Assembly: GCA_002083825.1 (NCBI GenBank)
Contig: DAZV01000026.1
Location: forward strand, 487,119-551,118
DNA from: Candidatus Sericytochromatia bacterium S15B-MN24 CBMW_12
Lineage (GTDB): Bacteria; Cyanobacteriota; Sericytochromatia; S15B-MN24; UBA4093
Length of the DNA stretch: 64,000 nt
Direction: 5' to 3'
Under the pieces are notes generated by a model that worked only from the letters and a program-made list of their open reading frames with translations, did no database searches and was not told the DNA's origin. The position numbers and the translations under genes are program-made. Every line of letters starts with the position of its first letter. Positions within the stretch are counted from its first letter, which is position 1. Of this stretch, positions 1 through 64,000 are shown one piece after another.

Positions 1-200
1 GCGTCCTGGACCACCCGCACGAAGAGGTCGGCCTTGTCCTCGAAGTAGTAGTAGAGCGAGCCCTTGTTGATCCCCGCCGCCTGGATGATGCGGTTGATCG
101 AGGCGCCCTCGTAGCCGTGCTGGAGGAACTCGGCGCGGGCCGTATCGAGGATCCTTCGTTGAACTTCGGGGTCCATGCGTTTGTATCGAGCGCTTGGCAT
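1..200 (-). CDS. TetR/AcrR family regulator, N-terminal part (runs off window)
   Basis: The 66 visible N-terminal codons form a TetR-type DNA-binding domain. Helix 1 is near residues 12-25, and the helix-turn-helix covers about residues 29-50, with the family hallmark GSLYYYFEDK at about 47-56. The C-terminal ligand-binding domain lies outside the window, so the effector and targets are unknown. The start chosen is the ATG at 198-200, which has AGGAAGG about nine bases upstream; an in-frame ATG eight codons later is an alternative. A perfect 15-base palindrome 42 bases upstream is a likely self-regulatory operator. Confidence 0.9.
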   Translation of the reverse strand, partial: MPSARYKRMDPEVQRRILDTARAEFLQHGYEGASINRIIQAAGINKGSLYYYFEDKADLFVRVVQD

Positions 201-242
201 CTGGGAGCCTTCCTGCGTGGGACCGGTGGTTTGACAGCCGGT

Positions 243-257
243 TTGACCAGTGGTCAA
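243..257. promoter_or_regulatory. Palindromic operator candidate for the TetR regulator
   Basis: TTGACCA-G-TGGTCAA is a perfect inverted repeat (7-1-7) in the upstream region of the TetR-type gene. TetR proteins commonly bind such palindromes in their own promoters. Another TTGAC lies ten bases to the left, so the site could also overlap -35 elements. Assignment to this regulator is inferred from position. Confidence 0.6.
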
Positions 258-325
258 CGGCATGATGCTCGCTCCGAAGCCAGGAGTCAAGTAACCTTTC
301 TTGACGGCCGGCTTGCGCATGGGAG

Positions 326-359
326 CAAAGGCCCCGCACTTCAAGGTGCGGGGCCTTTG
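326..359 (-). terminator. Intrinsic terminator of the gcv operon
   Basis: A 14-base-pair perfect stem (CAAAGGCCCCGCAC and its complement) closes a six-base loop, 35 bases past the gcvPB stop. A and T runs flank the GC-rich core, so it may work in both directions. No other function is apparent. Confidence 0.8.
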
Positions 360-393
360 CTGGGGAATGGAACCGGGGCTTCTACGTGTAAGG

Positions 394-1845
394 TTAGAGG
401 CCCTTGCGCCAGCGCAGAATCGGCTTGCGGGCCGCCGTCGTCTCGTCGACCCGCGCCACGGGGGTGGAATGCGGCGCCGAGACGACCAGTTCGGGCGTGG
501 TCTCGACTTCCTTGGCGATCGCCCGCATCGCCACCACGAACGCGTCGAGCGTGTCCTTGCTCTCCGTCTCGGTAGGCTCGAGCATCATGGCCTCGTGCAC
601 GATCAGCGGGAAGTAGATCGTCGGCGCATGGTAGCCGTAGTCCAGGAGGCGCTTGGCCATGGCCAGCGTGTTGGCGCCCTGGGCTTTCTGGCGATCGCCC
701 GAGATCACGAACTCGTGCATGCAGTGCTGCGCATGGGGCACCTCGAAGAGGTCCTGCAGGCGCGCCTTGAGGTAGTTGGCGTTGAGAACCGCGTCCTTGC
801 TCGCCTGGGTGAGGCCGTCGCGGCCCATCGAGGCGATGTAGGCGTAGGCCCGTACCAGCACCCCGAAGTTGCCGAAATAGGCGCGAACCCGACCGATCGA
901 CTGGGGGCGGTCGAAGGAGAGGCGGTACTGCCCATCGACATAATCCACGGTGGGAGTCGGCAGGAAGGGCTCGAGGGCCTTCGAGACGCCCACCGGTCCG
1001 GAGCCCGGACCCCCGCCGCCGTGAGGGGTCGAGAAGGTCTTGTGGAGGTTCAGGTGGACCACGTCGAAGCCCATGTCGCCGGGGCGAACCGTGCCCATGA
1101 TGGCGTTGGTGTTGGCTCCGTCGTAGTAGAGCAACCCGCCCGCCGCGTGAACCAGCCCGGCAATTTCGAGGATGTCCTCCTCGAAGAGGCCCAAGGTGTT
1201 GGGGTTGGTGAGCATGATGCCGGCGACGTCGGAGCTCAGGTTGGCCTTGAGCGAGTCGATATCGACCATGCCGCGGTCGTTGCTGCCGACGGTCACCACC
1301 TCGTAGCCGGCGAGTGCCGCGGTGGCGGGGTTGGTGCCGTGAGCCGAGTTGGGGACCAGCATCTTCGTTCGGTGACCCTCCGCGCGGCTCTCATGATAGG
1401 CGCGGATCAGGTGGATGCCGGTGAACTCGCCGTGGGCGCCCGCAGCGGGCTGCAGGGTGACGCGGTGCATGCCCGTGACGGAGGCGAGCCATTTCTCGAG
1501 CGTGTGCATGAGTTCGAGCGCGCCCTGGGTGGTCTCGTCGGGCTGGTAGGGATGCAGGTTGGCGAAGCCGTCCAGGCGGGCGGCCATCTCGTTGACCTTG
1601 GGGTTGTACTTCATGGTGCACGAGCCCAAGGGGTAGAACTGCGTATCGATGGAGTAGTTGAGCTGAGAGAGCCGGTTGAAGTGGCGCATGGCCTCCAACT
1701 CGGTGACCTGAGGCAACTCGGCGAGTTCCTTACGCAGCAGCTCCGAAGGCAGCAGCTCCGAAAGCGGCCGCTCCTCGACGCCTGATGCGGGCAGGGTGAC
1801 GCCCCGGCGGCCTTCCACGCTCTTTTCGAAAATCAAGGCTTCCAT
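394..1845 (-). CDS. gcvPB: Glycine dehydrogenase (decarboxylating) subunit 2, P-protein beta
   Basis: This is the catalytic half of the split glycine cleavage P-protein. It decarboxylates glycine with pyridoxal phosphate and passes the aminomethyl group to lipoyl-GcvH. The PLP-lysine motif [15 protein letters not shown] is present, with the lysine at about residue 269, as is the [10 protein letters not shown] motif. About 483 residues is normal for the family. The ATG at 1843-1845 has GAGGAG nine bases upstream. An ATG three codons earlier touches the same GAGGAG directly, so it is less likely. The open frame continues upstream through gcvPA, but nothing there resembles this family. It is the last gene of gcvT-gcvH-gcvPA-gcvPB. 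Confidence 0.97.
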
Positions 1846-1859
1846 GGTGGTCATCTCCT

Positions 1860-3242
1860 CTAAGCGCGGGTCGCCGACTGGCGCTCGGCGGAAGGCGGCA
1901 CGCTCGCAAAAGCCTCCAGGGCCTGGGCGTAGCGTTCCAGCTCTGCGGGCGCGTTGATCTCGGTGACCGAGACCAGCAGGCAATCCGAAAGCTCGGGGTA
2001 CCAGCGGCCGAGGGCCACTCCACCCAGGATTCCCTGCGCCTTGAGGCGCTCCAGCAGGTCTGCTACCGGCAAGGGGCTCTTCACGACGAACTCGTTGAAG
2101 TGGGGGCCGTAGGGGACCTGGAAACCGGGAATCTTGGCGATCGCCCGAGCAAGCGCATGCGCCCGCTGCAAGCTCGTATGCGCCACTTCGTACAGCCCGC
2201 GCTTGCCGACCACCGTCATGTAAACCGTGGCCGCCAGGGCATTGAGCGCCTGGTTGGTGCAGATGTTGCTCGTGGCCTTCTCGCGGCGGATATGCTGCTC
2301 GCGGGTCTGAAGCGTCAGCGTGAAGACGCGCTGGCCCTTGGCATCGATGGTCTGCCCCACGATTCGGCCGGGCAACTGGCGGATGAACTGGTCGCGACAC
2401 GCCATGAAGCCGACGAAGGGCCCGCCGAACGACACGGGGTTGCCCAGCTGATGGGCCTCGCCGATGACGATGTCCGCGCCGTAACGGCCCGGAGCCTCCA
2501 GGATCCCGAGCGAGATCGGGTCGGCCACGACGACGAGCAGCCCGCCCGACGCGTGAATCAGTTCCCCGATCGCATGCGCCTCTTCGAGCGTGCCCAGGAA
2601 GTTGGGCATCTGGAGAATGACGCAGGCCGTCTGGGTATCGATGAGACTCGCGAGGGTGGCGAGATCGATCTTGCCGTCCTTCCGGGGAGCGGTGACCACC
2701 TCGATGCCAGGGCCCTTGGCATAGGTCGCCAGCACTTCGCGGTACTCGGGATGAACCGTGGAGGCCACGATCACCTTCTCGCGCTTGGTCACCCGGCACG
2801 CCATGAAGGCGGCCTCGGGGGTGGCCGTGGAGCCGTCATACATCGAGGCGTTGGCCACGTCCATGCCGGTGAGCTCGCAGATCATGGTCTGAAACTCGAA
2901 GATGGCCTGGAGCGTACCTTGACTGACCTCGGGCTGATACGGAGTATAGGCGGTCAGGAACTCCGAGCGGTGGAGGATCCAGTCCACCGCCGCCGGCAGG
3001 AAGCGCCGGTAACTGCCTGCCCCGAGAAACGACGCGAACTGCGAGGTCGAGAGGTTCTTGGCAGCCAGGGCGGATACGTGCTCCTGGACTTCCCACTCGC
3101 TCCGGCCTTCGGGAATTTCCAGCTGGAAGTTCCGGAGCGAAGCGGGGACAGCGTGGTAGAGCGCGTCACTATCGGGAACCCCGATCGCCTGGAACATCTC
3201 CAGGCGATCGGCGTCGGTATGGGGCAGGTAGTTGAAGTTCAT
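1860..3242 (-). CDS. gcvPA: Glycine dehydrogenase (decarboxylating) subunit 1, P-protein alpha
   Basis: This 460-residue non-catalytic partner of GcvPB has a PLP-transferase type I fold but lacks the active lysine. The N-terminal segment [20 protein letters not shown] and the stretch [19 protein letters not shown] are typical of the family. The two subunits form the heterotetrameric P-protein. The ATG has GAGG eight bases upstream. Its stop lies 14 bases before the gcvPB start and 33 bases separate it from gcvH, so the genes are clearly co-transcribed. Split P-proteins are typical of Firmicutes, Thermotogae and several deep phyla. Confidence 0.97.
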
Positions 3243-3275
3243 GTTGGTTACCTCGGGGGCAAATCCTGGGAAGGA

Positions 3276-3653
3276 CTAGGAGCCGACCAGCTCTTCGTAC
3301 TGCCTGGCGTCGAGAATCTCGGAGGCCTCCGAGGGGTTGCTGGGGGCGATCTTGATGATCCAGCCTTCGCCGAAGGGATCGTCGTTGATGAGCGAGGCCT
3401 CGTCGTTGAGGCGATCGTTGACCGCGATCACCTTGCCGGAAAGCGGAACGTAAAGGTCGGAGACGGCCTTGACCGACTCGACCACTCCGAACGACTCGCC
3501 CTTGGCGAGTTCGCGGCCGACCTCGGGAAGCTCCACGAAGACCACATCCCCCATCTGCTGGGCGGCGTACTCCGTGATGCCGACGGTGGCCTCGTCACCC
3601 GCGATCCGGGCGTACTCGTGGGACTTGGCGTACTTCAGATCCTGGGGAATCAT
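3276..3653 (-). CDS. gcvH: Glycine cleavage system H protein
   Basis: This is the lipoyl carrier that shuttles the aminomethyl intermediate between the P, T and L proteins. The lipoylation site is ESVKAVSD with the lysine at residue 62, and 125 residues is the usual length. I chose the ATG at 3651-3653, which has GGAGGA about ten bases upstream. A possible TTG six codons earlier would place the Shine-Dalgarno sequence inside the coding region. It lies between gcvT and gcvPA with short spacers. Confidence 0.97.
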   Translation of the reverse strand: MIPQDLKYAKSHEYARIAGDEATVGITEYAAQQMGDVVFVELPEVGRELAKGESFGVVESVKAVSDLYVPLSGKVIAVNDRLNDEASLINDDPFGEGWIIKIAPSNPSEASEILDARQYEELVGS

Positions 3654-3702
3654 GCTGCGGTTTTCCTCCAAATGCTGTTGTAGAACGGGGTTCGATCGGG
3701 GA

Positions 3703-4809
<1,107 letters not shown>

Positions 4810-4870
4810 TGAATCACCGTATCCTTGAATTACCGGAAACACCGGGACTTCCCATGGGCAGCGGGAGTCA

Positions 4871-5896
4871 TTATACCGTAATCGGCTCTTCACCGCCCTG
4901 CCCCGAAGCCTTCAACACCCTGTCTCGCATGGCGTCCCAGCCGCGACCCGAGGGAGGATCGAGTAGCAGGATGACATCGGGACTTTCCAGATCCAGCGCC
5001 CGCACGGCCCGGTAGAATTCGGCCGCATAGCCGTCCGGATCCCCCGGAAGCGTGCTCATCACGATCCCGTCTCCCGCGATCTCCAGCGGAAGATGGCTCA
5101 TCACGGCGATTCGGAGGCCTCGGTCCAGCAGGCGAAGGGCTTCGCGAATGAGTTCCGGCGGTTCGGCGATGCGGCGCAGGGGGGCCTTGGGGGCGTAGTG
5201 GCGGTAGCGCGTGCCGGGCGATGCCTTTCCGTGATCGGCGCCGTAGTCGATGCGGGGGTCGATTTCACGGAGCTGGTCGAGGCTGATTCCGCCGGGTCGC
5301 AGGATCAGCGGCGGATCGGTGAGGAGCGAGAGGACGGTGGACTCGATGCCGACGGTGGCGCTTCCGCCATCGAGCACGAGGTCGATTCTTCCGTTCATGT
5401 CGGCAAGGACGTGAGCGGCATCGGTCGGGGACGGTCGGGTCGAACGGTTCGCGCTGGGAGCCGCGAGGGGCATTCCGGCGGCGGAAATGAGGGCCAGGGC
5501 CACGGGATGGGCGGGCATGCGCAGGGCGACGGCCGGTCCGCCCGCGGTGACGATGTCCGGAACCCGCTCGGATCGAGGCAGGACCAGGGTCAAGGGGCCT
5601 GGCCAGAAGGCCGCCGCCAGCCGTCCAGCCAGCTCCGGCCAGTCCGTCACCAGCGATCGCGCCATCTCCAGGCTGTCGACGTGAACGATCAGCGGATTAT
5701 CCGCAGGGCGGCCCTTTGCCTGGAAGATCCGGGCCACGGCCTGCGGATTCAGCGCGTTCGCCCCCAGACCGTAGACGGTCTCCGTGGGGATCGCGACGAG
5801 TCCGCCCTCCTGAAGGATGGCGGCGGCTCGCTGCAGGGCCGCGGCTTCGGGATGATCCCGCGAAACGGTCAGGACCTCGGTTTCAGGCTGCATCAT
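4871..5896 (-). CDS. L-threonylcarbamoyladenylate synthase, Sua5/YwlC type
   Basis: This enzyme makes threonylcarbamoyl-AMP for the universal t6A37 modification of ANN-decoding tRNAs. The YrdC domain occupies about residues 15-205 with PTETVYGLGANA and the AKGRPADNPLIVHV segment. The C-terminal Sua5 domain brings the length to 341 residues, as in YwlC. Two consecutive ATG codons open the gene (5891-5896) and the ribosome site is weak. It lies 61 bases upstream of gcvT on the same strand, so partial co-transcription is possible. Confidence 0.93.
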   Translation of the reverse strand: MMQPETEVLTVSRDHPEAAALQRAAAILQEGGLVAIPTETVYGLGANALNPQAVARIFQAKGRPADNPLIVHVDSLEMARSLVTDWPELAGRLAAAFWPGPLTLVLPRSERVPDIVTAGGPAVALRMPAHPVALALISAAGMPLAAPSANRSTRPSPTDAAHVLADMNGRIDLVLDGGSATVGIESTVLSLLTDPPLILRPGGISLDQLREIDPRIDYGADHGKASPGTRYRHYAPKAPLRRIAEPPELIREALRLLDRGLRIAVMSHLPLEIAGDGIVMSTLPGDPDGYAAEFYRAVRALDLESPDVILLLDPPSGRGWDAMRDRVLKASGQGGEEPITV

Positions 5897-5992
5897 GCTT
5901 CTATTCTACCAGACCGCCACGTTGCCAGCCCTAAGGCCGCCGGAGCGGCAGATCACCAGACCGACCGGCGCCTCGGCAATCGTACGCGTCGC

Positions 5993-6289
5993 CTACCATT
6001 TGCTGGGAGTGTCGTAGTTGAAATCCTCGGTCATGTGTCCGGGGGCCAGCACCCCGTCGTGCTCGAGCAGGAAGACCGCCGCGATCCGGCGCTTGCTACC
6101 CTGAACGCGGCTCTGCCAGCGTCCGTCTTCGAGGTGGACGTCCTCGAGCTGCGCCTCGGGCTCGCGTAGGGTCTCATGCAGGAATTCGTTGAGCTGATTG
6201 ACGGCGACTTGCCGCGGAGTTCCGTACATGTCGTGGTCGCTCTCGGGGATCATCTCGGGGTTCGTTTCACGATTTGTTTCACGGTCCAT
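5993..6289 (-). CDS. Hypothetical acidic protein, 98 residues
   Basis: No family is recognised. The N terminus is polar and Glu/Asn-rich (MDRETNRETNPEMIPESD). It is followed by a probably helical part and then VHLEDGRWQSRVQGSKRRIA, which could form a small beta structure. There is no signal peptide or membrane segment. The ATG at 6287-6289 has GAGGAG nine bases upstream; a GTG three codons earlier is less likely. It stands alone between the Sua5-type gene and a divergent DUF423 gene. Confidence 0.65.
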   Translation of the reverse strand: MDRETNRETNPEMIPESDHDMYGTPRQVAVNQLNEFLHETLREPEAQLEDVHLEDGRWQSRVQGSKRRIAAVFLLEHDGVLAPGHMTEDFNYDTPSKW

Positions 6290-6439
6290 GGGGGGCACCT
6301 CCTCGAATCAAACCATGTCGGCCCCAGTATAGGTCCGAGGCCCCTGACTCCAAAGCGCCATGCTGAGGTTGCCCCGCCGCTAATTTTCCGAATTCTCCCC
6401 GGCGCTGGTAAAATGAAGAGGAAGCGAAAGGAAAACCGC

Positions 6440-6808
6440 ATGGATCGCATCTTCTTTGCCCTCGGCGCCGTGATGGGCGCGCTCGGAGTCGCCCTGGGCG
6501 CCTTCGGGGCCCACGGCATGAAGGCCCGCGTCACCCCCGATCTGCTCAAGATCTGGGAGACCGGAGCTCACTATCACCTCATCCACGCCCTCGCGTTGCT
6601 CGCCACGGCCTACGCCGTCCAGCGTTTCCCAGGCAGCCTGAGCGTGGCCGCCGGCTGGTGCTTCCTCCTGGGCATCACCGTCTTCTCGGGGAGCCTCTAC
6701 CTGCTGGCGTTCACGGGGATGCGCTGGCTCGGAGCCGTCACCCCCATCGGCGGCGTGCTCTTCATCGCGGGCTGGGTCCTGCTCGCGATGGCCGCTCTCA
6801 AGAGCTAA
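6440..6808 (+). CDS. DUF423 family small integral membrane protein
   Basis: The 122-residue protein has four predicted membrane helices. It carries the DUF423 signatures GALGVALGAFGAHG at about residues 12-25 and TGAHYHLIHALALL at about 42-55. The biochemical role of this family is not known. The ATG has AAGGAAA seven bases upstream. The gene is convergent with the haemolysin-III-type gene, nine bases away, with no room for a long terminator. Confidence 0.9.
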   Translation: MDRIFFALGAVMGALGVALGAFGAHGMKARVTPDLLKIWETGAHYHLIHALALLATAYAVQRFPGSLSVAAGWCFLLGITVFSGSLYLLAFTGMRWLGAVTPIGGVLFIAGWVLLAMAALKS

Positions 6809-6817
6809 TGGCGGTGA

Positions 6818-7543
6818 TCAGGTGAGATTCGCCCAGACATAGGCATAGAAGCAGGCGGATCCGACCATGACGAAGGCATGCCAGATCTCATGGTGCCCCC
6901 ATCGCCCGGGCTTGAAGTCGAACCAGCGGCGACTCAGAATGACTCCCCCCACCGAGTAGGCGATTCCCCCCGCCAGGGCCAGCGGAAACGTGCCGGCCCG
7001 GGACTGGGCCAGGAAGTCGCCGCCGCTGCCGACGAGCACGATCAGCCACCCCATGACGATGTAGAGCAGCGTCGAGCTCATTTCCGGGGGATCGTCGACG
7101 CGCTCCGGCTCGCGCGCGAAGATCAGCTTGTAGCCGACGCCGCCTAGCGCCACCGCCCAGACCAAGACCAGCAGGAGGAGCCCGGAAGGCCGTGGCAGCA
7201 CCTGGAGGCAGATCGGGGTGTAGGAGCCCGCGATGAACGGATAGATGGCCGCGTGGTCCAGCTTCAGCAGCAGGATCTCGGTCCGGTGGCTCGCCCGGAC
7301 CAGGTGGTGCAGCGAACTCGCCAGAAAGCACCCGATCATTCCCAGGCCGTAGACCGCCGCGCTGATCATTCGATCCGCATCCCCCCGGCAGGCCCAGAGC
7401 AGCGCGGCGGTCCCGACCAAGGCGAGCACCAGCGCCAAGAGGTGCATGAATCCGTTCACCGGATCCCGGGCGCCCTCCCATGGCTGCGGACGGGTTCGAG
7501 GCCGATCCCCGGGCGTCTGGGCTTGGCGGTTTCGAAAGGTCAT
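6818..7543 (-). CDS. Haemolysin III / PAQR family membrane protein (TrhA-like)
   Basis: This 241-residue protein has seven predicted membrane helices. The conserved PAQR histidines are visible in SSLHHLVRASH, KLDHAAIYPFIAGSYTP and the C-terminal GHHEIWHAFV; they bind zinc in characterised relatives. Bacterial members influence membrane fluidity and fatty-acid homeostasis, and the haemolysin name is historical. The first 30 residues are soluble and proline/arginine-rich. No obvious operon partner is present. Confidence 0.92.
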   Translation of the reverse strand: MTFRNRQAQTPGDRPRTRPQPWEGARDPVNGFMHLLALVLALVGTAALLWACRGDADRMISAAVYGLGMIGCFLASSLHHLVRASHRTEILLLKLDHAAIYPFIAGSYTPICLQVLPRPSGLLLLVLVWAVALGGVGYKLIFAREPERVDDPPEMSSTLLYIVMGWLIVLVGSGGDFLAQSRAGTFPLALAGGIAYSVGGVILSRRWFDFKPGRWGHHEIWHAFVMVGSACFYAYVWANLT

Positions 7544-7763
7544 CGCTCGGTCGTTCCTCGGCTGAATGGCGGGTGCATGCTCATCTTGGCAAACCCCCCG
7601 GGCCGCTGGGTCATGCCCCCGTCATCCTTCGGTACCGGCTGTGTAATACTTTGGTCACCCCCCTCGAGATCCCCGAGCTGAGGTCGACGAACCGCCTGGC
7701 CCGCGACAATCCGACGGCTGGGTCCCGCGCGCATGCTGGCGGCAACCTGCCTCAAAAAGACGT

Positions 7764-7793
7764 CCGGCCCACCTCCAAGAGGAGGTGGGCCGG
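7764..7793 (-). terminator. Intrinsic terminator
   Basis: A 13-base-pair stem (CCGGCCCACCTCC / GGAGGTGGGCCGG) encloses an AAGA loop, 18 bases past the stop of the minus-strand hypothetical gene. On that strand the stem is followed by a run of T residues. Confidence 0.85.
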
Positions 7794-7810
7794 GCGCTAC
7801 GAAACAGCCG

Positions 7811-8488
7811 CTATATCCCGTCCTTCATCCCCCGCCAGATACCCTTCAGGCCCGCGCCGACCTCGTCGAGGCTCGGAGCCGTGCGTGAACGGAGGAACTT
7901 GAGGTTCTCGGGTAGTGCTTGGTTGACGGCCTTGGCCGCGGAATAACCGATGGTCGCGGCCGCGAGACCCACGGCATACGGTTCGCGCACCAGCACGGCG
8001 CCCACGCGCTCCATGTAGCTGGCATCCGCGCCAGGCGCCCGCTTCTCGGCGGTCGAGGCGGCGGCGAACACGTAGTGCTCGACGTCCCGCAACTCGTCGG
8101 GGGTCAGATCCCGGGCCATGCCGAGCTTCTCGCTGTAGGCGCCGAGCTTCTCGGCATAGCCTTTTTCCTTGGTCGTGTTCCGCATGTCGATCGACTCGAA
8201 GTAGGCGTTGTCGAGGTTCCCCCCGTGGCTGGCGATGAGGCGCTCACTCGTATCATCGACGTCGAAGTCCTGCGTGCCGCCCTGGGCGGCACGCGCCCGG
8301 CTCACCGTTTCCGAGAGCGACATGCTCGAAAGCTGGCCCGTTCCCGAAAGCGCGAGATTATCAGTCCCCCGAGAGGAGGATGCCGGTCGATCGGCTGCAA
8401 GTTGCTCGGTTTGCTGCGGCGGGGCCGTGGTCGGCATCGGGGAGCGAGCGGCGGGGCTTGAGCCCTGGATGCCGTTGAGCGTCGTCAT
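7811..8488 (-). CDS. Hypothetical protein, 225 residues
   Basis: No family is recognised. The first ~75 residues are Pro/Ser/Thr-rich and low in complexity. Residues ~80-225 are mixed helical, with repeated KLGAYSEKLGMA and an Ala-rich helix (GLAAATIGYSAAKAV, about 175-190) that is too polar-flanked to be a clear membrane span. There is no signal peptide. The start has an excellent ribosome site (GGAGGTGAT) and the gene has its own terminator, so it is a real single-gene unit. Confidence 0.75.
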   Translation of the reverse strand: MTTLNGIQGSSPAARSPMPTTAPPQQTEQLAADRPASSSRGTDNLALSGTGQLSSMSLSETVSRARAAQGGTQDFDVDDTSERLIASHGGNLDNAYFESIDMRNTTKEKGYAEKLGAYSEKLGMARDLTPDELRDVEHYVFAAASTAEKRAPGADASYMERVGAVLVREPYAVGLAAATIGYSAAKAVNQALPENLKFLRSRTAPSLDEVGAGLKGIWRGMKDGI

Positions 8489-8620
8489 GGATCACCTCCG
8501 TCGTAACAGGATGGAAAAGGAAGCGCTAAGGGATTCTTACCCGGAAATGCCATGATTCCGTCGCATCTATCCCGGATGCTTCTTGAGGTGCCGTCGCCAA
8601 CTCGGACCGCTTGCCTCAAC

Positions 8621-8659
8621 AATCAAGCCCCTGGGCCATTTCGGCTCAGGGGCTTGATT
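8621..8659 (-). terminator. Terminator downstream of tRNA-Ser
   Basis: A 17-base-pair stem with one G-T pair (AATCAAGCCCCTGGGCC and GGCTCAGGGGCTTGATT) and a five-base loop lies 15 bases past the 3' end of the tRNA gene on its strand. A/T-rich outer pairs on both sides could allow bidirectional use. Confidence 0.75.
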
Positions 8660-8674
8660 TGGTACTGGTGGGAG

Positions 8675-8756
8675 CGGAGGGCAGGGGATTCGAACCCCCA
8701 ACCCCTTACGGGGCAACGCATTTCGAGTGCGCCTCCTCACCATTCGGATACCCTCC
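8675..8756 (-). tRNA. tRNA-Ser, anticodon CGA
   Basis: The sequence folds as a type II tRNA. The acceptor stem is GGAGGGT/GCCCTCC with a G73 discriminator. The anticodon loop is CTCGAAA, the long variable arm is GCCCCGTAAGGGG, and the T loop is GTTCGAATC. The long variable arm and G73 are serine identity features. The CCA end is not encoded in register. The gene stands alone upstream of a strong hairpin. Confidence 0.95.
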
Positions 8757-8822
8757 ATGCAGGGTCATTACCTGACCGCGCAAGTGTTGACTCTATCATA
8801 AGCCGAACTTAAGCGCAAGGCC

Positions 8823-9326
8823 TTATTTGCCTCCTCCGTCGCGGATCCCGTTGCGCCGCGCCTCGAAGAAGCGCTTCAGGATTCCCTGGGCTTGCCGCTC
8901 GCAGACGCCCCCGATGACCTCCGGCCGGTGGTTGAATTCCGGGCGATCGACCAGGTTGAAGACCGTCCCCGCTGCGCCAAGCTTCGGGTCCATGGCGCCG
9001 TAGACGATCCGATCCACGCGTGCCTGAACCAGGGCGGGAGCGCACATGGGGCAAGGCTCCAGCGTGACGTAGAGGGTGCAGCCCGCCAATCTCCAGCGCC
9101 CGAGCTGTCGGGCGCCCTCGCGCAGGGCGGTGAGTTCGGCATGTCCGAGCGGATCGTGCTGAGTCTCGCGGGTGTTGTGAGCGCGCGCGACCACCTTCCC
9201 CTCGAAGACCAAGACGGCGCCAACGGGCACCTCTCCAAGCGCCTCGGCTTTTACCGCCTCTTCGAGAGCCAAAAGCATGAACGCGTCGTGTCGCAAGGGA
9301 ACCAAGGAGGGATCGGGTATCGTCAT
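8823..9326 (-). CDS. tadA: tRNA-specific adenosine deaminase TadA-like
   Basis: This zinc deaminase makes inosine at the wobble position of tRNA-Arg(ACG). The zinc and catalytic motif HAEL is at residues 62-65 and PCPMC at 91-95, in a 167-residue protein of normal size. The tail after about residue 135 (NHRPEVIGGVCE) is typical of TadA. I prefer the ATG at 9324-9326, with AGGA about nine bases upstream, over an ATG six codons earlier. The gene lies immediately downstream of nothing on its strand and is followed by the serine tRNA. Confidence 0.92.
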   Translation of the reverse strand: MTIPDPSLVPLRHDAFMLLALEEAVKAEALGEVPVGAVLVFEGKVVARAHNTRETQHDPLGHAELTALREGARQLGRWRLAGCTLYVTLEPCPMCAPALVQARVDRIVYGAMDPKLGAAGTVFNLVDRPEFNHRPEVIGGVCERQAQGILKRFFEARRNGIRDGGGK

Positions 9327-9435
9327 GGGCTCGGATCCTAGCATGCGGCGATCCCGCTGTCGACTGCGACCCCCATGCGTTCGGGATTTCAGGTAACATT
9401 AGAGGGCCCCGCCCTCGTCTCTCAAGGAGCCAGGC

Positions 9436-9846
9436 ATGATTGTCAAACCCGTCACCGCAGCAATCGCGACCCTCTTCGTCGCCATGGGAGGCTGGATGAG
9501 CCCTAGCCAGGACAAGACCTTCACCACTTACGGGTACATCGACCGGCTCGATGCTCCCGCGTCGGCCAGGGTCGGTCAGTCCATCGTCATCTCCGTCTCG
9601 GGAGCGCTTCCGCAGGCGGGACTGACCTTCCGCGGGCTCGAATTCGTCGAACATGCCGAAAGTAAGACCATCCTGGTCAAGGCGATCGCCACCGGCGAGA
9701 AGGACCGAGCCTACGCCGACGTGCTGGCGCCCTTCACCGCGACGGGCTCCTTCAAACCCACGACTCCCGGCGCCTTCCAGTTCACCGCCATGCAGCCCAA
9801 CGGCAGTTCGGCGCCGCTCGATCAACGACTGGAAGTTCGCCCCTAG
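9436..9846 (+). CDS. Secreted hypothetical protein, 136 residues
   Basis: A hydrophobic N terminus (about residues 6-20) looks like a signal peptide. The remaining ~115 residues alternate polar and hydrophobic positions (ARVGQSIVISVSGALPQAG), suggesting a beta-sandwich domain. No catalytic motif or cysteine pair is visible and no family is recognised. AAGGAG lies nine bases before the ATG. It is divergent from tadA. Confidence 0.7.
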   Translation: MIVKPVTAAIATLFVAMGGWMSPSQDKTFTTYGYIDRLDAPASARVGQSIVISVSGALPQAGLTFRGLEFVEHAESKTILVKAIATGEKDRAYADVLAPFTATGSFKPTTPGAFQFTAMQPNGSSAPLDQRLEVRP

Positions 9847-9991
9847 ACCGTCCAACCCTACCCTCGAATCAACGCTTCGGGAGGGTGGCATCTCGTTCAC
9901 GATCAGGAGACGGTCGCGCCATCTTGACGTAATATGTCATGGGAATATGAAGTGCAGGATCTGGACAGGGTTATTTCGGGAGGTACTTTCC

Positions 9992-10180
9992 ATGATGCGT
10001 ACCTATGCTTGCCCGCAATGCACGAGGAAACTCACGCGGGCGTCCAAATGGCACGGCTATTGCTGCGAGGTCTGCCGGCTGGCAGTGACCATCGTCAGCG
10101 CGCGAGAAGTTCGGCTATCGCCGTTGAGCGGAAAGGAATCGACGATGGTTCCTTTCGAAACGCTCTGCGAAATCGCCTGA
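9992..10180 (+). CDS. Small cysteine-motif (zinc-ribbon-like) protein, 62 residues
   Basis: The short protein has CPQC at residues 7-10 and CCEVC at about 24-28, giving a CxxC...CxxC arrangement that could bind zinc. The second half has no clear motif. The ATG (one of two consecutive) has GGGAGGT eight bases upstream. The gene ends four bases before the convergent sensor kinase. The longer in-frame extension to the left overlaps the secreted-protein gene and lacks support. Confidence 0.55.
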   Translation: MMRTYACPQCTRKLTRASKWHGYCCEVCRLAVTIVSAREVRLSPLSGKESTMVPFETLCEIA

Positions 10181-10183
10181 GTC

Positions 10184-11998
10184 TTACTCGGCGACATCGG
10201 CCGGCAGGTCGATGGTGAAGCGGCTGCCTTTTTCGGGCTGGCTTTCCACGCTGATCCGGCCATGGTGCAACTCGGCCAGCTTCTTGACGATGGTGAGTCC
10301 CAGCCCCAACCCGCCCTTTTGGAGGGCCTCCGCGGCTTCGAGTTGATTGAAGGCCTCCCAGATCCGACTCAGATCCTCCGGCTTGATTCCCTTTCCGGTA
10401 TCCCAGACCACGATCTGAACCCGCCCGTCGCGAGCCATGAGGTCCACCCCGATGCGTCCGCCGCTTGGGGTGGACCTCATGGCGTTCTCCAGCAGTTCCA
10501 GGAGCATCTGGGTGATCCTCCGCGAGTCGCCGCAGATCGTCGGAAGGTCGGGCTCGAAGCGAGTCTCAACCTGGATGTTCGCCTGCTCGAGTTCTAGGGC
10601 CATCACCTCGAGGGCATTGAGCGCGACCTCGGATACCGAAACCTCGGTCTTATACAAGGGCAGGCTGCCACTCAGCATGGCGCTGTAGTCGATCATGTTC
10701 GTGATCTGGGCGCTCAGGCGCCGGCTGCCCTCCTGAAGTCCCTTCAGCAAGACCTCGTCGGGATACTTGTCCTGGATAAGCTCGGTATAGCCGATGATGA
10801 GCGAAAGCGGGGTCTTCATCTCGTGCGAGATGGTCGAGAGGAAGGTATCCTTCAGGCGATCGAGGGACTTGAGTTTTTCCAGGGCCTGCTGAAGTTCACA
10901 CGTCCGATCCGCGACTTGCGCTTCGAGCGAGACCTTCGACTGCTCAAGCTCCTTGGCCATCAGGTTGAAGGAAAGTTCCAGCGCATGGAGTTCTTGCGTG
11001 GGAAGCGGCGGCACGCGTACCCCCCATTCGCCTTCGCCTAGACGCTTGGCCTTCTCCACCAGGAGTTCTATCGGGCGGCTTGTCTGGCGAATACCTAGCT
11101 GGACCAAGTAGAAGACCAGCCCGAAGCCGAGGATCCCGATGCCCATGATGGCGAGCAGCAAGTGCTGGATCATGCCGACGGAGTCGGCGACGGGGATTCC
11201 CGCGACGACGATCCAGCCGGTGGCCGGATGATGGTAGAACGCCGTGATGCGCTCGATCTGGTCGGCCCAGCGCAGGATCAGCGTGCCCTGGGGATGCGTG
11301 AGGATATAGGCCATGGCCGCCGAGACGATGCGTTCTCCCAGGGGGCCCGTGATCTGCGAGCGGGCCAGCCGGCGGCCGGTGGAATCCACCATGTTCACCG
11401 CCACCCGCTGCCGGAAGGCAGGAGCCGAGAAAAAGTTCGCGATGTAATTCGGATCGTAGTGGATCGCCAGGGCGCGCCGCGCCGCCCCCTGCCCGTACGG
11501 ATAGACCAGGGTGAGCATCGGACGCTGGTCGAGAGGCAAGGTGGTGAAGCCGGACATGGTGGGCTCGCCGGTTCGCAGCGCATCCTTGACGAAGGCCTGG
11601 CCGCTAAGGTCGACCGGGGGACTCCCGTAGGGCCTGAAGGTGGATATCACGGCGCGCCCGGAGGTGTCGAGCATCGAGAGACCGAGCCAGCCTGTCGTCC
11701 CCTCGTCGACCCACTTCAGCATGCGGTAGGCCTGGAGTGTCGGGCCGGCTCGAAGCTCGGAGGCGCTAGCCAGCAAGGCCAGAAAGGCCTCTTGCTGGTC
11801 CATCCAGCGATCCAGGCTGGTGTACCCAATCTGCGCCTGGCGGTCGACTTGTCTGAAGTAACTCTGTTTGGCCGCCAGGTAGAGCCAGACCATCAGCCCA
11901 CCGCCGAAGAGCAGAATCGGCACGTAGGCCAGCAGAAAGAGGACCCGGAACCGGGCCCCCAGGCTGAGTTCGTCCCACCAGGCCCGCCAACCTTCCAT
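10184..11998 (-). CDS. Membrane sensor histidine kinase, copy A of a tandem pair
   Basis: The 604-residue kinase has a first membrane helix at about 17-40, then an extracytoplasmic sensor region resembling a Cache-type double domain (about 45-280). A second helix at ~285-312 is followed by HAMP, a coiled-coil, and the HisKA box ISHEMKTPLSLIIGYTEL with the phospho-acceptor His392. The HATPase_c domain has an N box (LLELLENAMR), DTGKGI and GGLGLGLTIV. No response regulator is adjacent. It is a paralogue of the gene directly upstream, with the same length and the same H392. GGGAGGAT precedes the ATG. Confidence 0.92.
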   Translation of the reverse strand: MEGWRAWWDELSLGARFRVLFLLAYVPILLFGGGLMVWLYLAAKQSYFRQVDRQAQIGYTSLDRWMDQQEAFLALLASASELRAGPTLQAYRMLKWVDEGTTGWLGLSMLDTSGRAVISTFRPYGSPPVDLSGQAFVKDALRTGEPTMSGFTTLPLDQRPMLTLVYPYGQGAARRALAIHYDPNYIANFFSAPAFRQRVAVNMVDSTGRRLARSQITGPLGERIVSAAMAYILTHPQGTLILRWADQIERITAFYHHPATGWIVVAGIPVADSVGMIQHLLLAIMGIGILGFGLVFYLVQLGIRQTSRPIELLVEKAKRLGEGEWGVRVPPLPTQELHALELSFNLMAKELEQSKVSLEAQVADRTCELQQALEKLKSLDRLKDTFLSTISHEMKTPLSLIIGYTELIQDKYPDEVLLKGLQEGSRRLSAQITNMIDYSAMLSGSLPLYKTEVSVSEVALNALEVMALELEQANIQVETRFEPDLPTICGDSRRITQMLLELLENAMRSTPSGGRIGVDLMARDGRVQIVVWDTGKGIKPEDLSRIWEAFNQLEAAEALQKGGLGLGLTIVKKLAELHHGRISVESQPEKGSRFTIDLPADVAE

Positions 11999-12099
11999 GC
12001 GATCCTCCCTCGAAGGGCTCCATGCATCTTAGGGGTCGGGTCGCGGAGAGGGTTGGGTGGAGAAGACCAAGGAATTATCGCGGCGTGATCGCCTGAGCC

Positions 12100-13914
12100 T
12101 TACTTGACGGCTTCGATCGGGAGGTAGAGGATGAAGCGGCTGCCCTGATCCGGGCGACTCTCCACCTCGACGCGGCCATGGTGCAACTCCACCAGCTTCT
12201 TGACGATGGTGAGCCCGAGTCCCAGTCCCCCCGTCCGAATGAGTTCGCCGGTCTCGATCCGATTGAACGCCTCCCAGATCCGGGCGGAATCCTGCTTCTT
12301 CATCCCGATTCCCGTATCCCAGACCACGATCCGGACGAAACCCTCCTGGGACGTAACCTCCACTCCGATCCGGCCCCCGCTGGGGGTATACCTCCGCGCG
12401 TTATCCAGGAGCTCCATGAGCATTTGGGTGATCCGCCGCGAGTCTCCGCGGACCGGGGGAACGTCGGGTTCCAGGTGGGTCTCCACCTGAAGGTTCTTCA
12501 GCTTGAACTCGGTGTCCATGATGTCGAGGGCATTGCGAGCGACCTCGCATACCGAGACCTCGGTCATGTAGAGGGGCAGGCTACCGCCCAGGAGGGCGCT
12601 GTAATCGAGCATGTTGTTGATGTGGGTGGTCAACCGCCGGCTTCCGTCCTGAAGCCCCTTCAGCAGTTCCTCGGTGGGATACTTGTCTTGCAACAGTTCG
12701 GTATAACCGATGATCAGCGAGAGCGGAGTCTTCATCTCGTGCGAGATGGTCGAGAGGAAGTGATCCTTCAGGCGATCGAGGGACTTGAGTTTCTCGAGGG
12801 CCTGCTGAAGCTCTTGGGTCCGGTTCTCGACCTGCGCCTCGAGCGAGACATGGGATTGCTCGACCTCTTCGGCCAACTGGTTGAAGGACCGTCCCAGGGC
12901 ATTCATTTCTCGGGTGGGCAGCGGAGGCACCCGAATTGCCAGGTCGCCTTCTCCGAAGCGGCGGGTCCGGTCGACCAGGATCGCGACAGGCCGGCTCGCC
13001 TGGCGAATGCCGAGCTGGAGCATCCAGAAGACCAGCCCGAAGCCCAGGATCCCGACGCCCAGGATGGCAAGCAGCGTGCGCCGGATCATGCCGACGGAGT
13101 CGGCGAAGGGGATCCCGGCGATGACGATCCAGCCGGTGGCGGGGTGATGGTAGAACGATGTGATGCGCTCGATGTTGTCGGCCCAGCGCAGGCTCAGCGT
13201 GCCCTGGGGTTGCGAGAGGACGTAGGTCATGGCCGGCGAGACGATGCGTTCCCCCAGGGGGCCCGGGAGCTGCGGGCGGGCCAGCCGGCGACCGGTGGCG
13301 TCCACCATGGACACCACCACCCGCTGCTGGAAGGCCGGATCCGAGAAAAAGTTCGCGATGTGGAGCGGATCGAAGTGGATCGCCAGGGCGCGCCGTGCCG
13401 CGCCCTGTCCGTACGGATAGACCAAGGTGAGCGTCGGGCGCTGGTCGAGCGGCAAGGTGGTGAAGCCCGACATGGCTGGCTCTCCGGTTCGCATGGCGCG
13501 CTGGACGTAGGCCTCGTTGCCCAAGTCGACCGGCGGACTCCCGTAGGGCCTGTAGGAGGACATCACGGCGCGCCCGGAGGCGTCGAGCATCGAGAGACCG
13601 AGCCAGCCCACCATCTTCCGGTCGATCCGCGTCAGCACCTGATAGGCCTGGGGAGTCGGGCCGGACCGGATGTCAGGATTGATCGCCAACAGCGCCAGGA
13701 AGGACTTTTGCTGGTCGCTCCAGCGATCCAGGCTGACGTAGGCGATCTGCGCCTGGCGGTCCACCTGTTCGAAGAAGCTCCGCTGGGCCGCTATGTAGAG
13801 CCAGACCATCAGCCAGCCGCCGACGATCAGGACCGGCACGTAAGCCAGCAGGAAGATGACCCGGAATCGGGCCCCCAGGCTGAGTGCGTCCCAAAAGCGA
13901 CGCCAACCTTGCAT
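12100..13914 (-). CDS. Membrane sensor histidine kinase, copy B of a tandem pair
   Basis: The architecture matches copy A: two membrane helices around a ~240-residue periplasmic sensor region, HAMP, HisKA with His392, and HATPase_c with an N box (LMELLDNARR), DTGIGM and GGLGLGLTIV. The 604-residue length is identical and most motifs are shared, including YGSPPVDL and MSGFTTLPLDQRPTLTLVYP in the sensor region. Differences are spread along the protein, so the duplication is not recent. The spacer between the copies is 101 bases. The ligand is unknown. Confidence 0.92.
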   Translation of the reverse strand: MQGWRRFWDALSLGARFRVIFLLAYVPVLIVGGWLMVWLYIAAQRSFFEQVDRQAQIAYVSLDRWSDQQKSFLALLAINPDIRSGPTPQAYQVLTRIDRKMVGWLGLSMLDASGRAVMSSYRPYGSPPVDLGNEAYVQRAMRTGEPAMSGFTTLPLDQRPTLTLVYPYGQGAARRALAIHFDPLHIANFFSDPAFQQRVVVSMVDATGRRLARPQLPGPLGERIVSPAMTYVLSQPQGTLSLRWADNIERITSFYHHPATGWIVIAGIPFADSVGMIRRTLLAILGVGILGFGLVFWMLQLGIRQASRPVAILVDRTRRFGEGDLAIRVPPLPTREMNALGRSFNQLAEEVEQSHVSLEAQVENRTQELQQALEKLKSLDRLKDHFLSTISHEMKTPLSLIIGYTELLQDKYPTEELLKGLQDGSRRLTTHINNMLDYSALLGGSLPLYMTEVSVCEVARNALDIMDTEFKLKNLQVETHLEPDVPPVRGDSRRITQMLMELLDNARRYTPSGGRIGVEVTSQEGFVRIVVWDTGIGMKKQDSARIWEAFNRIETGELIRTGGLGLGLTIVKKLVELHHGRVEVESRPDQGSRFILYLPIEAVK

Positions 13915-13982
13915 GCGTTTCTTCCTCGAAAGGCCTCTCGCTCGACAGGAATCGTGATCGGGGCGCGAGAGGATGGGGGCGG

Positions 13983-14576
13983 CTAGAGGGAAGCCATGCG
14001 CGAAATAGCCGACCAGAGCCGTTCTCGGTTGATCCCGCTCTCGGCCGAGACCGGAATGAGCTCGTCACCGGGGAAGTGCTCCATGCCCAGCGTCTCCCAG
14101 ACCTTTGCCAGGTGGGGATCGAGCTCGGAGCGCTTCAACTTGTCCGACTTGGTGGCGGCCACCACGACCGGGATGTCCGCCGCCTTCGCCCAGTGATACA
14201 TCTGGACATCGTCGGCAGTCGGAGAATGCCGCAGATCCACGATTAGCACCAGCCCCTTCAGATCTTTGGCCTCGTGCAGGTAACGCTCGATCATTTGGCC
14301 CCAGGCCTGCTTCTCGGTTTTCGAAACCTTCGCGAAGCCGTAGCCCGGCAGGTCGACGAGGTGAATTTGGCCGTTGACGACGAAGAAGTTCAGCGTCGCC
14401 GTTTTCCCTGGCGTGGACGAGGTTTTTGCCAGCGCTTTTCGGTTCACCAGCTTGTTGATGAGCGAACTCTTGCCGACGTTCGAGCGGCCCGCAAAGGCCA
14501 CCCCCGGCAGCCGCTGGCGAGGATACTGGTCGGGCCTGACGGCCGAGCAGATGAAATCTGCCGAAAGGATCTTCAC
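13983..14576 (-). CDS. engB: Ribosome biogenesis GTPase EngB/YsxC
   Basis: This 197-residue TRAFAC GTPase acts in large ribosomal subunit assembly. G1 is GRSNVGKSS at residues 30-38, G2 lies around TSSTPGKT, G3 is DLPGYG, G4 is TKSD and G5 lies around VSAESG. The start is a GTG at 14574-14576 with CAGGAGATTCT upstream. The GTG overlaps the stop of the ArsC-type gene by four bases (GTGA), so translation is probably coupled. Confidence 0.95.
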   Translation of the reverse strand: MKILSADFICSAVRPDQYPRQRLPGVAFAGRSNVGKSSLINKLVNRKALAKTSSTPGKTATLNFFVVNGQIHLVDLPGYGFAKVSKTEKQAWGQMIERYLHEAKDLKGLVLIVDLRHSPTADDVQMYHWAKAADIPVVVAATKSDKLKRSELDPHLAKVWETLGMEHFPGDELIPVSAESGINRERLWSAISRMASL

Positions 14577-14920
14577 AGAATCTCCTGAATCCGCTCGGGC
14601 GGGCGTGCCACGATGGCCTTTTCGCCCCGGACGACGATGGGCCGTTCCAGCAGCGCGGGGTTTTCGGCCAGCAAGCGGATGCCTTCCTCGCGCGTCAGAC
14701 TCTTGCCGACCAGTCCGAGCTCCTTGAAGAGGTCGTCCTGCGTCCGCATGACGGCGAGGGGCTCCAGCCCGAGCGCGGTCAGCAATTGATCGAGCTCGGT
14801 GGCCGACGGTGGGGTTTCAAGGTAGCGCACGACCGTGGCGTCGACGCCGGCCTCCTCGAGCAGCGTCAAGGCCTGCCGGCTCTTGCTGCAGCGAGGATTA
14901 TGAAAAATGACTGTTTTCAC
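14573..14920 (-). CDS. ArsC/Spx family arsenate-reductase-like protein
   Basis: This 115-residue glutaredoxin-fold protein has the active cysteine in FHNPRCSKSRQAL at about residues 5-17 and the family arginine in RPIVVRGEKAIVARPPE. This matches the glutathione/glutaredoxin-type ArsC and YfgD subgroup. Whether arsenate is the substrate cannot be told, as no other ars gene is nearby. The start is a GTG (14918-14920) with GGAGAA ten bases upstream; an upstream TTG would add 15 unrelated residues. It overlaps engB by four bases. Confidence 0.88.
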   Translation of the reverse strand: MKTVIFHNPRCSKSRQALTLLEEAGVDATVVRYLETPPSATELDQLLTALGLEPLAVMRTQDDLFKELGLVGKSLTREEGIRLLAENPALLERPIVVRGEKAIVARPPERIQEIL

Positions 14921-15010
14921 GTTATATGGGTTCTCCGAAGGGGGGAGTGCGGGGGAAAGGCTCAAGTTGAACTTCCATGATAGCAGAGGTGGAGCGATTC
15001 GGTTTCGTCC

Positions 15011-15466
15011 TCAGCTTCCCAGCGCTTGGTCGAGTGCCTGGCGAAGGCTCAATCCCGAGGTCGGGCCCACGAAACGCTTCGTGGGTCGTCCCGTGGAATC
15101 CAGGATCACGAAGGTGGGAGTGGCCCGGACGCCCAACTTTGCGCTCAGTTTTCTCACGGAGTCTCCCTCCGGGTAGTCGTTCAAACGATCGATCTCGTAG
15201 ATCTTGACGGTCGCGCGCCCCTCGTAGTCCCTTCGGATCCCGTCCACCACCGGCCGAAGCACGATGCAAGAAGGGCAGTGCGTCTGACTGAACTCCAGGA
15301 GCACCGGCTTTCCGCCGGTCAGAAAGTCGATCGGTTGCCCGCCGATTTGCTCGCCTGAAGAGGGCAGGACGTACCGTCCGACTATCCAGGCGAGCATCCC
15401 GATGGCCGCGACGTTGAGCCCGCGTTCGAGCCAGACCTTCCAGCCTGACTTGCTCTTAGCGGGCAC
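15011..15466 (-). CDS. Membrane-anchored thioredoxin-fold protein (CPSC)
   Basis: A single N-terminal membrane helix (about residues 17-33) is followed by a thioredoxin domain with C64-P-S-C67 and a cis-proline region ATPTFV. It probably faces the periplasm and acts in thiol redox chemistry or cytochrome maturation, like TlpA relatives. The GTG at 15464-15466 has GGAAAG about ten bases upstream and lies inside the end of the MMPL gene (11-base overlap). It is the last gene of the six-gene 15-24 kb operon. A GTG three codons earlier is possible. Confidence 0.85.
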   Translation of the reverse strand: MPAKSKSGWKVWLERGLNVAAIGMLAWIVGRYVLPSSGEQIGGQPIDFLTGGKPVLLEFSQTHCPSCIVLRPVVDGIRRDYEGRATVKIYEIDRLNDYPEGDSVRKLSAKLGVRATPTFVILDSTGRPTKRFVGPTSGLSLRQALDQALGS

Positions 15467-17705
15467 GGCGACCACTCTTTCCGAATCCGCGCCAGTTCCA
15501 GTCCCCCGCAAGGCGCATGAGGGCTGGTACCAGGAGGATCCGGATGATGGTGGCATCCACCAGCACGGCCACGGCGAGTCCCAGTCCCAGCATCTGCACG
15601 ATCACCATTTCGGCCCAGGCGAAGGCGCCGAAGATCACGACCATGATGAGCGCGGCGGAGGTGATGATGCCGGCGGTGGAGGCCACGCCTTCGACGGTTG
15701 CGTGGGTGTTGTCGCCGGTTTCATCGTAGACTTCCTTGATTCGGTGGAGCAGGAAGACTTCGTAGTCCATCGAGAGGCCGAAGATGATACAGAAGAGCAT
15801 CAACGGGATGCTCAGGGGAATCGCGCCCGAAGGAGCGCTCAAACCGAATATCTGGGCGCCCCAGCCGTACTGGAAGACGGCGACGATGGTTCCGTAGGCG
15901 GCTCCGACCGAGAGCAGGTTCATGAGGACGGCTTTGATGGGGACCAGGAAGGATCGGAAGGCGAGGGTCAGGACGAGCAGGGTGGCGAGGACGACGAAGC
16001 CGATGACCCAGGGGTAGACGCCGAGCATGGCGGCGTCGAAGTCGTTGTAGAAGGAGGCTTGTCCTCCGACGAGAACGGTGAAGCCCGGGGGGGCTTTTTT
16101 TCCGAGTTCGGCGGCGAGGCGTTTGGTTTCCTCGAAGGGGACGCCATCCTGGAGGGTGAGGTACATGTAGGTCGAGTGGCGATCGCGGCTGAGGAAGAGA
16201 TCGCCGAGCAGGGGGTACTGTTTGATGGCGGCATCGAGGTTGCGGTAGAGCATGAAGTACTCGGCGGGTCCCATTCCGGCGCGGAGGTCGACGGGGCCGG
16301 CGACTTCGGCGACGCGGGAGTCGGCCTTGAGTTCGCGGGAGTAGGCGAGGAGTGCGGGAAGGGTCTCGAGGCTGAGGGCGTCTCGATCGGATTTCAGCAC
16401 GAGGTGGACGGGGGCGATCACTCCGCCCTTGCCCATGGCCATGAGGGCGTCGTGGCCTTGCTGGAACTCGAGTCGTTCCGGGAGCCATCGTCCGTCGGGG
16501 AATCCGAGTTTGATGTCGACGGCGGGCCAGGACAGAGCGGCGATCAGGACGAGGGCCGAGAGTCCGAAAGGGATGGGGCGTCGCATGATCCGCTTGGCCC
16601 ACCGCCGCCAGGCGGGTTGTTGAGCGGCGAGCGTCGGTAGTTTCAACCAGCGCGGCGAGTCCACGCGGGGCCCGAGGACTCCCAGCAGAGCCGGTAGCAG
16701 GGTCAGGGCGAGGGTAACCGACCCGATCACCACGATGAAGCCGCCCCAGCCGATGGATCGGGTGTCAAGGATGGGGGTGGCAGCGAGGCCTGCAAAGCCG
16801 ATGAGCACGGTAAGCCCGGAGAATAGCACGGCGAGGCCGGCCGTTGAGACGGTTTCCTCGATGGCCTGGGAGGTTTCGAGTCCGCGGGCGAGGGCGTCAC
16901 GGAAGCGGTTGACCATCAGGAGCGAGTAATCGATGCCCATGGCGAGTCCGAGCATGGTGGAGACGCTTTGGGCGAAGGCGGTGAGTTCGATCGTTCCGGC
17001 GACGAGGAAGAGCAGTCCCTGGGTGAGGACGATGGCGCATGCTCCCATGACGAGGGGGATGCCGGCGGCGGCGAGGGTGCCGAAGGCCAGCAGCAGTACG
17101 AGGATGGTGAGGGGTAGGCTGCGCGTTTCGGCTTTGCTGGTATCCTCGGTGCTGAACTGGTTGATGTCGTAGGTCAGGGCGCCTCGGCCGGTGACGTGCC
17201 ACTCGAAGCTGGGATCCTGTTTCCGGGTTTCGAGTCCCGCGGCTTGGATGGCTTGGCGGATGGCGGGAACGGCTTTTTCGGCTCCGCGCACGTCCCGGGC
17301 GTTGAGGCCGATGAAGGCGAAGGTTTCGCGCTTGTCGCGAGAGAGCAGGCGGACGTCGTCGGCCGCGGGGTAGGCGGTGACGTCGGAGACGTCTGCATGG
17401 GCCTCGAGACTCGCGACGGATTCTTGCAGGAAGGATCGGAAGGCGGGGTCGTCGACGGTCTGGCGATCGCTCTTGGCCACCAGTACCAGGACCTGGGAGT
17501 AGGGGTTATTGAATTCGCGGGCGAGGATTTGCTCGACGCGTTCGGATTGGCTGCCGGCGATGCCTCCGGTGCCTCCCGCCAGGACCTGGGTGATGCGAGA
17601 GGCTCCCAGGCCGGCGACGGCTACGGCGACGAGCCAGAGGGCGATGACGGCGAGTCGGTGGCGGTAGAGCCAGGCGCCCAGCCTGGTGAAGCGCGCTTTG
17701 AGCAT
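15456..17705 (-). CDS. MMPL/RND family lipid transporter
   Basis: The 749-residue protein has two repeated halves, each with one helix, a ~130-200-residue periplasmic loop and a cluster of five helices. Typical MMPL/RND segments are GLAMGIDYSLLMVNRF (TM4-like, about 255-270) and IIFGLSMDYEVFLLHRI (about 640-656), whose Asp-Tyr pairs are the proton-relay positions. Relatives export lipids, hopanoids or lipopeptides. The position after an acyl-AMP ligase suggests export of a lipid made by this operon. GAGGAG precedes the ATG. Confidence 0.94.
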   Translation of the reverse strand: MLKARFTRLGAWLYRHRLAVIALWLVAVAVAGLGASRITQVLAGGTGGIAGSQSERVEQILAREFNNPYSQVLVLVAKSDRQTVDDPAFRSFLQESVASLEAHADVSDVTAYPAADDVRLLSRDKRETFAFIGLNARDVRGAEKAVPAIRQAIQAAGLETRKQDPSFEWHVTGRGALTYDINQFSTEDTSKAETRSLPLTILVLLLAFGTLAAAGIPLVMGACAIVLTQGLLFLVAGTIELTAFAQSVSTMLGLAMGIDYSLLMVNRFRDALARGLETSQAIEETVSTAGLAVLFSGLTVLIGFAGLAATPILDTRSIGWGGFIVVIGSVTLALTLLPALLGVLGPRVDSPRWLKLPTLAAQQPAWRRWAKRIMRRPIPFGLSALVLIAALSWPAVDIKLGFPDGRWLPERLEFQQGHDALMAMGKGGVIAPVHLVLKSDRDALSLETLPALLAYSRELKADSRVAEVAGPVDLRAGMGPAEYFMLYRNLDAAIKQYPLLGDLFLSRDRHSTYMYLTLQDGVPFEETKRLAAELGKKAPPGFTVLVGGQASFYNDFDAAMLGVYPWVIGFVVLATLLVLTLAFRSFLVPIKAVLMNLLSVGAAYGTIVAVFQYGWGAQIFGLSAPSGAIPLSIPLMLFCIIFGLSMDYEVFLLHRIKEVYDETGDNTHATVEGVASTAGIITSAALIMVVIFGAFAWAEMVIVQMLGLGLAVAVLVDATIIRILLVPALMRLAGDWNWRGFGKSGRRAR

Positions 17706-17730
17706 GGGAACTCCTCGTTTTGCCTGCGGT

Positions 17731-19368
17731 CTAGCTGATCCGGCTCAAGTGGCGTCGCAGCTTGGGGTAGTCGATTTTGACGTTATGGCGGGGATCCACG
17801 GGCATCTTGCGGACGAAGCAGATGCGATCGGCCGGCATTCCACTAAGTTCCAGCTTCGAGTGGGCCGCGGCTCGCCATTCCTCGCGCTTTCGCCGCGAGC
17901 TCCACTTGCGCGGCTCGAGGGCCACGACCACCTTCCCCTCGAGATCCAGGACGGCGGCCTTTTTCACGAAGTCGAGTTGCTGGGCCACGGCTTCCACCGG
18001 GAGCGGATAAATCGTTCGGTGGCCTTGCGTGATGAGGTCGTTCACGCGTCCGAGCAGCCAGATGCGTCCGTCGGAGTCCAGGTAGCCGACGTCTCCGAGT
18101 CGGTGCCAGAGGGTGCCGTCACGGTCTCGGATCTTGTTTTCGCGCACGGCCTCCGGGTTGCGGTAGTAGTCTTTGCCGACGTGGTCGCCGGTCACGATCA
18201 GTTCGCCGACTTCGCCGCGGGGCATGGCGAGGGTCGCGAGTCCTTCGGGGGGGGCTTCGACGGGCCCGTTGACGATCCGGATCACCTCGAGTCGGATGCC
18301 ATGGGCGGGCCGTCCCACGCAGTTGCCGCGCCCCTGGCGGGTGAGTTCGCCGGTTTCCTCGCAGACCTCCTGGGCGGAGATGAGGGCCACGGGTTCGGCT
18401 TCGGTGGAGCCGTAGCCGATGAAGGCCTGGCCGTTGGGCATCAAGGGTCGCAGGATTTCGAGGAGTCCCGGGGGAACGGGTCCGCCGCCGGTGAAGAGGG
18501 TGCGCAGGGTGGGAAGTTTCAGGCCGTGGTCGACGCAGTGGTCCGCGATGGGCTTCCAGTAGGCTGGCGAGCCCACGGCCGTCGTGATCCGGTGGTCCCG
18601 GATCTGGCGCAGGATGACCTTGGGGTCGACATCCGAGGGGCTCGCCCTCATGGGGAGGACGCTGGTGACGCCGGCGGCGAGGTTGTTGAGCACGAAGATG
18701 GGCAGGGTGGTGAGGTCGACGTCCCCCGGCCGGAGGCCCATTTCTCGGCAAAGGGCCTTGTGCTGGGCCACCAAGAAGCCGTGGGTGCGATTGGCCCCCT
18801 TGGGGGTACCGGTGCTGCCGGTGGTGAAGGTGATGAGGGCGGTGGTATCGGGTGCGACGTCGAGGGTGGGCGCGGGGGGATGGTCCTCGTCGAGGAGGCG
18901 TTCCAGTTGGATCTCGCCGAGGATGGCGGGTCCCCGGGCGGTCAGGCGAAGGGGAATGGGGGCGAGGATTCCGGTCAGGCGGGCCATGAGCTGGATCATG
19001 GGGATGCCGGCGAAGGCCTTGGGTTCGGTGAGGGCGATGCAGCGTTTGATCTGCGCGAGACCGACCCAGGGGTCGATGAAGACGATGATGACGGCGCGCT
19101 TGAGGAGGGCGAGCAGGAGGGTGTAGAGTTCGAGGCTCATGGGAATCATGACGACCACGCGATCGCCGCTCGCGAGGCCGCGGGCTGTGAGGGCGGCCGC
19201 GAGGCGGTTCACCCGGCCCTCGAGTTCCGCGAAGGTGAGCGTCTCGTCCTCGATGGATCCGTCGGGCCGCAGGCGGCGCGGGAAGATGATGGCGGGGCGA
19301 TCGGGAGTCGCTTTCGCCCAGTGATCGAGGTAGCCGATGACGTTCGAGTGCGTGATCAGGGTTTCCAT
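17731..19368 (-). CDS. AMP-dependent acyl/aryl acid ligase (ANL superfamily)
   Basis: The 545-residue adenylating enzyme has a phosphate-binding loop TFTTGSTGTPKG at residues 180-191, IGYGSTEAEPV (A5) and GDVGYLDSDGRIWLLGR (A7-A8). The expected C-terminal lysine lies near NVKIDYPKL. It resembles OleC/fatty-acid-CoA ligase subfamilies, but no OleA, OleB or OleD gene is adjacent, so the acid substrate is open. It sits five bases after the YghO-like gene and 25 before the MMPL exporter. Confidence 0.88.
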   Translation of the reverse strand: METLITHSNVIGYLDHWAKATPDRPAIIFPRRLRPDGSIEDETLTFAELEGRVNRLAAALTARGLASGDRVVVMIPMSLELYTLLLALLKRAVIIVFIDPWVGLAQIKRCIALTEPKAFAGIPMIQLMARLTGILAPIPLRLTARGPAILGEIQLERLLDEDHPPAPTLDVAPDTTALITFTTGSTGTPKGANRTHGFLVAQHKALCREMGLRPGDVDLTTLPIFVLNNLAAGVTSVLPMRASPSDVDPKVILRQIRDHRITTAVGSPAYWKPIADHCVDHGLKLPTLRTLFTGGGPVPPGLLEILRPLMPNGQAFIGYGSTEAEPVALISAQEVCEETGELTRQGRGNCVGRPAHGIRLEVIRIVNGPVEAPPEGLATLAMPRGEVGELIVTGDHVGKDYYRNPEAVRENKIRDRDGTLWHRLGDVGYLDSDGRIWLLGRVNDLITQGHRTIYPLPVEAVAQQLDFVKKAAVLDLEGKVVVALEPRKWSSRRKREEWRAAAHSKLELSGMPADRICFVRKMPVDPRHNVKIDYPKLRRHLSRIS

Positions 19369-19373
19369 GCGGC

Positions 19374-20462
19374 TCAGGCCTCCCGCTCGAAGAGGGCGTA
19401 GCGTTTGAGAGTTTCTCCTCCGAAGCGATGGGACATGCGAAGGCTGGTGTTGTCCTCTCGCATGAGGGCGTGGAGGGTTTGGGCGTAGCCCTTTCGGGCG
19501 GCCGCTTCGTGCATGAGGTAGGTGAGGGCCAAGGCGAGCGAGCCGTTCCGGTGATCCGGCAGGACGCCGAAAGTCTTGAGCAGGGCAGCGGGGTTATTTC
19601 GGCGCTCGGTCAGGAAGCGCACCTTGGCGAAGAGGCTCCGGCTGCCGTTCATGGCGCGGATGGCAGGCCCGTAATCCGGCAGCCCGAAGACGAAGCCGAC
19701 CGGCGTCTCACCCTGGAACAGGAAGTGGCAGAGGTCGGGATCCATGATGCCGCGCATGCCCGCGTAGAGGGCCCGGAACTCGGCGAAGTCGATGGGCCGC
19801 CACATCCAGGAGTCCTGGAAGATGGCGGTGGAGAGGTCGTACATGAGCCGCAGTTCGGCGTCGAAGCGGTTGGGGTCGAAGGGTCGGGAGCGGTAGCCGG
19901 CCGCGAGGCTTCGGTCGTGGTGGCGCGAGACGGCGGCGGCGAAGGCGGCGGAGTCGACGCGGGTGGAGCTGTAGCTGCAGCGGGGCTTGAAGCCGAACCG
20001 TTCCCAGTGCTCGGGGTAGTGGTTGGGGTTGTAGGGCTCCATGAAGAAGGGTTCGTGCTCGAAGCCCTCGGTCATGAAGCGATAGGGGAAGTAGGTGCTG
20101 GTGTTGATGGGGCCTCGAACGACGGTCACGCCGCGTTCGCGCAGCCAGTCGAGGGCCGCGCTCAGGACGGCCTGGGAGGCCTCGTAGTGGTCGAAGGCTT
20201 CGAAGTAGCCGATGAAGCCGAGATCGTCGTCGTAGCGTCGGTTGATCATGGCCGAGCAGCGGGCGATGGCCTCGTGGCCCTCGAAGGCCAGGAAGTGGGC
20301 CATGTCGCCGTGACGGTGAAAGGGGGCATGGGGGTCGAGTTCCGCCCGGACGGCTTGTCTGAAGGGCGGGATCCAGGCGGGATCCGCGCGACGAATCCGG
20401 GCGGGCAGGTCTAGGAACTTCCGGAGCAGGCCCGCGTCCTGCCCGAAGGTCAGGACCTTCAT
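19374..20462 (-). CDS. YghO-like GNAT-fold protein
   Basis: This 362-residue protein resembles the YghO group of GNAT-type proteins. The N-terminal DLPARIRRADPAWIPPFR is the group's characteristic opening, followed by HFLAFEGHEAIARCSAMINR and RGPINTSTYFPYRF in the acyl-transferase-like core. The natural acyl acceptor is unknown. The ATG shares a base with the stop of the PEP-synthase-like gene (TGATG), a sign of coupled translation. An upstream continuation of the open frame is antiparallel-free read-through into the neighbouring gene and is not part of the protein. Confidence 0.82.
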   Translation of the reverse strand: MKVLTFGQDAGLLRKFLDLPARIRRADPAWIPPFRQAVRAELDPHAPFHRHGDMAHFLAFEGHEAIARCSAMINRRYDDDLGFIGYFEAFDHYEASQAVLSAALDWLRERGVTVVRGPINTSTYFPYRFMTEGFEHEPFFMEPYNPNHYPEHWERFGFKPRCSYSSTRVDSAAFAAAVSRHHDRSLAAGYRSRPFDPNRFDAELRLMYDLSTAIFQDSWMWRPIDFAEFRALYAGMRGIMDPDLCHFLFQGETPVGFVFGLPDYGPAIRAMNGSRSLFAKVRFLTERRNNPAALLKTFGVLPDHRNGSLALALTYLMHEAAARKGYAQTLHALMREDNTSLRMSHRFGGETLKRYALFEREA

Positions 20463-23164
20463 CAGGGTTCCGGGTTGAGGCGGACGATGCCGAGTCGGGC
20501 GTCCATCTCGACGAGTTGGCCGTCCTTGACTCGCTTGGTGAGGTTCTTGATGCCCACGATGGTGGGAAGTCCGAGTTCTCGGGCGACGATGGCCGAGTGG
20601 CTGAGGATGCTGCCGCGCTCGATGAGCAGGCCGGAGGCCGCGGGGTATAGCGGAACCCAGCCGGGATCGGTTCGTTCGGCGACGAGGATCTGGCCGTTGA
20701 GGCTCATGTCGTCTTCCGGGGAGCGGATCACGCGGACGACGTTCTTGATCGTGCCGGGGCAGCAGCTGATTCCCTTGAGCAAGTTGGGGTCGTCGGGTTC
20801 GTTGGAGCGATCGCCCTCGAAGTGGTTGGCGTGGTGGACGGTTCCGAAAGTCTTGAAGCGGTCGTCGATATCCTCCGCGCGGTAGCGGGCGAATTCCTCC
20901 TTGCGCAGGGCCGCGAGCCCCTTGAGATTCGTCGAGGTGGCGGTTCCCTGGACGTAGCCCCAGATCTCGTCGAGGTTGAGGTAGAAAATATCCTGGGAGT
21001 CGTCGAGCACGTCCCAGGTGGCGAAGGTGGCTCCGATGGACTGGAACATGTCGCGCAGGACGCCGAAGATCTTGGTTCGGGCGAAGCGCATGTTCTCGCG
21101 GTTCTTGACGTGACGGCGGGCGTTGAAGGTGACCCAGCGGAAGAGGGCCAGCCGGACGGGATTGCTGGCCAGTTTCTGCTTGACGAGTTGCTCGGCGAGC
21201 ACGCGGATGCGGTGTTCGTTTTCTTCCATGGCGGCGATGTCGAGCTTTTCCAGTTTCAGGTAGTTTTTGACCATGGCGAAGATGAAGGACGGATCTTCCT
21301 TGAGGTTTTTCTCTTCGAGTTTCAGCTCGTTCATGCAGCGGTAGCCGTACTTGTCGAGAAAGTCCCGGACGCTGTCGCGCATCTCGGGGAAGCGATCGGC
21401 TTTGGAGAGGGCGGCCCAGATGTCGGAGTCGGGGGTATGGCGGAAGAAGTCCGCGAGGGCGGGGTCGGCCTTGGCACGGATGGCCATGCGCATGATGGCC
21501 TTGGTGGGTTCGGTGGATTCGATTTCGCCTTCGCCGCAGAGGAGGTCGTTTTGCAGGGAGCCTGAATCGTCGTCGCAGAAGGAGACGCAGAGTTTCTTCA
21601 GGACGCCGTAGAAGACCATGGCGGCGATGTCGGTGAGGATGGGGGCTTGCCAGTTCCAGAGCAGGCGTTGTTCGAGGTCGTGGTAGCAGACCTTGATGGC
21701 GTCGGGGCGCAAGGCTTTCCAGTCGGTGGCCTTGTACTCCCCGTAGGTTTCGTTGAAGTTCGCCTGGAAGTGGGCCACTTTGCGGTCGATTTTCCGGTAG
21801 TTGTCGAGTAGCCTGAAGACGACCATGAGGAGCTTTGGTAGCTCGCGGTAGTCTTTCTTTTCCGTTTGGTGTTCGCTTTTTTCCTTGACCCCCATCATCT
21901 GCTCCATGAAGCCCTTGTTGTAGTTGAAGCCGGGGAGGAGGGAGGTCATCTGGTACCAGTTGCCGAGGTTGTAGAAGACGCGGCCGCGGACGAGTCCGAG
22001 CAGGTTGCGGTAGGTTTGTTCGTTTTGTCGGATGACCGCGTCCGAGATGCCGAGCGCGCGGCAGACCTGGTTGTAGACGATATTGTAGGCCTGGGAGGCG
22101 AAGGAGAAGGTGAGCGGGGAGGTGACGCCCGAGTAGGACTCGGTAATATTGGAGTTGTCCCAGATGATCTGTCGGCCGTCCTTGGCCTGGGGGACCTTGA
22201 GGTTGGTGATGGGTCGGGATTGCAGGATCAGGAACCGGCCTTCGCTCAGGGCCCATTCGATGTCCTGGGGCGCTCCGTAGCGTTTTTCGATTTCCGAGCC
22301 CATGCGCGCCAGCTCCTGGGCTTGCTCGGGGGTCAGGCAAGCGATTTCCTGGAGTTCGAGCGGCACGGGAACTTCGCGGGTGCCGTGTCCGCGTTGGTCG
22401 TCGAAGGCGATCATGAGGGGCTTGGCGACGCGTTCGGTGGCGAGCTCGCCGGATTCCTTGCGGACCTGGAAGGAGTCGGTGTCGAGGGCGCCGGAGACGA
22501 TGCCTTCGCCGGTGCCGTAGGTGCCGTTGATGACGAGGAGGTCGCGATCGCCGCTCAGGGGGTCGGCGGTGAACATGACTCCCGAGACGCGGGGGTTCAC
22601 CATTTCCTGGACGATGACGGCGATGTCGATGGCCAGGACATCTGCGCCCTTCATAAACCGGTAACTCAGCGCGCGTTCGGAAAATGCGGACGCCCAGCAG
22701 GCTTTGATGGAGGTGGTGATGGCATCTTGACCCTTCACGAAGAGGAAGGAGTCCATTTGGCCGGCGTAGGAGTCCTTGGAGCCGTCTTCGCCGAGGGCGG
22801 AGGAGCGGACGGCGACGAAGGTGTCGGGGAAGGACTCGGCGACTTGAAGGCGGAAGGGTTCGAGCAGGGTCTCGGGGAGGCTTTGGGCCATGATCAGGGC
22901 GTGGATGGTCTGGCTGGCGGCTCGGACGGCCTCGAGTTTCTTGAAGTCGAGGGTGCCGAGCAGATTGCGGACGACGTCGAGGAGGTTTGAGTCCTCGGCG
23001 GGGTTTCCGCGCATGAAGGCGCGGAAGGTGGAGACGGGCAGGGTGAGGAAGCGGGGGACGGGGAAGCCGTTTTCCGTCAGGAAGTGGAGGTTGGCGGCCT
23101 TTCCTCCGAGTTCCTGGTCATCGCGGGGGGGGGCGGCGAGGTCGGCCTGAGGCTCGAGGATCAT
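20462..23164 (-). CDS. PEP-synthase/pyruvate-phosphate-dikinase-like phosphotransferase
   Basis: The 900-residue protein has an N-terminal ATP-grasp PPDK domain (about 15-330), with GGKAANLHFL, the ATP loop RSSALGEDGSKDSYAGQ and VQEMVNPRVSGVMFTADP. The central part (about 340-780) is not PEP-synthase-like. A C-terminal swivelling phosphohistidine domain carries RGSILSHSAIVARELG with His855. The TIM-barrel PEP/pyruvate domain seems absent, which favours the rifampicin-phosphotransferase-like layout: ATP phosphorylates His, which then modifies a small molecule. It follows the UbiA-like gene by 11 bases. A nine-G run lies in its early codons. Confidence 0.87.
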   Translation of the reverse strand: MILEPQADLAAPPRDDQELGGKAANLHFLTENGFPVPRFLTLPVSTFRAFMRGNPAEDSNLLDVVRNLLGTLDFKKLEAVRAASQTIHALIMAQSLPETLLEPFRLQVAESFPDTFVAVRSSALGEDGSKDSYAGQMDSFLFVKGQDAITTSIKACWASAFSERALSYRFMKGADVLAIDIAVIVQEMVNPRVSGVMFTADPLSGDRDLLVINGTYGTGEGIVSGALDTDSFQVRKESGELATERVAKPLMIAFDDQRGHGTREVPVPLELQEIACLTPEQAQELARMGSEIEKRYGAPQDIEWALSEGRFLILQSRPITNLKVPQAKDGRQIIWDNSNITESYSGVTSPLTFSFASQAYNIVYNQVCRALGISDAVIRQNEQTYRNLLGLVRGRVFYNLGNWYQMTSLLPGFNYNKGFMEQMMGVKEKSEHQTEKKDYRELPKLLMVVFRLLDNYRKIDRKVAHFQANFNETYGEYKATDWKALRPDAIKVCYHDLEQRLLWNWQAPILTDIAAMVFYGVLKKLCVSFCDDDSGSLQNDLLCGEGEIESTEPTKAIMRMAIRAKADPALADFFRHTPDSDIWAALSKADRFPEMRDSVRDFLDKYGYRCMNELKLEEKNLKEDPSFIFAMVKNYLKLEKLDIAAMEENEHRIRVLAEQLVKQKLASNPVRLALFRWVTFNARRHVKNRENMRFARTKIFGVLRDMFQSIGATFATWDVLDDSQDIFYLNLDEIWGYVQGTATSTNLKGLAALRKEEFARYRAEDIDDRFKTFGTVHHANHFEGDRSNEPDDPNLLKGISCCPGTIKNVVRVIRSPEDDMSLNGQILVAERTDPGWVPLYPAASGLLIERGSILSHSAIVARELGLPTIVGIKNLTKRVKDGQLVEMDARLGIVRLNPEP

Positions 23165-23175
23165 GGGTTTTCTCC

Positions 23176-24123
23176 TTAGAAGTTCAGGCGGATGCCTTGT
23201 CCGGCAAGCGAGCCGAGGGCGATGGCGAGGTAGCTCGATAGCATGGTGACGGCGGCCCAGTCGCCGAGTCTCCGGGCGCCCTTGGCGGTGGGCTTGCGCC
23301 AGAAGAGGGCGAAGCCGACCTGCATGAGGATGACACCCACGAGGAGGATCCCGAAGGCGTAGGGGGGGAAGTCGAGGAAGACGCCGAGGGCGCCCGCGCA
23401 GGTGGCGCCGGCGCCCAGGATGGCGAAGGCGAGCACGGAAGCGCCCGAGGGGCCGAAGTGCTTGGAGTAGGTGTCTATTTGGTCGTGCTCTTCCTCGGGC
23501 ATGCGGATCTTGCGGGACATTTCCCAGCCCAGGCCGGTGCCGACGCCCATGCCGAGTTGCAGCCAGAACATGGCGTTCCAGCCTCCACCGGTGGGGATGG
23601 CCACCAGGCTGTAAACATAGAGACAGAGCAAGGGCGTGATAAGTTGATGTGTCAGCGCGTAGACGATCAGGTGGCGGTTCAGCCACTCCGCGACGAAGAA
23701 CTCCTTGAACATCACCATGGCGAAGGCGATGACAATCAAACATGCTGCCACTGCTGGGAGACCGACGAGGGCGTTGACCAGCAGCATGACGGCGATGACG
23801 ACGGCTCCGACGATTTTCAGCTCGGAGAGGGGCATGATGCCGCGGGAGACGATCCGGTCGGGGTGGGCGACGACGTCCTTGGCGTAATCCTTGAACTCGT
23901 CGAGGATCCTCAGGAAGAAGAGGGCGAAGAGGACGGTGATCATGCCGGCGATGGCCGGCATCCCCAGCAAGGTCTCGCGGGGGCGCAAGAGGCGCTCCGA
24001 GAGCAGGTAGCTGCTGAAGAAGAAGGCGATGACCACCACCAGGTGCGTCGCAAGCGGGAAGCGCTCGTCGAGGTACAGCTTGAAGCGCTTCGCGAAGGGC
24101 AGGTCGACCGATTGGGTGGCCAA
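23176..24123 (-). CDS. UbiA-like polytopic prenyltransferase family protein
   Basis: The 315-residue protein has about eight or nine membrane helices. A DxxxD-type motif, LRILDEFKDYAKD (residues 71-83), is followed by HPDRIVSRG, as in UbiA enzymes that bind Mg-prenyl diphosphate. A second acidic loop, EMSRKIRMPEEEHDQ, takes the place of the second Asp motif. The substrate is unknown. I choose the TTG at 24121-24123 because GAGGAG lies six bases upstream; a GTG eight codons earlier would place that site inside the coding region. It is the first gene of the operon. Confidence 0.8.
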   Translation of the reverse strand: MATQSVDLPFAKRFKLYLDERFPLATHLVVVIAFFFSSYLLSERLLRPRETLLGMPAIAGMITVLFALFFLRILDEFKDYAKDVVAHPDRIVSRGIMPLSELKIVGAVVIAVMLLVNALVGLPAVAACLIVIAFAMVMFKEFFVAEWLNRHLIVYALTHQLITPLLCLYVYSLVAIPTGGGWNAMFWLQLGMGVGTGLGWEMSRKIRMPEEEHDQIDTYSKHFGPSGASVLAFAILGAGATCAGALGVFLDFPPYAFGILLVGVILMQVGFALFWRKPTAKGARRLGDWAAVTMLSSYLAIALGSLAGQGIRLNF

Positions 24124-24278
24124 TGGATTCTCCTCTCTGGGTGACACTAGGTAGTTTTACCCCAGGTAAGCGCCGATTGAAAGCTCCATGGGCGGGGCCG
24201 CGCGCAGCCGGCGACGTGAAATGTTCGCGCTTGCCCGTGGTACAAGGCTTCTGGACCGAGAAAGTGAGAGGCCAAGAC

Positions 24279-25433
24279 GTGAAAGACGCAACTCCCCTGA
24301 AAAACCGGACACAACCCCTGCGAGTCACCCGCAACCTCCGCTCCGAGGTCGCCGATCGCCCTTTCTTCCGTAGTATCGGCTACAGCAACTGCTGGGAAGA
24401 CCCGGAGATCCTGCAAGAAGCGCTGCAGGTGGGCTCGGGGGACGTCTGCTTCTCTATTACCTCGGGAGGCTGCAACACGCTCGATCTGCTGCGCCATGAC
24501 CCGGCTCGCGTCGTCGCCCTCGACTTCAACCCCAACCAGAATCACCTGTTGCGACTCAAGATAGCGGCGTTCCAGACCCTCGAGCATGGCGAGATGCTCG
24601 AATTGCTAGGGATACGCGAATCCACCCGCCGCCGCTCGCTGTTCCGCAAGCTCGAGGTAGCCCTGCCGGGTGAAACCCGCGATTTCTGGGAAGCGAATCG
24701 GGTCCTGGTGGAGCGCGGCGTCATGGTTTCAGGCCGCCTGGAGCGCTACCTGCTGGCCTTCGGCAATCTCATGCGCACGATATACGGCGGCAAGCGAATC
24801 CGGCGATTCTTCGATTGTGACTCGCTCGACGCGCAGCGCGCCTTTTACGAGAAGGAAATCGACGGTCCCCTCTGGCGGGTGATTTTCGACCTCTTCTTCA
24901 GCCGGGCGGTCATGAGCCGCACCAAGGACAAGGAACACTTCCGGCTGGTGGATTTCCAGGATTTCGGGAAGATCTTCCGGGCTCGCACCGAGCATGCATT
25001 CACGCGGATTCCCCTTCGCGGCAATTACTTCCTGGCCCTCATTCTGCTGGGGCACTACCTCGACGAGGACGCCCTGCCGGCCTACCTGACGCGCGCGAAC
25101 TTCGACCTCATGCGCGAACGGGTCGACCGTATCGAGATCGTCACCGGCGAGATCGAGCAGTACCTGGTGAGTCTTGCGGACGATACCTTTACGCGCTTCA
25201 ACGTCTCCAACCTCTTCGACTGGATCCAGACGCCGATCTTCATCCGGCTTCACGAGGAGATTGTTCGCACGGGGCGCAACGGGGCGCGCATGGCCAACTG
25301 GAATACCTTGCTCGCGCGGCCCATTCCCGCGGAGGTGACCCAGATCGAGAGGCTAGCGATCGGCGCCGAGCTTCTCGAGCGGGATCGCGCTTTTCTCTAC
25401 GCGAACCTCGAGGTAGGCGTCATCAACAAGTAG
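24279..25433 (+). CDS. BtaA-like (DUF3419) SAM:diacylglycerol 3-amino-3-carboxypropyl transferase
   Basis: This 384-residue protein matches the BtaA/DUF3419 family. It has YSNCWEDPEILQEAL (residues 35-49), the SAM-binding ITSGGCNTLDLL (60-71), ALDFNPNQ (80-87) and the C-terminal TRFNVSNLFDW. Characterised BtaA makes diacylglyceryl-homoserine, the first step to betaine lipids; BtaB, the N-methyltransferase, is not seen here. The GTG start at 24279 has GAGAGG upstream, and another GTG five codons earlier is possible. It is divergent from the UbiA-led operon and overlaps the next gene, on the opposite strand, by 81 bases. Confidence 0.87.
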   Translation: MKDATPLKNRTQPLRVTRNLRSEVADRPFFRSIGYSNCWEDPEILQEALQVGSGDVCFSITSGGCNTLDLLRHDPARVVALDFNPNQNHLLRLKIAAFQTLEHGEMLELLGIRESTRRRSLFRKLEVALPGETRDFWEANRVLVERGVMVSGRLERYLLAFGNLMRTIYGGKRIRRFFDCDSLDAQRAFYEKEIDGPLWRVIFDLFFSRAVMSRTKDKEHFRLVDFQDFGKIFRARTEHAFTRIPLRGNYFLALILLGHYLDEDALPAYLTRANFDLMRERVDRIEIVTGEIEQYLVSLADDTFTRFNVSNLFDWIQTPIFIRLHEEIVRTGRNGARMANWNTLLARPIPAEVTQIERLAIGAELLERDRAFLYANLEVGVINK

Positions 25434-26345
25434 TCTGCCCGAGATCACCCGCAAGGCCCCGGGCACGACGCTGAGTTCCATGCGTTTGCTCGTGGCCAGC
25501 ACCTCGCCGTCCCCGATGAAGACCTTGTCCTCGGAGGCGGTGATCGTGAATGCGCGCCCTTCGCGCATCATGACGTCCTTGCGGCGGGAGTGCCTTCCCT
25601 TCAGACTCATCAGGGTGACCGTCACGATGGATTGCAGGCGGTTGCGCTGACGCATGACGCAGAGGCCCAGTTTACCGTCCGCCATGTGGGCACCGGGGTA
25701 GGAGACCACGATCTTGCCGATGGAAGGCTGGTTGTTGACGAAGAGCGCTATCGTGCGCATGGGGCCAAGATCTTGCCCATCGGCGGAAACGGCGAGATCG
25801 CTGACGATTCGGCGGGAGAATAGCAGCAAGATGAAGCTGTAGAGGACGTAGACCGGGCTCCCGAGGATCTTGACGGTTTTCCGGATGGCTCCTTGCCGGG
25901 CCTTGAGCCGATTGACGCCCACCGCGACGTCGCTGAGGACGCCCAGGCCGCCGGCGGTGGCGAAGAGGCGGTCGTTGACGCGGACGAGGTCGATGGTCTG
26001 GACCAGGCCTCTGCGAGCCACGGCGCAGGCCCCGCGGGGATTGAGCGGGATGTCCAGGTGGGAGGCGAGATCGTTGGCGGTTCCGGCGGGGATGATGGCG
26101 AGGGGCGTGGCGGAGTGGGCGAGTTGATTGACCACGGCGTTGACGGTGCCGTCTCCGCCGACGACGAGGACCAGGTCGGTGCCGTCGGTGGTGGCGGCTT
26201 TGGCGGCCAGGCAGAGGGCCTGGTAGGAGTCGGGAGTGAGGACGTTGAGGTGGCAGTCGGCGAAGGCGCTCCGGATGGCGTCGAGGCGTCGGCGATCGCA
26301 GCCGTTGCGGGCCGCTCGATTGATGAGTACGGTGACTTTCCGCAA
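25353..26345 (-). CDS. Diacylglycerol/lipid kinase family protein
   Basis: The 330-residue protein has the DAGK catalytic motif VVGGDGTVNAVV (about 61-72) and AGTANDLASHL (about 87-97), with the C-terminal beta domain containing FIGDGE. Family members (DgkB, YegS) phosphorylate diacylglycerol or related lipids. The start is a TTG (26343-26345) with GGGAGGG about nine bases upstream; an ATG seven codons earlier would put that site inside the gene. Its 3' end overlaps the BtaA-like gene by 81 bases tail to tail. Confidence 0.87.
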   Translation of the reverse strand: MRKVTVLINRAARNGCDRRRLDAIRSAFADCHLNVLTPDSYQALCLAAKAATTDGTDLVLVVGGDGTVNAVVNQLAHSATPLAIIPAGTANDLASHLDIPLNPRGACAVARRGLVQTIDLVRVNDRLFATAGGLGVLSDVAVGVNRLKARQGAIRKTVKILGSPVYVLYSFILLLFSRRIVSDLAVSADGQDLGPMRTIALFVNNQPSIGKIVVSYPGAHMADGKLGLCVMRQRNRLQSIVTVTLMSLKGRHSRRKDVMMREGRAFTITASEDKVFIGDGEVLATSKRMELSVVPGALRVISGRLLVDDAYLEVRVEKSAIPLEKLGADR

Positions 26346-26543
26346 AAAACACTCCCTCCCTTGCATTCCAACCCTGGAATTATCCCTGGTGGGACGGGTT
26401 CCTGTATAGCGAAACAACGATTCTTCCGGAGAGCAAGGGCGGGAAATCAGCCCCGTTGAAAGGGACTAAGCGCGTCCGCGAGGGGTGAGCTTGGCCGGTC
26501 GTTCTGGGTATGAAGAGTCTGAAGCGAAGGTGATGAGTGCTTC

Positions 26544-27818
26544 ATGCCCAGAAGAGAGGACGCCGGGATGTATCCATCCGACCCCAGGGAGCCCTTTGCC
26601 GCATCGGTCCCGTACAAGAAGGCCTACACCGAGGATTCGCTGGCCGCCCGTCGGGCCTGGACCGAGGAGAAGACGCAGCGCGATCTCTCCGCGCTGGATG
26701 GTCGGACGCCCGGGGACGCGGCGATTTTCAAGGGAAACATCGAGGGGCATATCGGGTTCGTGCAGATCCCCATCGGGGTGGCGGGACCGATCTTGATCCT
26801 GGGGGAGCATGCCCAGGGGCATTTCTACGTTCCGTTGGCGACGACGGAGGGGGCTCTGGTTGCGAGTTGCTCGCGCGGGGCGCGGGCGGTCACGGAAAGC
26901 GGCGGGGCGAGCGTTCGGGTGGTCAAGGATCAGATGATGCGCGCGCCGATGTTCACGTTCGAGTCGCTGATAGACTCCGTGGCGTTCGTCGCCTGGGTGG
27001 AGCGTCACGAGGCCAACATCCGGTCGGTTGCCGAGAGCCAGTCACGAATCGCCAAGCTTCTCGATATCTCTCCGATCAACCTGGGCGATATCGTCTGCCT
27101 CCAGCTCTCGTACTTCACGGGGGACGCCTACGGGGCCAACATGGTCATGAAGTGCTCTTGGGCGGTCTGTCAGTACATCCGGACGGAGTTTCCGCGCGAG
27201 ACGGGCATCACGCCGATGGACTGGTATATCGACTCGCAGATGGGGGCTGAGAAGAAGGTCAACGCGATGACCTACAGCACGTCGCTGCGCGGCAAGCGGG
27301 TCGTGGCCGAGGTTCATCTGAAGCGGGACGTGATGAATCGGATATTGCGGGTGAGCCCGGAGGATCTCTTCGAGGCGCTGGTGGCGGGGGTGGGTCCTAA
27401 CATCGCGTCGGTTTCCATAGGCTGCAACGTGAACTTCGCGAACGCGGTGGCGGCGATCTTCGCGGCGACGGGCCAGGACGTCGCGTCGGTACCGGAGTCG
27501 GCGCAGGGGCAGCTGTCCTTCAGGTTGGAGGCGGACGGGATGTACTTCGGGGTGATGATGCCGGGGGTGGTGGTGGCGACGGTCGGCGGAGGCACCGGCC
27601 TGCCGAGCCAGCGGGCCTGCCTGGAGATGATGGCTTGCTACGGGACCGGCAAGGCCAAGAAGCTGGCCGAGATCGTGGCGGTGACGGCCATGTGCCTGGA
27701 TCTTTCGACGTACTCGGCGATTGCCGCCGATCACTTCGTGCAGGCCCATGAGCGCCTCGGGCGCAACCGCCCGCGCACCGGTCAATTGGTCCCACCCCCT
27801 GGGTTCAAGTCTTCTTAG
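26544..27818 (+). CDS. Divergent HMG-CoA reductase
   Basis: The 424-residue protein aligns with class I HMG-CoA reductases: ATTEGALVAS (Glu102), AEKKVNAMTY (Lys237), ATGQDVASVPES (Asp312) and the final QAHERLGRN (His402) give the four catalytic residues. The normal DKKPAAINW and DAMGMN are altered to AEKKVNAMT and DAYGANM. It would make mevalonate from HMG-CoA, but no other mevalonate gene is in the window. The ATG at 26544 has AAGGTGAT nine bases upstream; an ATG eight codons later with GAGAGGA is an alternative. It overlaps the GAF gene by 14 bases, tail to tail. Confidence 0.88.
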   Translation: MPRREDAGMYPSDPREPFAASVPYKKAYTEDSLAARRAWTEEKTQRDLSALDGRTPGDAAIFKGNIEGHIGFVQIPIGVAGPILILGEHAQGHFYVPLATTEGALVASCSRGARAVTESGGASVRVVKDQMMRAPMFTFESLIDSVAFVAWVERHEANIRSVAESQSRIAKLLDISPINLGDIVCLQLSYFTGDAYGANMVMKCSWAVCQYIRTEFPRETGITPMDWYIDSQMGAEKKVNAMTYSTSLRGKRVVAEVHLKRDVMNRILRVSPEDLFEALVAGVGPNIASVSIGCNVNFANAVAAIFAATGQDVASVPESAQGQLSFRLEADGMYFGVMMPGVVVATVGGGTGLPSQRACLEMMACYGTGKAKKLAEIVAVTAMCLDLSTYSAIAADHFVQAHERLGRNRPRTGQLVPPPGFKSS

Positions 27819-28386
27819 CCAGCGAGGTTTCAGCCAGCAACCTCCCGAACGCTTCATCGATCGCCGGGCTCAGCGCCGCGAGAATGCCCGCATGCTTGGC
27901 TTGGTAGGCATCGGGATCCGTGCGGGTCACGAAGAGCACGCCGATGGGCGAATCGTTCCGGTAGATAGGCAACGCCAGACTGCTGCGCATGCCCTCCTCG
28001 ATGAGCCTCTTGGTGCTCAAGGACGAGGGACGAAGGCTCTGGTAGTGCTTGAGATCGTGGATGATCCGGACGGCATGTTCGCGGATCATCGGCTCGAGGC
28101 TAGAGCCCAGTAACGGCCGGCTTTCACCGGTCTCCCAGCGGAGGGAGTGGGTGGAAGCGACGCGAAGCGCGGTCAGCCGATGGCCACCGTCGGTGATTTC
28201 GGCCAGTCCCAGGCGATCGAAGGGAATGTCGGTTTCGAAATCGGCGGCCAGCAGGTCGAAGGCCTCATCGAGGTTGCGGGCGGCTCTCAGGCAATCGCGC
28301 AAGCCAGCCAGCCGTTCGGATTGATCGGGCGAGGGGGGGGGAGTCTCGCCCTGCAAGGGGTGCAAAAACTCGACGTTGAACGTCAT
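27805..28386 (-). CDS. GAF-domain protein, 193 residues
   Basis: A single GAF domain occupies about residues 35-180, ending with LALPIYRNDSPIGVLFVTR and a helical tail. No output domain follows, so it is either a stand-alone sensor or a partner of one of the kinases in the window. GGAAGGAGG gives a very good start at the ATG 28384-28386. A run of nine C in the early codons encodes PPP. The gene is antiparallel to HMG-CoA reductase. Confidence 0.85.
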   Translation of the reverse strand: MTFNVEFLHPLQGETPPPSPDQSERLAGLRDCLRAARNLDEAFDLLAADFETDIPFDRLGLAEITDGGHRLTALRVASTHSLRWETGESRPLLGSSLEPMIREHAVRIIHDLKHYQSLRPSSLSTKRLIEEGMRSSLALPIYRNDSPIGVLFVTRTDPDAYQAKHAGILAALSPAIDEAFGRLLAETSLAKKT

Positions 28387-28629
28387 CAGCGCCTCCTTCC
28401 GGATCTCCTTCACCATGAGGCCTGGGCGATTCGTCGTCAACGAAATAACTACCGAAGATCCGCCCTTCGGCCCGGCCCGGATGCTCGGAACCCGGGTAGA
28501 ATCGCTCGAAACCGGGTATGCAAGAGCATGGTGCGGATGAGCCGCCGACCATTCCTGCGACCGTCCCGCGACTTGACGCCCGAGACGCCTGGGACTGGGC
28601 GGGCGCTCGAGGAGGAAGCTGAGGAAGCT

Positions 28630-29388
28630 ATGGAAACGGTGCCCACGGGCCTCTTCAGGCAACTGACCATGTCGGTCACGGGGTACCCCGCCTTGGCGCC
28701 TCAACTCAGAGCCCGCGTGGGAGCCGTGTCCGAAGTGGTCGCCGTCCGACCGGCCGCCGAAGACCCTTTTGCCTCCCTTACGCTCGAATTGCAGGTTCGC
28801 AGGAAGGCCTACATCAAGGCCTTCGAACTGCTGAGCGTCGTCTACGAAGCCCTGAGAAGCGCGGGGACGAGCCGCGAAGCGCCTTCCGCGCGGCTTCGCC
28901 TCTTCATCGCAGGAGCCGCTCCCGCGCTCCAAGCCCTCAACGCCTTGATCCTCGGACCGCTCGCGTGCACCGACTTCGCCCGCTCCGCGAAGACCCGGCT
29001 GGCGCGAGGCATTCATGCGCGCGAACGCGATCACGCCAGCCTCTGGGACCTCGGTATCCGCATGGACGACCAGATGGGCCTCTCGGGGCCGGTCATGCCG
29101 CCGATGGACGCCAGCCGCCTCGCCGGAACCCTGCACGAGGCCTGCCACGGCCCGAGAGCTCTGGCTTCCATCTTGATCGAACTCGCCGGCGAAGCCTGGG
29201 GCAACGTCCTGAGCCCGGATCATTCCGAGGTTGGGAAGGCCTGGGCTGCTTTCGCCCGCGCCCGATGGACCGAGGCCGAGCTTCGCAACCGCTCGCGCCT
29301 CTTCAGCGCCCTCGCGCGCCGCCTCTTGAGCATGCGCGAGCGCCTCGACCGTCAAGCGCGCATGCTCCGGCTTCCCTTGGAACCATGA
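28630..29388 (+). CDS. Hypothetical helical protein, 252 residues
   Basis: No family is recognised. The protein is rich in Ala, Leu and Arg and probably all-helical and soluble, with no signal peptide. The middle contains ARGIHARERDHASLWDLGI and the end is a long basic helix. The ATG follows GAGGAAGCT; an earlier in-frame start at about 28529 is possible. Its stop overlaps the ATG of the CDF transporter (ATGA), so the two are one unit. Confidence 0.65.
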   Translation: METVPTGLFRQLTMSVTGYPALAPQLRARVGAVSEVVAVRPAAEDPFASLTLELQVRRKAYIKAFELLSVVYEALRSAGTSREAPSARLRLFIAGAAPALQALNALILGPLACTDFARSAKTRLARGIHARERDHASLWDLGIRMDDQMGLSGPVMPPMDASRLAGTLHEACHGPRALASILIELAGEAWGNVLSPDHSEVGKAWAAFARARWTEAELRNRSRLFSALARRLLSMRERLDRQARMLRLPLEP

Positions 29389-30317
29389 CGACGCCTCCCG
29401 CCGACGTGCTCAAGCGCCCCCGCGAGGTCCGCAGAGTCCTCTGGATCGTCCTCGGGCTCAACCTGCTCGTCGCCGCCGTCAAGGCCCTGATCGGCTTCTG
29501 GACCGGCTCGCTCGGCGTCATGGGAGACGCCCTTCACTCCACCACCGACGGTCTCTCCAATGTCGTCGGGCTCGTGGGCATTCATTTTGCCATCTCGCCG
29601 CCCGACCGCGAGCATCCCTATGGCCATGCCAAGTTCGAGACCATGGCGGGCTTCGGCATCGCATGCTTTCTCTTGATCACCGGGTTCGAGCTGACCCAGC
29701 AGGCCATCCAGCGCCTCCTCAGCCCGGGAACCCATGTCATCGAGGCGGGTCTTCCCGCCATTCTCCTGCTCGCCAGCACCTTTCTGGTCAACCTGGGGGT
29801 CACGCTCTACGAGGCGCGCGAAGCCAAGCGGCTCGACAGCGATCTGCTCGCTGCCGACGCTTCCCATACGCGTAGCGACCTCCTGGTCACGCTCAGCTTG
29901 GTCGGCGGCATCATTCTCGCCGATCGCGGGCTGCCCTGGCTGGATCCCGTGCTCACGCTCGGAATCGCGGGGGTCATCGTACTCAGCGGACTGCGGATCA
30001 TTCGCGTGAACATGCCGACCCTGGTCGATGAGGCCTTCCTCGATCCTGACGAGATCTGGCGCGCGGCCATGACCTGCCCGGGAGTGGAGGACTGTGGAAC
30101 GGTTCGAACGCGCGGTCGGCCAGGTTGGGCCTTCACCGAGCTCACCATCCACGTCCGGCCGGATCTCTCGGTGGTCGAGGCTCACCAGATTGCCGATCAC
30201 CTCGAGAAGGACCTCATCGCGCGTTTCGGAGCCATGGAGATCGTGATCCACGTCGAGCCGACACGCGAGAAAGGGTCCCCCCCCTCGGTGGGGACCCTTC
30301 ACGACCATTCCGCCTGA
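29385..30317 (+). CDS. Cation diffusion facilitator (CDF) family metal efflux protein
   Basis: The 310-residue protein has six membrane helices. The metal site is formed by GDALHSTTDG in TM2 (about 48-57) and ADASHTRSD in TM5 (about 157-165), the HD-HD pattern of Zn/Cd/Co transporters. A ferredoxin-like cytoplasmic domain spans about residues 215-290. It probably exports a divalent metal by proton antiport. The final ~15 codons overlap a strong hairpin. It is translationally coupled to the hypothetical gene before it. Confidence 0.93.
   Translation: MTTPPADVLKRPREVRRVLWIVLGLNLLVAAVKALIGFWTGSLGVMGDALHSTTDGLSNVVGLVGIHFAISPPDREHPYGHAKFETMAGFGIACFLLITGFELTQQAIQRLLSPGTHVIEAGLPAILLLASTFLVNLGVTLYEAREAKRLDSDLLAADASHTRSDLLVTLSLVGGIILADRGLPWLDPVLTLGIAGVIVLSGLRIIRVNMPTLVDEAFLDPDEIWRAAMTCPGVEDCGTVRTRGRPGWAFTELTIHVRPDLSVVEAHQIADHLEKDLIARFGAMEIVIHVEPTREKGSPPSVGTLHDHSA
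30271..30299. terminator. Terminator-like hairpin inside the end of the CDF gene
   Basis: AAGGGTCCCC pairs perfectly with GGGGACCCTT around a nine-base loop. The stop codon of the CDF gene lies 15 bases beyond, so the hairpin is inside the reading frame. It resembles the other terminators in the window in form. Confidence 0.55.
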
Positions 30318-30336
30318 GTGCGCGGATCGGGCGTCC

Positions 30337-30525
30337 TCAGGGCTGCGGCATGACCCCATGAAGCTCTCCGGCCGCGAGCAACGGCTCATGCCAAGGAGGC
30401 GGTTCAGGCGTTTCGCGGCTTCGCAGCCATCTGTCGATCGCCTCCTCGACCGTCAATCCGTCGGGCAAGGGTGCGTCGGCGCGCGGGGCACCGGAGAAGG
30501 GGATTCGGGAGAATGGGGCATCCAT
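30337..30525 (-). CDS. Small hypothetical protein, 62 residues
   Basis: No family is recognised. It is proline-rich at both ends with a short helix, TVEEAIDRWLRSRE, at about residues 25-38. There are no cysteines, signal peptide or membrane span. The start has a near-ideal ribosome site, AAAGGAGGTACCCC-ATG, which is the main reason to call it. Confidence 0.6.
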   Translation of the reverse strand: MDAPFSRIPFSGAPRADAPLPDGLTVEEAIDRWLRSRETPEPPPWHEPLLAAGELHGVMPQP

Positions 30526-30684
30526 GGGGTACCTCCTTTCACCTTCGTTTGGCTACCCTCAGGTTACCACCTCCGACGCCTTTTTGCTTCGGCAGGATCT
30601 ACCGGACATGCATGGTCAGCAGACGTCGCCCATCGCGCTGGGAGTTGCGCTATGATTGAATCCCACACGGTTCAGGAGAGCGTC

Positions 30685-30789
30685 ATGCGCCGCTTGTTGA
30701 TCGCCAAGAAAGGTTCCTCCGTTTCCGACGAGGCCGTACGGCCTTTCGCCAGGTCGTTCATGCCGAACGACCTGGGGGTTTCCCCTTGA
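30685..30789 (+). CDS. Possible 34-residue leader peptide upstream of the PLD gene
   Basis: A short frame begins at an ATG with AGGAGA six bases upstream and ends with a TGA that overlaps the TTG start of the phospholipase-D-type gene (TTGA). It begins MRRLLIAKKG, is basic at the start, and lacks a known motif. An ATG 34 bases earlier is in frame. It may serve mainly to couple translation of the next gene, which has no clear ribosome site of its own. Confidence 0.4.
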   Translation: MRRLLIAKKGSSVSDEAVRPFARSFMPNDLGVSP

Positions 30790-32315
30790 CCCCCCCTTTC
30801 CTTCACGGCTGGCGACGGGGGCTTCGCCTCCTCAGGACGCAAGGGCTAGCCTGCATCCGTCGGCCGACCTGGACGCTCTCCTTGATGGGGGTGCTCTCCT
30901 TCAGCCTCCTGATGCATCCATGGCGCAATGCCGCTCGCGCCTGGGTCTTGCTCAAGACGTCCGGCCGACGCGCCATCCTGACCGCCACCGGCGAGATCGC
31001 GGCGCTGGCGTTGACCGCACCGCTCGTATTCCCCTTCCTGGCCTTGATTCGCCTTCGACTCCAGCAAGCCGACGACGCCTTCGAGACCGCGCGCTCCCAA
31101 GCCATTCAGCGAAACGGATGGGATGCGCCGCCTGGCCGCAGCGCCATCGGGACGGCCGTGAATCGAGCGGTCTGGGGAACGGCCAAGGGTTCGGTCTCTC
31201 CTGCCACGGCCCTGACCTCGGGCTCGCTACTCGAGCTCTGGCAGAACCCCACCAGCGGCGTGGACCTCGCCATTCATCATGCCTGCGAGCTCATCCGTCG
31301 GGAGGCCCTGCACGAGGTCCGCCTTCAGGCCTACCTCTTCGACCCCGCGAGCGCCCCGGGTCGGGACCTCATCGCGACCCTCGTCATGAAGCAGCGGGAG
31401 CATCCCGCCTTTCGCGTCATGGCCGTGATCGACCGCCCCGGGATGGAGAAGGCCTTCGCCGAGGCCGGCATCCGCGCGCAGGTGGCGATCGCGCGGCCGT
31501 GGTGGAGCCGCCGAGGCCACCATCCCAAGAACTTCCTCATCGACGGCCGTCTCGGCATCCTGGGGGGGGACAACATCGACAGCCCACGGGAAAAGGACCT
31601 GATGGTGGTGGTCGCGGGTCCGGTCGTTCGCTCGATGCTGCTGGATTTCGCCGACGCCTGGGATCATGCCGCCCGCCCGCTCAGTCGGGAGCCCTTGCCG
31701 GAGCCCCCCGAGGTGGGGGATGGACCGGATGACGTGCCCATGGTCTTGCTGACCAAGCGCGGCTCGGCCCGTTTCTGGGGCGAGGACTATCAGGACAACG
31801 ATTCCAATCAGGCCTTCGTGGCGGCCCTGCGCGCGGCGCGAACGGAAATCCTGATCCAGACCCCCGCCCTGAACGCGGACCTGATACTGCGAGCGCTCGT
31901 CGAGGCGGCCTCCCGGGGCGTTTCCATCCGCATCTGCATCCCCCTCCTGCAGCACAACCGGCTGGCCACGAAGCTGGATGCCGCCGACAACGGCTCCTTC
32001 GTTGCTTTCTGGACCCAGCTGCCGCCGAAGATCCGGCGGAACATTCAGCTGAGGGATTTCTCGAGCAATGGTCGAACGCGCGAGGAGAACCATACCAAGT
32101 TCCTCTGCGTCGACCGGCAGTGGATCTACGTGGGCTCTCAGAACTTCGACAACCAGTCCTTCGCGTTCTCGCGGGAACTCGGCCTCGGTATCGATGATCC
32201 GGCGCTCGCCGAGGCCTTCGCCGAGGCGGTCTTCGAGCGGGACTGGCTCACCAGCCTCCCCATCACGCCCCGCTGGGCCGAGCGCTGGATTCCGTTCCCG
32301 CTCTGGTACCACTAG
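30786..32315 (+). CDS. Phospholipase D / cardiolipin-synthase-like protein
   Basis: The 509-residue protein has two HKD motifs, HPKNFLID (H246, K248, D253) and HTKFLCVD (H436, K438, D443). It has an N-terminal membrane segment (about 31-44) and another hydrophobic stretch at about 71-90. The two-HKD layout with N-terminal anchors fits cardiolipin synthases or membrane phosphatidyl-transferases. The TTG start at 30786 overlaps the preceding short frame. The lipid genes between 15 and 27 kb are near but not in the same operon. Confidence 0.88.
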   Translation: MTPPFLHGWRRGLRLLRTQGLACIRRPTWTLSLMGVLSFSLLMHPWRNAARAWVLLKTSGRRAILTATGEIAALALTAPLVFPFLALIRLRLQQADDAFETARSQAIQRNGWDAPPGRSAIGTAVNRAVWGTAKGSVSPATALTSGSLLELWQNPTSGVDLAIHHACELIRREALHEVRLQAYLFDPASAPGRDLIATLVMKQREHPAFRVMAVIDRPGMEKAFAEAGIRAQVAIARPWWSRRGHHPKNFLIDGRLGILGGDNIDSPREKDLMVVVAGPVVRSMLLDFADAWDHAARPLSREPLPEPPEVGDGPDDVPMVLLTKRGSARFWGEDYQDNDSNQAFVAALRAARTEILIQTPALNADLILRALVEAASRGVSIRICIPLLQHNRLATKLDAADNGSFVAFWTQLPPKIRRNIQLRDFSSNGRTREENHTKFLCVDRQWIYVGSQNFDNQSFAFSRELGLGIDDPALAEAFAEAVFERDWLTSLPITPRWAERWIPFPLWYH

Positions 32316-32348
32316 CACGCCGTGCCTCCGGCAAGGAAGATGCTGCGC

Positions 32349-33014
32349 TCAGAGCACCAGTCCGCGGCGCTTGGCGTAGGTCACCAGGGCCGCTCGGCCC
32401 TTGATGCCGAGCTTGTCCATGATGCGGGCGCGGTGGGTTTCGACCGTTCGAACGCTGAGCGTCAGCTTGTCGGCGACTTGCTGGTTGGTCAGGCCCATGG
32501 CGAGGAACTGGAGCACTTCGCGCTCGCGCTCGGTGAGGTCCTCGTAGGACTCGGATTCTTCGCCGGAGTCGACCCGGTTGAGGTAGTCCTGGACCACTTG
32601 CTTGGCGAGATCCGGCCGCAGGAAGGTTTCGCCCCGGGTCACCTGGTAAATGGCCTCGACCAGCTCGTTGTCGGCTGATTTCTTCAGGACGTAACCCGCG
32701 CCGCCTGCCTGGACGGTACGGAACAAGAGTTCCTCGTTTTCGTGCATGGTGAGGAAGAGGACCTTGGTCCTGGGGAGGCGCCGTTTCAGCTCGCTGGTGG
32801 CTTCGATGCCGTTCATCTCGGGCATGGTGATGTCCATGATCACCACGTCGGGTTTGAGTTCTTCGGCCTTGGCGAGGGCCTCGCGGCCATTGGTCGCTTC
32901 GCCCACGACCTCGAGGTTGGGAATGGAGGAAAGCAAGAGGCGAAGGCCCGTGCGAAGGATGGCGTGGTCATCCGCCAGCAGGATCCTGACGGGTTGCGTG
33001 AATTCGATGGTCAT
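32349..33014 (-). CDS. NarL/FixJ-type response regulator
   Basis: The 221-residue protein has a receiver domain with DD at residues 15-16, the phospho-acceptor Asp61 (MDITMPEMNG), a Thr and KKSAD. A LuxR-type helix-turn-helix (LTEREREVLQFLAMGLTNQQ onwards, about 156-215) follows. It is the last gene of the usp-kinase-regulator unit and is almost certainly phosphorylated by the kinase upstream. The ATG at 33014 was chosen because the frame upstream has no receiver homology. Targets may include respiration genes, by analogy with NarL. Confidence 0.93.
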   Translation of the reverse strand: MTIEFTQPVRILLADDHAILRTGLRLLLSSIPNLEVVGEATNGREALAKAEELKPDVVIMDITMPEMNGIEATSELKRRLPRTKVLFLTMHENEELLFRTVQAGGAGYVLKKSADNELVEAIYQVTRGETFLRPDLAKQVVQDYLNRVDSGEESESYEDLTEREREVLQFLAMGLTNQQVADKLTLSVRTVETHRARIMDKLGIKGRAALVTYAKRRGLVL

Positions 33015-33050
33015 CAGGTAATAGCTTTCCTCTCGGTCGAGCGGGTCGAA

Positions 33051-33060
33051 GGGGGGGGGG
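33051..33060. repeat. Homopolymer of ten G (C on the coding strand) between kinase and regulator
   Basis: A ten-base mononucleotide run lies one base after the stop of the NarX-type kinase and 36 bases before the response regulator start. Slippage here would change only spacing in the untranslated region. Confidence 0.7.
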
Positions 33061-33061
33061 C

Positions 33062-33763
33062 TTAACGAAGTGGCAGGCTGAGGTGAACGCTGAACCCGCG
33101 GGAAGGAGCCGTTTCGATGCGGCAGGTCCCGCCCAGGAAGGCGGCGCGCTCCTGCATTCCCCAAATGCCCAGGGGAGCGCCGTGAGGGCCTTCCGTCAGG
33201 ATCCGGGGATCCCGGCCGATCCCGTTGTCCTCCATTCTAATGGTCAATACCCCGCCCGAAAAGGTCATGGCGACCGTGACCTGGGTGGCGCGCGAGTACT
33301 TTCCGGCGTTGATGAGCGCTTCCTGGACGATCCGGAAGACCGTGATCTCGCTCATGGGGTCCAGGCGAACCTCGTCTCCCTCGACCGTGAAGAAGACTTC
33401 GATTTGCTGGCGCGAACCGAAATCTCGCACGTAGGAGCGGAGCGTCGAGACCAGGCCGAGATCCTCCAGGAGGGAGGGGCGGAGGTTGACGGAGAGCTGA
33501 CGCAGGGTTTCGAGGGTTTCCCAGACCTGGCTTTTCAGCTCAGGCAGGAAGCGTTGAACCTCGTCGAGGCTCGCCACGCCGTCCAGCATCTTGATGCCGA
33601 AGAGGAGCGAGGTGAGCATCTGGCCTGCGCCCTCGTGAAGGTCGCGGGCCACTTGCCGGCGCTCGTCCTCCTGCAGGACCATGAAGCGGCGAAGCAACTG
33701 CTGGTGCCGCTCGTCGACGCCGGCGGTCGGGTGGCTCTCTTTCGGCTCAGCTGGCTGCTGCAT
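33062..33763 (-). CDS. NarX/DegS-type cytoplasmic histidine kinase
   Basis: The 233-residue kinase has a HisKA_3 dimerisation domain with ERRQVARDLHEGAGQML, phospho-acceptor His43, and a HATPase_c domain with EALINAGKYS (N box), EDNGIG and GIWGMQERA. There is no sensor or membrane segment, so it must be modulated by a partner or by cofactor-free intracellular cues. It follows the universal stress gene by 11 bases and precedes the NarL-type regulator. AGGAG immediately precedes the ATG. Confidence 0.93.
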   Translation of the reverse strand: MQQPAEPKESHPTAGVDERHQQLLRRFMVLQEDERRQVARDLHEGAGQMLTSLLFGIKMLDGVASLDEVQRFLPELKSQVWETLETLRQLSVNLRPSLLEDLGLVSTLRSYVRDFGSRQQIEVFFTVEGDEVRLDPMSEITVFRIVQEALINAGKYSRATQVTVAMTFSGGVLTIRMEDNGIGRDPRILTEGPHGAPLGIWGMQERAAFLGGTCRIETAPSRGFSVHLSLPLR

Positions 33764-33774
33764 CTCCTAGTCAC

Positions 33775-34254
33775 TCAGCCTTGCGCCGCCTTGGCGAGGG
33801 TCTCGGCCTGGCGCTTCAAGGCCACGGGCTTCTTGGCGACGAGAACGGAGCAGTGCGCATGGCTGGCCAGCTGGTTCGAAACCGAACCGAGCAGGAAGCG
33901 GGTCAGTCCGGTCCGGCCATGCGAGCCCACCACGATGAGGTCGACGGCCTCGTGTTCGGCCACATCCAGGATGGTTTCAGAGATGGAGCCAAGTCGGTGA
34001 AGCGTTCGGGGAGTGATCCCCTTTGCTTTCACGAGGGCCGCGGCCTCCTCCAGGATCTCCAGGGCCTGTTCCTTGGTGGGGACTTCCCAGCCGGACTCCG
34101 GCATGTAAGCGACCGCCGCGTAGGACCCCATGTTGATGACGCTGGAGACCGTCAACAGGAGGACTTCGGATTTCGTGGCCAAAGCGATATCAGCAGCTTG
34201 CTCGACGGCGAGCCGCGAGAACTCCGAGCCATCGACCGCAACGAGAATCTTCAT
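33775..34254 (-). CDS. Universal stress protein (UspA family)
   Basis: The 159-residue protein has the Usp fold, opening with MKILVAVDGSEFSRLA. The nucleotide-binding motif VVGSHGRTGLTRFLLGSVSN is at about residues 113-132, so it is in the ATP-binding subgroup. It is the first gene of the usp-kinase-regulator unit. AAAGGAGGTG marks the ATG at 34252-34254, and a non-ATG start six codons earlier is rejected. In anaerobic bacteria Usp genes are often controlled by Fnr-type regulators. Confidence 0.93.
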   Translation of the reverse strand: MKILVAVDGSEFSRLAVEQAADIALATKSEVLLLTVSSVINMGSYAAVAYMPESGWEVPTKEQALEILEEAAALVKAKGITPRTLHRLGSISETILDVAEHEAVDLIVVGSHGRTGLTRFLLGSVSNQLASHAHCSVLVAKKPVALKRQAETLAKAAQG

Positions 34255-34436
34255 ACGACACCTCCTTTTCACGTTCTCATGCTCCCAAATTCACCGAGGA
34301 ACGTCATCCGCATTTCCTACGCTATCCCCCCCGCATCGCCCTACATATAGTCTGACTGGATAGTGCCGCCCTTGGTGGAGAAGAATTTCGGGCAAGGCTG
34401 CAAGCTCACGGCCTCGCCATGAGATAATACGCTTCG

Positions 34437-35066
34437 ATGACCTTCGGGACACTGATCTTGCCTTTCCGGCAGGCCGAGCGCCTTGGCGAAGTCGCTTCCC
34501 TCACCGAACGAGACCCTGAAAGGATGGTTCCGCCGATGATCGAGCTGATGGGCCCCGCCCCCACCTTCGATACCCCCCTCGCGATGATGGCGGCTTGCCA
34601 TCGCCGAATCGAACGCCGACTCGATCAACTCATGCATATCGCCGACCGGCTCGAAGAGCCCGCCCTCGAACGCCATGCCGAAGCCCTCCGGGTCCTGGAG
34701 GAGGTTCGACGCCACTTCGCCACCGCCGGCGTCAACCACACCCAGGACGAGGAACGAACGCTCTTCCCCATGCTTCGCGCCATGCCGGATGCCGCCCTCC
34801 AGGACCTCCTCGACGTGCTGCTTTCGGATCACCAGGTCATCGACGCCATGCACGTCGAACTGGATCAGCTCTGCGAACGCCTCCAGAAGGGAGTCAAACC
34901 CGAGGATATCATACGCCTGCGCGCTCTGGCTTCGGATCTCAAGGTCCACTACGACCGCCACATTCGCCAGGAAGACGAGCACGTCCTCCCCAAGGCGATG
35001 GCCCTTCTGAACCCCGTTCAGATCGCCCAGCTGGGGGCCGACATGCGCCGTCGCCGAGGCGTATGA
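34437..35066 (+). CDS. Hemerythrin-like (HHE) domain protein
   Basis: The protein has up to 209 residues. The hemerythrin cation-binding domain carries ACHRRIERRLDQL, the HTQDEERTLFPML stretch, LLSDHQVIDAMH and HYDRHIRQEDEHVLP, which supply the His/Glu ligands of a di-iron site. Such proteins bind O2 or NO or protect iron-sulfur centres. The first ATG has no ribosome site and a GATAAT lies just upstream, so the mRNA could be leaderless; an ATG 33 codons later preceded by AAAGGA is an alternative. It is divergent from the usp operon. Confidence 0.85.
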   Translation: MTFGTLILPFRQAERLGEVASLTERDPERMVPPMIELMGPAPTFDTPLAMMAACHRRIERRLDQLMHIADRLEEPALERHAEALRVLEEVRRHFATAGVNHTQDEERTLFPMLRAMPDAALQDLLDVLLSDHQVIDAMHVELDQLCERLQKGVKPEDIIRLRALASDLKVHYDRHIRQEDEHVLPKAMALLNPVQIAQLGADMRRRRGV

Positions 35067-35110
35067 CCTCCCTCTAGGTCGCATCGCTACGCGCGCTAAC
35101 CCTCTCTTCC

Positions 35111-35124
35111 TTGAGCTAGATCAG
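35111..35124. promoter_or_regulatory. Fnr-like half-conserved box
   Basis: TTGAG-CTAG-ATCAG matches eight of the ten defined positions of the Fnr/Anr consensus TTGAT-N4-ATCAA. A Crp/Fnr-type regulator is encoded about 3.2 kb away. Its actual binding preference is unknown. Confidence 0.4.
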
Positions 35125-35144
35125 TTACTTGGTTGCCGGAGTGA

Positions 35145-35159
35145 CTTAACGTGGTTAAG
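35145..35159. promoter_or_regulatory. Perfect inverted repeat upstream of the chemoreceptor
   Basis: CTTAAC-GTG-GTTAAG is a perfect 6-3-6 palindrome. A related TTAAC-CAT-GTTAC occurs at 39015-39027, just upstream of the Crp/Fnr gene, suggesting a common dimeric regulator. Confidence 0.45.
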
Positions 35160-35377
35160 GAATTCGGCGGATGAACGACGCACGAGTTGCGTCTTGCAGT
35201 CTCGGCCGACCCCCGATGGGGTTCGGCTTCACCCTTCCTGCCGCCCGAGTTCCCGGCCTCCCTGCATCGAGCCACCTTCGTGAAGCTCGACGGGGACCGG
35301 GTTCGCGAGGTCCAAAGACCGTTTTCCTGTCGAAATCGTCGTTGGTGGACCACTGGCTATCCTGAAGGGGGTAAAGC

Positions 35378-36970
35378 ATGACCATCCAGCAGAAACTCGT
35401 TTTCCATGTCGTTTCGATCGGGGCTCTGATCCTGTCGTTTCACCTATTCGTCGGCTTTCAGATGAGCCTGTCGACCGCCCTCTTTTTCGTGGGCCTGCTG
35501 GTGATCGATCTGGCCGGTGACTTCTGGACCCTGCTGACGATTCGCCGGGACGTCCATGTCGTGATGGACAATCTCACGGCGGTTAGCGAGGGAGACCTCA
35601 GCCGCGACGTGCCCACCTCGGATCGTAAGGATGAGACCTCCGCCATGCTGCGGACCGTCGGGCGGATGACCCGTAGCCTCCGGAGCCTCATCGCCGAGGT
35701 GCATGGGGCCGCCGACGAGATGGAGGCCGGAGTGATCCAGATCTCGTCCGGCGCCGAGCAGACCGCGAGAGCTTCGGATCGGCAACTCGGATCCATCGAA
35801 CAGGCTACCGGCAGCGTGGGTGTCATGGCCGAGCGCAGCCGCACGGTGGGGCAAAATGCCCAGGCGCTTTCCGAAAACGCGGAGATCGCTTCGCGTTCGG
35901 TGACGGACATGGTTTCCGCGATTCGCGAGGTTGCGGGCCATACCGACTCGCTGGCCGCCGCCGTGGGCCAGACCTCGGCCTCGATCGAGCAGATGGCCGC
36001 CAGCATCCAGCAGGTGGCCTCTCACGTCGACCGGGCCAATCATGTTTCGGAGCGTTCGGCCGAGGCCGCTCAGGATGGCCGCCTGGCGGTCGAGCAGAGC
36101 ATTGCAGGCATGGCGCGGATTAAGGAAGCCATGGCGGCCATCGTCAAGGCCATCGAGGGCCTGGGGCAGCGCTCGGAGGAGATAGGCGCGATCATCGCCG
36201 TGATCGACGACATCGCGGACCAAACCAATCTTCTGGCGCTCAACGCCGCGATCGAGGCGGCTCGGGCGGGTGAATACGGGCGGGGCTTCGCGGTGGTCGC
36301 CGACGAGGTGCGCAAGCTAGCCGAGCGCTCGTCGACCGCGACGGGCGAGATTGCGACGCTCATTCAAGGGATTCAACGGGAGACCTCTCAGGCGGTTCGA
36401 AGCACTCAGGACGGCAGCAACGCCATTCAGGACGGTACACGCCTCGCCACCAAGGCGGGCGACGTGCTCGGCGTGATCGTCGATTCGGTCGGCCAGGTCA
36501 CCGATCTGATGACCCAGATCTCCCAAGCCTCCCAAGAACAGGCCCGAGCTGCCGCGCAGATCACCTCTGCCGTCGGCTCCATGAACCAGCTCACCCAGCA
36601 GGTTTCGGATGCGACTCGGACCCAGGCGCAGCGTTCCGAGCAGGTTCTGGTGGAAGTCGGCATGATGACCCAGCGGATTCCGGAGGTCTCGCGATCCAGT
36701 CAGGATCAGGAGGCGGGTGGCCTGGACGTCATGAGGGCCGTCGACGCCATTCGGCAGTCGGCCGCGGAGAGCGCGCAGGCGACCGACGACATCGCGCGTT
36801 CGGCGCGGGACCTTCGGCAGCGCGCCCAGCATGTGCAGGTGGCGATCGCGGCTTTCAAGGAGGTTTCCGAGGATGCGCCGCGGGCCGCGGGCCGGTCCGC
36901 TCGATTCTCGGGGCCTCAAGGTGGGGTGGCGTCCTTGCCGCCTGCCCGCGAGCATGTCGGAATGCCATAG
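35378..36970 (+). CDS. Methyl-accepting chemotaxis protein
   Basis: The 530-residue receptor has two membrane helices close together at about 8-28 and 31-50, with almost no periplasmic loop. These are followed by a HAMP-like linker and a long coiled-coil signalling domain. The hairpin tip is [20 protein letters not shown], with [20 protein letters not shown] after it. Without an external sensor domain it may detect membrane energy state or a cytoplasmic signal. AAGGGGG precedes the ATG. No che genes are nearby. Confidence 0.94.
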
Positions 36971-37030
36971 TCCGGGCAGTATGGCCCTCGTACGCTGATT
37001 CAACACTCTCAGAGGGAAGGAAGCGCTGCT

Positions 37031-38272
37031 TTGAACGAAACTAAACCCTGGATTCCCCCATTTGCCCTCATCTCGGCCCTGCTCGCCCACGGCTTATCCT
37101 GGTTGCTACTGGCTTTCACGCCTTGGCCCAGCGTGCTGGGGTTGTCTTTTCCGGCTTTGGCGTGGATTCATCTGGTCGCTTTGGGGTGGCTCACGATGAC
37201 GGCGCTGGCGGTCATGGTGCACGTGATTCCTGGCTTTCTGGATACGGACTGGGCGCTCGAACCCGTTGCACGCTGGTCTCTGCTTCCTTTCGGTTTGGGG
37301 ACTCTGGTGCTGGTCTCGGGCTTTTTGGGCATCGGCGCTTGGGCCTTCCAGGCGGGAGCGGGGCTGCTGATCGGGGGGATCGTGGGCTTCATGACGCCGG
37401 CGTTCATCACCATGGCGCGCTACCAGGTTCCCAAGGGCACCAAGGTGCCCTACCGCTTCGCCTTCAGCCTGGTCCTGTCGGCTTTGTTGCTCGCGGCCAC
37501 CCTGGGAGGCCTCATGGCCTGGGCGCTGGCCGGCGCGCCCTGGTCGCATCTGCTGGCGACGCTTCTTCCCCTTCATGCGTTGCTCGCGGGGGGAGGCTGG
37601 CTCAGCCTGCTGATCCTGGGCGTCTCGGCCCGGACCATCTTTCCGGTCACCGGCCGCAAGCGCTTCTTGCTACCGTTTCATGTGGCCATCTCGTCAGGCT
37701 TCCTTGGCGGCTTGATCCTGCTCTTGCTGGGGCTCCTGCCGGGCTTGGCACATACGGCCTGGCGCTGGCTCGGATTGCTTTTGGCCGGTGGCGCGGCCTT
37801 GCTTTACCTGATCGATATCGCCAAGGTGCTCTGGAAGGCCCCAAATCCCAATCGTCCCCCTCAGGCGTTCATCGGGGCCTCGCTCGTCTATTTCGTGGCG
37901 ACCATGGTTCTGGGGGCGGGGGTGAACGCGGGATTGTCCGCTTGGCAGGCGCCGCTGGCATTCGTGGCGCTGGTCGGGTGGATGGGGCAATCGATAAACG
38001 GCTACTCGTTGCACATCGGCATAAGGCTGATGCTGACGATGGTACGTGGGGACGAGGACGAGACCGCGCCGGGGGAGGTCGTGAACCCGCGTTGGTCCTG
38101 GACGTCGTTCGTCCTCTTCCAGTCCGCCATCCTCTGGGGAACCGGAGTCCTGCTGGCGGGTCGCGGCGAGTGGTTGCCCCTTTCCGGCATCCTGGGCTTG
38201 CTCGGATGGTTCTGGCTCATGGGGAGTGTCGGCCTCGCCTACCGCAAGGCTCGATTGCTCGGCCCGAGTTGA
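37031..38272 (+). CDS. Polytopic haem-copper-like / NnrS-like membrane protein A
   Basis: The 413-residue protein has about 12 membrane helices. Histidines fall in motifs seen in CcoN/NnrS-like proteins of denitrifiers: WIHLVALGWLTMTALAVMVH, LPLHALLAGGGWLSLLILG and YSLHIGIRLMLT. These could bind haem or copper, and relatives are linked to NO metabolism. The TTG start at 37031 has GGAAGGA about nine bases upstream. It resembles the proteins at 46.6 and 48.2 kb. It is convergent with the Crp/Fnr gene. Confidence 0.7.
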   Translation: MNETKPWIPPFALISALLAHGLSWLLLAFTPWPSVLGLSFPALAWIHLVALGWLTMTALAVMVHVIPGFLDTDWALEPVARWSLLPFGLGTLVLVSGFLGIGAWAFQAGAGLLIGGIVGFMTPAFITMARYQVPKGTKVPYRFAFSLVLSALLLAATLGGLMAWALAGAPWSHLLATLLPLHALLAGGGWLSLLILGVSARTIFPVTGRKRFLLPFHVAISSGFLGGLILLLLGLLPGLAHTAWRWLGLLLAGGAALLYLIDIAKVLWKAPNPNRPPQAFIGASLVYFVATMVLGAGVNAGLSAWQAPLAFVALVGWMGQSINGYSLHIGIRLMLTMVRGDEDETAPGEVVNPRWSWTSFVLFQSAILWGTGVLLAGRGEWLPLSGILGLLGWFWLMGSVGLAYRKARLLGPS

Positions 38273-38296
38273 ACCATCGGGTGCCTTTCGGCTTTT

Positions 38297-38995
38297 CTAG
38301 TCGCCGAGAACCTGGCGGTCGAGGGCGTCGCGATCGACGACCGTGATCGTTCCTCCGCGCTCGTAGCGTAACATGGCCGGCGCATGGCACCACTCTCGGA
38401 TCAGTCGGACGCACTCTTCGTAGGTGATTCCGACCATTCGGGAGAGGGTTCCGTGGGGGAGCTTGGTCTTGAGCGTGAGGCCATCCGCGGTGGGGATTCC
38501 GCCCTCGCGATCCAGGATCCGCATGATCAGGCATGCCAGGCGGGTCTTCGCACGTTCGGAAACCACCGCATGGAGCGCATCTTGCGTCTCGCGCAGCCGC
38601 TGGGAGAACGTGATCAACAGCTTGAGGGCCATGCCGGGGTTTTCGGCCATGTGGGCATGGATGTCTTCGAGACGAATTTCGAGGATTTCGCTCTTTTCGC
38701 CGGCCACGACCGTACCGGGAGCGACCTTTCGGTCGAACAGGGCTGCCATGCCGAAGACATCGCCGGGCCGGATGAGCCGAACAACGGTTTCCTTGCCGTT
38801 GGCGGCGGACTTCCGGATTTCCAGGCCGCCGCTGATGAGCAGCCTCAGAGCGGGTTCGAGCGGAGCCCCTTCGTGAAAGAGCACCTCGGCGGCGTGGATC
38901 GACCGAAAGCGGGCGTTCTCGGTCAAAGGCCGCAGTTCAGCCTCGCTGAGTCCTTTGAAGAAATCGAGCTTCGTGAGATCGATCGACGTGGGCAT
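38297..38995 (-). CDS. Crp/Fnr family transcriptional regulator
   Basis: The 232-residue regulator has a cyclic-nucleotide-binding-like beta-roll (about 10-125, with IRPGDVFGMAALF), a dimerisation helix and a winged helix-turn-helix (about 165-215, recognition helix TYEECVRLIREW). It lacks the Fnr N-terminal cysteine cluster, so it resembles Dnr/Nnr or Crp types rather than Fnr itself. Its setting in a denitrification region suggests control by NO or redox state. AGAAGGAG gives the ATG at 38993-38995. It is divergent from the NuoF-like gene. Confidence 0.9.
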   Translation of the reverse strand: MPTSIDLTKLDFFKGLSEAELRPLTENARFRSIHAAEVLFHEGAPLEPALRLLISGGLEIRKSAANGKETVVRLIRPGDVFGMAALFDRKVAPGTVVAGEKSEILEIRLEDIHAHMAENPGMALKLLITFSQRLRETQDALHAVVSERAKTRLACLIMRILDREGGIPTADGLTLKTKLPHGTLSRMVGITYEECVRLIREWCHAPAMLRYERGGTITVVDRDALDRQVLGD

Positions 38996-39048
38996 GGGAA
39001 TCTCCTTCTGATTATTAACCATGTTACCTAATTGGCGGTCAAGGGGAT

Positions 39049-39065
39049 CCGTAGTTTACCCCGAT
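39049..39065. promoter_or_regulatory. Shared intergenic motif, copy 1
   Basis: CCGTAGTTTACCCCGAT recurs with one mismatch at 53910-53926, and ATTGGCGGT (39031-39039) also recurs there at 53952-53960. On the minus strand TAAACT could be a -10 element, with TTGAGT 18 bases upstream, serving the Crp/Fnr gene. Confidence 0.5.
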
Positions 39066-39200
39066 CCCGCAGATTCACTCAACTTGGGCTTGACAAGCCG
39101 GAGCGAATCGCTTACCTATAAAGCAGACAAATCAGAGTAAGTTTGTCAGGTTTTCCGAGATTTTACCAGCCTTCGTCTTTCGGCTTCCGTGAGGATCATC

Positions 39201-40586
39201 ATGAACCCAGCGTATCGTTTGCTTCCCGACGTCCCCATGCTCGCGTTGCGGGATTGCCCCGAAGCGGGGAAGGCCTTCGCCAAGGCGCAGGAGCTAGGTC
39301 CCGAGGGGACGATTGCGCAGGTGCGGGCCGCCAATCTGCGAGGACGGGGCGGCGCCGGTTTCCCGACCGCGACCAAGTGGGAGAATATCCGGGCGGAGGC
39401 CTGTCCCATCAAGTACCTGGTCTGCAACGCGGCGGAGGGCGAGCCGGGGACGTTCAAGGACCGCAGCTTGATCCGCGCCAACCCTTACGTCTTGCTCGAG
39501 GGCGTGGCGATCGCCGCCTTCGCCATCGGCGCCAAGGCCGCCTACATCGGCATGAAGGAAACCTTCAAGCGCGAGTACGCCCGCCTCGAAAGCGCCCTCC
39601 AGGAGATGACCGACGGGGGGCTCCTCGGCGAGATTCCCATTCACCTCGCTGTGGGCGCGGACGAGTACCTCCTCGGCGAGGAGAAGGGCCTGCTCGAAGC
39701 CATCGAGGGGAACTTCCCCTTCCCCCGCATCTTGCCCCCTTACCTTCACGGCCTCTTCGCCCCCCAGGGCATGTTCGTCACCGAGGGCGGCGAGAACCCC
39801 ACCTCGGTCAACAACGCCGAGACCCTGAGCCACGCGGCGCGCATCCTGCTCCACGGTCCGGAGGGCTTCCGGGAAATCGGCAGCGCCGCGCACCCGGGAA
39901 CCGGCATCTTCACCTTGGTCGGAGACGTCGAGCGTCCCGGCGTCTACGAGCTTCCTACCGGCACCTCGTTCCGGACCCTGCTCGAGCAGCATGGCGGCGG
40001 AATGAAAGACGGCCGCGCCTTCAAGATGATGCTCTCGGGGGTTTCCTCGGGGGCGCTCACCGCCGATCACCTGGACGTGGCCATGGACCTTCCCTCGATG
40101 AAGGCCGCAGGCTCCGGCTTCGGCTCGGGGGGCTACATCGTGTATGACGAGACGGCGGACGCGGTGGCGATCGCCAACCTCTACTCGCGCTTCCTCGCCA
40201 ACGAATCCTGCGGCCAGTGCCCCTCCTGCAAGACCGGAACCGCCTATGTCACCAAGCACCTGGAGCGCCTCGTGACCGGCAAGGCAACGGCCCATGACCT
40301 CGACGAGATCGACCACGCCCTGAACCGGGTGGCCTCGGGAAACCGCTGCTACCTGCCGGTCGCCGAGCGAACCCTCATCGCCAGCCTGCTCGCCGATTTC
40401 ACCTCGGACTTCTACGCGGCCCTGCAACCCGGCTACGCGCTCGCGCGCCAGCTCGAGCTGCCCAAGCTGCTGGACTTCGACCCCGAGACGCGTCACTTCA
40501 CCTTCGACCCCAAGTATCCGCTCAAGCGACCGGACGGCAGCTACAACCCGCTCGAGGTCGGTCCCTACCACTTCGCCGCCACCTAG
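39201..40586 (+). CDS. NuoF/HoxF-type NADH dehydrogenase flavoprotein, stand-alone
   Basis: The 461-residue protein has FMN/NADH motifs RGRGGAGFPTATKW (47-60) and NAAEGEPGTFKDR (76-88), an SLBB domain (about 235-325), and a 4Fe-4S site with C337, C340, C343 and C383 (ESCGQCPSCKTG...GNRC). It resembles complex I subunit F, but no nuoE or nuoG gene is adjacent, so it may serve another electron-transfer complex. GAGGAT lies five bases before the ATG. TTGACA at 39090-39095 is a possible -35 element. It is divergent from the Crp/Fnr gene. Confidence 0.9.
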   Translation: MNPAYRLLPDVPMLALRDCPEAGKAFAKAQELGPEGTIAQVRAANLRGRGGAGFPTATKWENIRAEACPIKYLVCNAAEGEPGTFKDRSLIRANPYVLLEGVAIAAFAIGAKAAYIGMKETFKREYARLESALQEMTDGGLLGEIPIHLAVGADEYLLGEEKGLLEAIEGNFPFPRILPPYLHGLFAPQGMFVTEGGENPTSVNNAETLSHAARILLHGPEGFREIGSAAHPGTGIFTLVGDVERPGVYELPTGTSFRTLLEQHGGGMKDGRAFKMMLSGVSSGALTADHLDVAMDLPSMKAAGSGFGSGGYIVYDETADAVAIANLYSRFLANESCGQCPSCKTGTAYVTKHLERLVTGKATAHDLDEIDHALNRVASGNRCYLPVAERTLIASLLADFTSDFYAALQPGYALARQLELPKLLDFDPETRHFTFDPKYPLKRPDGSYNPLEVGPYHFAAT

Positions 40587-40646
40587 CTTCCCGCGGCCCG
40601 AACCTCGCGTGGCAGAATGCCCGCCATGAATTGCCATTCGTCACAA

Positions 40647-40681
40647 GCCGAGGGGGCGCCGCATCGCGGCGCCCCCTCGGC
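40647..40681 (+). terminator. Terminator after the NuoF-like gene
   Basis: A 16-base-pair GC-rich stem (GCCGAGGGGGCGCCGC and its complement) encloses a three-base loop between two convergent genes. It has little T tail but probably serves both directions. Confidence 0.75.
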
Positions 40682-40699
40682 CTGATTCCGGTGAAAGGA

Positions 40700-40936
40700 C
40701 TAGATCTTGCCGATCTCGATCCGCCACTCCTCGGGACCCTCGGTCACGGGGGTCCAGGTGAACTGACCGGGCCGCTCGAACTGGAACTGATAGTTCAGCG
40801 GGGCGGGGTTATGATCGTTGAGGAGCACCATCTTCTCGCCGGAGGCCAGGCCGTCGAACGCGCTGAAGATGGCGGGGTGCTTTTCGCGGGGAATCATAGG
40901 ACGGACGTCGACGACGACGGGAGTTGACTGAGTCAT
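40700..40936 (-). CDS. DUF2249 domain protein, 78 residues
   Basis: The small protein carries the DUF2249 signature FDGLASGEKMVLLNDHNPAP followed by YQFQFERPGQFTW and EWRIEI. It has a TusA-like fold and is often fused or adjacent to hemerythrin or RIC domains in NO-handling loci, which fits this region. Its precise role is not known. AAAGGAAG marks the ATG at 40934-40936. Confidence 0.88.
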   Translation of the reverse strand: MTQSTPVVVDVRPMIPREKHPAIFSAFDGLASGEKMVLLNDHNPAPLNYQFQFERPGQFTWTPVTEGPEEWRIEIGKI

Positions 40937-41024
40937 GAGACTTCCTTTCTGAGTGGACGGGACTTCCTTATCCAGGTTAATCAATTGTCAAAGCCATGTC
41001 CTTGAGCCACCTCAGATTCGGAAT

Positions 41025-41831
41025 TCAGGGTTTGCGCACCACGATGGCGATAGCTCCCATGTGCGCCATGTGCCGCCGGAAGACCGCCCGCATATCCAGC
41101 ACCCGCGCCAAGGCATGCCGGTTCCGCAGCACGTTCCAGAGGAAGCGCAGGGTTCCCGCGAGACCCTCGTCCCGCACGAAACGACCTGTTTCCAGCAGGT
41201 GCATCGGAGCCTCGGCGACGCTCTCCACCACGAACCCCTGCTCGGTAAGCAACGCGCTCCATTCCCCGACGGTCAAGGGACGGGCTCCCACGTGAATCGA
41301 GGCGGAGAGGTCCTTCTGAACCGCTTGCTTGATGGTCTCGGACAGGTCGTTCGGTGAGAGGCTCAGCTCGTGAATCCCGTAGCGCCCCCCGCTCTCCAGG
41401 CAGCGGAAGGCCTCGGCGATGATCCGCCGCTTCATCGGATCCGGCTGCATGGTCAGCATGGCCTCCCCGTAGAAAACGCTCGCCTCCCCATCCTTCAGGC
41501 CCGTCTCATGCGCCTGTCCCAGCACGGCCTGCTGGGAGATTCCCGTCAGGATCCGCCTGACCTGCGCCACGGCGGCTTCGTCGCGGTCGATGGCGACGTA
41601 GCTGGCGGGCTGTTTGGCCAAGGTCAGGGCGGCCGTGGCGCCCATGCCCGGCGCGACCTCCACCACCCGGTCCTGGCTTCGGATGTTCAGGCCGTCGAGC
41701 ATCTTCTGCGTGAGCTCCAGGCCACCCGGGCGCAGCACCCGCTTGCCGAGTCGGGCAAGCAGCCAGTGGCCTGGCATGCGCTGGATATCCAGGTTGGCGC
41801 CCGGCATCGGGCAATCATGCGTGTGGATCAT
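41025..41831 (-). CDS. SAM-dependent methyltransferase (class I)
   Basis: The 268-residue protein has a Rossmann core with motif I VVEVAPGMGATAALT (about 57-71) and YVAIDRDEAAV (motif II). Motif IV lies around EAMLTMQ, and YGIHELSLSP may be a post-core loop. The substrate is unknown. A perfect 17-base Fur-like palindrome lies about 75 bases upstream of the ATG, suggesting iron control. It lies downstream of the nirK group but behind a terminator, so it is a separate unit. Confidence 0.85.
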   Translation of the reverse strand: MIHTHDCPMPGANLDIQRMPGHWLLARLGKRVLRPGGLELTQKMLDGLNIRSQDRVVEVAPGMGATAALTLAKQPASYVAIDRDEAAVAQVRRILTGISQQAVLGQAHETGLKDGEASVFYGEAMLTMQPDPMKRRIIAEAFRCLESGGRYGIHELSLSPNDLSETIKQAVQKDLSASIHVGARPLTVGEWSALLTEQGFVVESVAEAPMHLLETGRFVRDEGLAGTLRFLWNVLRNRHALARVLDMRAVFRRHMAHMGAIAIVVRKP

Positions 41832-41904
41832 CAAGGGCCTCTTTCATTCTGCTATTCCGGCGCAACCGGCTGGGAGCGCGTGTCGGGGCAAACAAGGGAT
41901 ATTC

Positions 41905-41921
41905 ATGAGAATAATTCTCAT
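41905..41921 (-). promoter_or_regulatory. Fur-like operator
   Basis: ATGAGAAT-A-ATTCTCAT is a perfect 8-1-8 inverted repeat and close to the Fur 7-1-7 consensus (TGATAAT-N-ATTATCA). It lies in the promoter region of the methyltransferase gene. Confidence 0.6.
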
Positions 41922-41985
41922 CTTAGCAGATCCCTCTCCTCGGAAAATGAGCCATCTCATCTCTTGCCTATCCGAGCATGAGAAA

Positions 41986-42013
41986 GAGGGCGCCGGCAAC
42001 TGCCGGCGCCCTC
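41986..42013 (-). terminator. Terminator of the nirK unit
   Basis: A 12-base-pair stem GAGGGCGCCGGC/GCCGGCGCCCTC with loop AACT lies 17 bases past the stop of the small CPNC protein on the minus strand. Confidence 0.8.
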
Positions 42014-42029
42014 TCGACCGAGAGGATGA

Positions 42030-42269
42030 TTACTTCGAGGTCTTGGCCGTAACGTCAACCTTCGCCTTGCTGGCCGGCTTGGCCGGCTTGGCCGTTACCT
42101 GGGTCGACGCGGTCGCCGCCGGCGGGATCAAGGGGTTCTTGCGCCCGACGATGGTGCTCCAAGCCTTATCTTCCTGCACCGTACCGTGAACGATGCAGTT
42201 CGGGCAGGCCAGAGCTGCGGCAGGGATCAGCAAGCTCGCGACGATGGCGGTGGGAATCAAGAAGCGCAT
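42030..42269 (-). CDS. Small secreted CPNC protein next to NirK
   Basis: This 79-residue protein has an N-terminal signal peptide ending near ALA (about residues 1-21), then CPNC at 22-25 directly at the mature N terminus. The tail is low-complexity, rich in Ala, Lys, Pro and Thr. The CxxC could bind copper or form a disulfide, so a copper-delivery role to NirK is a reasonable guess and no more. It follows nirK by 27 bases and shares its terminator. Confidence 0.65.
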   Translation of the reverse strand: MRFLIPTAIVASLLIPAAALACPNCIVHGTVQEDKAWSTIVGRKNPLIPPAATASTQVTAKPAKPASKAKVDVTAKTSK

Positions 42270-42296
42270 GGAGAAACCTCCTGGGTATCGTAAGGG

Positions 42297-43367
42297 CTAG
42301 TGGGCGGCCGGCGTCTTGGGGCCCTTGCCGTCGGTGGCGTCGATGAATCCCAAGGCTCCCATGCTGGCATCGGCGAACTCGTGGTCCACGATGGGGTACT
42401 TGCCGGCCTCGGGGACGACAAACTCGACGACCGCTCCGTTGGACGAGCCGAGCAGGACGGTCTGCATGCCGCGCAGGAGGTTCTTCGGGTTGCCATCCAG
42501 GTAAACCTTGTCGAAGATGGTGCCGACCACGTGGAAGCTCGAGGTATCGGTGGGGCCCACGTTCATGACGTAGAGGCGGACCCGTTCGCCGGGCAAGGCC
42601 TTCAGGGGTTCATCCACATGGCGTCCCACCTTGCCGTTGAAGGTGACGTGAGAAGGGGTCTTCTTCATGGCCGAATCCACGTCCGCCACCAGCAGGTTGG
42701 GGGTGCTGGGATCCTTGGGCTTGGTGTAGAACTCCGACTGGACGAGGACGTACTCCCGGTCGGCCTTGTCGGGCCAGCCCTCGGCCGGATCCACGACCAC
42801 CGCGCCGTACATGCCCATCACCATGTGGTGGAGGAGCATGGGGGTACCGCAGTGGTACATGAAGACGCCCGGATAGTTCGCGACCCACTCGAATTCGAGG
42901 GTCTGTCCGGCGCCGATGGTCCGGTACTTGTCCAGGGGGTTGACCATGGCGGAGTGGAAGTCGATGGAGTGCGGCATCGGGAAGGTCACTGCCGCGTCGT
43001 CTCCCGAACGGTTGGTCATGGAGAAGAAGACCTTGTCGCCCTGGCGGACGTGAACGGTCGGGCCGGGGATGCTGTCGCCGAAGGTCCAGCCTTCGAACTT
43101 CACGCCGTCGGCGATTTCCACGGTCTTGTGGGTCAGGTCGAGCCGCACGTGGTGGGTTTTGGATTGGGGGACCGGCTTGATCTCGGGAGGCACGGTGACG
43201 ACACTGCCGCCCTCGGTGTAGGCTCCCGTGTAGGCTACGTTCGACACCTTGGATTCAGGGGATCCGTAAACCATTTTGAAGCTGGGCTTCGCGAGGGTGT
43301 AGGTCGCGGCACCCACGAGGGCGAGTCCAAGAAACATGGAGGTGGCGATGACTGGTTTTCCGAACAT
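42297..43367 (-). CDS. nirK: Copper-containing nitrite reductase
   Basis: This periplasmic enzyme reduces nitrite to NO. The 356-residue protein has a signal/anchor helix at 5-26 and two cupredoxin domains. Type 1 copper ligands are H133, C173, H181 and M186 (YHCGTPMLLHHMVMGMYG). The type 2 site is H138, H172 and H329, with catalytic D136 and H279 (SSFHVVG). All expected ligands are present. It forms a unit with the small CPNC protein and lies downstream of a quinol NO reductase on the same strand. Confidence 0.95.
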   Translation of the reverse strand: MFGKPVIATSMFLGLALVGAATYTLAKPSFKMVYGSPESKVSNVAYTGAYTEGGSVVTVPPEIKPVPQSKTHHVRLDLTHKTVEIADGVKFEGWTFGDSIPGPTVHVRQGDKVFFSMTNRSGDDAAVTFPMPHSIDFHSAMVNPLDKYRTIGAGQTLEFEWVANYPGVFMYHCGTPMLLHHMVMGMYGAVVVDPAEGWPDKADREYVLVQSEFYTKPKDPSTPNLLVADVDSAMKKTPSHVTFNGKVGRHVDEPLKALPGERVRLYVMNVGPTDTSSFHVVGTIFDKVYLDGNPKNLLRGMQTVLLGSSNGAVVEFVVPEAGKYPIVDHEFADASMGALGFIDATDGKGPKTPAAH

Positions 43368-43462
43368 GTGAACCTCTTTCAGGGTGCGGCGTGGCTTTAT
43401 CTTACCTCACCCTATCGGACTAGCCTGGGCTGGTCCCTGAGGTTTCTCATATTCGAGAATAG

Positions 43463-45772
43463 TTAGGTAGTTTCCCGATCATGGCCTTCCGGCGTCTTGG
43501 GAGTCCGGAGGAGGGGATCCTCCTCCTTGCTCACGGACCAGCCCGTCTTGAGTCCGATGACGAACCAACCGAGGCCCAGGGCACCGAGAGCGAAGAGGGT
43601 GTCTCCGATGATCCGCAGCCAGCGCAGCACGTCCATGAAGCCGGTCTGGGTGAACGCGGCCGAGCGGGCGTACCAGTAGCCGTGCTCGACGCTGGCCCAG
43701 GTCTGGATCAGCCCGATGGGCAGGAGGCTGAGGAGGACCATGAGGGCCAGTCCGATGTTGATGGCCCAGAAGGAGGATGCGAGGATGCGGGTTTTCCAGA
43801 GGTTCCGGATGGCCAGCCCCTTCATGCAGAAGAGCATGAGCCCGAGCCCGAGCATGCCGTAGACGCCGAAGAGGGCGGTGTGGCCGTGAACCGCAGTCGT
43901 GTTGAGTCCCTGCATGTAGTAGAGGGCGATGGGTGGGTTGATGAAGAAGCCGAATAGGCCTGCGCCCACGAGGTTCCAGAAGGCCACGGCGACGAAGAAG
44001 TAAATGGGCCACTTGTAGGCGGCGACCCAGGGGCGGGTCTTGCAGAGGGCGTAGTTCTCGTAGGCTTCGAAGCCGATCAGCACGAGCGGGACGACCTCCA
44101 ACGCGCTGAAGGAGGCTCCCAGCGCGAGGACCGGGAGGGTGGTGCCGCTGAAGTAGAGGTGGTGAAAGGTTCCGAGGATGCCGCCGAAGAGGAAGATGAT
44201 GGTAGAGAAGAGCACGGCCTTGGTGGCGGTAAGCTGCTTGATGAGGTTCATGCGGGTGAAGAGAAAGGCGATGACGGCCGTGGCGAAGACTTCGAAGAAG
44301 CCCTCCACCCAGAGGTGGACGACCCACCAGCGCCAGTACTCGGCGATGGCGAGGTTGGTCTCGCGGTTCCACATGAGGCCGGCGCCCCAGAAGAGAGCGA
44401 TGGCCGCCGAGGCCAAGAGGAAGAGTCCCAGGAGGCTCCGATTCTCGGCGGGGTTCTTGAAGGCGGGCCCCATGGCGCGCATCATCAGTCCCAGCCAGAG
44501 GAAGAGTCCCACCCAGAGGAAGAGCTGCCAGAAGCGCCCCATTTCCACGTACTCGTAGCCCATGTGCCCGAACCAGAAGTTCGCATCGAAGCTCAGCACT
44601 TGTTGGACGCCCAGCCATTGTCCGAAGAGGCTGCCGACGACGATGACGAGCAGGCAAACGAAGAGGATGTCGACTCCCAGGCGCTGGAACTTGGGTTCGT
44701 GGCCCGAGACGGCGGGCGCGATGAACAAGCCGGTTGCGAGCCAGGTGGTGGCTATCCAGAAGATGCCGAGCTGCAGGTGCCAGCTGCGAGCCACCGAGGC
44801 GGGGAGCCACTTGTCGAGGGGGATGCCGTAGAGCCCTCCTCCCTCGACGCCGTAGTGGGCCACCAGCACTCCCATTCCGACCTGGACGACCCAGAGGGCG
44901 CCGGCGACCAGGAAGTACTTGAGGGTCGCGCGCATGGACGGGGTGGGGTTCAGCCCCATGAGGGGATCGCTTTCGGGCGGAACGTGGCAGGGTTCCTCGC
45001 TCGCGCGGTGGCGGTCGGCGGCGTAGAACCATGCGAGCGCCCCGATGCCTGCCAGCAATAGCACGAAGCTGATGACCGACCAGAGCACCATCGAGCCTGT
45101 GGCCGTGTTGCCGACCAGGCTTTCGGGGGGCCAGTTATGCGTGTAGGAGATGGTTTCGCCGGGACGCTGGGTCACGGTGGCCCAGGTGGCCCAGAAGAAG
45201 AAGGCATTCATCATGCGCTGGCGGTCGGGATCCTTGAGGGTGTTGGCGGGGATGGCGTAGGCGTCTCGGAGCGCTGCCATGGCGGGGTCGTTGCCGAAGA
45301 GGCGGGTGTAGTGGTCGCTGACGGAGGCAATCGCTTGAGCGCGAATCGGTGAGATCGTGAGCGTTCCGGTTTCGGGATTGTAGGTATTGGTTCTCAGTTC
45401 CAGCTGGAGGCGCGTCCGGAGGGCGGCTTGCCGCTCGGGGGCTATCGCGGCGTAAGGTTGGCCGAAGTCGCTGAGGGCCCAGTTGTCGAGGAGCCAGACC
45501 GCCTCGCGGTGCAGCCAGTCGGCCGTCCAGTCCGGTGCGATGTAGCCGCCATGTCCCCAGACGGATCCGACTTCCTGGCCGCCCATGGCTTGCCAGACGT
45601 TTTGGCCCTGCGTGATATCCTGTCGCGTGAAAAGTTGGCGACCGTCGGAGATCATGACCCGCTCGGGGATGGGAGGCGCCACCTGGTAGATTTCCCAGCC
45701 ATAGTAGCCGAGCACGGCGAACGAGGCCACCATGACCCCGATGAGCCAGGCCCAGTATTTTCGGAAGTCCAT
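43463..45772 (-). CDS. norZ: Quinol-dependent nitric oxide reductase (qNOR)
   Basis: The 769-residue protein has an N-terminal helix and a ~200-residue periplasmic domain of the qNOR type without a CxxCH haem site, then 12-13 helices of the NorB core. Core motifs include RSWHLQLGIFWIATTW, WWVVHLWVEGFFEVFATA (catalytic Glu and His) and GGILGTFHHLYFSG. It reduces NO to N2O with quinol. I start it at the ATG 45770-45772, with GGAAGGG upstream, because the ~85 residues before that are unrelated. A second, cytochrome-linked NOR lies at 54.5-59 kb. Confidence 0.95.
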   Translation of the reverse strand: MDFRKYWAWLIGVMVASFAVLGYYGWEIYQVAPPIPERVMISDGRQLFTRQDITQGQNVWQAMGGQEVGSVWGHGGYIAPDWTADWLHREAVWLLDNWALSDFGQPYAAIAPERQAALRTRLQLELRTNTYNPETGTLTISPIRAQAIASVSDHYTRLFGNDPAMAALRDAYAIPANTLKDPDRQRMMNAFFFWATWATVTQRPGETISYTHNWPPESLVGNTATGSMVLWSVISFVLLLAGIGALAWFYAADRHRASEEPCHVPPESDPLMGLNPTPSMRATLKYFLVAGALWVVQVGMGVLVAHYGVEGGGLYGIPLDKWLPASVARSWHLQLGIFWIATTWLATGLFIAPAVSGHEPKFQRLGVDILFVCLLVIVVGSLFGQWLGVQQVLSFDANFWFGHMGYEYVEMGRFWQLFLWVGLFLWLGLMMRAMGPAFKNPAENRSLLGLFLLASAAIALFWGAGLMWNRETNLAIAEYWRWWVVHLWVEGFFEVFATAVIAFLFTRMNLIKQLTATKAVLFSTIIFLFGGILGTFHHLYFSGTTLPVLALGASFSALEVVPLVLIGFEAYENYALCKTRPWVAAYKWPIYFFVAVAFWNLVGAGLFGFFINPPIALYYMQGLNTTAVHGHTALFGVYGMLGLGLMLFCMKGLAIRNLWKTRILASSFWAINIGLALMVLLSLLPIGLIQTWASVEHGYWYARSAAFTQTGFMDVLRWLRIIGDTLFALGALGLGWFVIGLKTGWSVSKEEDPLLRTPKTPEGHDRETT

Positions 45773-46044
45773 GATGACCGCCCTTCCCCGATAATCTCGA
45801 TCGATGTCCCCCTCGCGGCCTGACTCGTTTTCCCGTTGACCGCGCGATTGATCTGGCGATGGCTCGCGCCCTTCCGGTACCCATCTAAGGGCCTCTCGCG
45901 CCCTCAGGGATTGGCCATATCCTCCAAGGGAGTCCCCGAAGTCTTGGCCAGGCTCCGTAATTCGCCGCAGAGTATGAGGCCCCTCATTGCTCGGATTCCC
46001 CGGGACACCTAAGATCGCAGCAAGAGCTTTCAAAGGAGGTCTCC

Positions 46045-46584
46045 ATGGCGACTCCCATCTCCGCCGACATGAAGGTCAGTGAGATCCTTAACCTTTTCCC
46101 TCAGACCCTCGACGTCTTCGTGAATAATGGCTTCAAGCCTCTCGCAAACCCCCTGATGCGCCGAACGTTCGCTCACCTCGTGAGCCTCAAGGGCGCCGCG
46201 ACCATGCACCACTGGGAGGCCGCCCGCCTCGAGGCCTTCCTTCGCGAGCTAAACGCCCGAGCCGCCATGGGAGGCCCGGTTCCCACCGAGGCCCCCGCCC
46301 TCGAGGACATCCCCCTCTACGACGTTCGCGACGTCGAAGGCCTCAAGGCCCAGGGCATCGAGGTCTCGGCCGAGCTTATCCGCGTCGACAACCGCGGTCT
46401 CGAGCCCCCCGAACCCATGGTCCGCATTCTCGCCATCGTCCAGCAGCTCGCTCCCGGACAGCGCATGGAGGCCCTGAACGAGCGCCGACCCATGCTCCTC
46501 TATCCCAAGATCGAAGAGCTAGGAATGGCCCACGAAACCGAAGAACTGCCGGAAGGCGGCTATCGGATCACGGTGAGAGGCTAA
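46045..46584 (+). CDS. DUF1858-DUF2249 fusion protein
   Basis: The N-terminal DUF1858 domain (about 8-65) contains VSEILNLFPQTLDVFVNNGF; a C-terminal DUF2249-like domain (about 130-178) ends the 179-residue protein. Both domains recur in NO/hemerythrin/RIC loci. It is the first gene of a five-gene plus-strand operon divergent from qNOR. The ribosome site CAAAGGAGGTCTCC is near ideal. The molecular role is unknown. Confidence 0.85.
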   Translation: MATPISADMKVSEILNLFPQTLDVFVNNGFKPLANPLMRRTFAHLVSLKGAATMHHWEAARLEAFLRELNARAAMGGPVPTEAPALEDIPLYDVRDVEGLKAQGIEVSAELIRVDNRGLEPPEPMVRILAIVQQLAPGQRMEALNERRPMLLYPKIEELGMAHETEELPEGGYRITVRG

Positions 46585-46586
46585 CC

Positions 46587-47894
46587 TTGGCGAACCCAGC
46601 GCGCGATACCTCCAAGAAGTCTGTTCCCCCGGCGCGTTCCGGCGGCATCGCCACCGAGCGATCCCCGGAGTTCTCGCTGCCGCTTCGCTTCTTCGGTCTC
46701 GGGATCGCCGCCTACTTTGTCGCCATGCTCGGGATCGCCTTCGTCGGTCCGGCCCTCACCGGTTCTCCATGGAATCCCCGGATCCTCGGTCTGACCCACG
46801 TCATGACCCTGGGAGCCATCGTCGGGATGATCATGGGAGCCTCTTACCAGATGGTCCCGGTCGTCCTGCTCGCGCCCATCTGGAACCAGCGGCTCGGGAA
46901 GTTGTCCTTCTGGGTCTTTCTTCCCGGCGTCGTCGCGATGGTCGTGGGCTTCTGGGGTTCGATGCCCGCTTGGCTCGGCATCGGCGCCACCCTGGCGGGG
47001 ACGGCCATCGCCGCGTTCCTCGTCAACATCCTGGTTTCCCTGATCCGGGGAGCCCGCTGGAACATGGTGGGGGCCTTCCTGGTGACGGCCCTGCTCTGCC
47101 TGGGAGCCGCCGTGACGCTCGGCATGATCCGCGCCTTCGGTTACCTGGATCCGGCCGCCGCATGGCGAATTCCCAACGCGCTCACCGTGCATGCCCATCT
47201 CGCGGCCTTCGGTTGCGCCAGCTTGCTCATCTTCGGGGTCTCCTACCGCCTGATCCCGATGTTCGCGGTCACCAGCGAAATCGATCGGCGCGGCTGGATC
47301 GTGCTCGCCCTGGCGGGTGCCGGAATCCTCGGGATCACCGGTGGCAGCCTTCTCGAGGCCGCCGTCTGCATGCGAGCCGGAGCCACGCTGGCAGCCGCGA
47401 GCGCTTGCCTCTGGGCCTGGGATGCCGCTGCCATGTTCCGTGGTCGCATCCGAAAGAAACTCGACCCGGGGCTCACCTACGTGGCAACCGCCATCGGCTG
47501 GCTGATCCTGGCGGCAGGCATGGGACTCGCCCTGGCCTGGGGCTGGATTCCGCCGGGGATCACGCCGGATCGCTGGGCGATCGCCTACGCTCTCGTCGGC
47601 TTCATCGGCTTCATCGGCTTCAGCATCATTGGCCAGTTCCACAAGATCATGCCGTTCCTCGCCTGGTATCACCGCTACTCATCCCTGGTGGGCAAGACCA
47701 AGGTTCCACTGATCAAGGATATCTACGACGAGAAACTGGCCTGGTACGGCTATTGGGCCGCCCAGGCGGGACTCGCCATCGGAGTGGGATCGGTTCTCGC
47801 CGGAGCGGGCCTGCTGGTCCGAGTCGCTGGAGTTCTGCTCGCCTTGGGAGCACTCGCCGCGGCCACCATGACTTACCAAACCTTGAAACGCTAG
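46587..47894 (+). CDS. Polytopic haem-copper-like / NnrS-like membrane protein B
   Basis: The 435-residue protein has about 12 helices after a ~30-residue soluble N terminus. Conserved histidine segments are GLTHVMTLGAIVGMIMGASY, VHAHLAAFGCASLLIFGVSY and GQFHKIMPFLAWYHRYSSL, a pattern of haem-copper-oxidase-like proteins in denitrifiers. The TTG start at 46587 has AGAGG seven bases upstream. It resembles the 37.0 kb and 48.2 kb proteins and probably acts in NO tolerance or electron transfer. Confidence 0.7.
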   Translation: MANPARDTSKKSVPPARSGGIATERSPEFSLPLRFFGLGIAAYFVAMLGIAFVGPALTGSPWNPRILGLTHVMTLGAIVGMIMGASYQMVPVVLLAPIWNQRLGKLSFWVFLPGVVAMVVGFWGSMPAWLGIGATLAGTAIAAFLVNILVSLIRGARWNMVGAFLVTALLCLGAAVTLGMIRAFGYLDPAAAWRIPNALTVHAHLAAFGCASLLIFGVSYRLIPMFAVTSEIDRRGWIVLALAGAGILGITGGSLLEAAVCMRAGATLAAASACLWAWDAAAMFRGRIRKKLDPGLTYVATAIGWLILAAGMGLALAWGWIPPGITPDRWAIAYALVGFIGFIGFSIIGQFHKIMPFLAWYHRYSSLVGKTKVPLIKDIYDEKLAWYGYWAAQAGLAIGVGSVLAGAGLLVRVAGVLLALGALAAATMTYQTLKR

Positions 47895-47909
47895 AGGGAG
47901 ATTCATTTC

Positions 47910-48215
47910 ATGTTTGACGAAAATGCGGTCCGAGAGGCCCTGAAAACGGTCATCGACCCGGAGCTCGGCCTCGACATCATCACCTTGGGAATGGTCTACG
48001 GCGTCACCGTCTCCGACGAGGGCGCGGTCGACATCCGCATGACCCTGACCACGCCGGGTTGCCCCATGGAGCGGGTGATCATGGAGGGCATCCAGCACGC
48101 CGTGAGCAAGCTGGACGGTGTCAGCCGCATCGGGGTGGATCTCGTCTGGGAGCCCCGCTGGAGCCCCGAGAACATCGATCCCGAGGGCCAGAAGATCCTG
48201 GGGCTCGGACGATGA
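47910..48215 (+). CDS. MIP18/DUF59 family Fe-S assembly protein (SufT/PaaD-like)
   Basis: The 101-residue protein has the DUF59 fold: VIDPELGLDIITLGMVYGV (about 14-32), LTTPGCPMERVI (the reactive cysteine at about 51) and a beta-hairpin ending VDLVWEPRW. Family members help mature iron-sulfur proteins, here presumably those damaged by NO. AGGGAG precedes the ATG. It overlaps the next gene by four bases (ATGA). Confidence 0.92.
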   Translation: MFDENAVREALKTVIDPELGLDIITLGMVYGVTVSDEGAVDIRMTLTTPGCPMERVIMEGIQHAVSKLDGVSRIGVDLVWEPRWSPENIDPEGQKILGLGR

Positions 48216-48604
48216 GTTTTGAAACCATCTGGTTCATCCGCTGCGCCCTGATCTACCTCGGCACCGGAGTCCTGCTCGGCATCTCGATGGCCATCCAACC
48301 CAACTGGATGCTCTACATCAAGCCCACGCATGCCCATGTCAACCTGCTGGGATTCATGGCCATGTTCATATACGGCGTCGCCTATCATGTCATTCCCCGC
48401 TTCCGGGGCAAGGCACTCTTCAGCAACAAGTTGGCCCGCTATCACCTGATTCTGGCCAACGTCGCCCTCGTCGGAATGGCTTTTTCCTTCCCCCTGCGCT
48501 TCACCCTGGGAGCCATGGGGAACTACAGTCTCGCCCTCTTCGGGACGATTCAGGTTGTCGCCGTGGGCATGTTCATTGTCAACGCCTGGAAAACCCTCGA
48601 TTGA
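48212..48604 (+). CDS. Small haem-copper-like membrane protein C
   Basis: The 130-residue protein has four helices and a histidine motif THAHVNLLGFMAMFIYGVAY-H (about 39-59), equivalent to one histidine segment of the larger proteins A and B. It could be a truncated subunit of a haem-binding complex. It is translationally coupled to the MIP18-type gene and followed by the RIC-type gene. Confidence 0.75.
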   Translation: MSFETIWFIRCALIYLGTGVLLGISMAIQPNWMLYIKPTHAHVNLLGFMAMFIYGVAYHVIPRFRGKALFSNKLARYHLILANVALVGMAFSFPLRFTLGAMGNYSLALFGTIQVVAVGMFIVNAWKTLD

Positions 48605-48615
48605 AAGGAGATCCC

Positions 48616-48849
48616 ATGTCGACTCATCCCTTGGCCGCCCTCACCGTCGGTCAGATCATGCAGAAGCTTCCCGGCTCGATTGCCATTCTCAACCACTACC
48701 TGATCGACACCTGCTGTGGCGAGCATCGCAGCCTGGCCCAGGCCGCGGTCGAGGCCAACGCCTCCTTGGATGCGATGCTCACCGACCTCAACCGCCTGGA
48801 GGAAGCCCCGCCTGAAATCATGGCGTCGCGCATGGCTTCCGAGCAGTAA
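48616..48849 (+). CDS. RIC/ScdA N-terminal (DUF542) domain protein
   Basis: The 77-residue protein has the DUF542 signature YLIDTCCGEHRSLAQAAVEAN (two to three conserved Cys/His, about 34-52). In YtfE/ScdA this domain is fused to a hemerythrin domain and repairs iron centres; here the hemerythrin part is absent, so a separate hemerythrin protein may be the partner. AAAGGAG precedes the ATG. It is the last gene of the operon. Confidence 0.88.
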   Translation: MSTHPLAALTVGQIMQKLPGSIAILNHYLIDTCCGEHRSLAQAAVEANASLDAMLTDLNRLEEAPPEIMASRMASEQ

Positions 48850-48906
48850 CCAGAGTCATCAGGCTGGCGACCCTCACTCCGCGCGGGAAGTCGCCGTCGA
48901 CCTAGG

Positions 48907-48946
48907 GACAAGCCCCCCGCATCTTCCAAGATGCGGGGGGCTTGTC
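48907..48946 (+). terminator. Bidirectional terminator
   Basis: A 17-base-pair stem (GACAAGCCCCCCGCATC and its complement) with loop TTCCAA lies between the convergent RIC-type and porin genes. Confidence 0.85.
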
Positions 48947-48967
48947 GGCTTGAACGGGGAACGAAGA

Positions 48968-49990
48968 CTAGAAGGCGAACTGGGTATGCATGGCGACGGT
49001 GTTGCTGGTGGTCGTGACCCCTGCCGCCGTCTTTCGGGTGACCTGGTCGTCGAGAGCCAAAATGACGCCCGGCGCCGGCTTGATGGCGAAGCCGACGAGG
49101 CCCTGGATCGTTTCGGTTTGGCTGCCGGCATTGACGTCGCTGTCGATCACGTCCATGCGGGCGATCAGCTCGGGTGACGGCAACGCGGTTACGGGCAGGC
49201 CCAAGACCGTGTAGGCGGAGAGGATCTGGCCGGTGATCACCGGGCCTGCCACGGCCTGGTTCACCATGCGCGTCCCTTCGGCGGCCACCCGGAACGTTCC
49301 GGTGCGGTAGCCGGCGAAAGCCGCATAGCGATCCATCTGGCTCAGGGTGATGGTGTCCCCACGGTAACCCAGAGCGGCGAGCGTCAAGCCTGGAACCGGG
49401 GCCACGGTGAGGCCGGCGGTATAGGCCTTGCTGCCGTTGTTCTCGGTCGCGCGGAAGCCCGTCCCGTTGTCCACCTGAGCCATGTAGCCCACGGGGCCCA
49501 CGTTGCCGAAGGCCTTCAGACCGAAGTCGAACGGGGGGATGTAGCCGGCGCTGAAGACGGGGAAATAGTGATACCCCAGCATGCGGTAGCCCCAGTAGGC
49601 GCTCTCGAACTCGAACCACGGCGAGGTCAGCAGGCCCATCTGGAGGTTGACGTTGGGAACCAGGCCGGTCGCCTGAAAGTAGGCATTGTGAAGCAGCGCG
49701 TCGTAGGGATCCCGGCCGATCGTCGCGACCCCGCCGGTCACACCGGTGACGAAGGCCTGAGGGTAGGCATTGTAGGTGATGGCGGCGGACCAGATGTCGC
49801 TGAACTTGGCCTTGCCGGTCAGGAAGGCGCGGGTCACGTTGTAGGACGCCGCTCGACCATCCGTCGGCGCGCTGAAGTCGGTGTAAAGCAACCCGGATAC
49901 CGATGACTGAGTCTGGGCCGCCGCAGGACCGGCAGTCATCAGGGCAGGGAGCATGGCCAGAGAGGCGAGCATCATCGTCGTCTTCGTCAT
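48968..49990 (-). CDS. Outer-membrane beta-barrel porin-like protein
   Basis: The 340-residue protein has a signal peptide (cleavage after PAAAQ, near residue 26), an alternating aromatic/polar pattern of beta strands, and a C-terminal phenylalanine (MHTQFAF), typical of outer-membrane barrels. It probably belongs to a porin family (DUF3138- or OprP-like); the solute is unknown. Position in the denitrification cluster suggests nitrate or nitrite uptake, which is inference. AGGAGAATGT marks the ATG. Confidence 0.82.
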   Translation of the reverse strand: MTKTTMMLASLAMLPALMTAGPAAAQTQSSVSGLLYTDFSAPTDGRAASYNVTRAFLTGKAKFSDIWSAAITYNAYPQAFVTGVTGGVATIGRDPYDALLHNAYFQATGLVPNVNLQMGLLTSPWFEFESAYWGYRMLGYHYFPVFSAGYIPPFDFGLKAFGNVGPVGYMAQVDNGTGFRATENNGSKAYTAGLTVAPVPGLTLAALGYRGDTITLSQMDRYAAFAGYRTGTFRVAAEGTRMVNQAVAGPVITGQILSAYTVLGLPVTALPSPELIARMDVIDSDVNAGSQTETIQGLVGFAIKPAPGVILALDDQVTRKTAAGVTTTSNTVAMHTQFAF

Positions 49991-50127
49991 ACATTCTCCT
50001 ATGAAGTGAAGGGTTGGGCTCTAGGGCTTGTGAGCGCGACGGGGCCTGCGGATGCGCATGCGTTTTGGGCTCAATGGTTCACTATATGCCCGATTGAGCC
50101 AGGCTTTAATCGGTAGGATTTACGGAA

Positions 50128-51231
50128 CTAGTGCAACGAGGGGCTCGTCGCCGCGTTCGCGGCGATGGGAAGCATCACCCAGAAGGTGGTGCCGCATGCT
50201 AACTCGCTGGTTACCCCGATCTTTCCACCGTGTTCTTCAACGGCGAACTTGCAGAAGGCCAGCCCCAGGCCGAAGCCATGTTCGGGACGTTCCTTGCGTC
50301 GGCGGATGTGGAAGTACTTGTCGAAGATCCGGTTCAGCTCGTCGGCGGGGATGCCGGGGCCGGTGTCGGCCACCTCGAACCTGACCATGTTCTCATGGAG
50401 GCAGGCGCGGAGCGTGACTTCGCCGGTTGCGGTGAACTTCAGGGCATTGCTGACGAGGTTGGCGAGGACGCGCTTGAGGATACGGCGATCGCCCAGAAGC
50501 ATGGGCAAGTCCTCGGACGAGTCGGTAACCAGCGAAAGTCCCTTGTCCTGGGCCACCAGGGAGTACTCGGCGACGATCGCCTCCACCAGGTCCCGGGGCG
50601 GCAGGGGTTCTGGCATGACGGCCATTCCGGACTCGACCCGGTGGAACTCCACGAGCTCTTCGACCATCCTCGACAGGGCCAGAATTTGGTCGCGCGCCAT
50701 GCCGACGAGCTGATTGGCATCCTGTTCGGGCAGTTTCTGGTTCAGAACCAGGTTGAGGGCGATGCCGATTCCTTCGAGGGGACTGCGCAAGTCATGGACC
50801 AGCATGGAGGCCAGGTCCTTGCGGAGTTGCTGAAGCTCGCGTTCGGCCTTTCGGGTTCGGATCACCGAGCGGATCCGGACCAAGAGCTCCTCGGTGTTGA
50901 TAGGCTTGGTGAGGTACTCGTCGGCTCCCAGGCTCAGCCCGCGCTCGACGCTCAGGGGTTGCAAGTAGGTGGCGGTGAGGATGATGACCGGAATGCCCCG
51001 GGTTCGGCTGTCGGCCTTGAGGGCTTCGAGCATGGTGAAGCCGTCCATGATGGGCATCTCGAGGTCGAGAAGGATCAGGTCCGGGCGCTCGGTCTGGGCG
51101 GTTTCCAGTCCGTTCAGTCCGTTGGTCGCCGTCAGGCAGCCGATTCCACGGGCCTCGAGGACCATCTTCAAAAGCACCAGGTTGTCGTCATGATCGTCGA
51201 CCACCAGCACTCGGAGTTCAGGAGTGGACAC
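50128..51231 (-). CDS. Receiver-histidine kinase hybrid (REC-HisKA-HATPase)
   Basis: The 367-residue protein begins with a receiver domain (Asp55 in LLDLEMPIMDG), then a short coiled-coil, a HisKA box SMLVHDLRSPLEGI (His144 region) and HATPase_c with LVSNALKF, DTGPGI and FGLGLAF. No membrane segment is present, so it acts in the cytoplasm as a phosphorelay output. The GTG start has GGAGG nine bases upstream inside the end of the preceding gene (14-base overlap). It is the third gene of a three-gene signalling unit. Confidence 0.9.
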   Translation of the reverse strand: MSTPELRVLVVDDHDDNLVLLKMVLEARGIGCLTATNGLNGLETAQTERPDLILLDLEMPIMDGFTMLEALKADSRTRGIPVIILTATYLQPLSVERGLSLGADEYLTKPINTEELLVRIRSVIRTRKAERELQQLRKDLASMLVHDLRSPLEGIGIALNLVLNQKLPEQDANQLVGMARDQILALSRMVEELVEFHRVESGMAVMPEPLPPRDLVEAIVAEYSLVAQDKGLSLVTDSSEDLPMLLGDRRILKRVLANLVSNALKFTATGEVTLRACLHENMVRFEVADTGPGIPADELNRIFDKYFHIRRRKERPEHGFGLGLAFCKFAVEEHGGKIGVTSELACGTTFWVMLPIAANAATSPSLH

Positions 51232-51586
51232 GGCTCATGGCCTCCGAAATCTGAGCGAGAAAGGTCGCGACCTCGATGGGCTTGGTGATGTAGCCGTCGA
51301 AGCCGGCAGCGAGCGCGCGCTCGGCGTCCCCCGCCATGGCATGGGCCGTCAGGGCGATGACGGGAATCGCTCTGGTCGCCTGGATCATGCGGGCTGCGAC
51401 CCAGCCGTCGATGTCGCCGGGCAGGGAAAGGTCCATCAGGACCACGTCGAAGTCATGGCGCCGGGCCTCGGCGATCGCCTCTTCGCCCGTGGACGCCTCG
51501 ACCACGTCCCATCCCCCGAAGCGCAGCAGGTCACCTGCGAGCTTCCGGTTATCCTCGACGTCTTCGACCAGCAGAACCCGGGGCAT
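51218..51586 (-). CDS. Stand-alone receiver-domain response regulator
   Basis: The 122-residue CheY-like receiver has DVEDN at 9-13, the phospho-acceptor Asp53 (LMDLSLPGDIDG), Thr81 (ALTAHA) and Lys103 (YITKPIEV). There is no output domain. Its ATG shares a base with the stop of the GAF kinase (TGATG), so the two are coupled, and its end overlaps the hybrid kinase. It probably shuttles phosphate between the two kinases. Confidence 0.92.
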   Translation of the reverse strand: MPRVLLVEDVEDNRKLAGDLLRFGGWDVVEASTGEEAIAEARRHDFDVVLMDLSLPGDIDGWVAARMIQATRAIPVIALTAHAMAGDAERALAAGFDGYITKPIEVATFLAQISEAMSRVHS

Positions 51587-52944
51587 CAATCGAACTCCGG
51601 CGCGCGCGATTCCAGCGGCAGCACGACCGTGAACACCGAGCCTTCGCCCGGCGTGCTCTCGGCCGAAAGTTGCCCGCCGAGGAGCCGCGCCATGCGCAGG
51701 CAAATCGGCAAACCGAGTCCGGTCCCTCCCACCTTGCGGGTGGTGGACGAGTCCACCTGGTAGAACTCCTCGAAGATCCGGGTCAGATCCTCCGGAGCGA
51801 TCCCGATTCCCGTGTCGCTGATGGAGATCTCCCAGCGATCCGCCACCCGTCGCGAGACCAGGCGAACCTCGCCGCGATCCGTGAAGTTCATGGCGTTGGT
51901 GAGGAGGTTCAGGATGATCTGGCGAATCTTGGTGGGATCGCTCTTGACCATGGGGGGGCTGCCCTCCAGGTCGTGAATCAGCACATGGCCTTTCTTGCGG
52001 GCCAGCGGCTCGACGGCGAATAAGACCTGCATCAGGATGTCGCGTGGCACGCAAGCCTCGACGCGAACGGGCATCTTCGACGCCTCGATCCGGGAGATGT
52101 CCAGGACATCGTTGATGAGCGCCAGCAGATGCTTTCCGTTTCGTAAGACGCGCTCTAGACCGTCTTGCTGCTGATCGTTGAGGGGGCCGTAAAACTGGTT
52201 GAGCAGCATGTCGGAGAAGCCGATGATCGAGTTTAGCGGGGTGCGCAGCTCGTGGCTCATCTTGGCGAGGAACTCGCTCTTGAGGCGATTGGCGTTCTGA
52301 AGTTCCAGGTTCTTCCGTTCCAGCTCCGCCGTGCGGGCTGCCACCTGGGCTTCCAGGTTGGACTTGGAGTCCATGAGTTCCCGGTAGAGACGGGCGTTCT
52401 CCACGGCGATTCCCCCCTGGCGTGCCAAGGAAAGGAAGATCTTCTCGTCCTCGTCGGTGAAATCCGAGCCGTCTCCCTTGTCGCTGGCCATCAGGAGCCC
52501 GATGGAGCGGCCGCTGCGATCCAACAACGGAACGCCGATGAGCTTCGAGATGGCGACGTGAGGGGTCGGAATCTTGGCCCGCCTCGGATACGCGGGGTAA
52601 TCCGAGAGGCGGACGGGCACCCCGCCGAAGTAGATATCGGAGATCAGGCCGTGACCCAGCGGGATCATGAAGTGGCCGTTGCCGGGATGGCGGTGATCGG
52701 AAGGATCTTGATACGAGAAGGCGGCGGATTTCAGGCTGGTGAGATCGTCGCTGACGTGATAAATGATGGCAGCGTTGGCGTTGACCAGGGTACGGGCCGC
52801 ATCGACGATCACCTGGAAGACCTTCTCGAGATCCGATTCCGCGGTGATCGCCATCGCGATGGCGTTCAGGGACTCGGTGTGGAGCTGGTATCGCTTTTCC
52901 GAGGCGTCGGGCATCTGGATCTGGTTATCGCGCATGTGCGCCAT
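51586..52944 (-). CDS. GAF-domain sensor histidine kinase
   Basis: The 452-residue kinase has an N-terminal GAF domain (about 25-190), a coiled-coil (about 200-230), a HisKA box AKMSHELRTPLNSIIGFSDM (His232 region) and HATPase_c with NLLTNAMNF, DTGIGI and GGTGLGLPI. No membrane segment is present, so the signal is intracellular, perhaps redox or a small ligand. It is the first gene of the signalling unit. A GAGG lies seven bases before the ATG. Confidence 0.92.
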   Translation of the reverse strand: MAHMRDNQIQMPDASEKRYQLHTESLNAIAMAITAESDLEKVFQVIVDAARTLVNANAAIIYHVSDDLTSLKSAAFSYQDPSDHRHPGNGHFMIPLGHGLISDIYFGGVPVRLSDYPAYPRRAKIPTPHVAISKLIGVPLLDRSGRSIGLLMASDKGDGSDFTDEDEKIFLSLARQGGIAVENARLYRELMDSKSNLEAQVAARTAELERKNLELQNANRLKSEFLAKMSHELRTPLNSIIGFSDMLLNQFYGPLNDQQQDGLERVLRNGKHLLALINDVLDISRIEASKMPVRVEACVPRDILMQVLFAVEPLARKKGHVLIHDLEGSPPMVKSDPTKIRQIILNLLTNAMNFTDRGEVRLVSRRVADRWEISISDTGIGIAPEDLTRIFEEFYQVDSSTTRKVGGTGLGLPICLRMARLLGGQLSAESTPGEGSVFTVVLPLESRAPEFD

Positions 52945-53042
52945 TATAGCCTCGCACCGCCGGGATGCATGAGGGATGAAGGCTCGAACCCCTCAACGAA
53001 TTCTTAAGTTACCGCGGGATTTCCGTGCCTTTGACCTGATTC

Positions 53043-53882
53043 CTACGGGTCCTGCGGCGCCAAGCGGCATGCCCAGTTGAGTAGGGCCTCATGGACCTCG
53101 GCATGCAGCATCACGTCGAGGTGGCCCGCGGTCTTGACGATCTCGAAGCTGACCGTGGCGCCGCGTTCGCGCAGCGCCGAGACCCAGCGCTGCGTCTCGG
53201 CGCTGCGCGCCACGGCGTCTCGCGCGCCCTGGACCAGCAAAACCGGGCAGCTGGGAGTGACGCCTTCCCAGGGGCGATTGAGCAGGGCTTCGACGGCGTC
53301 GAGGTAGTTCGGTCGATCGGAGCGCAGCGGGAACTCGTCGCGGCGGAAGGAGCCGAAGGCTGGAAAGACTTCGTGCCATCGTTTCACGTGGGGACGGTAG
53401 CTTCGCATCGCGGGTGACAGCAGGTTGGGGAGTTCGCCGAGCGTGGTCCTGAGCCCCCGGTGAATCCGGGTGGGCATGCCGACTCCGATGACTCCCGCCG
53501 GCATCGGCAGCAGTCCGCCGTGAGGCTCGCAAACCGCACGGAGTGCGAGAGCGCCGCCCAGGCTATTGCCGAGAAGGAACCAGGGGATGTTCCGGGTCGT
53601 CATGTGGGAGAGGGCCTGGACGACGGCCTCGGTGAAGTCCTCGACGGCGCGATCGACCTCCAGGATGGACGTGTTTCCGCGGCCATGGCCCGGCAAGTCG
53701 AGCGAAAGGACTTGAAACCCGCGCGCGAGGGCGGCGTCGAAGAACGGCGCGAACGAATACAGCCGGTCGTTGCCGGCCCCGTGGGCGACGACCAAGGTGC
53801 CACGAGGGGCTTGCTCGGGCATAAGCAATAGGGCCTTGCCGGATCCCGTCCGCAGGCTCAACGAGATGTCCATAGTCGTCAT
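53043..53882 (-). CDS. Alpha/beta hydrolase
   Basis: The 279-residue protein has an oxyanion region VVAHGAGNDR (about 31-40), the nucleophile elbow GNSLGG (Ser about 105), an acid residue in GARDAV and the His in AGHLDV near the C terminus. It is a soluble esterase- or lipase-like enzyme with unknown substrate. No Shine-Dalgarno sequence is visible before the ATG at 53882, and a TAAACT -10 candidate lies about 32 bases upstream (53914-53919 on the minus strand). Transcript and start are uncertain. Confidence 0.88.
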   Translation of the reverse strand: MTTMDISLSLRTGSGKALLLMPEQAPRGTLVVAHGAGNDRLYSFAPFFDAALARGFQVLSLDLPGHGRGNTSILEVDRAVEDFTEAVVQALSHMTTRNIPWFLLGNSLGGALALRAVCEPHGGLLPMPAGVIGVGMPTRIHRGLRTTLGELPNLLSPAMRSYRPHVKRWHEVFPAFGSFRRDEFPLRSDRPNYLDAVEALLNRPWEGVTPSCPVLLVQGARDAVARSAETQRWVSALRERGATVSFEIVKTAGHLDVMLHAEVHEALLNWACRLAPQDP

Positions 53883-53909
53883 GGTAGGACGAATGGGCTC
53901 AAGACTCTA

Positions 53910-53926
53910 CCGTAGTTTACCCGGAT
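53910..53926. promoter_or_regulatory. Shared intergenic motif, copy 2
   Basis: CCGTAGTTTACCCGGAT matches 16 of 17 bases of the motif at 39049-39065, and ATTGGCGGT follows at 53952-53960. It lies between the divergent hydrolase and cytochrome c genes. Confidence 0.5.
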
Positions 53927-54007
53927 GCCTATTTGGCGGGCCTCCCGCTAGATTGGCGGTAGAGGATCCTCTTAGGAATAGCTAGCTATCAGCAAAAGGA
54001 GTTTGCG

Positions 54008-54343
54008 ATGATCAGAACCCTCTTGGCCCTTGCTCTGGGTGGCGCCGTTTTCGGCGCGTTCGTGGCCCCGGCCTCGGCGAACCCCGGCAAGGCCCTCATC
54101 ACCTGCGTCGGCTGCCACGACATCACCGATGCCAAGAAGCAAGTCGTCGGTCCTCCGCTCTTCGGCCTCTACGAAACGAAGCCGACCAGCAAGGGCATCA
54201 GCTTTGCCAAGTGGGACAAGACGAGCCTGGACACCTGGCTCAAGGACCCGGCCGCTGTGAAGCCCGGAACCGCCATGGCCTTCAAGGTCAAGAACGACAA
54301 GAAGCGCGCGGCGATCATCGAGGCCCTGGCCGAGCTCAAGTAA
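54008..54343 (+). CDS. Periplasmic class I cytochrome c
   Basis: The 111-residue protein has a signal peptide (cleavage after ASAN, about residue 25), a CVGCH haem site (residues 33-37) and a Met ligand candidate in KPGTAMAFKV (about 92). It is a small monohaem carrier that could feed NirK or NorBC. AAAAGGAG precedes the ATG. It has its own promoter region with the shared motif and its own terminator, so it is a single-gene unit. Confidence 0.93.
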   Translation: MIRTLLALALGGAVFGAFVAPASANPGKALITCVGCHDITDAKKQVVGPPLFGLYETKPTSKGISFAKWDKTSLDTWLKDPAAVKPGTAMAFKVKNDKKRAAIIEALAELK

Positions 54344-54355
54344 GTATCTCGTTTT

Positions 54356-54398
54356 GCAGAAGGCATGCGGGAGCAATCCCGCATGCCTTCTGCTTTTT
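54356..54398 (+). terminator. Strong intrinsic terminator
   Basis: A 17-base-pair perfect stem (GCAGAAGGCATGCGGGA and its complement) with a GCAA tetraloop is followed by TTTTT, 12 bases after the cytochrome c stop. Confidence 0.95.
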
Positions 54399-54446
54399 GA
54401 GCGCTTCATCACCCTCGAATCTAAGCTTCCTCATAGTCTTAACTGT

Positions 54447-54459
54447 TTACTCGTAGTAA
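54447..54459. promoter_or_regulatory. Inverted repeat in the nor promoter region
   Basis: TTACT-CGT-AGTAA is a perfect 5-3-5 palindrome; TTACTCG recurs 24 bases downstream (54471-54477). It lies 49 bases before the norC start and may be an operator for a dimeric regulator. Confidence 0.45.
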
Positions 54460-54507
54460 GATCCTGACTATTACTCGAATGCGCCCCCCCCAACAAGGAG
54501 CAGATTA

Positions 54508-55200
54508 ATGCTGTCCAAATCCCAAGCGCGCGCGTTCTTTGTCGGCGGAACCTTCCTGTTCTCGGCCATCTTCCTGTGGCTGACCGTCGACACCTTGCGC
54601 CAGATCCCCAAGCAGACCAAATCCGAAATCATGACGGCCGACGTCATTCGCGGTAAGCACTTGTTCGACAAGAACAACTGCATGGGATGCCACACCATCA
54701 TGGGTGAAGGAGGCTACTACGCTCCTGAACTCACCAAGGTCTATGACCGCCGCGGTCCCGAATGGATGAAACTCTTCCTCAAGGATCCGCAGGCCATGTA
54801 TCCCGGCGAGCGGAAAATGACCCAGTACAACTTCAAGGACGAGGAGATGGACGATCTGATCGCCTTCTTCAAGTGGGTTGGCCAGATGGACCTCAACGGC
54901 TTCCCCGCCAAACCCGACCTTGCTCCTCCGGCCGCTGCCGCCCCCATTTCAGCTGCCTCCCAGGCCGCGGCCAAGCCCGCGATGTTCTCGGGCGTCTGCA
55001 TGAGCTGCCACCAGGTCGCAGGACAGGGTGGTACCGTCGGCCCCGCCCTCGATGGCGTGGGATCCCGCATGACCGAAATCGAGATCGCCACCTTCATCGG
55101 CGACCCTCAAAAGGTGAGGCCCGGCACCGCCATGCCCAACCTCGGCCTGAGCGAACCCGTGAAGACCGAGCTGGCCAGTTACCTGGCCGGTCTGCGCTAG
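54508..55200 (+). CDS. norC: Cytochrome c subunit of NO reductase with a second haem c domain
   Basis: The 230-residue protein begins with an anchor helix (about 10-30) and the NorC domain, with the haem motif C58-M-G-C61-H62 and IMGEGGYYAPELTKVY. A Pro/Ala linker (about 138-157) leads to a second cytochrome domain with C164-M-S-C167-H168 and a GTAMPN Met ligand candidate. Usual NorC is ~150 residues with one haem, so this is an unusual two-haem form. It passes electrons to NorB. A run of eight C lies just before the AAGGAG site. Confidence 0.93.
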   Translation: MLSKSQARAFFVGGTFLFSAIFLWLTVDTLRQIPKQTKSEIMTADVIRGKHLFDKNNCMGCHTIMGEGGYYAPELTKVYDRRGPEWMKLFLKDPQAMYPGERKMTQYNFKDEEMDDLIAFFKWVGQMDLNGFPAKPDLAPPAAAAPISAASQAAAKPAMFSGVCMSCHQVAGQGGTVGPALDGVGSRMTEIEIATFIGDPQKVRPGTAMPNLGLSEPVKTELASYLAGLR

Positions 55201-55210
55201 GAGTGACCGC

Positions 55211-56587
55211 ATGACCATTAAATTCGAATCCCAAAAGGTCGCCTACTGGTTCTTCCTGTCGGCCATCTTGCTCTTCAGCCTGCAGATCGTCTACGGCTTC
55301 ATCATGGGCTTCGCCCACATGGGCTACGACGGCCTTCACAACTTCATCCCCTTCAACACCGCCCGCGCGGTCCATACCAACCTGCTGGTCTTCTGGTTGT
55401 TGCTCGGCTTCATGGGCGCGGCTTACTTCATCATCCCGGAAGAATCCGACCGAGAGCTTTACTCGGTTCCGCTGGCTTACATCCAGCTCGTCACCTTCCT
55501 GGCCGTCGGCGTGATCGCCCTCGCCGGTTACCACATGAACATCTGGGAAGGCCGGAAGTTCCTCGAAATTCCGCGCCCGCTCGACTACCTTGTCGTGGTC
55601 AACATCCTGACGTTCCTCTTCAACACCGGCATGACCATCTGGAAGGCCCCGCGCTTCTCGACCACCGGCATCGTGCTCTACGGCGGTCTCTTCTCGGCGG
55701 CTCTCCTTTACCTGCCCGGCATGATCACCTTCGATCACCAGACCCTCGACTCCTACTTCCGCTGGTGGGTCGTCCACCTCTGGGTGGAAGGCGTCTGGGA
55801 ACTCATCATGGGCGGCATGCTCGCCTATCTCTTGATCAAGCTCACCGGTATCGACCGCGAGATCATCGAGAAGTGGCTCTACGTGATCGTCGGGATCACC
55901 TTCCTTTCGGGAATCCTCGGTACCGGCCACCACTACTACTACATCGGCGCCCCCAAGTACTGGCTGATGGTCGGCGGCATCTTCGGTGCCCTCGAACCCC
56001 TGGCCTTCCTCGCCATGGCCCTCTGGGCCCTCGCGATGGCCCGCAAGGGCGGCGGAAGCCACCCCAACAAGAGTGCCCTATCCTGGTCTCTCGGCTGCGC
56101 CGTGATGTCCTTCGTCGGTGCGGGCTTCCTCGGTTTCGCCCACACCCTGCCTCAGGTCAACATGTGGACCCACGGCACCCTCGTCACCGCCATGCACGGC
56201 CACCTGGCCTTCTGGGGCGCCTACGCGATGATCGTCCTCGGCATCATCACCTACGCCATGCCCCTGCTCACCGGTCGAAAGCTCTATGAATCGCCGATGG
56301 AGCAAGTGTCGTTCTGGATGGCCAACATCGGCATGGTCGCCATGACCGCCGCGTTCGCCGTCGCCGGCATCACCCAAGTCTACCTGGAGCGCAAGGTCGG
56401 CATGGACTTCCTGTTGGTCCAGAAGGAACTGCACCCGCACTTCCTGGGACTCGTGCTAGCAGCCTCGCTCTTCGCCGTCGGAATTCTGGCCTTCATCATC
56501 CAGTTCTTCCGCTACGGCCTGCCCGTGGCCGCCACCAAACCCAAGCCCCACGGGTCGCTCTCGGGATCCGAAGCGCTCAACCCGTAA
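55211..56587 (+). CDS. norB: Nitric oxide reductase catalytic subunit
   Basis: The 458-residue membrane protein has 12 helices and the NorB haem/FeB histidines: NTARAVHTNLLVFWLLLGF, WWVVHLWVEGVWELIMGGML (catalytic His and Glu), GTGHHYYYIG and MHGHLAFWGAY. It reduces two NO to N2O. TAGGAG precedes the ATG, and the gene starts ten bases after norC. A hairpin lies between its stop and norQ. The distinct qNOR at 43-46 kb makes this a second NO reductase. Confidence 0.97.
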   Translation: MTIKFESQKVAYWFFLSAILLFSLQIVYGFIMGFAHMGYDGLHNFIPFNTARAVHTNLLVFWLLLGFMGAAYFIIPEESDRELYSVPLAYIQLVTFLAVGVIALAGYHMNIWEGRKFLEIPRPLDYLVVVNILTFLFNTGMTIWKAPRFSTTGIVLYGGLFSAALLYLPGMITFDHQTLDSYFRWWVVHLWVEGVWELIMGGMLAYLLIKLTGIDREIIEKWLYVIVGITFLSGILGTGHHYYYIGAPKYWLMVGGIFGALEPLAFLAMALWALAMARKGGGSHPNKSALSWSLGCAVMSFVGAGFLGFAHTLPQVNMWTHGTLVTAMHGHLAFWGAYAMIVLGIITYAMPLLTGRKLYESPMEQVSFWMANIGMVAMTAAFAVAGITQVYLERKVGMDFLLVQKELHPHFLGLVLAASLFAVGILAFIIQFFRYGLPVAATKPKPHGSLSGSEALNP

Positions 56588-56594
56588 GCCCCGA

Positions 56595-56620
56595 GGCCGG
56601 CTCCCTTCCGGGAGCCGGCC
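56595..56620 (+). terminator. Hairpin between norB and norQ
   Basis: GGCCGGCTCCC pairs with GGGAGCCGGCC around TTCC, eight bases after the norB stop. There is no long T tail. It could attenuate read-through or protect the norCB mRNA end. Confidence 0.6.
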
Positions 56621-56642
56621 CCATTTCTAGAAGGAACGGTCA

Positions 56643-57425
56643 ATGCCCGCCATGGAAACCCCCTACTACCGCGAGATCGGCCACGAAGTCGGCATCTGCG
56701 AACTGGCCTGGCGCGAAAACCTGCCCTTGCTGCTCAAGGGGCCTACCGGCAGCGGCAAGACCCGCTTCGTAGAGCACATGGCCCGCCGTCTCGGCCGCCC
56801 CCTCATCACCATCGCCTGCAACGAAGACACCACCGCCGCGGACCTGCTGGGCCGCCACCTGATCATCGGGGGAGACACCGTCTGGATGGACGGTCCGCTC
56901 ACCCGAGCCGTCCGCGAGGGCGCCATCGTCTACCTCGACGAGTTCCTGGAAGCCCGGGCCGATACCCTGGTCGTCATCCACGCCCTCACCGACCATCGCC
57001 GCCGTCTCTACCTCGATCGCCTCAACGAAGAACTGGTCGCGCCGCCCACGTTCATGCTGATCGTCTCCTACAATCCCGGCTACCAGCAAGGCTTCAAAGA
57101 GCTCAAACCCTCGACCCGCCAGCGCTTCCTCGCGCTCGACTTCACCTACCCCGAAGCCGACGTCGAAAAGGAAATCGTCATCGCCGAAACCGGCCTCGCC
57201 GCCGATCGCGCCAAGCAACTCGTCAAGCTCGCCGGCAAGATCCGCAACCTCAAACACCTCGGCCTCAGCGAAGCCCCCTCCACCCGACTCCTCGTCGGCG
57301 CCGCCAAGCTCATGCACTCCGGTCTGGCCCCCCGGCTCGCCTGCCAGGTCGCCGTGGTCAATGCCCTCACCGACGATCCCGAAGTCGCCGAGAGCCTGCA
57401 AGACCTCGCCAACCTCCACTTCTAG
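56643..57425 (+). CDS. norQ: NorQ, MoxR-type AAA+ ATPase
   Basis: The 260-residue protein has a Walker A GPTGSGKT (33-40), a Walker B IVYLDEFLEA (about 94-103) and sensor SYNPGYQQGFKEL. NorQ with NorD activates NO reductase by inserting the non-haem iron. AAGGAAC precedes the ATG; an ATG three codons later is possible. It is followed two bases later by norD. Confidence 0.96.
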   Translation: MPAMETPYYREIGHEVGICELAWRENLPLLLKGPTGSGKTRFVEHMARRLGRPLITIACNEDTTAADLLGRHLIIGGDTVWMDGPLTRAVREGAIVYLDEFLEARADTLVVIHALTDHRRRLYLDRLNEELVAPPTFMLIVSYNPGYQQGFKELKPSTRQRFLALDFTYPEADVEKEIVIAETGLAADRAKQLVKLAGKIRNLKHLGLSEAPSTRLLVGAAKLMHSGLAPRLACQVAVVNALTDDPEVAESLQDLANLHF

Positions 57426-57427
57426 AC

Positions 57428-59242
57428 ATGCTCAAGCGCAAAGCCCGCCGTGACGGCTCCGAGCCCTCCGCCAAGCCTCGATTCAACGCCGAAGAGGCTG
57501 CCGCCACCGGCCTCGGGAAGGTCCTCGACTTCGACCTCCAGTTCCTCATCTGGCAAGGCTTCGACAAGGCGCTGAAGTGGGTCTCCCGGGACCGCGCCGA
57601 GGACCGCCGCCAAAAGCTCGCCGTCTCCCTCGAAGACGGTCGAGAGCGCCTCCAGACGCTCGCTCGGGGTCTGTCCGGATTGCCCCTCATCGTCCGACCG
57701 ACCTCCGACCTCCCGGGTACCGACGGGCGCCACCTCTTGCTGCCCAAGCAATCCGCCTTCTTCGAAGATGAAGCCGACAACCGCCGCGTACTCATGCTCC
57801 TGACCGTCATCCTTTCCGAGGCCGCCCGCCTCGGGCTGCACGGAGATCGCGATCCGCTGCCTCCCGATCCCGCCGCGTGGACCGACAATTTGCTCATGAG
57901 CTATCCCGGACTCCAAGAGGAACTCCGGCGCCATCGCGACATCGACGCCGCGCGCCTCGAGAGCTACCCGGAGGCCGCTCCCGCCCTGACGTTCCGCTTC
58001 ATCCAACGTCACCAAGGCCTGCTCCCCCCCGGCGGCGTCGCGGGCGACACCCCTGAATCCATCGAGGGCAGCGAGGCCGAAGCTCCGGTCCAGGAAGGCG
58101 TCAAACGCACCACCGTCGACAAGGACGAGCAAGAGGCCAATACCCTCATGCATAACTTCGAGAAGGTCGAGACGCTCGACGAGTACAAGGGCCTGGCCCG
58201 TGATTTCGACGGCGAGGACCAGCTCGAAGACCACCTCGAAGCCTTGCAGGAACTCAAGATGACCGAGGTCATCCGCGTCGACGAGACCGTCCACTCGGTC
58301 TACCGTACCGAGATCCTCATGACCGACGGCATCGGAGACGTCGCCGCCGAGGCGGTGGGGGGGATCCCCTACGACGAATGGGACGCCAAGAGACGCTCCT
58401 ACCGGAAAGGCTGGTGCCGCGTCTTTCCGGGTGTCATCGCGGATCGCGATCCGGACTGGGCGGCCGAACGCCTGCCGCAACTCGGCGATTCCATTCGCCG
58501 CCTGAAAAAGACCCTGGAAAAGGTCGTCAGCGCGACCGAAAAGGTTCGCCGACAGAAGGACGGGGCCGATCTCGACCTCGATGCCGCCATCGAGAACCGC
58601 GTCCGCCTCAACCTCAAGGAAAGCCCGCTCGAAAACCTCTATCTCGACCGCAAGCGCCGCCGCCGCGACCTCGCCGTCCTGGTCCTGGTGGATCTCAGCC
58701 TCTCGACCGATGCCCACGTCGAGGGGCGGCGCGTGCTGGACGTCGCCAAGGATTCCCTCCTGGTGCTCTCCGAGGTCTTCGCGCACTACGGCGATCAGGT
58801 CGAGGTGGCGGGCTTCTACAGCCACACCCGCAACCAGGTCTTCTACCAGACCCTGAAGCGATTCAACGAGCCCTGGACCTTCCTGAAGGCCGCCATCGGC
58901 GCCCTCGAACCCCGAGGCTACACGCGAATCGGTCCCGCCCTGCGCCATGCGACCCGCCAATTGCTTAAGGCCAAGGCCAAACACCGGGTCCTGCTCGTCC
59001 TGAGCGACGGAAAGCCAAGCGATTTCGACCGCTACGAGGGGCGCTACGGCATCGGCGATATCCGCCAGGCCATCCGGGAAGCCGAAAGCCAGGGAGTGCA
59101 TATCCACGCCCTGGCCATCGACAAGCAAGCCAGAGACTACTTGCCCCAAATGCTGGGCAGCCAGCGCTTCGCCATCATGAGACACCCCGGTGAACTACCG
59201 GACGCCCTCGGCCGCTTCTTCATGGCCTTGCTCAAACGCTGA
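57428..59242 (+). CDS. norD: NorD, VWA-domain activator of NO reductase
   Basis: The 604-residue protein has a helical N-terminal half and a C-terminal von Willebrand A domain (about 410-600) with the MIDAS motif VDLSLSTD (DxSxS, about 421-428) and SDGKPSD later. It partners NorQ. The start is an ATG two bases after the norQ stop, without a clear ribosome site, so translation is coupled. The stop TGA abuts the convergent TCA of the next gene. Confidence 0.95.
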   Translation: MLKRKARRDGSEPSAKPRFNAEEAAATGLGKVLDFDLQFLIWQGFDKALKWVSRDRAEDRRQKLAVSLEDGRERLQTLARGLSGLPLIVRPTSDLPGTDGRHLLLPKQSAFFEDEADNRRVLMLLTVILSEAARLGLHGDRDPLPPDPAAWTDNLLMSYPGLQEELRRHRDIDAARLESYPEAAPALTFRFIQRHQGLLPPGGVAGDTPESIEGSEAEAPVQEGVKRTTVDKDEQEANTLMHNFEKVETLDEYKGLARDFDGEDQLEDHLEALQELKMTEVIRVDETVHSVYRTEILMTDGIGDVAAEAVGGIPYDEWDAKRRSYRKGWCRVFPGVIADRDPDWAAERLPQLGDSIRRLKKTLEKVVSATEKVRRQKDGADLDLDAAIENRVRLNLKESPLENLYLDRKRRRRDLAVLVLVDLSLSTDAHVEGRRVLDVAKDSLLVLSEVFAHYGDQVEVAGFYSHTRNQVFYQTLKRFNEPWTFLKAAIGALEPRGYTRIGPALRHATRQLLKAKAKHRVLLVLSDGKPSDFDRYEGRYGIGDIRQAIREAESQGVHIHALAIDKQARDYLPQMLGSQRFAIMRHPGELPDALGRFFMALLKR

Positions 59243-59869
59243 TCAGCCGCCGTGGGCCTCCACGTCCTTCACGATCTTCTCGGCCTCGGCCGCCCACGCG
59301 CCTTCCTGTCCGTCGCGGAAGTAGGGCATGAAGTTGCAGGCAAGGAGCGCCTTGAAGGCTCGGCTGCGATCGCGCATGACCCAGTTTCGTAGGCGCGTCT
59401 GACGCAGGCGCGCGAACCAGGCCAGGGCCTCGCCGTAGCTCTCGTCGAGGATTTCGCCCAGGCGATCGCGGACCCAGACGGCGAATGCGGGGCTCGTGCC
59501 CCCGCTGGAGACCGCGATCTCGAGGTTTCCCCGCCGCAGGATGGCCGGCATGTAAAAGTCGGCCCCCTCCAGGTCGTCGACCGCCGCAGCCAGGATACCC
59601 CGCCCCACGGCCTCGACGTAGAGCTTGCGGTTCAGCTCCTTGTCGTCGGTGCCGAAGATGGCGAGCTTCATCCCGTCGAGATCGGAAAGCACGGCCTCCC
59701 GCTGGACGATGCGTGCCCCCTCCAGGTCGATCGGGGCGTCGGGAGCGACGATGGTCACCCTCGCCCCCGCTTCGATGAGCCGCCTGGCCTTGGGCAACGC
59801 GATGGCTCCCGCTCCGACCACCAGGCAAGGCCAGGCCTCGATGCGCATGTTGACGGTAAACAAGGTCAT
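59243..59869 (-). CDS. Precorrin-2 dehydrogenase / sirohydrochlorin ferrochelatase-type (SirC/Met8-like)
   Basis: The 208-residue protein opens with a Rossmann NAD motif, CLVVGAGAIALPKARRL (about 15-31), followed by the precorrin-2-dehydrogenase signature AVDDLEGADFYMPAILRRG and ISSGGTSPA-like AVSSGGTSPA (about 118-127). It oxidises precorrin-2 to sirohydrochlorin, the precursor of sirohaem and haem d1, which fits the nir genes that follow. The C-terminal methyltransferase of CysG is absent. The gene precedes nothing on the other side and is convergent with norD. Confidence 0.9.
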   Translation of the reverse strand: MTLFTVNMRIEAWPCLVVGAGAIALPKARRLIEAGARVTIVAPDAPIDLEGARIVQREAVLSDLDGMKLAIFGTDDKELNRKLYVEAVGRGILAAAVDDLEGADFYMPAILRRGNLEIAVSSGGTSPAFAVWVRDRLGEILDESYGEALAWFARLRQTRLRNWVMRDRSRAFKALLACNFMPYFRDGQEGAWAAEAEKIVKDVEAHGG

Positions 59870-59902
59870 GACGAGGATCCCTTCTCTGTTGTGCCGTAGG
59901 CG

Positions 59903-61471
59903 CTAGTGGCTGGTTCCGGCCGAACGCGTGGTTTTGTTGTAGACGTTGTACTTGCCGGAAGGCTTCTTCATCGGCAGGCGCTTCACCTCTTCGAGCGTCT
60001 TCGCGTCGTAGACGATCAGCGCGCCGTCGTGTTCCCAGATGCTCACCAGGGCGTAACGCCCATCCCTCGTGAACTCGACGTGGCTCGCGGTCTTGCCGGG
60101 CTCGGGCTTCAGGCTGGCCTTCACCTCGAGCGTCCTCTTGTCGATCACGGTCATGACGTCCTTGTTGGGACCGTTCATCCCGTCCACCCAGGCGTAGGGG
60201 CTGTTCTCGTGGCTGCGCATGAAGAAGCCGGGCCCCGAGGTGGGGATCTGCTTGAGGGTCTTCCAGGTCTTCATGTCGATGATGCTCACGACCCATTCCT
60301 TGAGGTTGGGGGTGGCCAAGACCATGCGGCCGTCGACCTCCCAGGTGATCCCCGAGCCCAGGTGCGGCATCCCCGGCAAGTCGATGTTGGCGACCTTCCT
60401 GCCGGTATCCAGGTCGATCACCTGACCCTGGTGGCCTTGGCGCGAGGCGCCGATCAGGTGGCGGTAGCTTTGGTCGAAGAAGAAGTCATCCAGGTAGTCC
60501 TCGACCATGATCGCGCGCGGTTTGAAAGTTTGCTCGCCCACCAGCATCTCGCCCGAGTTGGGACCGAAGTCGTGGACCCAGCCCTTTTTCTTGGCGGGGA
60601 GGGCGTAGGGAATTTCCCAGACCTCGGGGCTGTCCTTGAGGGCCACGATGAAGCTCTTGCGGGGGGCTGCCTGGTACACGGCGCTCACCCGGGAGGTCTT
60701 TCCTTCCTGGGTCTTGACGGGGATGACCTTCATCAAGGAGAGATCCTCGGCCTTGAGAACGACCAAGGTATGGGGAAGGTAGTTGCCGACCAGGATGAAC
60801 TTCCCGTCGTCGGAGACGGCCAGGTTGCGGGTGTTGATGCCGGCTCGGATCTCGTGGGTGGTCTTCTGGTTGTAGATGTCGTAGCGGCTGATCCAGCCGT
60901 CGCGCGAGGCGAAGTAGACGAAGCGGCCGTCGGGCGAGAATTTGGGGCCGCCATGAAGCGCGAAGCGGGTCTGGAAGCGGTCGATGGGCTCGAAGCGATC
61001 GCCGTCCAGCAGGGTCGCGTGGTGGTCTCCGAGCTCGACGACGATGAAGAGGTTCCGGGGATCGGCCTTGAAAAGCGGCTTGTCCGGAAGGGGCTTCGCG
61101 ACGTGGACGAGGCGCGAGGCTCGGATCTCGGGGTAGTTCCATTCGGGCACGCTCGCGGGCGGCGTGTAGACGTAATCGGCGAGGGCCTTGATTTCCGGTT
61201 CCGAGAGCGAATCGGCGAACCCGGGCATCTGGGTGGCGGGCCGTCCGTATCCGATGACCTTGAGGGCCTCGGGGCGGCGAACGCGTTCGAGGTTTTCCGG
61301 CAGGAGCGCGGGGCCCATGCCGCCGAGCCGATCGACGCCGTGGCAGGAGGCGCAGTTCTGCTGGTAGAGGGCCTTCACATCCGGCTTGGCCGGCTGCGCG
61401 GAAGCCGGCAGACTCGAGCAGCCGACCGCCGCCAGCAGCAACCCTAAAAAGGCCGTGAACAGAGCATTCAT
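59903..61471 (-). CDS. Cytochrome c - haem d1 domain protein (NirN/NirS-family)
   Basis: The 522-residue protein has a possible lipobox (AVGC, Cys18), a haem c site C40-A-S-C43-H44, and a C-terminal eight-bladed propeller of the d1 type (about 140-522), ending KPSGKYNVYN-KTTRSAGTSH. Position after nirJ and the size favour NirN (dihydro-haem d1 dehydrogenase) or a NirF-like protein rather than NirS itself, but the sequence alone cannot exclude NirS. I start it at the ATG 61469-61471, with AGGAGG five bases upstream; a GTG two codons earlier is inside that site. It is the last nir gene of this unit. Confidence 0.8.
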   Translation of the reverse strand: MNALFTAFLGLLLAAVGCSSLPASAQPAKPDVKALYQQNCASCHGVDRLGGMGPALLPENLERVRRPEALKVIGYGRPATQMPGFADSLSEPEIKALADYVYTPPASVPEWNYPEIRASRLVHVAKPLPDKPLFKADPRNLFIVVELGDHHATLLDGDRFEPIDRFQTRFALHGGPKFSPDGRFVYFASRDGWISRYDIYNQKTTHEIRAGINTRNLAVSDDGKFILVGNYLPHTLVVLKAEDLSLMKVIPVKTQEGKTSRVSAVYQAAPRKSFIVALKDSPEVWEIPYALPAKKKGWVHDFGPNSGEMLVGEQTFKPRAIMVEDYLDDFFFDQSYRHLIGASRQGHQGQVIDLDTGRKVANIDLPGMPHLGSGITWEVDGRMVLATPNLKEWVVSIIDMKTWKTLKQIPTSGPGFFMRSHENSPYAWVDGMNGPNKDVMTVIDKRTLEVKASLKPEPGKTASHVEFTRDGRYALVSIWEHDGALIVYDAKTLEEVKRLPMKKPSGKYNVYNKTTRSAGTSH

Positions 61472-61480
61472 TTTCACCTC

Positions 61481-62659
61481 CTACCCCAGAACCGGCTGGG
61501 GAAGCCCGATCTCGTCGTCGGTCAGGTAGCAGGCCGGGTCCTCGGCCCAGACATCCCCGGTCAGTTGCAGGGCGCGAACGCGGGTATTGCCTCCGCAGAC
61601 GTCGAAGTAGGCGCACTCGGCACAGCGTCCCGTCACCGGGCGGGGATGAGCCTTGAGGCCAGCCATCAGAGGGTTGGAGACGTCCGGCCAGATCTCCGAG
61701 AAGGGGCGCTCCCGGACGTTGCCAAGGGTGGTTTCCCACCACATGGTGTCGGGGTGGACGTTTCCGAGGTTGTCGATGTTCGAGATGTTGATGCCGGTGG
61801 AGTTCCCCCCCCACTGCGCGAGCTTTCCGCGAAGGTGATCGATCCGCTCCTGGGGGAAGCGCGTCCGCGCCCAGTGAAGCAGGTAGATGGCGTCGGCGTC
61901 GTTGTTGCCGGAGACGAACTCCTTCGCCGAGCCGCTCGAGCCGCTGGCACCTTGTTCGACGTGGCGCCAGCAGGCCTCGAAGAGGAGGTCCATGGCCTGG
62001 CGGGTGGTGGCGAAGAAGGCGTCTTCCTTGCGGTTGACGTTGCCGCGGCCGGCGTAGTTGAGGTGCGAGAGGTAGAACTTGTCGATGTTTTCCTGCTCCA
62101 TGAGTTCGAGCAGGGCGGGCAGGTCGTGGGCGTTACCCTGGGTGAGGGTGAAACGGACCCCCACCCGGATGCCGCGTTCCTGGCAGAGGCGGATGCCGGA
62201 CAGGGAGCTTTCGAACGCTCCGGCCTTGCGCCGAAAGTGGTCATGGGTCTCGCGGATGCCGTCCAGGCTGATACCGACGTAGTTGTAGCCAGCCTCGGCG
62301 ATGGCGTCGATGTTCGCTTCGTCGATGATCGTTCCGTTGGTGGACAGGCCCACGTAGAAGCCCATCTCCTTGGCGCGCCGGCTGATCGCGAAGATGTCGG
62401 GTCGCAGCAAGGGTTCGCCCCCCGAGAGGATCAGGACCGGGACCTTGAAGCGCCGGAGATCGGCCATGACCTCGAAGACCTCGGTGGTGGAGAGTTCGCC
62501 CGGGAACTCGCGGTTGGAGGAGATTGCGTAGCAGTGCTTGCAGGCCAGGTTGCAACGCCGGGTCAGGTTCCAGATCACGACGGGGCCGGGAGGGTTGCGC
62601 TTCGGCTCGAGGGGGGTCGGTGCAAGCAGCTCTTGCATGTACTGTGAAATGCGGAACAT
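61481..62659 (-). CDS. nirJ: NirJ, radical SAM haem d1 biosynthesis protein
   Basis: The 392-residue radical SAM protein has C36-NLA-C40-KH-C43, LILSGGEPLLRPD and STNGT. A C-terminal extra cluster motif has GRCAECAYFDVCGGN. NirJ removes propionate chains to give the d1 oxo groups. AAAGGAT precedes the ATG. The stop lies nine bases before the cytochrome c/d1 gene start. Order nirL-nirG-nirH-nirJ matches the Pseudomonas-type nir operon. Confidence 0.94.
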   Translation of the reverse strand: MFRISQYMQELLAPTPLEPKRNPPGPVVIWNLTRRCNLACKHCYAISSNREFPGELSTTEVFEVMADLRRFKVPVLILSGGEPLLRPDIFAISRRAKEMGFYVGLSTNGTIIDEANIDAIAEAGYNYVGISLDGIRETHDHFRRKAGAFESSLSGIRLCQERGIRVGVRFTLTQGNAHDLPALLELMEQENIDKFYLSHLNYAGRGNVNRKEDAFFATTRQAMDLLFEACWRHVEQGASGSSGSAKEFVSGNNDADAIYLLHWARTRFPQERIDHLRGKLAQWGGNSTGINISNIDNLGNVHPDTMWWETTLGNVRERPFSEIWPDVSNPLMAGLKAHPRPVTGRCAECAYFDVCGGNTRVRALQLTGDVWAEDPACYLTDDEIGLPQPVLG

Positions 62660-62669
62660 GACTATCCTT

Positions 62670-63146
62670 TCACGCGTTCAGCCGAAGGCCGGTCTTCTTG
62701 AGGATTCGCTTGCTGTAGAGCACCTTGTGACCGCGGTTCGCTTCGCCGAGAATCTTGACGATGACGCCCACCAGGAGCTCGACCTCGTCGCGGTCATGGC
62801 CGTGAAGCATGGCGAAGAGGTTGTAGGGCCAGTGGGGGAGATGGCGAGGGCGGCGGTAGCAGTGGCTCACGAAGTCGAGCTTTCCGATGCGCTCGCCTAG
62901 CAGGTCGACGACGTCGTCGGGGACGTCCCAGACGGACATGCCGTTGGCCTTGTAGCCGAGCGCATAGTGATTGGGCACCAGGCCGATCCGGCGGATCTTT
63001 CCGGTTGACAGCATGTTTTCCAAGCGCGCGATCACTTCCGCTTGATCCACGCCGATCGCGTCGGCGATCGCCTGGTACGGCTCCGCGACCAGGGGCAAGC
63101 CTGCCTGGGTGGCGAGCACGATCCGGCGGTCGATGTCGTCCCTCAT
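62670..63146 (-). CDS. nirH: Sirohaem decarboxylase subunit, NirH-type
   Basis: This 158-residue Lrp/AsnC-like protein has an N-terminal winged helix (about 1-60) and an RAM-type domain with HCYRRPRHLPHWPYNLFAML (about 95-114), typical of NirH/NirL. It decarboxylates sirohaem to didecarboxysirohaem with a NirG/NirD-type partner. It overlaps nirG by four bases (ATGA) and is followed by nirJ after ten bases. NirH versus NirL is assigned from gene order. Confidence 0.85.
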   Translation of the reverse strand: MRDDIDRRIVLATQAGLPLVAEPYQAIADAIGVDQAEVIARLENMLSTGKIRRIGLVPNHYALGYKANGMSVWDVPDDVVDLLGERIGKLDFVSHCYRRPRHLPHWPYNLFAMLHGHDRDEVELLVGVIVKILGEANRGHKVLYSKRILKKTGLRLNA

Positions 63147-63586
63147 GCGCGCAACCTCAGCTCCACGAAGAACTCCTTTTCCTTGGGCATGGGGTAGACC
63201 GGGTAGCCGGTCTCGGCCTCGATCCGGGCGATGACGTCGGGGGTCGATTCGGCCTTTTCGGTGGCGAGGACGAACCACATGTTGAGGTCATGCTCGCGCT
63301 CGTAGTTGTGCGCGACTTCCACGCAGGCGTTGACCTGTTCGGCCACCCGCTCGAAGTCTTCGGGGGGAATGCGCATGGCGGCCAGGGTGAAGCGGCCGCC
63401 CATGCGGTCGACGTGATACATGGGGCCGAAGCGCGTGAGGATGCCCTCTGCGCGCATGCGCGAGATCCGGTCGATCAGCTCCGCCTCGCAGAGGCCCAAT
63501 CGCTCGCCCATGACCTTGAAGGGTCGAGGAGTCAGGGGGAACTCCCCCTGCATGGTGTTGATGATCCGGCGGTCCATGGCGTCCAT
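63143..63586 (-). CDS. nirG: Sirohaem decarboxylase subunit, NirG-type
   Basis: The 147-residue Lrp/AsnC-like protein has a winged helix (about 1-55) and the signature NYEREHDLNMWFVLATE (about 94-110), with a GRFTLAAMRIPPE lead, as in NirG/NirD. It pairs with the NirH-type protein. GGAGGAG lies before the ATG, and the upstream stop is directly adjacent. The active-site His/Tyr/Arg set cannot be confirmed by eye. Confidence 0.85.
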   Translation of the reverse strand: MDAMDRRIINTMQGEFPLTPRPFKVMGERLGLCEAELIDRISRMRAEGILTRFGPMYHVDRMGGRFTLAAMRIPPEDFERVAEQVNACVEVAHNYEREHDLNMWFVLATEKAESTPDVIARIEAETGYPVYPMPKEKEFFVELRLRA

Positions 63587-64000
63587 TCAGGGCTCCTCCA
63601 CGTAGCGCGCCCCGCGCTGCTTGAATCTCCGTTGGCTGAACAGGACGGCATGGGGCCATTCGGCCATCCCGTCCAGCTGCCGGATGTCGGCGATCGCGCC
63701 CCGCACCGTTTCTCGATCCTTGCCATGGATCATGCAAAAGAGGTTGTAGGGCCAGCGGGGCGGCACTCTCGGGCGGCGGTAGCAGAGCGTGACCAGCCCC
63801 GTCTCGGTGATGGCCTTTCCCCGCTGGCTCACCGCGTCGTCGGGGATGTCGAAGACCACCATGGCGTTGGCCTTGAAGCCGAGTTCGTGGTGGCGAACCA
63901 CCACTCCGAAGCGCTTGATGTCGCCGTTCGCGAGCAACTCTTTGAGGCGTGCGAGCACCCATTCCTCGGACTCGCCGAGGTCGAGGGCGATCGCCCGATA
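63587..64000 (-). CDS. nirL: Sirohaem decarboxylase subunit, NirL-type, 5' end beyond window
   Basis: The visible 137 C-terminal residues show the same family as NirH: GVVVRHHELGFKANAMVVFD, CYRRPRVPPRWPYNLFCMIH and a FSQRRFKQRG tail. The helix-turn-helix start is outside the window. Assigned NirL from the order L-G-H-J; NirD is an alternative, and it could be part of a NirDL fusion. The stop is immediately followed by the nirG ATG. Confidence 0.8.
   Translation of the reverse strand, partial: YRAIALDLGESEEWVLARLKELLANGDIKRFGVVVRHHELGFKANAMVVFDIPDDAVSQRGKAITETGLVTLCYRRPRVPPRWPYNLFCMIHGKDRETVRGAIADIRQLDGMAEWPHAVLFSQRRFKQRGARYVEEP

Follow-up and report, generated by a model that had tools for sequence, protein, structure and literature searches.

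A conserved bacterial operon around a PEP-synthase-like phosphotransferase and a DUF3419 protein, with a probable role in polar-lipid synthesis

We describe here a run of six minus-strand genes at positions 15011 to 24123 of a 64,000-nucleotide stretch (the window) of the genome of Candidatus Sericytochromatia bacterium S15B-MN24 CBMW_12, and the larger gene set to which it belongs. The original prediction of a six-gene operon stands in that an open reading frame and family check of the window finds all six genes on one strand and in the families claimed (in Pfam, PF01040, PPDK_N plus PEP-utilizers, GNAT, AMP-binding, MMPL and thioredoxin-like; Table 1), with gaps from the UbiA gene to the thioredoxin gene of 11, -1, 5, 25 and -11 bases. 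Relatives, as well as 80 named loci spread over about 20 phyla, have the same families around the PEP-synthase-like phosphotransferase (PPS), and the grouping is therefore not a matter of chance. A lack of these neighbours in other genomes would have refuted the prediction, which passes this check strongly. The borders were drawn too narrowly, however, since three genes at 24123-27818 belong to the set as well.

Table 1. Genes of the operon in the window
Feature	Position	Strand	Remarks
Membrane-anchored thioredoxin-like protein	15011..15466	-	151 aa; GTG start; CPSC motif
MMPL-family exporter	15456..17705	-	749 aa
AMP-forming acyl ligase, PRK09274 group	17731..19368	-	545 aa
YghO-type GNAT acyltransferase	19374..20462	-	362 aa; TGATG overlap with PPS
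PEP-synthase-like ATP-dependent phosphotransferase (PPS)	20462..23164	-	900 aa; PPDK_N, own middle domain and phospho-His swivelling domain
UbiA-fold membrane prenyltransferase	23176..24123	-	315 aa; TTG start; GAGGAG upstream
DUF3419 (BtaA-type) putative 3-amino-3-carboxypropyl transferase	24123..25433	+	divergently oriented to UbiA; the actual start is probably downstream of 24123
YegS/DAGK-type lipid kinase	25353..26417	-	PF00781 E 1e-24
Class I HMG-CoA-reductase-like putative acyl-thioester reductase	26544..27818	+	PF00368 E 2e-102

The six genes are part of a larger operon that is conserved in about 20 bacterial phyla. A search with the PPS middle domain returned more than 540 loci, and the best 80 were used to define neighbourhoods. 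Its core comprises the UbiA-fold transferase, PPS, DUF3419, the YghO-type GNAT and the AMP ligase, accompanied by a lipid kinase, often by the HMG-CoA-reductase-like (HMGR) enzyme and sometimes by an exporter. In the 37 loci with full flanks UbiA is found in 33, DUF3419 in 32, the AMP ligase in 31, GNAT in 28, the lipid kinase in 26 and HMGR in 17; HMGR is thus absent from about half of these loci and MMPL from most, and neither may need to be core. Among the best 80 loci, UbiA and PPS are adjacent in 56, on the same strand in every case and with a median overlap of 4 bases, and adjacent AMP ligase-GNAT pairs (26/26) and DUF3419-kinase pairs (31/31) also share a strand, such that these loci are apparently translationally coupled. 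Genome G002 has eight genes in a single same-strand run (MMPL-UbiA-PPS-DUF3419-GNAT-AMP-HMGR-kinase); in G001 a TPR protein occupies the expected GNAT position. No synthase for a prenyl donor is part of the conserved set. The open-access literature, with subscription journals outside its scope, yielded no named system of this composition, as had been supposed, and no paper on DUF3419 and UbiA together or on the whole gene set.

The name 'PEP synthase' for PPS is almost certainly a misnomer. Pfam gives PPDK_N and PEP-utilizers only, the C-terminal PEP/pyruvate-binding domain (PEP-utilizers_C) is absent and the TIGR01418 (PEP synthase) score of 293.9 bits is far under the cut-off of 739.75, and we reject a pyruvate, water dikinase on these grounds. 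The protein does pass NF004881 'phosphoenolpyruvate synthase' (892.7 vs 883), which we read as a misnamed model. The catalytic region SILSHSAIVAR is kept in 16 orthologues. PPS is about equally near the models of RedH, PigC and rifamycin phosphotransferase and shares their plan, in which an ATP-grasp and a phospho-His swivelling domain flank a middle domain, although it reaches only 17-37% of their cut-off scores and its conserved middle domain is its own. This nearness, together with a reductase domain resembling PigE that occurs in some clusters of Bdellovibrionota, could be accommodated by a secreted small-molecule natural product with PPS as a condensing ligase of the PigC/RedH type. We consider this very improbable, however, in that neither pyrrole nor PKS/NRPS genes recur in the neighbourhoods, and the very wide spread and the lipid kinase suit a membrane lipid better.

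The UbiA protein scores below the Pfam gathering threshold (PF01040, E 1e-6, 28.3 against 34.2), but it has the UbiA fold and the two acidic motifs of the superfamily (R71..D74/K77/D78/D82 and E200/R203/K204), which are present family-wide. Its AF2 model (pLDDT 94) has archaeal DGGGP synthase as the best PDB fold match (7bpu/6m31, E 7e-7), and the two are alike in fold and in acidic motifs, although they are only 14% identical; the match to EboC is weak, and an ebo-type cluster was rejected. An archaeal-type isoprenoid ether lipid, for which the UbiA protein would be a DGGGP synthase and PPS and the kinase would provide phosphorylated backbones, is in keeping with the fold match, with DGGGP models among the weak NCBIfam matches, and with CdsA-, PssA- or Psd-like neighbours at two loci that belong to the same order. 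Nonetheless, we find no convincing GGGP synthase (PcrB, PF01884) in 21 genomes, with none in 20 and one marginal partial match in the other, and GNAT, the AMP ligase and DUF3419 would be left unexplained, making this reading improbable.

The HMGR-like enzyme belongs to the same sequence family as class I HMG-CoA reductase, the target of statins (6hr7, human HMGCR), and in an alignment of 31 rows (30 distinct) the catalytic Glu, Lys, Asp and His (E559/K691/D767/H866) are kept in all cluster-type proteins. However, contacts to HMG that are present in 6hr7 are lost in all 30 distinct sequences, with S684 replaced by E or D and K735 by M, L, I, V, A or S, and R590 is uncharged throughout (PMC9500038 describes what S684, K735 and the catalytic residues do). 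Proteins of the window clade have additional changes (D690 to E and H752 to N), and their activity may differ from that of other cluster HMGRs. The gene also lies apart from the other genes of the mevalonate pathway: a distinct, class II HMGR (C36:3518) of the window's genome sits in a mevalonate operon near mevalonate diphosphate decarboxylase, and Methylomonas, Alkalilimnicola and Microcoleus each have a clear DXR and a single HMGR, that of the cluster, with no mevalonate diphosphate decarboxylase above cut-off. We therefore consider a mevalonate-pathway HMGR unlikely, and the enzyme probably reduces some other acyl thioester to an alcohol. Class II sequences match the class I profile so weakly that they were left out of the first HMGR tree, and this in itself shows the split between the classes. 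In some Bdellovibrionota clusters that lack HMGR, an acyl-ACP-reductase-like protein (TIGR04058, E 8e-17) takes its place, although the exclusivity of the two reductases is not significant (p 0.61) and is an anecdote only.

These observations bear on a model in which HMGR supplies mevalonate for isoprenoids and the AMP ligase activates an aromatic acid that the UbiA protein then prenylates, yielding a prenylated quinone-like compound. UbiA and HMGR do occur together, and are adjacent in 14 loci with a median overlap of 4 bases. The loss of the HMG contacts and the pathway distribution described above argue against it, as do the resemblance of the UbiA model to DGGGP synthase rather than to UbiA/MenA, the three further UbiA genes in the window's genome, and the lack of recurring aromatic-ring genes in the neighbourhoods; we give this model little credence.

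DUF3419, the lipid kinase and the HMGR-like enzyme are the genes most telling for the chemistry, and lie outside the six first proposed. The window DUF3419 protein is a BtaA-type transferase by family (PF11899, E 1.2e-69) and is single-copy in its genome; the family adjoins PPS in most clusters and is found in 21 of 22 tested PPS-family genomes, compared with one of 14 controls. The YegS/DAGK-type kinase is adjacent in the clusters of four other genomes (G002, G004, G006 and G008), and never co-occurs with the CTP-type kinase (Fisher p 0.003), an exclusivity that is partly lineage-driven; nor do the two DUF3419 types ever share a locus. Such mutual exclusion is what a need for one kinase and one DUF3419 protein would predict. 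In the clusters of other phyla we find a membrane kinase-like protein, PhyK, whose assignment as a kinase rests on a weak profile match. A full VTE5-VTE6 (phytol kinase/phytyl-phosphate kinase) fusion was rejected for PhyK, of which the N-terminal half is CTP_transf_1-like (hhalign 73%) and the C-terminal half DUF92/VTE6-like at 33%, with no PDB fold match.

The DUF3419 family, and with it the presumed use of SAM as aminocarboxypropyl donor, are shared with betaine-lipid (DGTS) synthesis by BtaA and BtaB, and a variant of that pathway, with DUF3419 as BtaA and the other enzymes modifying a diacylglycerol backbone, merits consideration. In algae, the presence of DUF3419 is a predictor of DGTS synthesis (PMC6642084), and this kinase family acts on diacylglycerol-like lipids. 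We nevertheless regard the variant as unlikely: methyltransferase families, that of BtaB included, do not recur among the 80 neighbourhoods, and BtaA and BtaB suffice for betaine lipids (PMC10685587), leaving the further conserved enzymes unexplained.

The AMP ligase (PF00501, E 1e-56) scores 470.8 bits against NF006754, just under the cut-off of 478, and was rejected as an OleC-type olefin beta-lactone synthetase (311.8 vs 900 and 265.3 vs 850 bits against equivalog cut-offs); the neighbourhoods likewise have no recurring family for OleA or OleB. The exporter (PF03176, E 5e-77) is 45-49% identical to MMPL proteins in three other clusters (G002, G003 and G010) and belongs to the same MMPL (RND) family as the lipid exporters MmpL3 and HpnN, although it falls far below their cut-offs and only some clusters have an MMPL. 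The thioredoxin-like protein (PF13098/PF00085), whose gene overlaps that of the exporter, had been counted in the set but is beside the cluster only in the window among the clusters compared, and is probably an accessory. The GNAT keeps the acyl-CoA loop G.GLG, and a profile of the cluster GNATs, searched against the single sequence of E. coli YghO, matches it with E 5e-43. Caulobacter CerS is likewise YghO-like. The Caulobacter ceramide system (CerS, AasR and ceramide kinase; PMC11324152) similarly brings together, in one region, a lipid kinase with an acyl ligase and an N-acyltransferase, but no serine palmitoyltransferase family recurs among the 80 neighbourhoods.

On balance we favour the view that the window carries one version of a widespread and undescribed lipid-biosynthesis operon. 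We are fairly confident that the product is a polar lipid, which in this genome is exported by MMPL, and moderately so that it carries a SAM-derived aminocarboxypropyl group. The earlier scheme of making a lipid intermediate, activating an acid, transfer and export is a fair outline, but missed the DUF3419, kinase and HMGR-like genes. With these included, the AMP ligase would activate a fatty or branched acid, perhaps a 3-hydroxy acid, and the HMGR-like enzyme would form a lipid alcohol by reducing an acyl thioester. Phosphorylation of lipid alcohols by the lipid kinase and PPS could provide the substrates of the UbiA enzyme, which would attach a prenyl group. By analogy with BtaA in betaine-lipid synthesis (PMC10685587), DUF3419 would transfer an aminocarboxypropyl group from SAM to the hydroxyl of a lipid. 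GNAT would contribute an acyl chain, perhaps at the newly introduced amine, and MMPL would carry the product outwards. Both order and product are inferred, and this exact order is improbable. It is also unlikely that the product is a membrane lipid of a class new to bacteria, in which a prenyl chain and an N-acylated homoserine ether derived from SAM would be built on an alcohol made by an HMGR-fold acyl reductase; such a lipid would be common across many phyla and missed by lipidomics.

If the proposal is correct, a lipid pathway common to many phyla has been overlooked because of misleading enzyme names (PEP synthase, HMG-CoA reductase and UbiA), and a reductase of the HMG-CoA reductase family that acts on another substrate would add a new activity to those known for enzymes. 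Genome-based assignments of a mevalonate pathway that rest on the cluster HMGR alone would then be wrong. Carriers of the operon include cyanobacteria, planctomycetes, methanotrophs and relatives of Bdellovibrio.

We have described here a probable operon for lipid biosynthesis, all of whose families are already known and whose most unusual part is the reductase. The original prediction placed six genes here, for a UbiA-like prenyltransferase, a PEP-synthase-like phosphotransferase (PPS), a YghO-type GNAT protein, an AMP ligase, an MMPL exporter and a thioredoxin, and a domain search finds all six on the minus strand at those positions with the named domains. They are spaced by 11, -1, 5, 25 and -11 bases, and a terminator scan, in which shuffled sequence gave more sites than the real one, predicts no terminators between them. 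No named system with this gene composition was found in the open-access literature.

Starts of the six operon genes in the window
Gene	Start codon	Start	Strand	Remark
UbiA	TTG	24123	-	GAGGAG site
PPS		23164	-	
GNAT		20462	-	start codon within TGATG
AMP ligase		19368	-	
MMPL		17705	-	
Thioredoxin	GTG	15466	-	

The gene-neighbourhood comparison proposed with that prediction bears it out: in tblastn searches with the window genes, UbiA lies beside or near PPS at 14 of 16 relatives' loci, and the two loci lacking it both start at the edge of a contig or close to it. DUF3419, lipid kinase, HMGR-like, GNAT, AMP ligase and MMPL genes recur at these 16 loci, and one relative (G002) has a one-strand run of eight, MMPL-UbiA-PPS-DUF3419-GNAT-AMP-HMGR-kinase. 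The window has DUF3419 divergent to UbiA, with the lipid kinase and HMGR adjacent there too. DUF3419 has one copy in the window's own genome, is present in 21 of the 22 PPS-holding genomes searched as against one of 14 controls, and lies on a different contig from the cluster in two relatives (G006 and G008). The thioredoxin has to be withdrawn from the set, as it stands beside no other cluster found; the sole weak match, at PPS locus L036, belongs to an ordinary thioredoxin that PPS lies ~4 kb or further away from. The window gene has probably been added locally, and perhaps works together with the exporter.

A wider search of genome contigs used the middle domain of PPS, the part specific to this family, and gave at least 541 confirmed loci. 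The best 80 of these (about 20 phyla by record title), not a random sample because they are ranked by similarity to the window PPS, were analysed further by ORF clustering independent of the window, which recovers UbiA (56), AMP ligase (50), DUF3419 (43), GNAT (34, plus 14 of a second type), the membrane kinase-like PhyK (31) and HMGR (25). Where flanks of 7 kb or more are available on both sides (37 of these 80 loci), the counts are UbiA 33, DUF3419 32, AMP ligase 31, GNAT 28, lipid kinase 26, HMGR 17 and MMPL 6, and both DUF3419 and the kinase come in two types that never occur together. Adjacent gene pairs at the best 80 loci are almost always co-oriented with a median overlap of ~4 bases, a mark of translational coupling. 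In Bdellovibrionota, as in the window and its close relatives, YegS-type lipid kinases stand in for PhyK; the PhyK of other phyla has a CTP-transferase-like N-terminal half.

The cluster HMGR is class I-like, unlike the second HMGR of the window's genome, a class II enzyme encoded on contig C36 close to the mevalonate diphosphate decarboxylase gene and one for a GHMP-kinase-like protein; no DXR was found in this genome. In Methylomonas, Alkalilimnicola and Microcoleus, DXR is present, the single HMGR is sited within the cluster, and no mevalonate diphosphate decarboxylase was found. HMG-CoA synthase (PF08540) was detected in none of 29 genomes, which may reflect a limit of the model since genomes with the decarboxylase are negative too. 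We aligned 31 HMGR rows (30 distinct; 26 from inside clusters, the others from cluster-bearing genomes) to the archaeal class I enzyme 6hr7. In human numbering, E559, K691, K692, N755, D767 and H866 are conserved in all 31, as are three departures: E or D replaces S684, one of M, L, I, V, A and S replaces K735, and an uncharged residue stands at R590. K735 pairs with the HMG carboxylate in a salt bridge, and S684 provides a polar contact (PMC9500038). From these residues we predict that the cluster enzyme is a four-electron thioester reductase acting on a substrate without an HMG-type carboxylate. The window-clade HMGRs form a separate deep branch (support 100/100) and differ at two more positions, with E for D690 and N for H752.

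PPS retains conserved ATP-binding and phospho-His regions, and the domain search did not find a PEP-binding domain in it. NCBIfam NF004881 names the family (window 20462-23164) 'phosphoenolpyruvate synthase' despite the absence of that domain, so genomes are probably misannotated for it. UbiA has conserved acidic motifs, and its AF2 model (pLDDT 94) best matches DGGGP synthase at TM 0.65-0.69, a likeness at superfamily level; the window's genome has three further UbiA-family genes. E. coli YghO is a homologue of the cluster GNAT, and hhalign gives a probability of 100 for homology between the two GNAT types.

Because they are encoded in one operon, we take the steps as a single path, whose order is a guess: acid activation, thioester reduction (the ordinary HMGR reaction on another acyl group), alcohol phosphorylation, prenyl transfer, transfer of an aminocarboxypropyl group from SAM, and acylation. 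The SAM-derived group is proposed because of the relationship to BtaA (PMC10685587, PMC6642084), and every step but that of HMGR would be the usual chemistry of some family present.

Variant clusters occur at other PPS loci. Bdellovibrionota loci without HMGR (L093:2-2074, L060, L062 and others) carry an acyl-ACP-reductase/PigE-N-like protein, an SDR, a P450 and the second DUF3419 type, suggesting that the pathway exists in a parallel form. At L103:6590-7618, L114:5122-6300, L104 and L072, which are some of the cyanobacterial versions and one planctomycete version, a radical SAM/SPASM protein and an uncharacterised membrane protein (c32) lie upstream of UbiA, and HMGR is absent nearby. Two genomes that belong to the same taxonomic order (L024, L025) have the PPS and GNAT genes alongside phospholipid genes of CdsA-, PssA- or Psd-like kinds, which links the cluster to the synthesis of polar head groups. 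The closest relative, G001, has a TPR-like, secreted-looking protein (L023:11874-12939) in place of GNAT between PPS and AMP ligase. At the end of some clusters a LolD/DevA-type ABC ATPase and an FtsX-like permease (L066:16768-17463 and neighbours) take the place of MMPL, a possible alternative exporter. Downstream of the window operon lie two much alike tandem sensor histidine kinase genes of 604 aa each (10184-11998 and 12100-13914, both minus strand), a recent-looking duplication; the first encodes Cache, HAMP, HisKA and HATPase domains.
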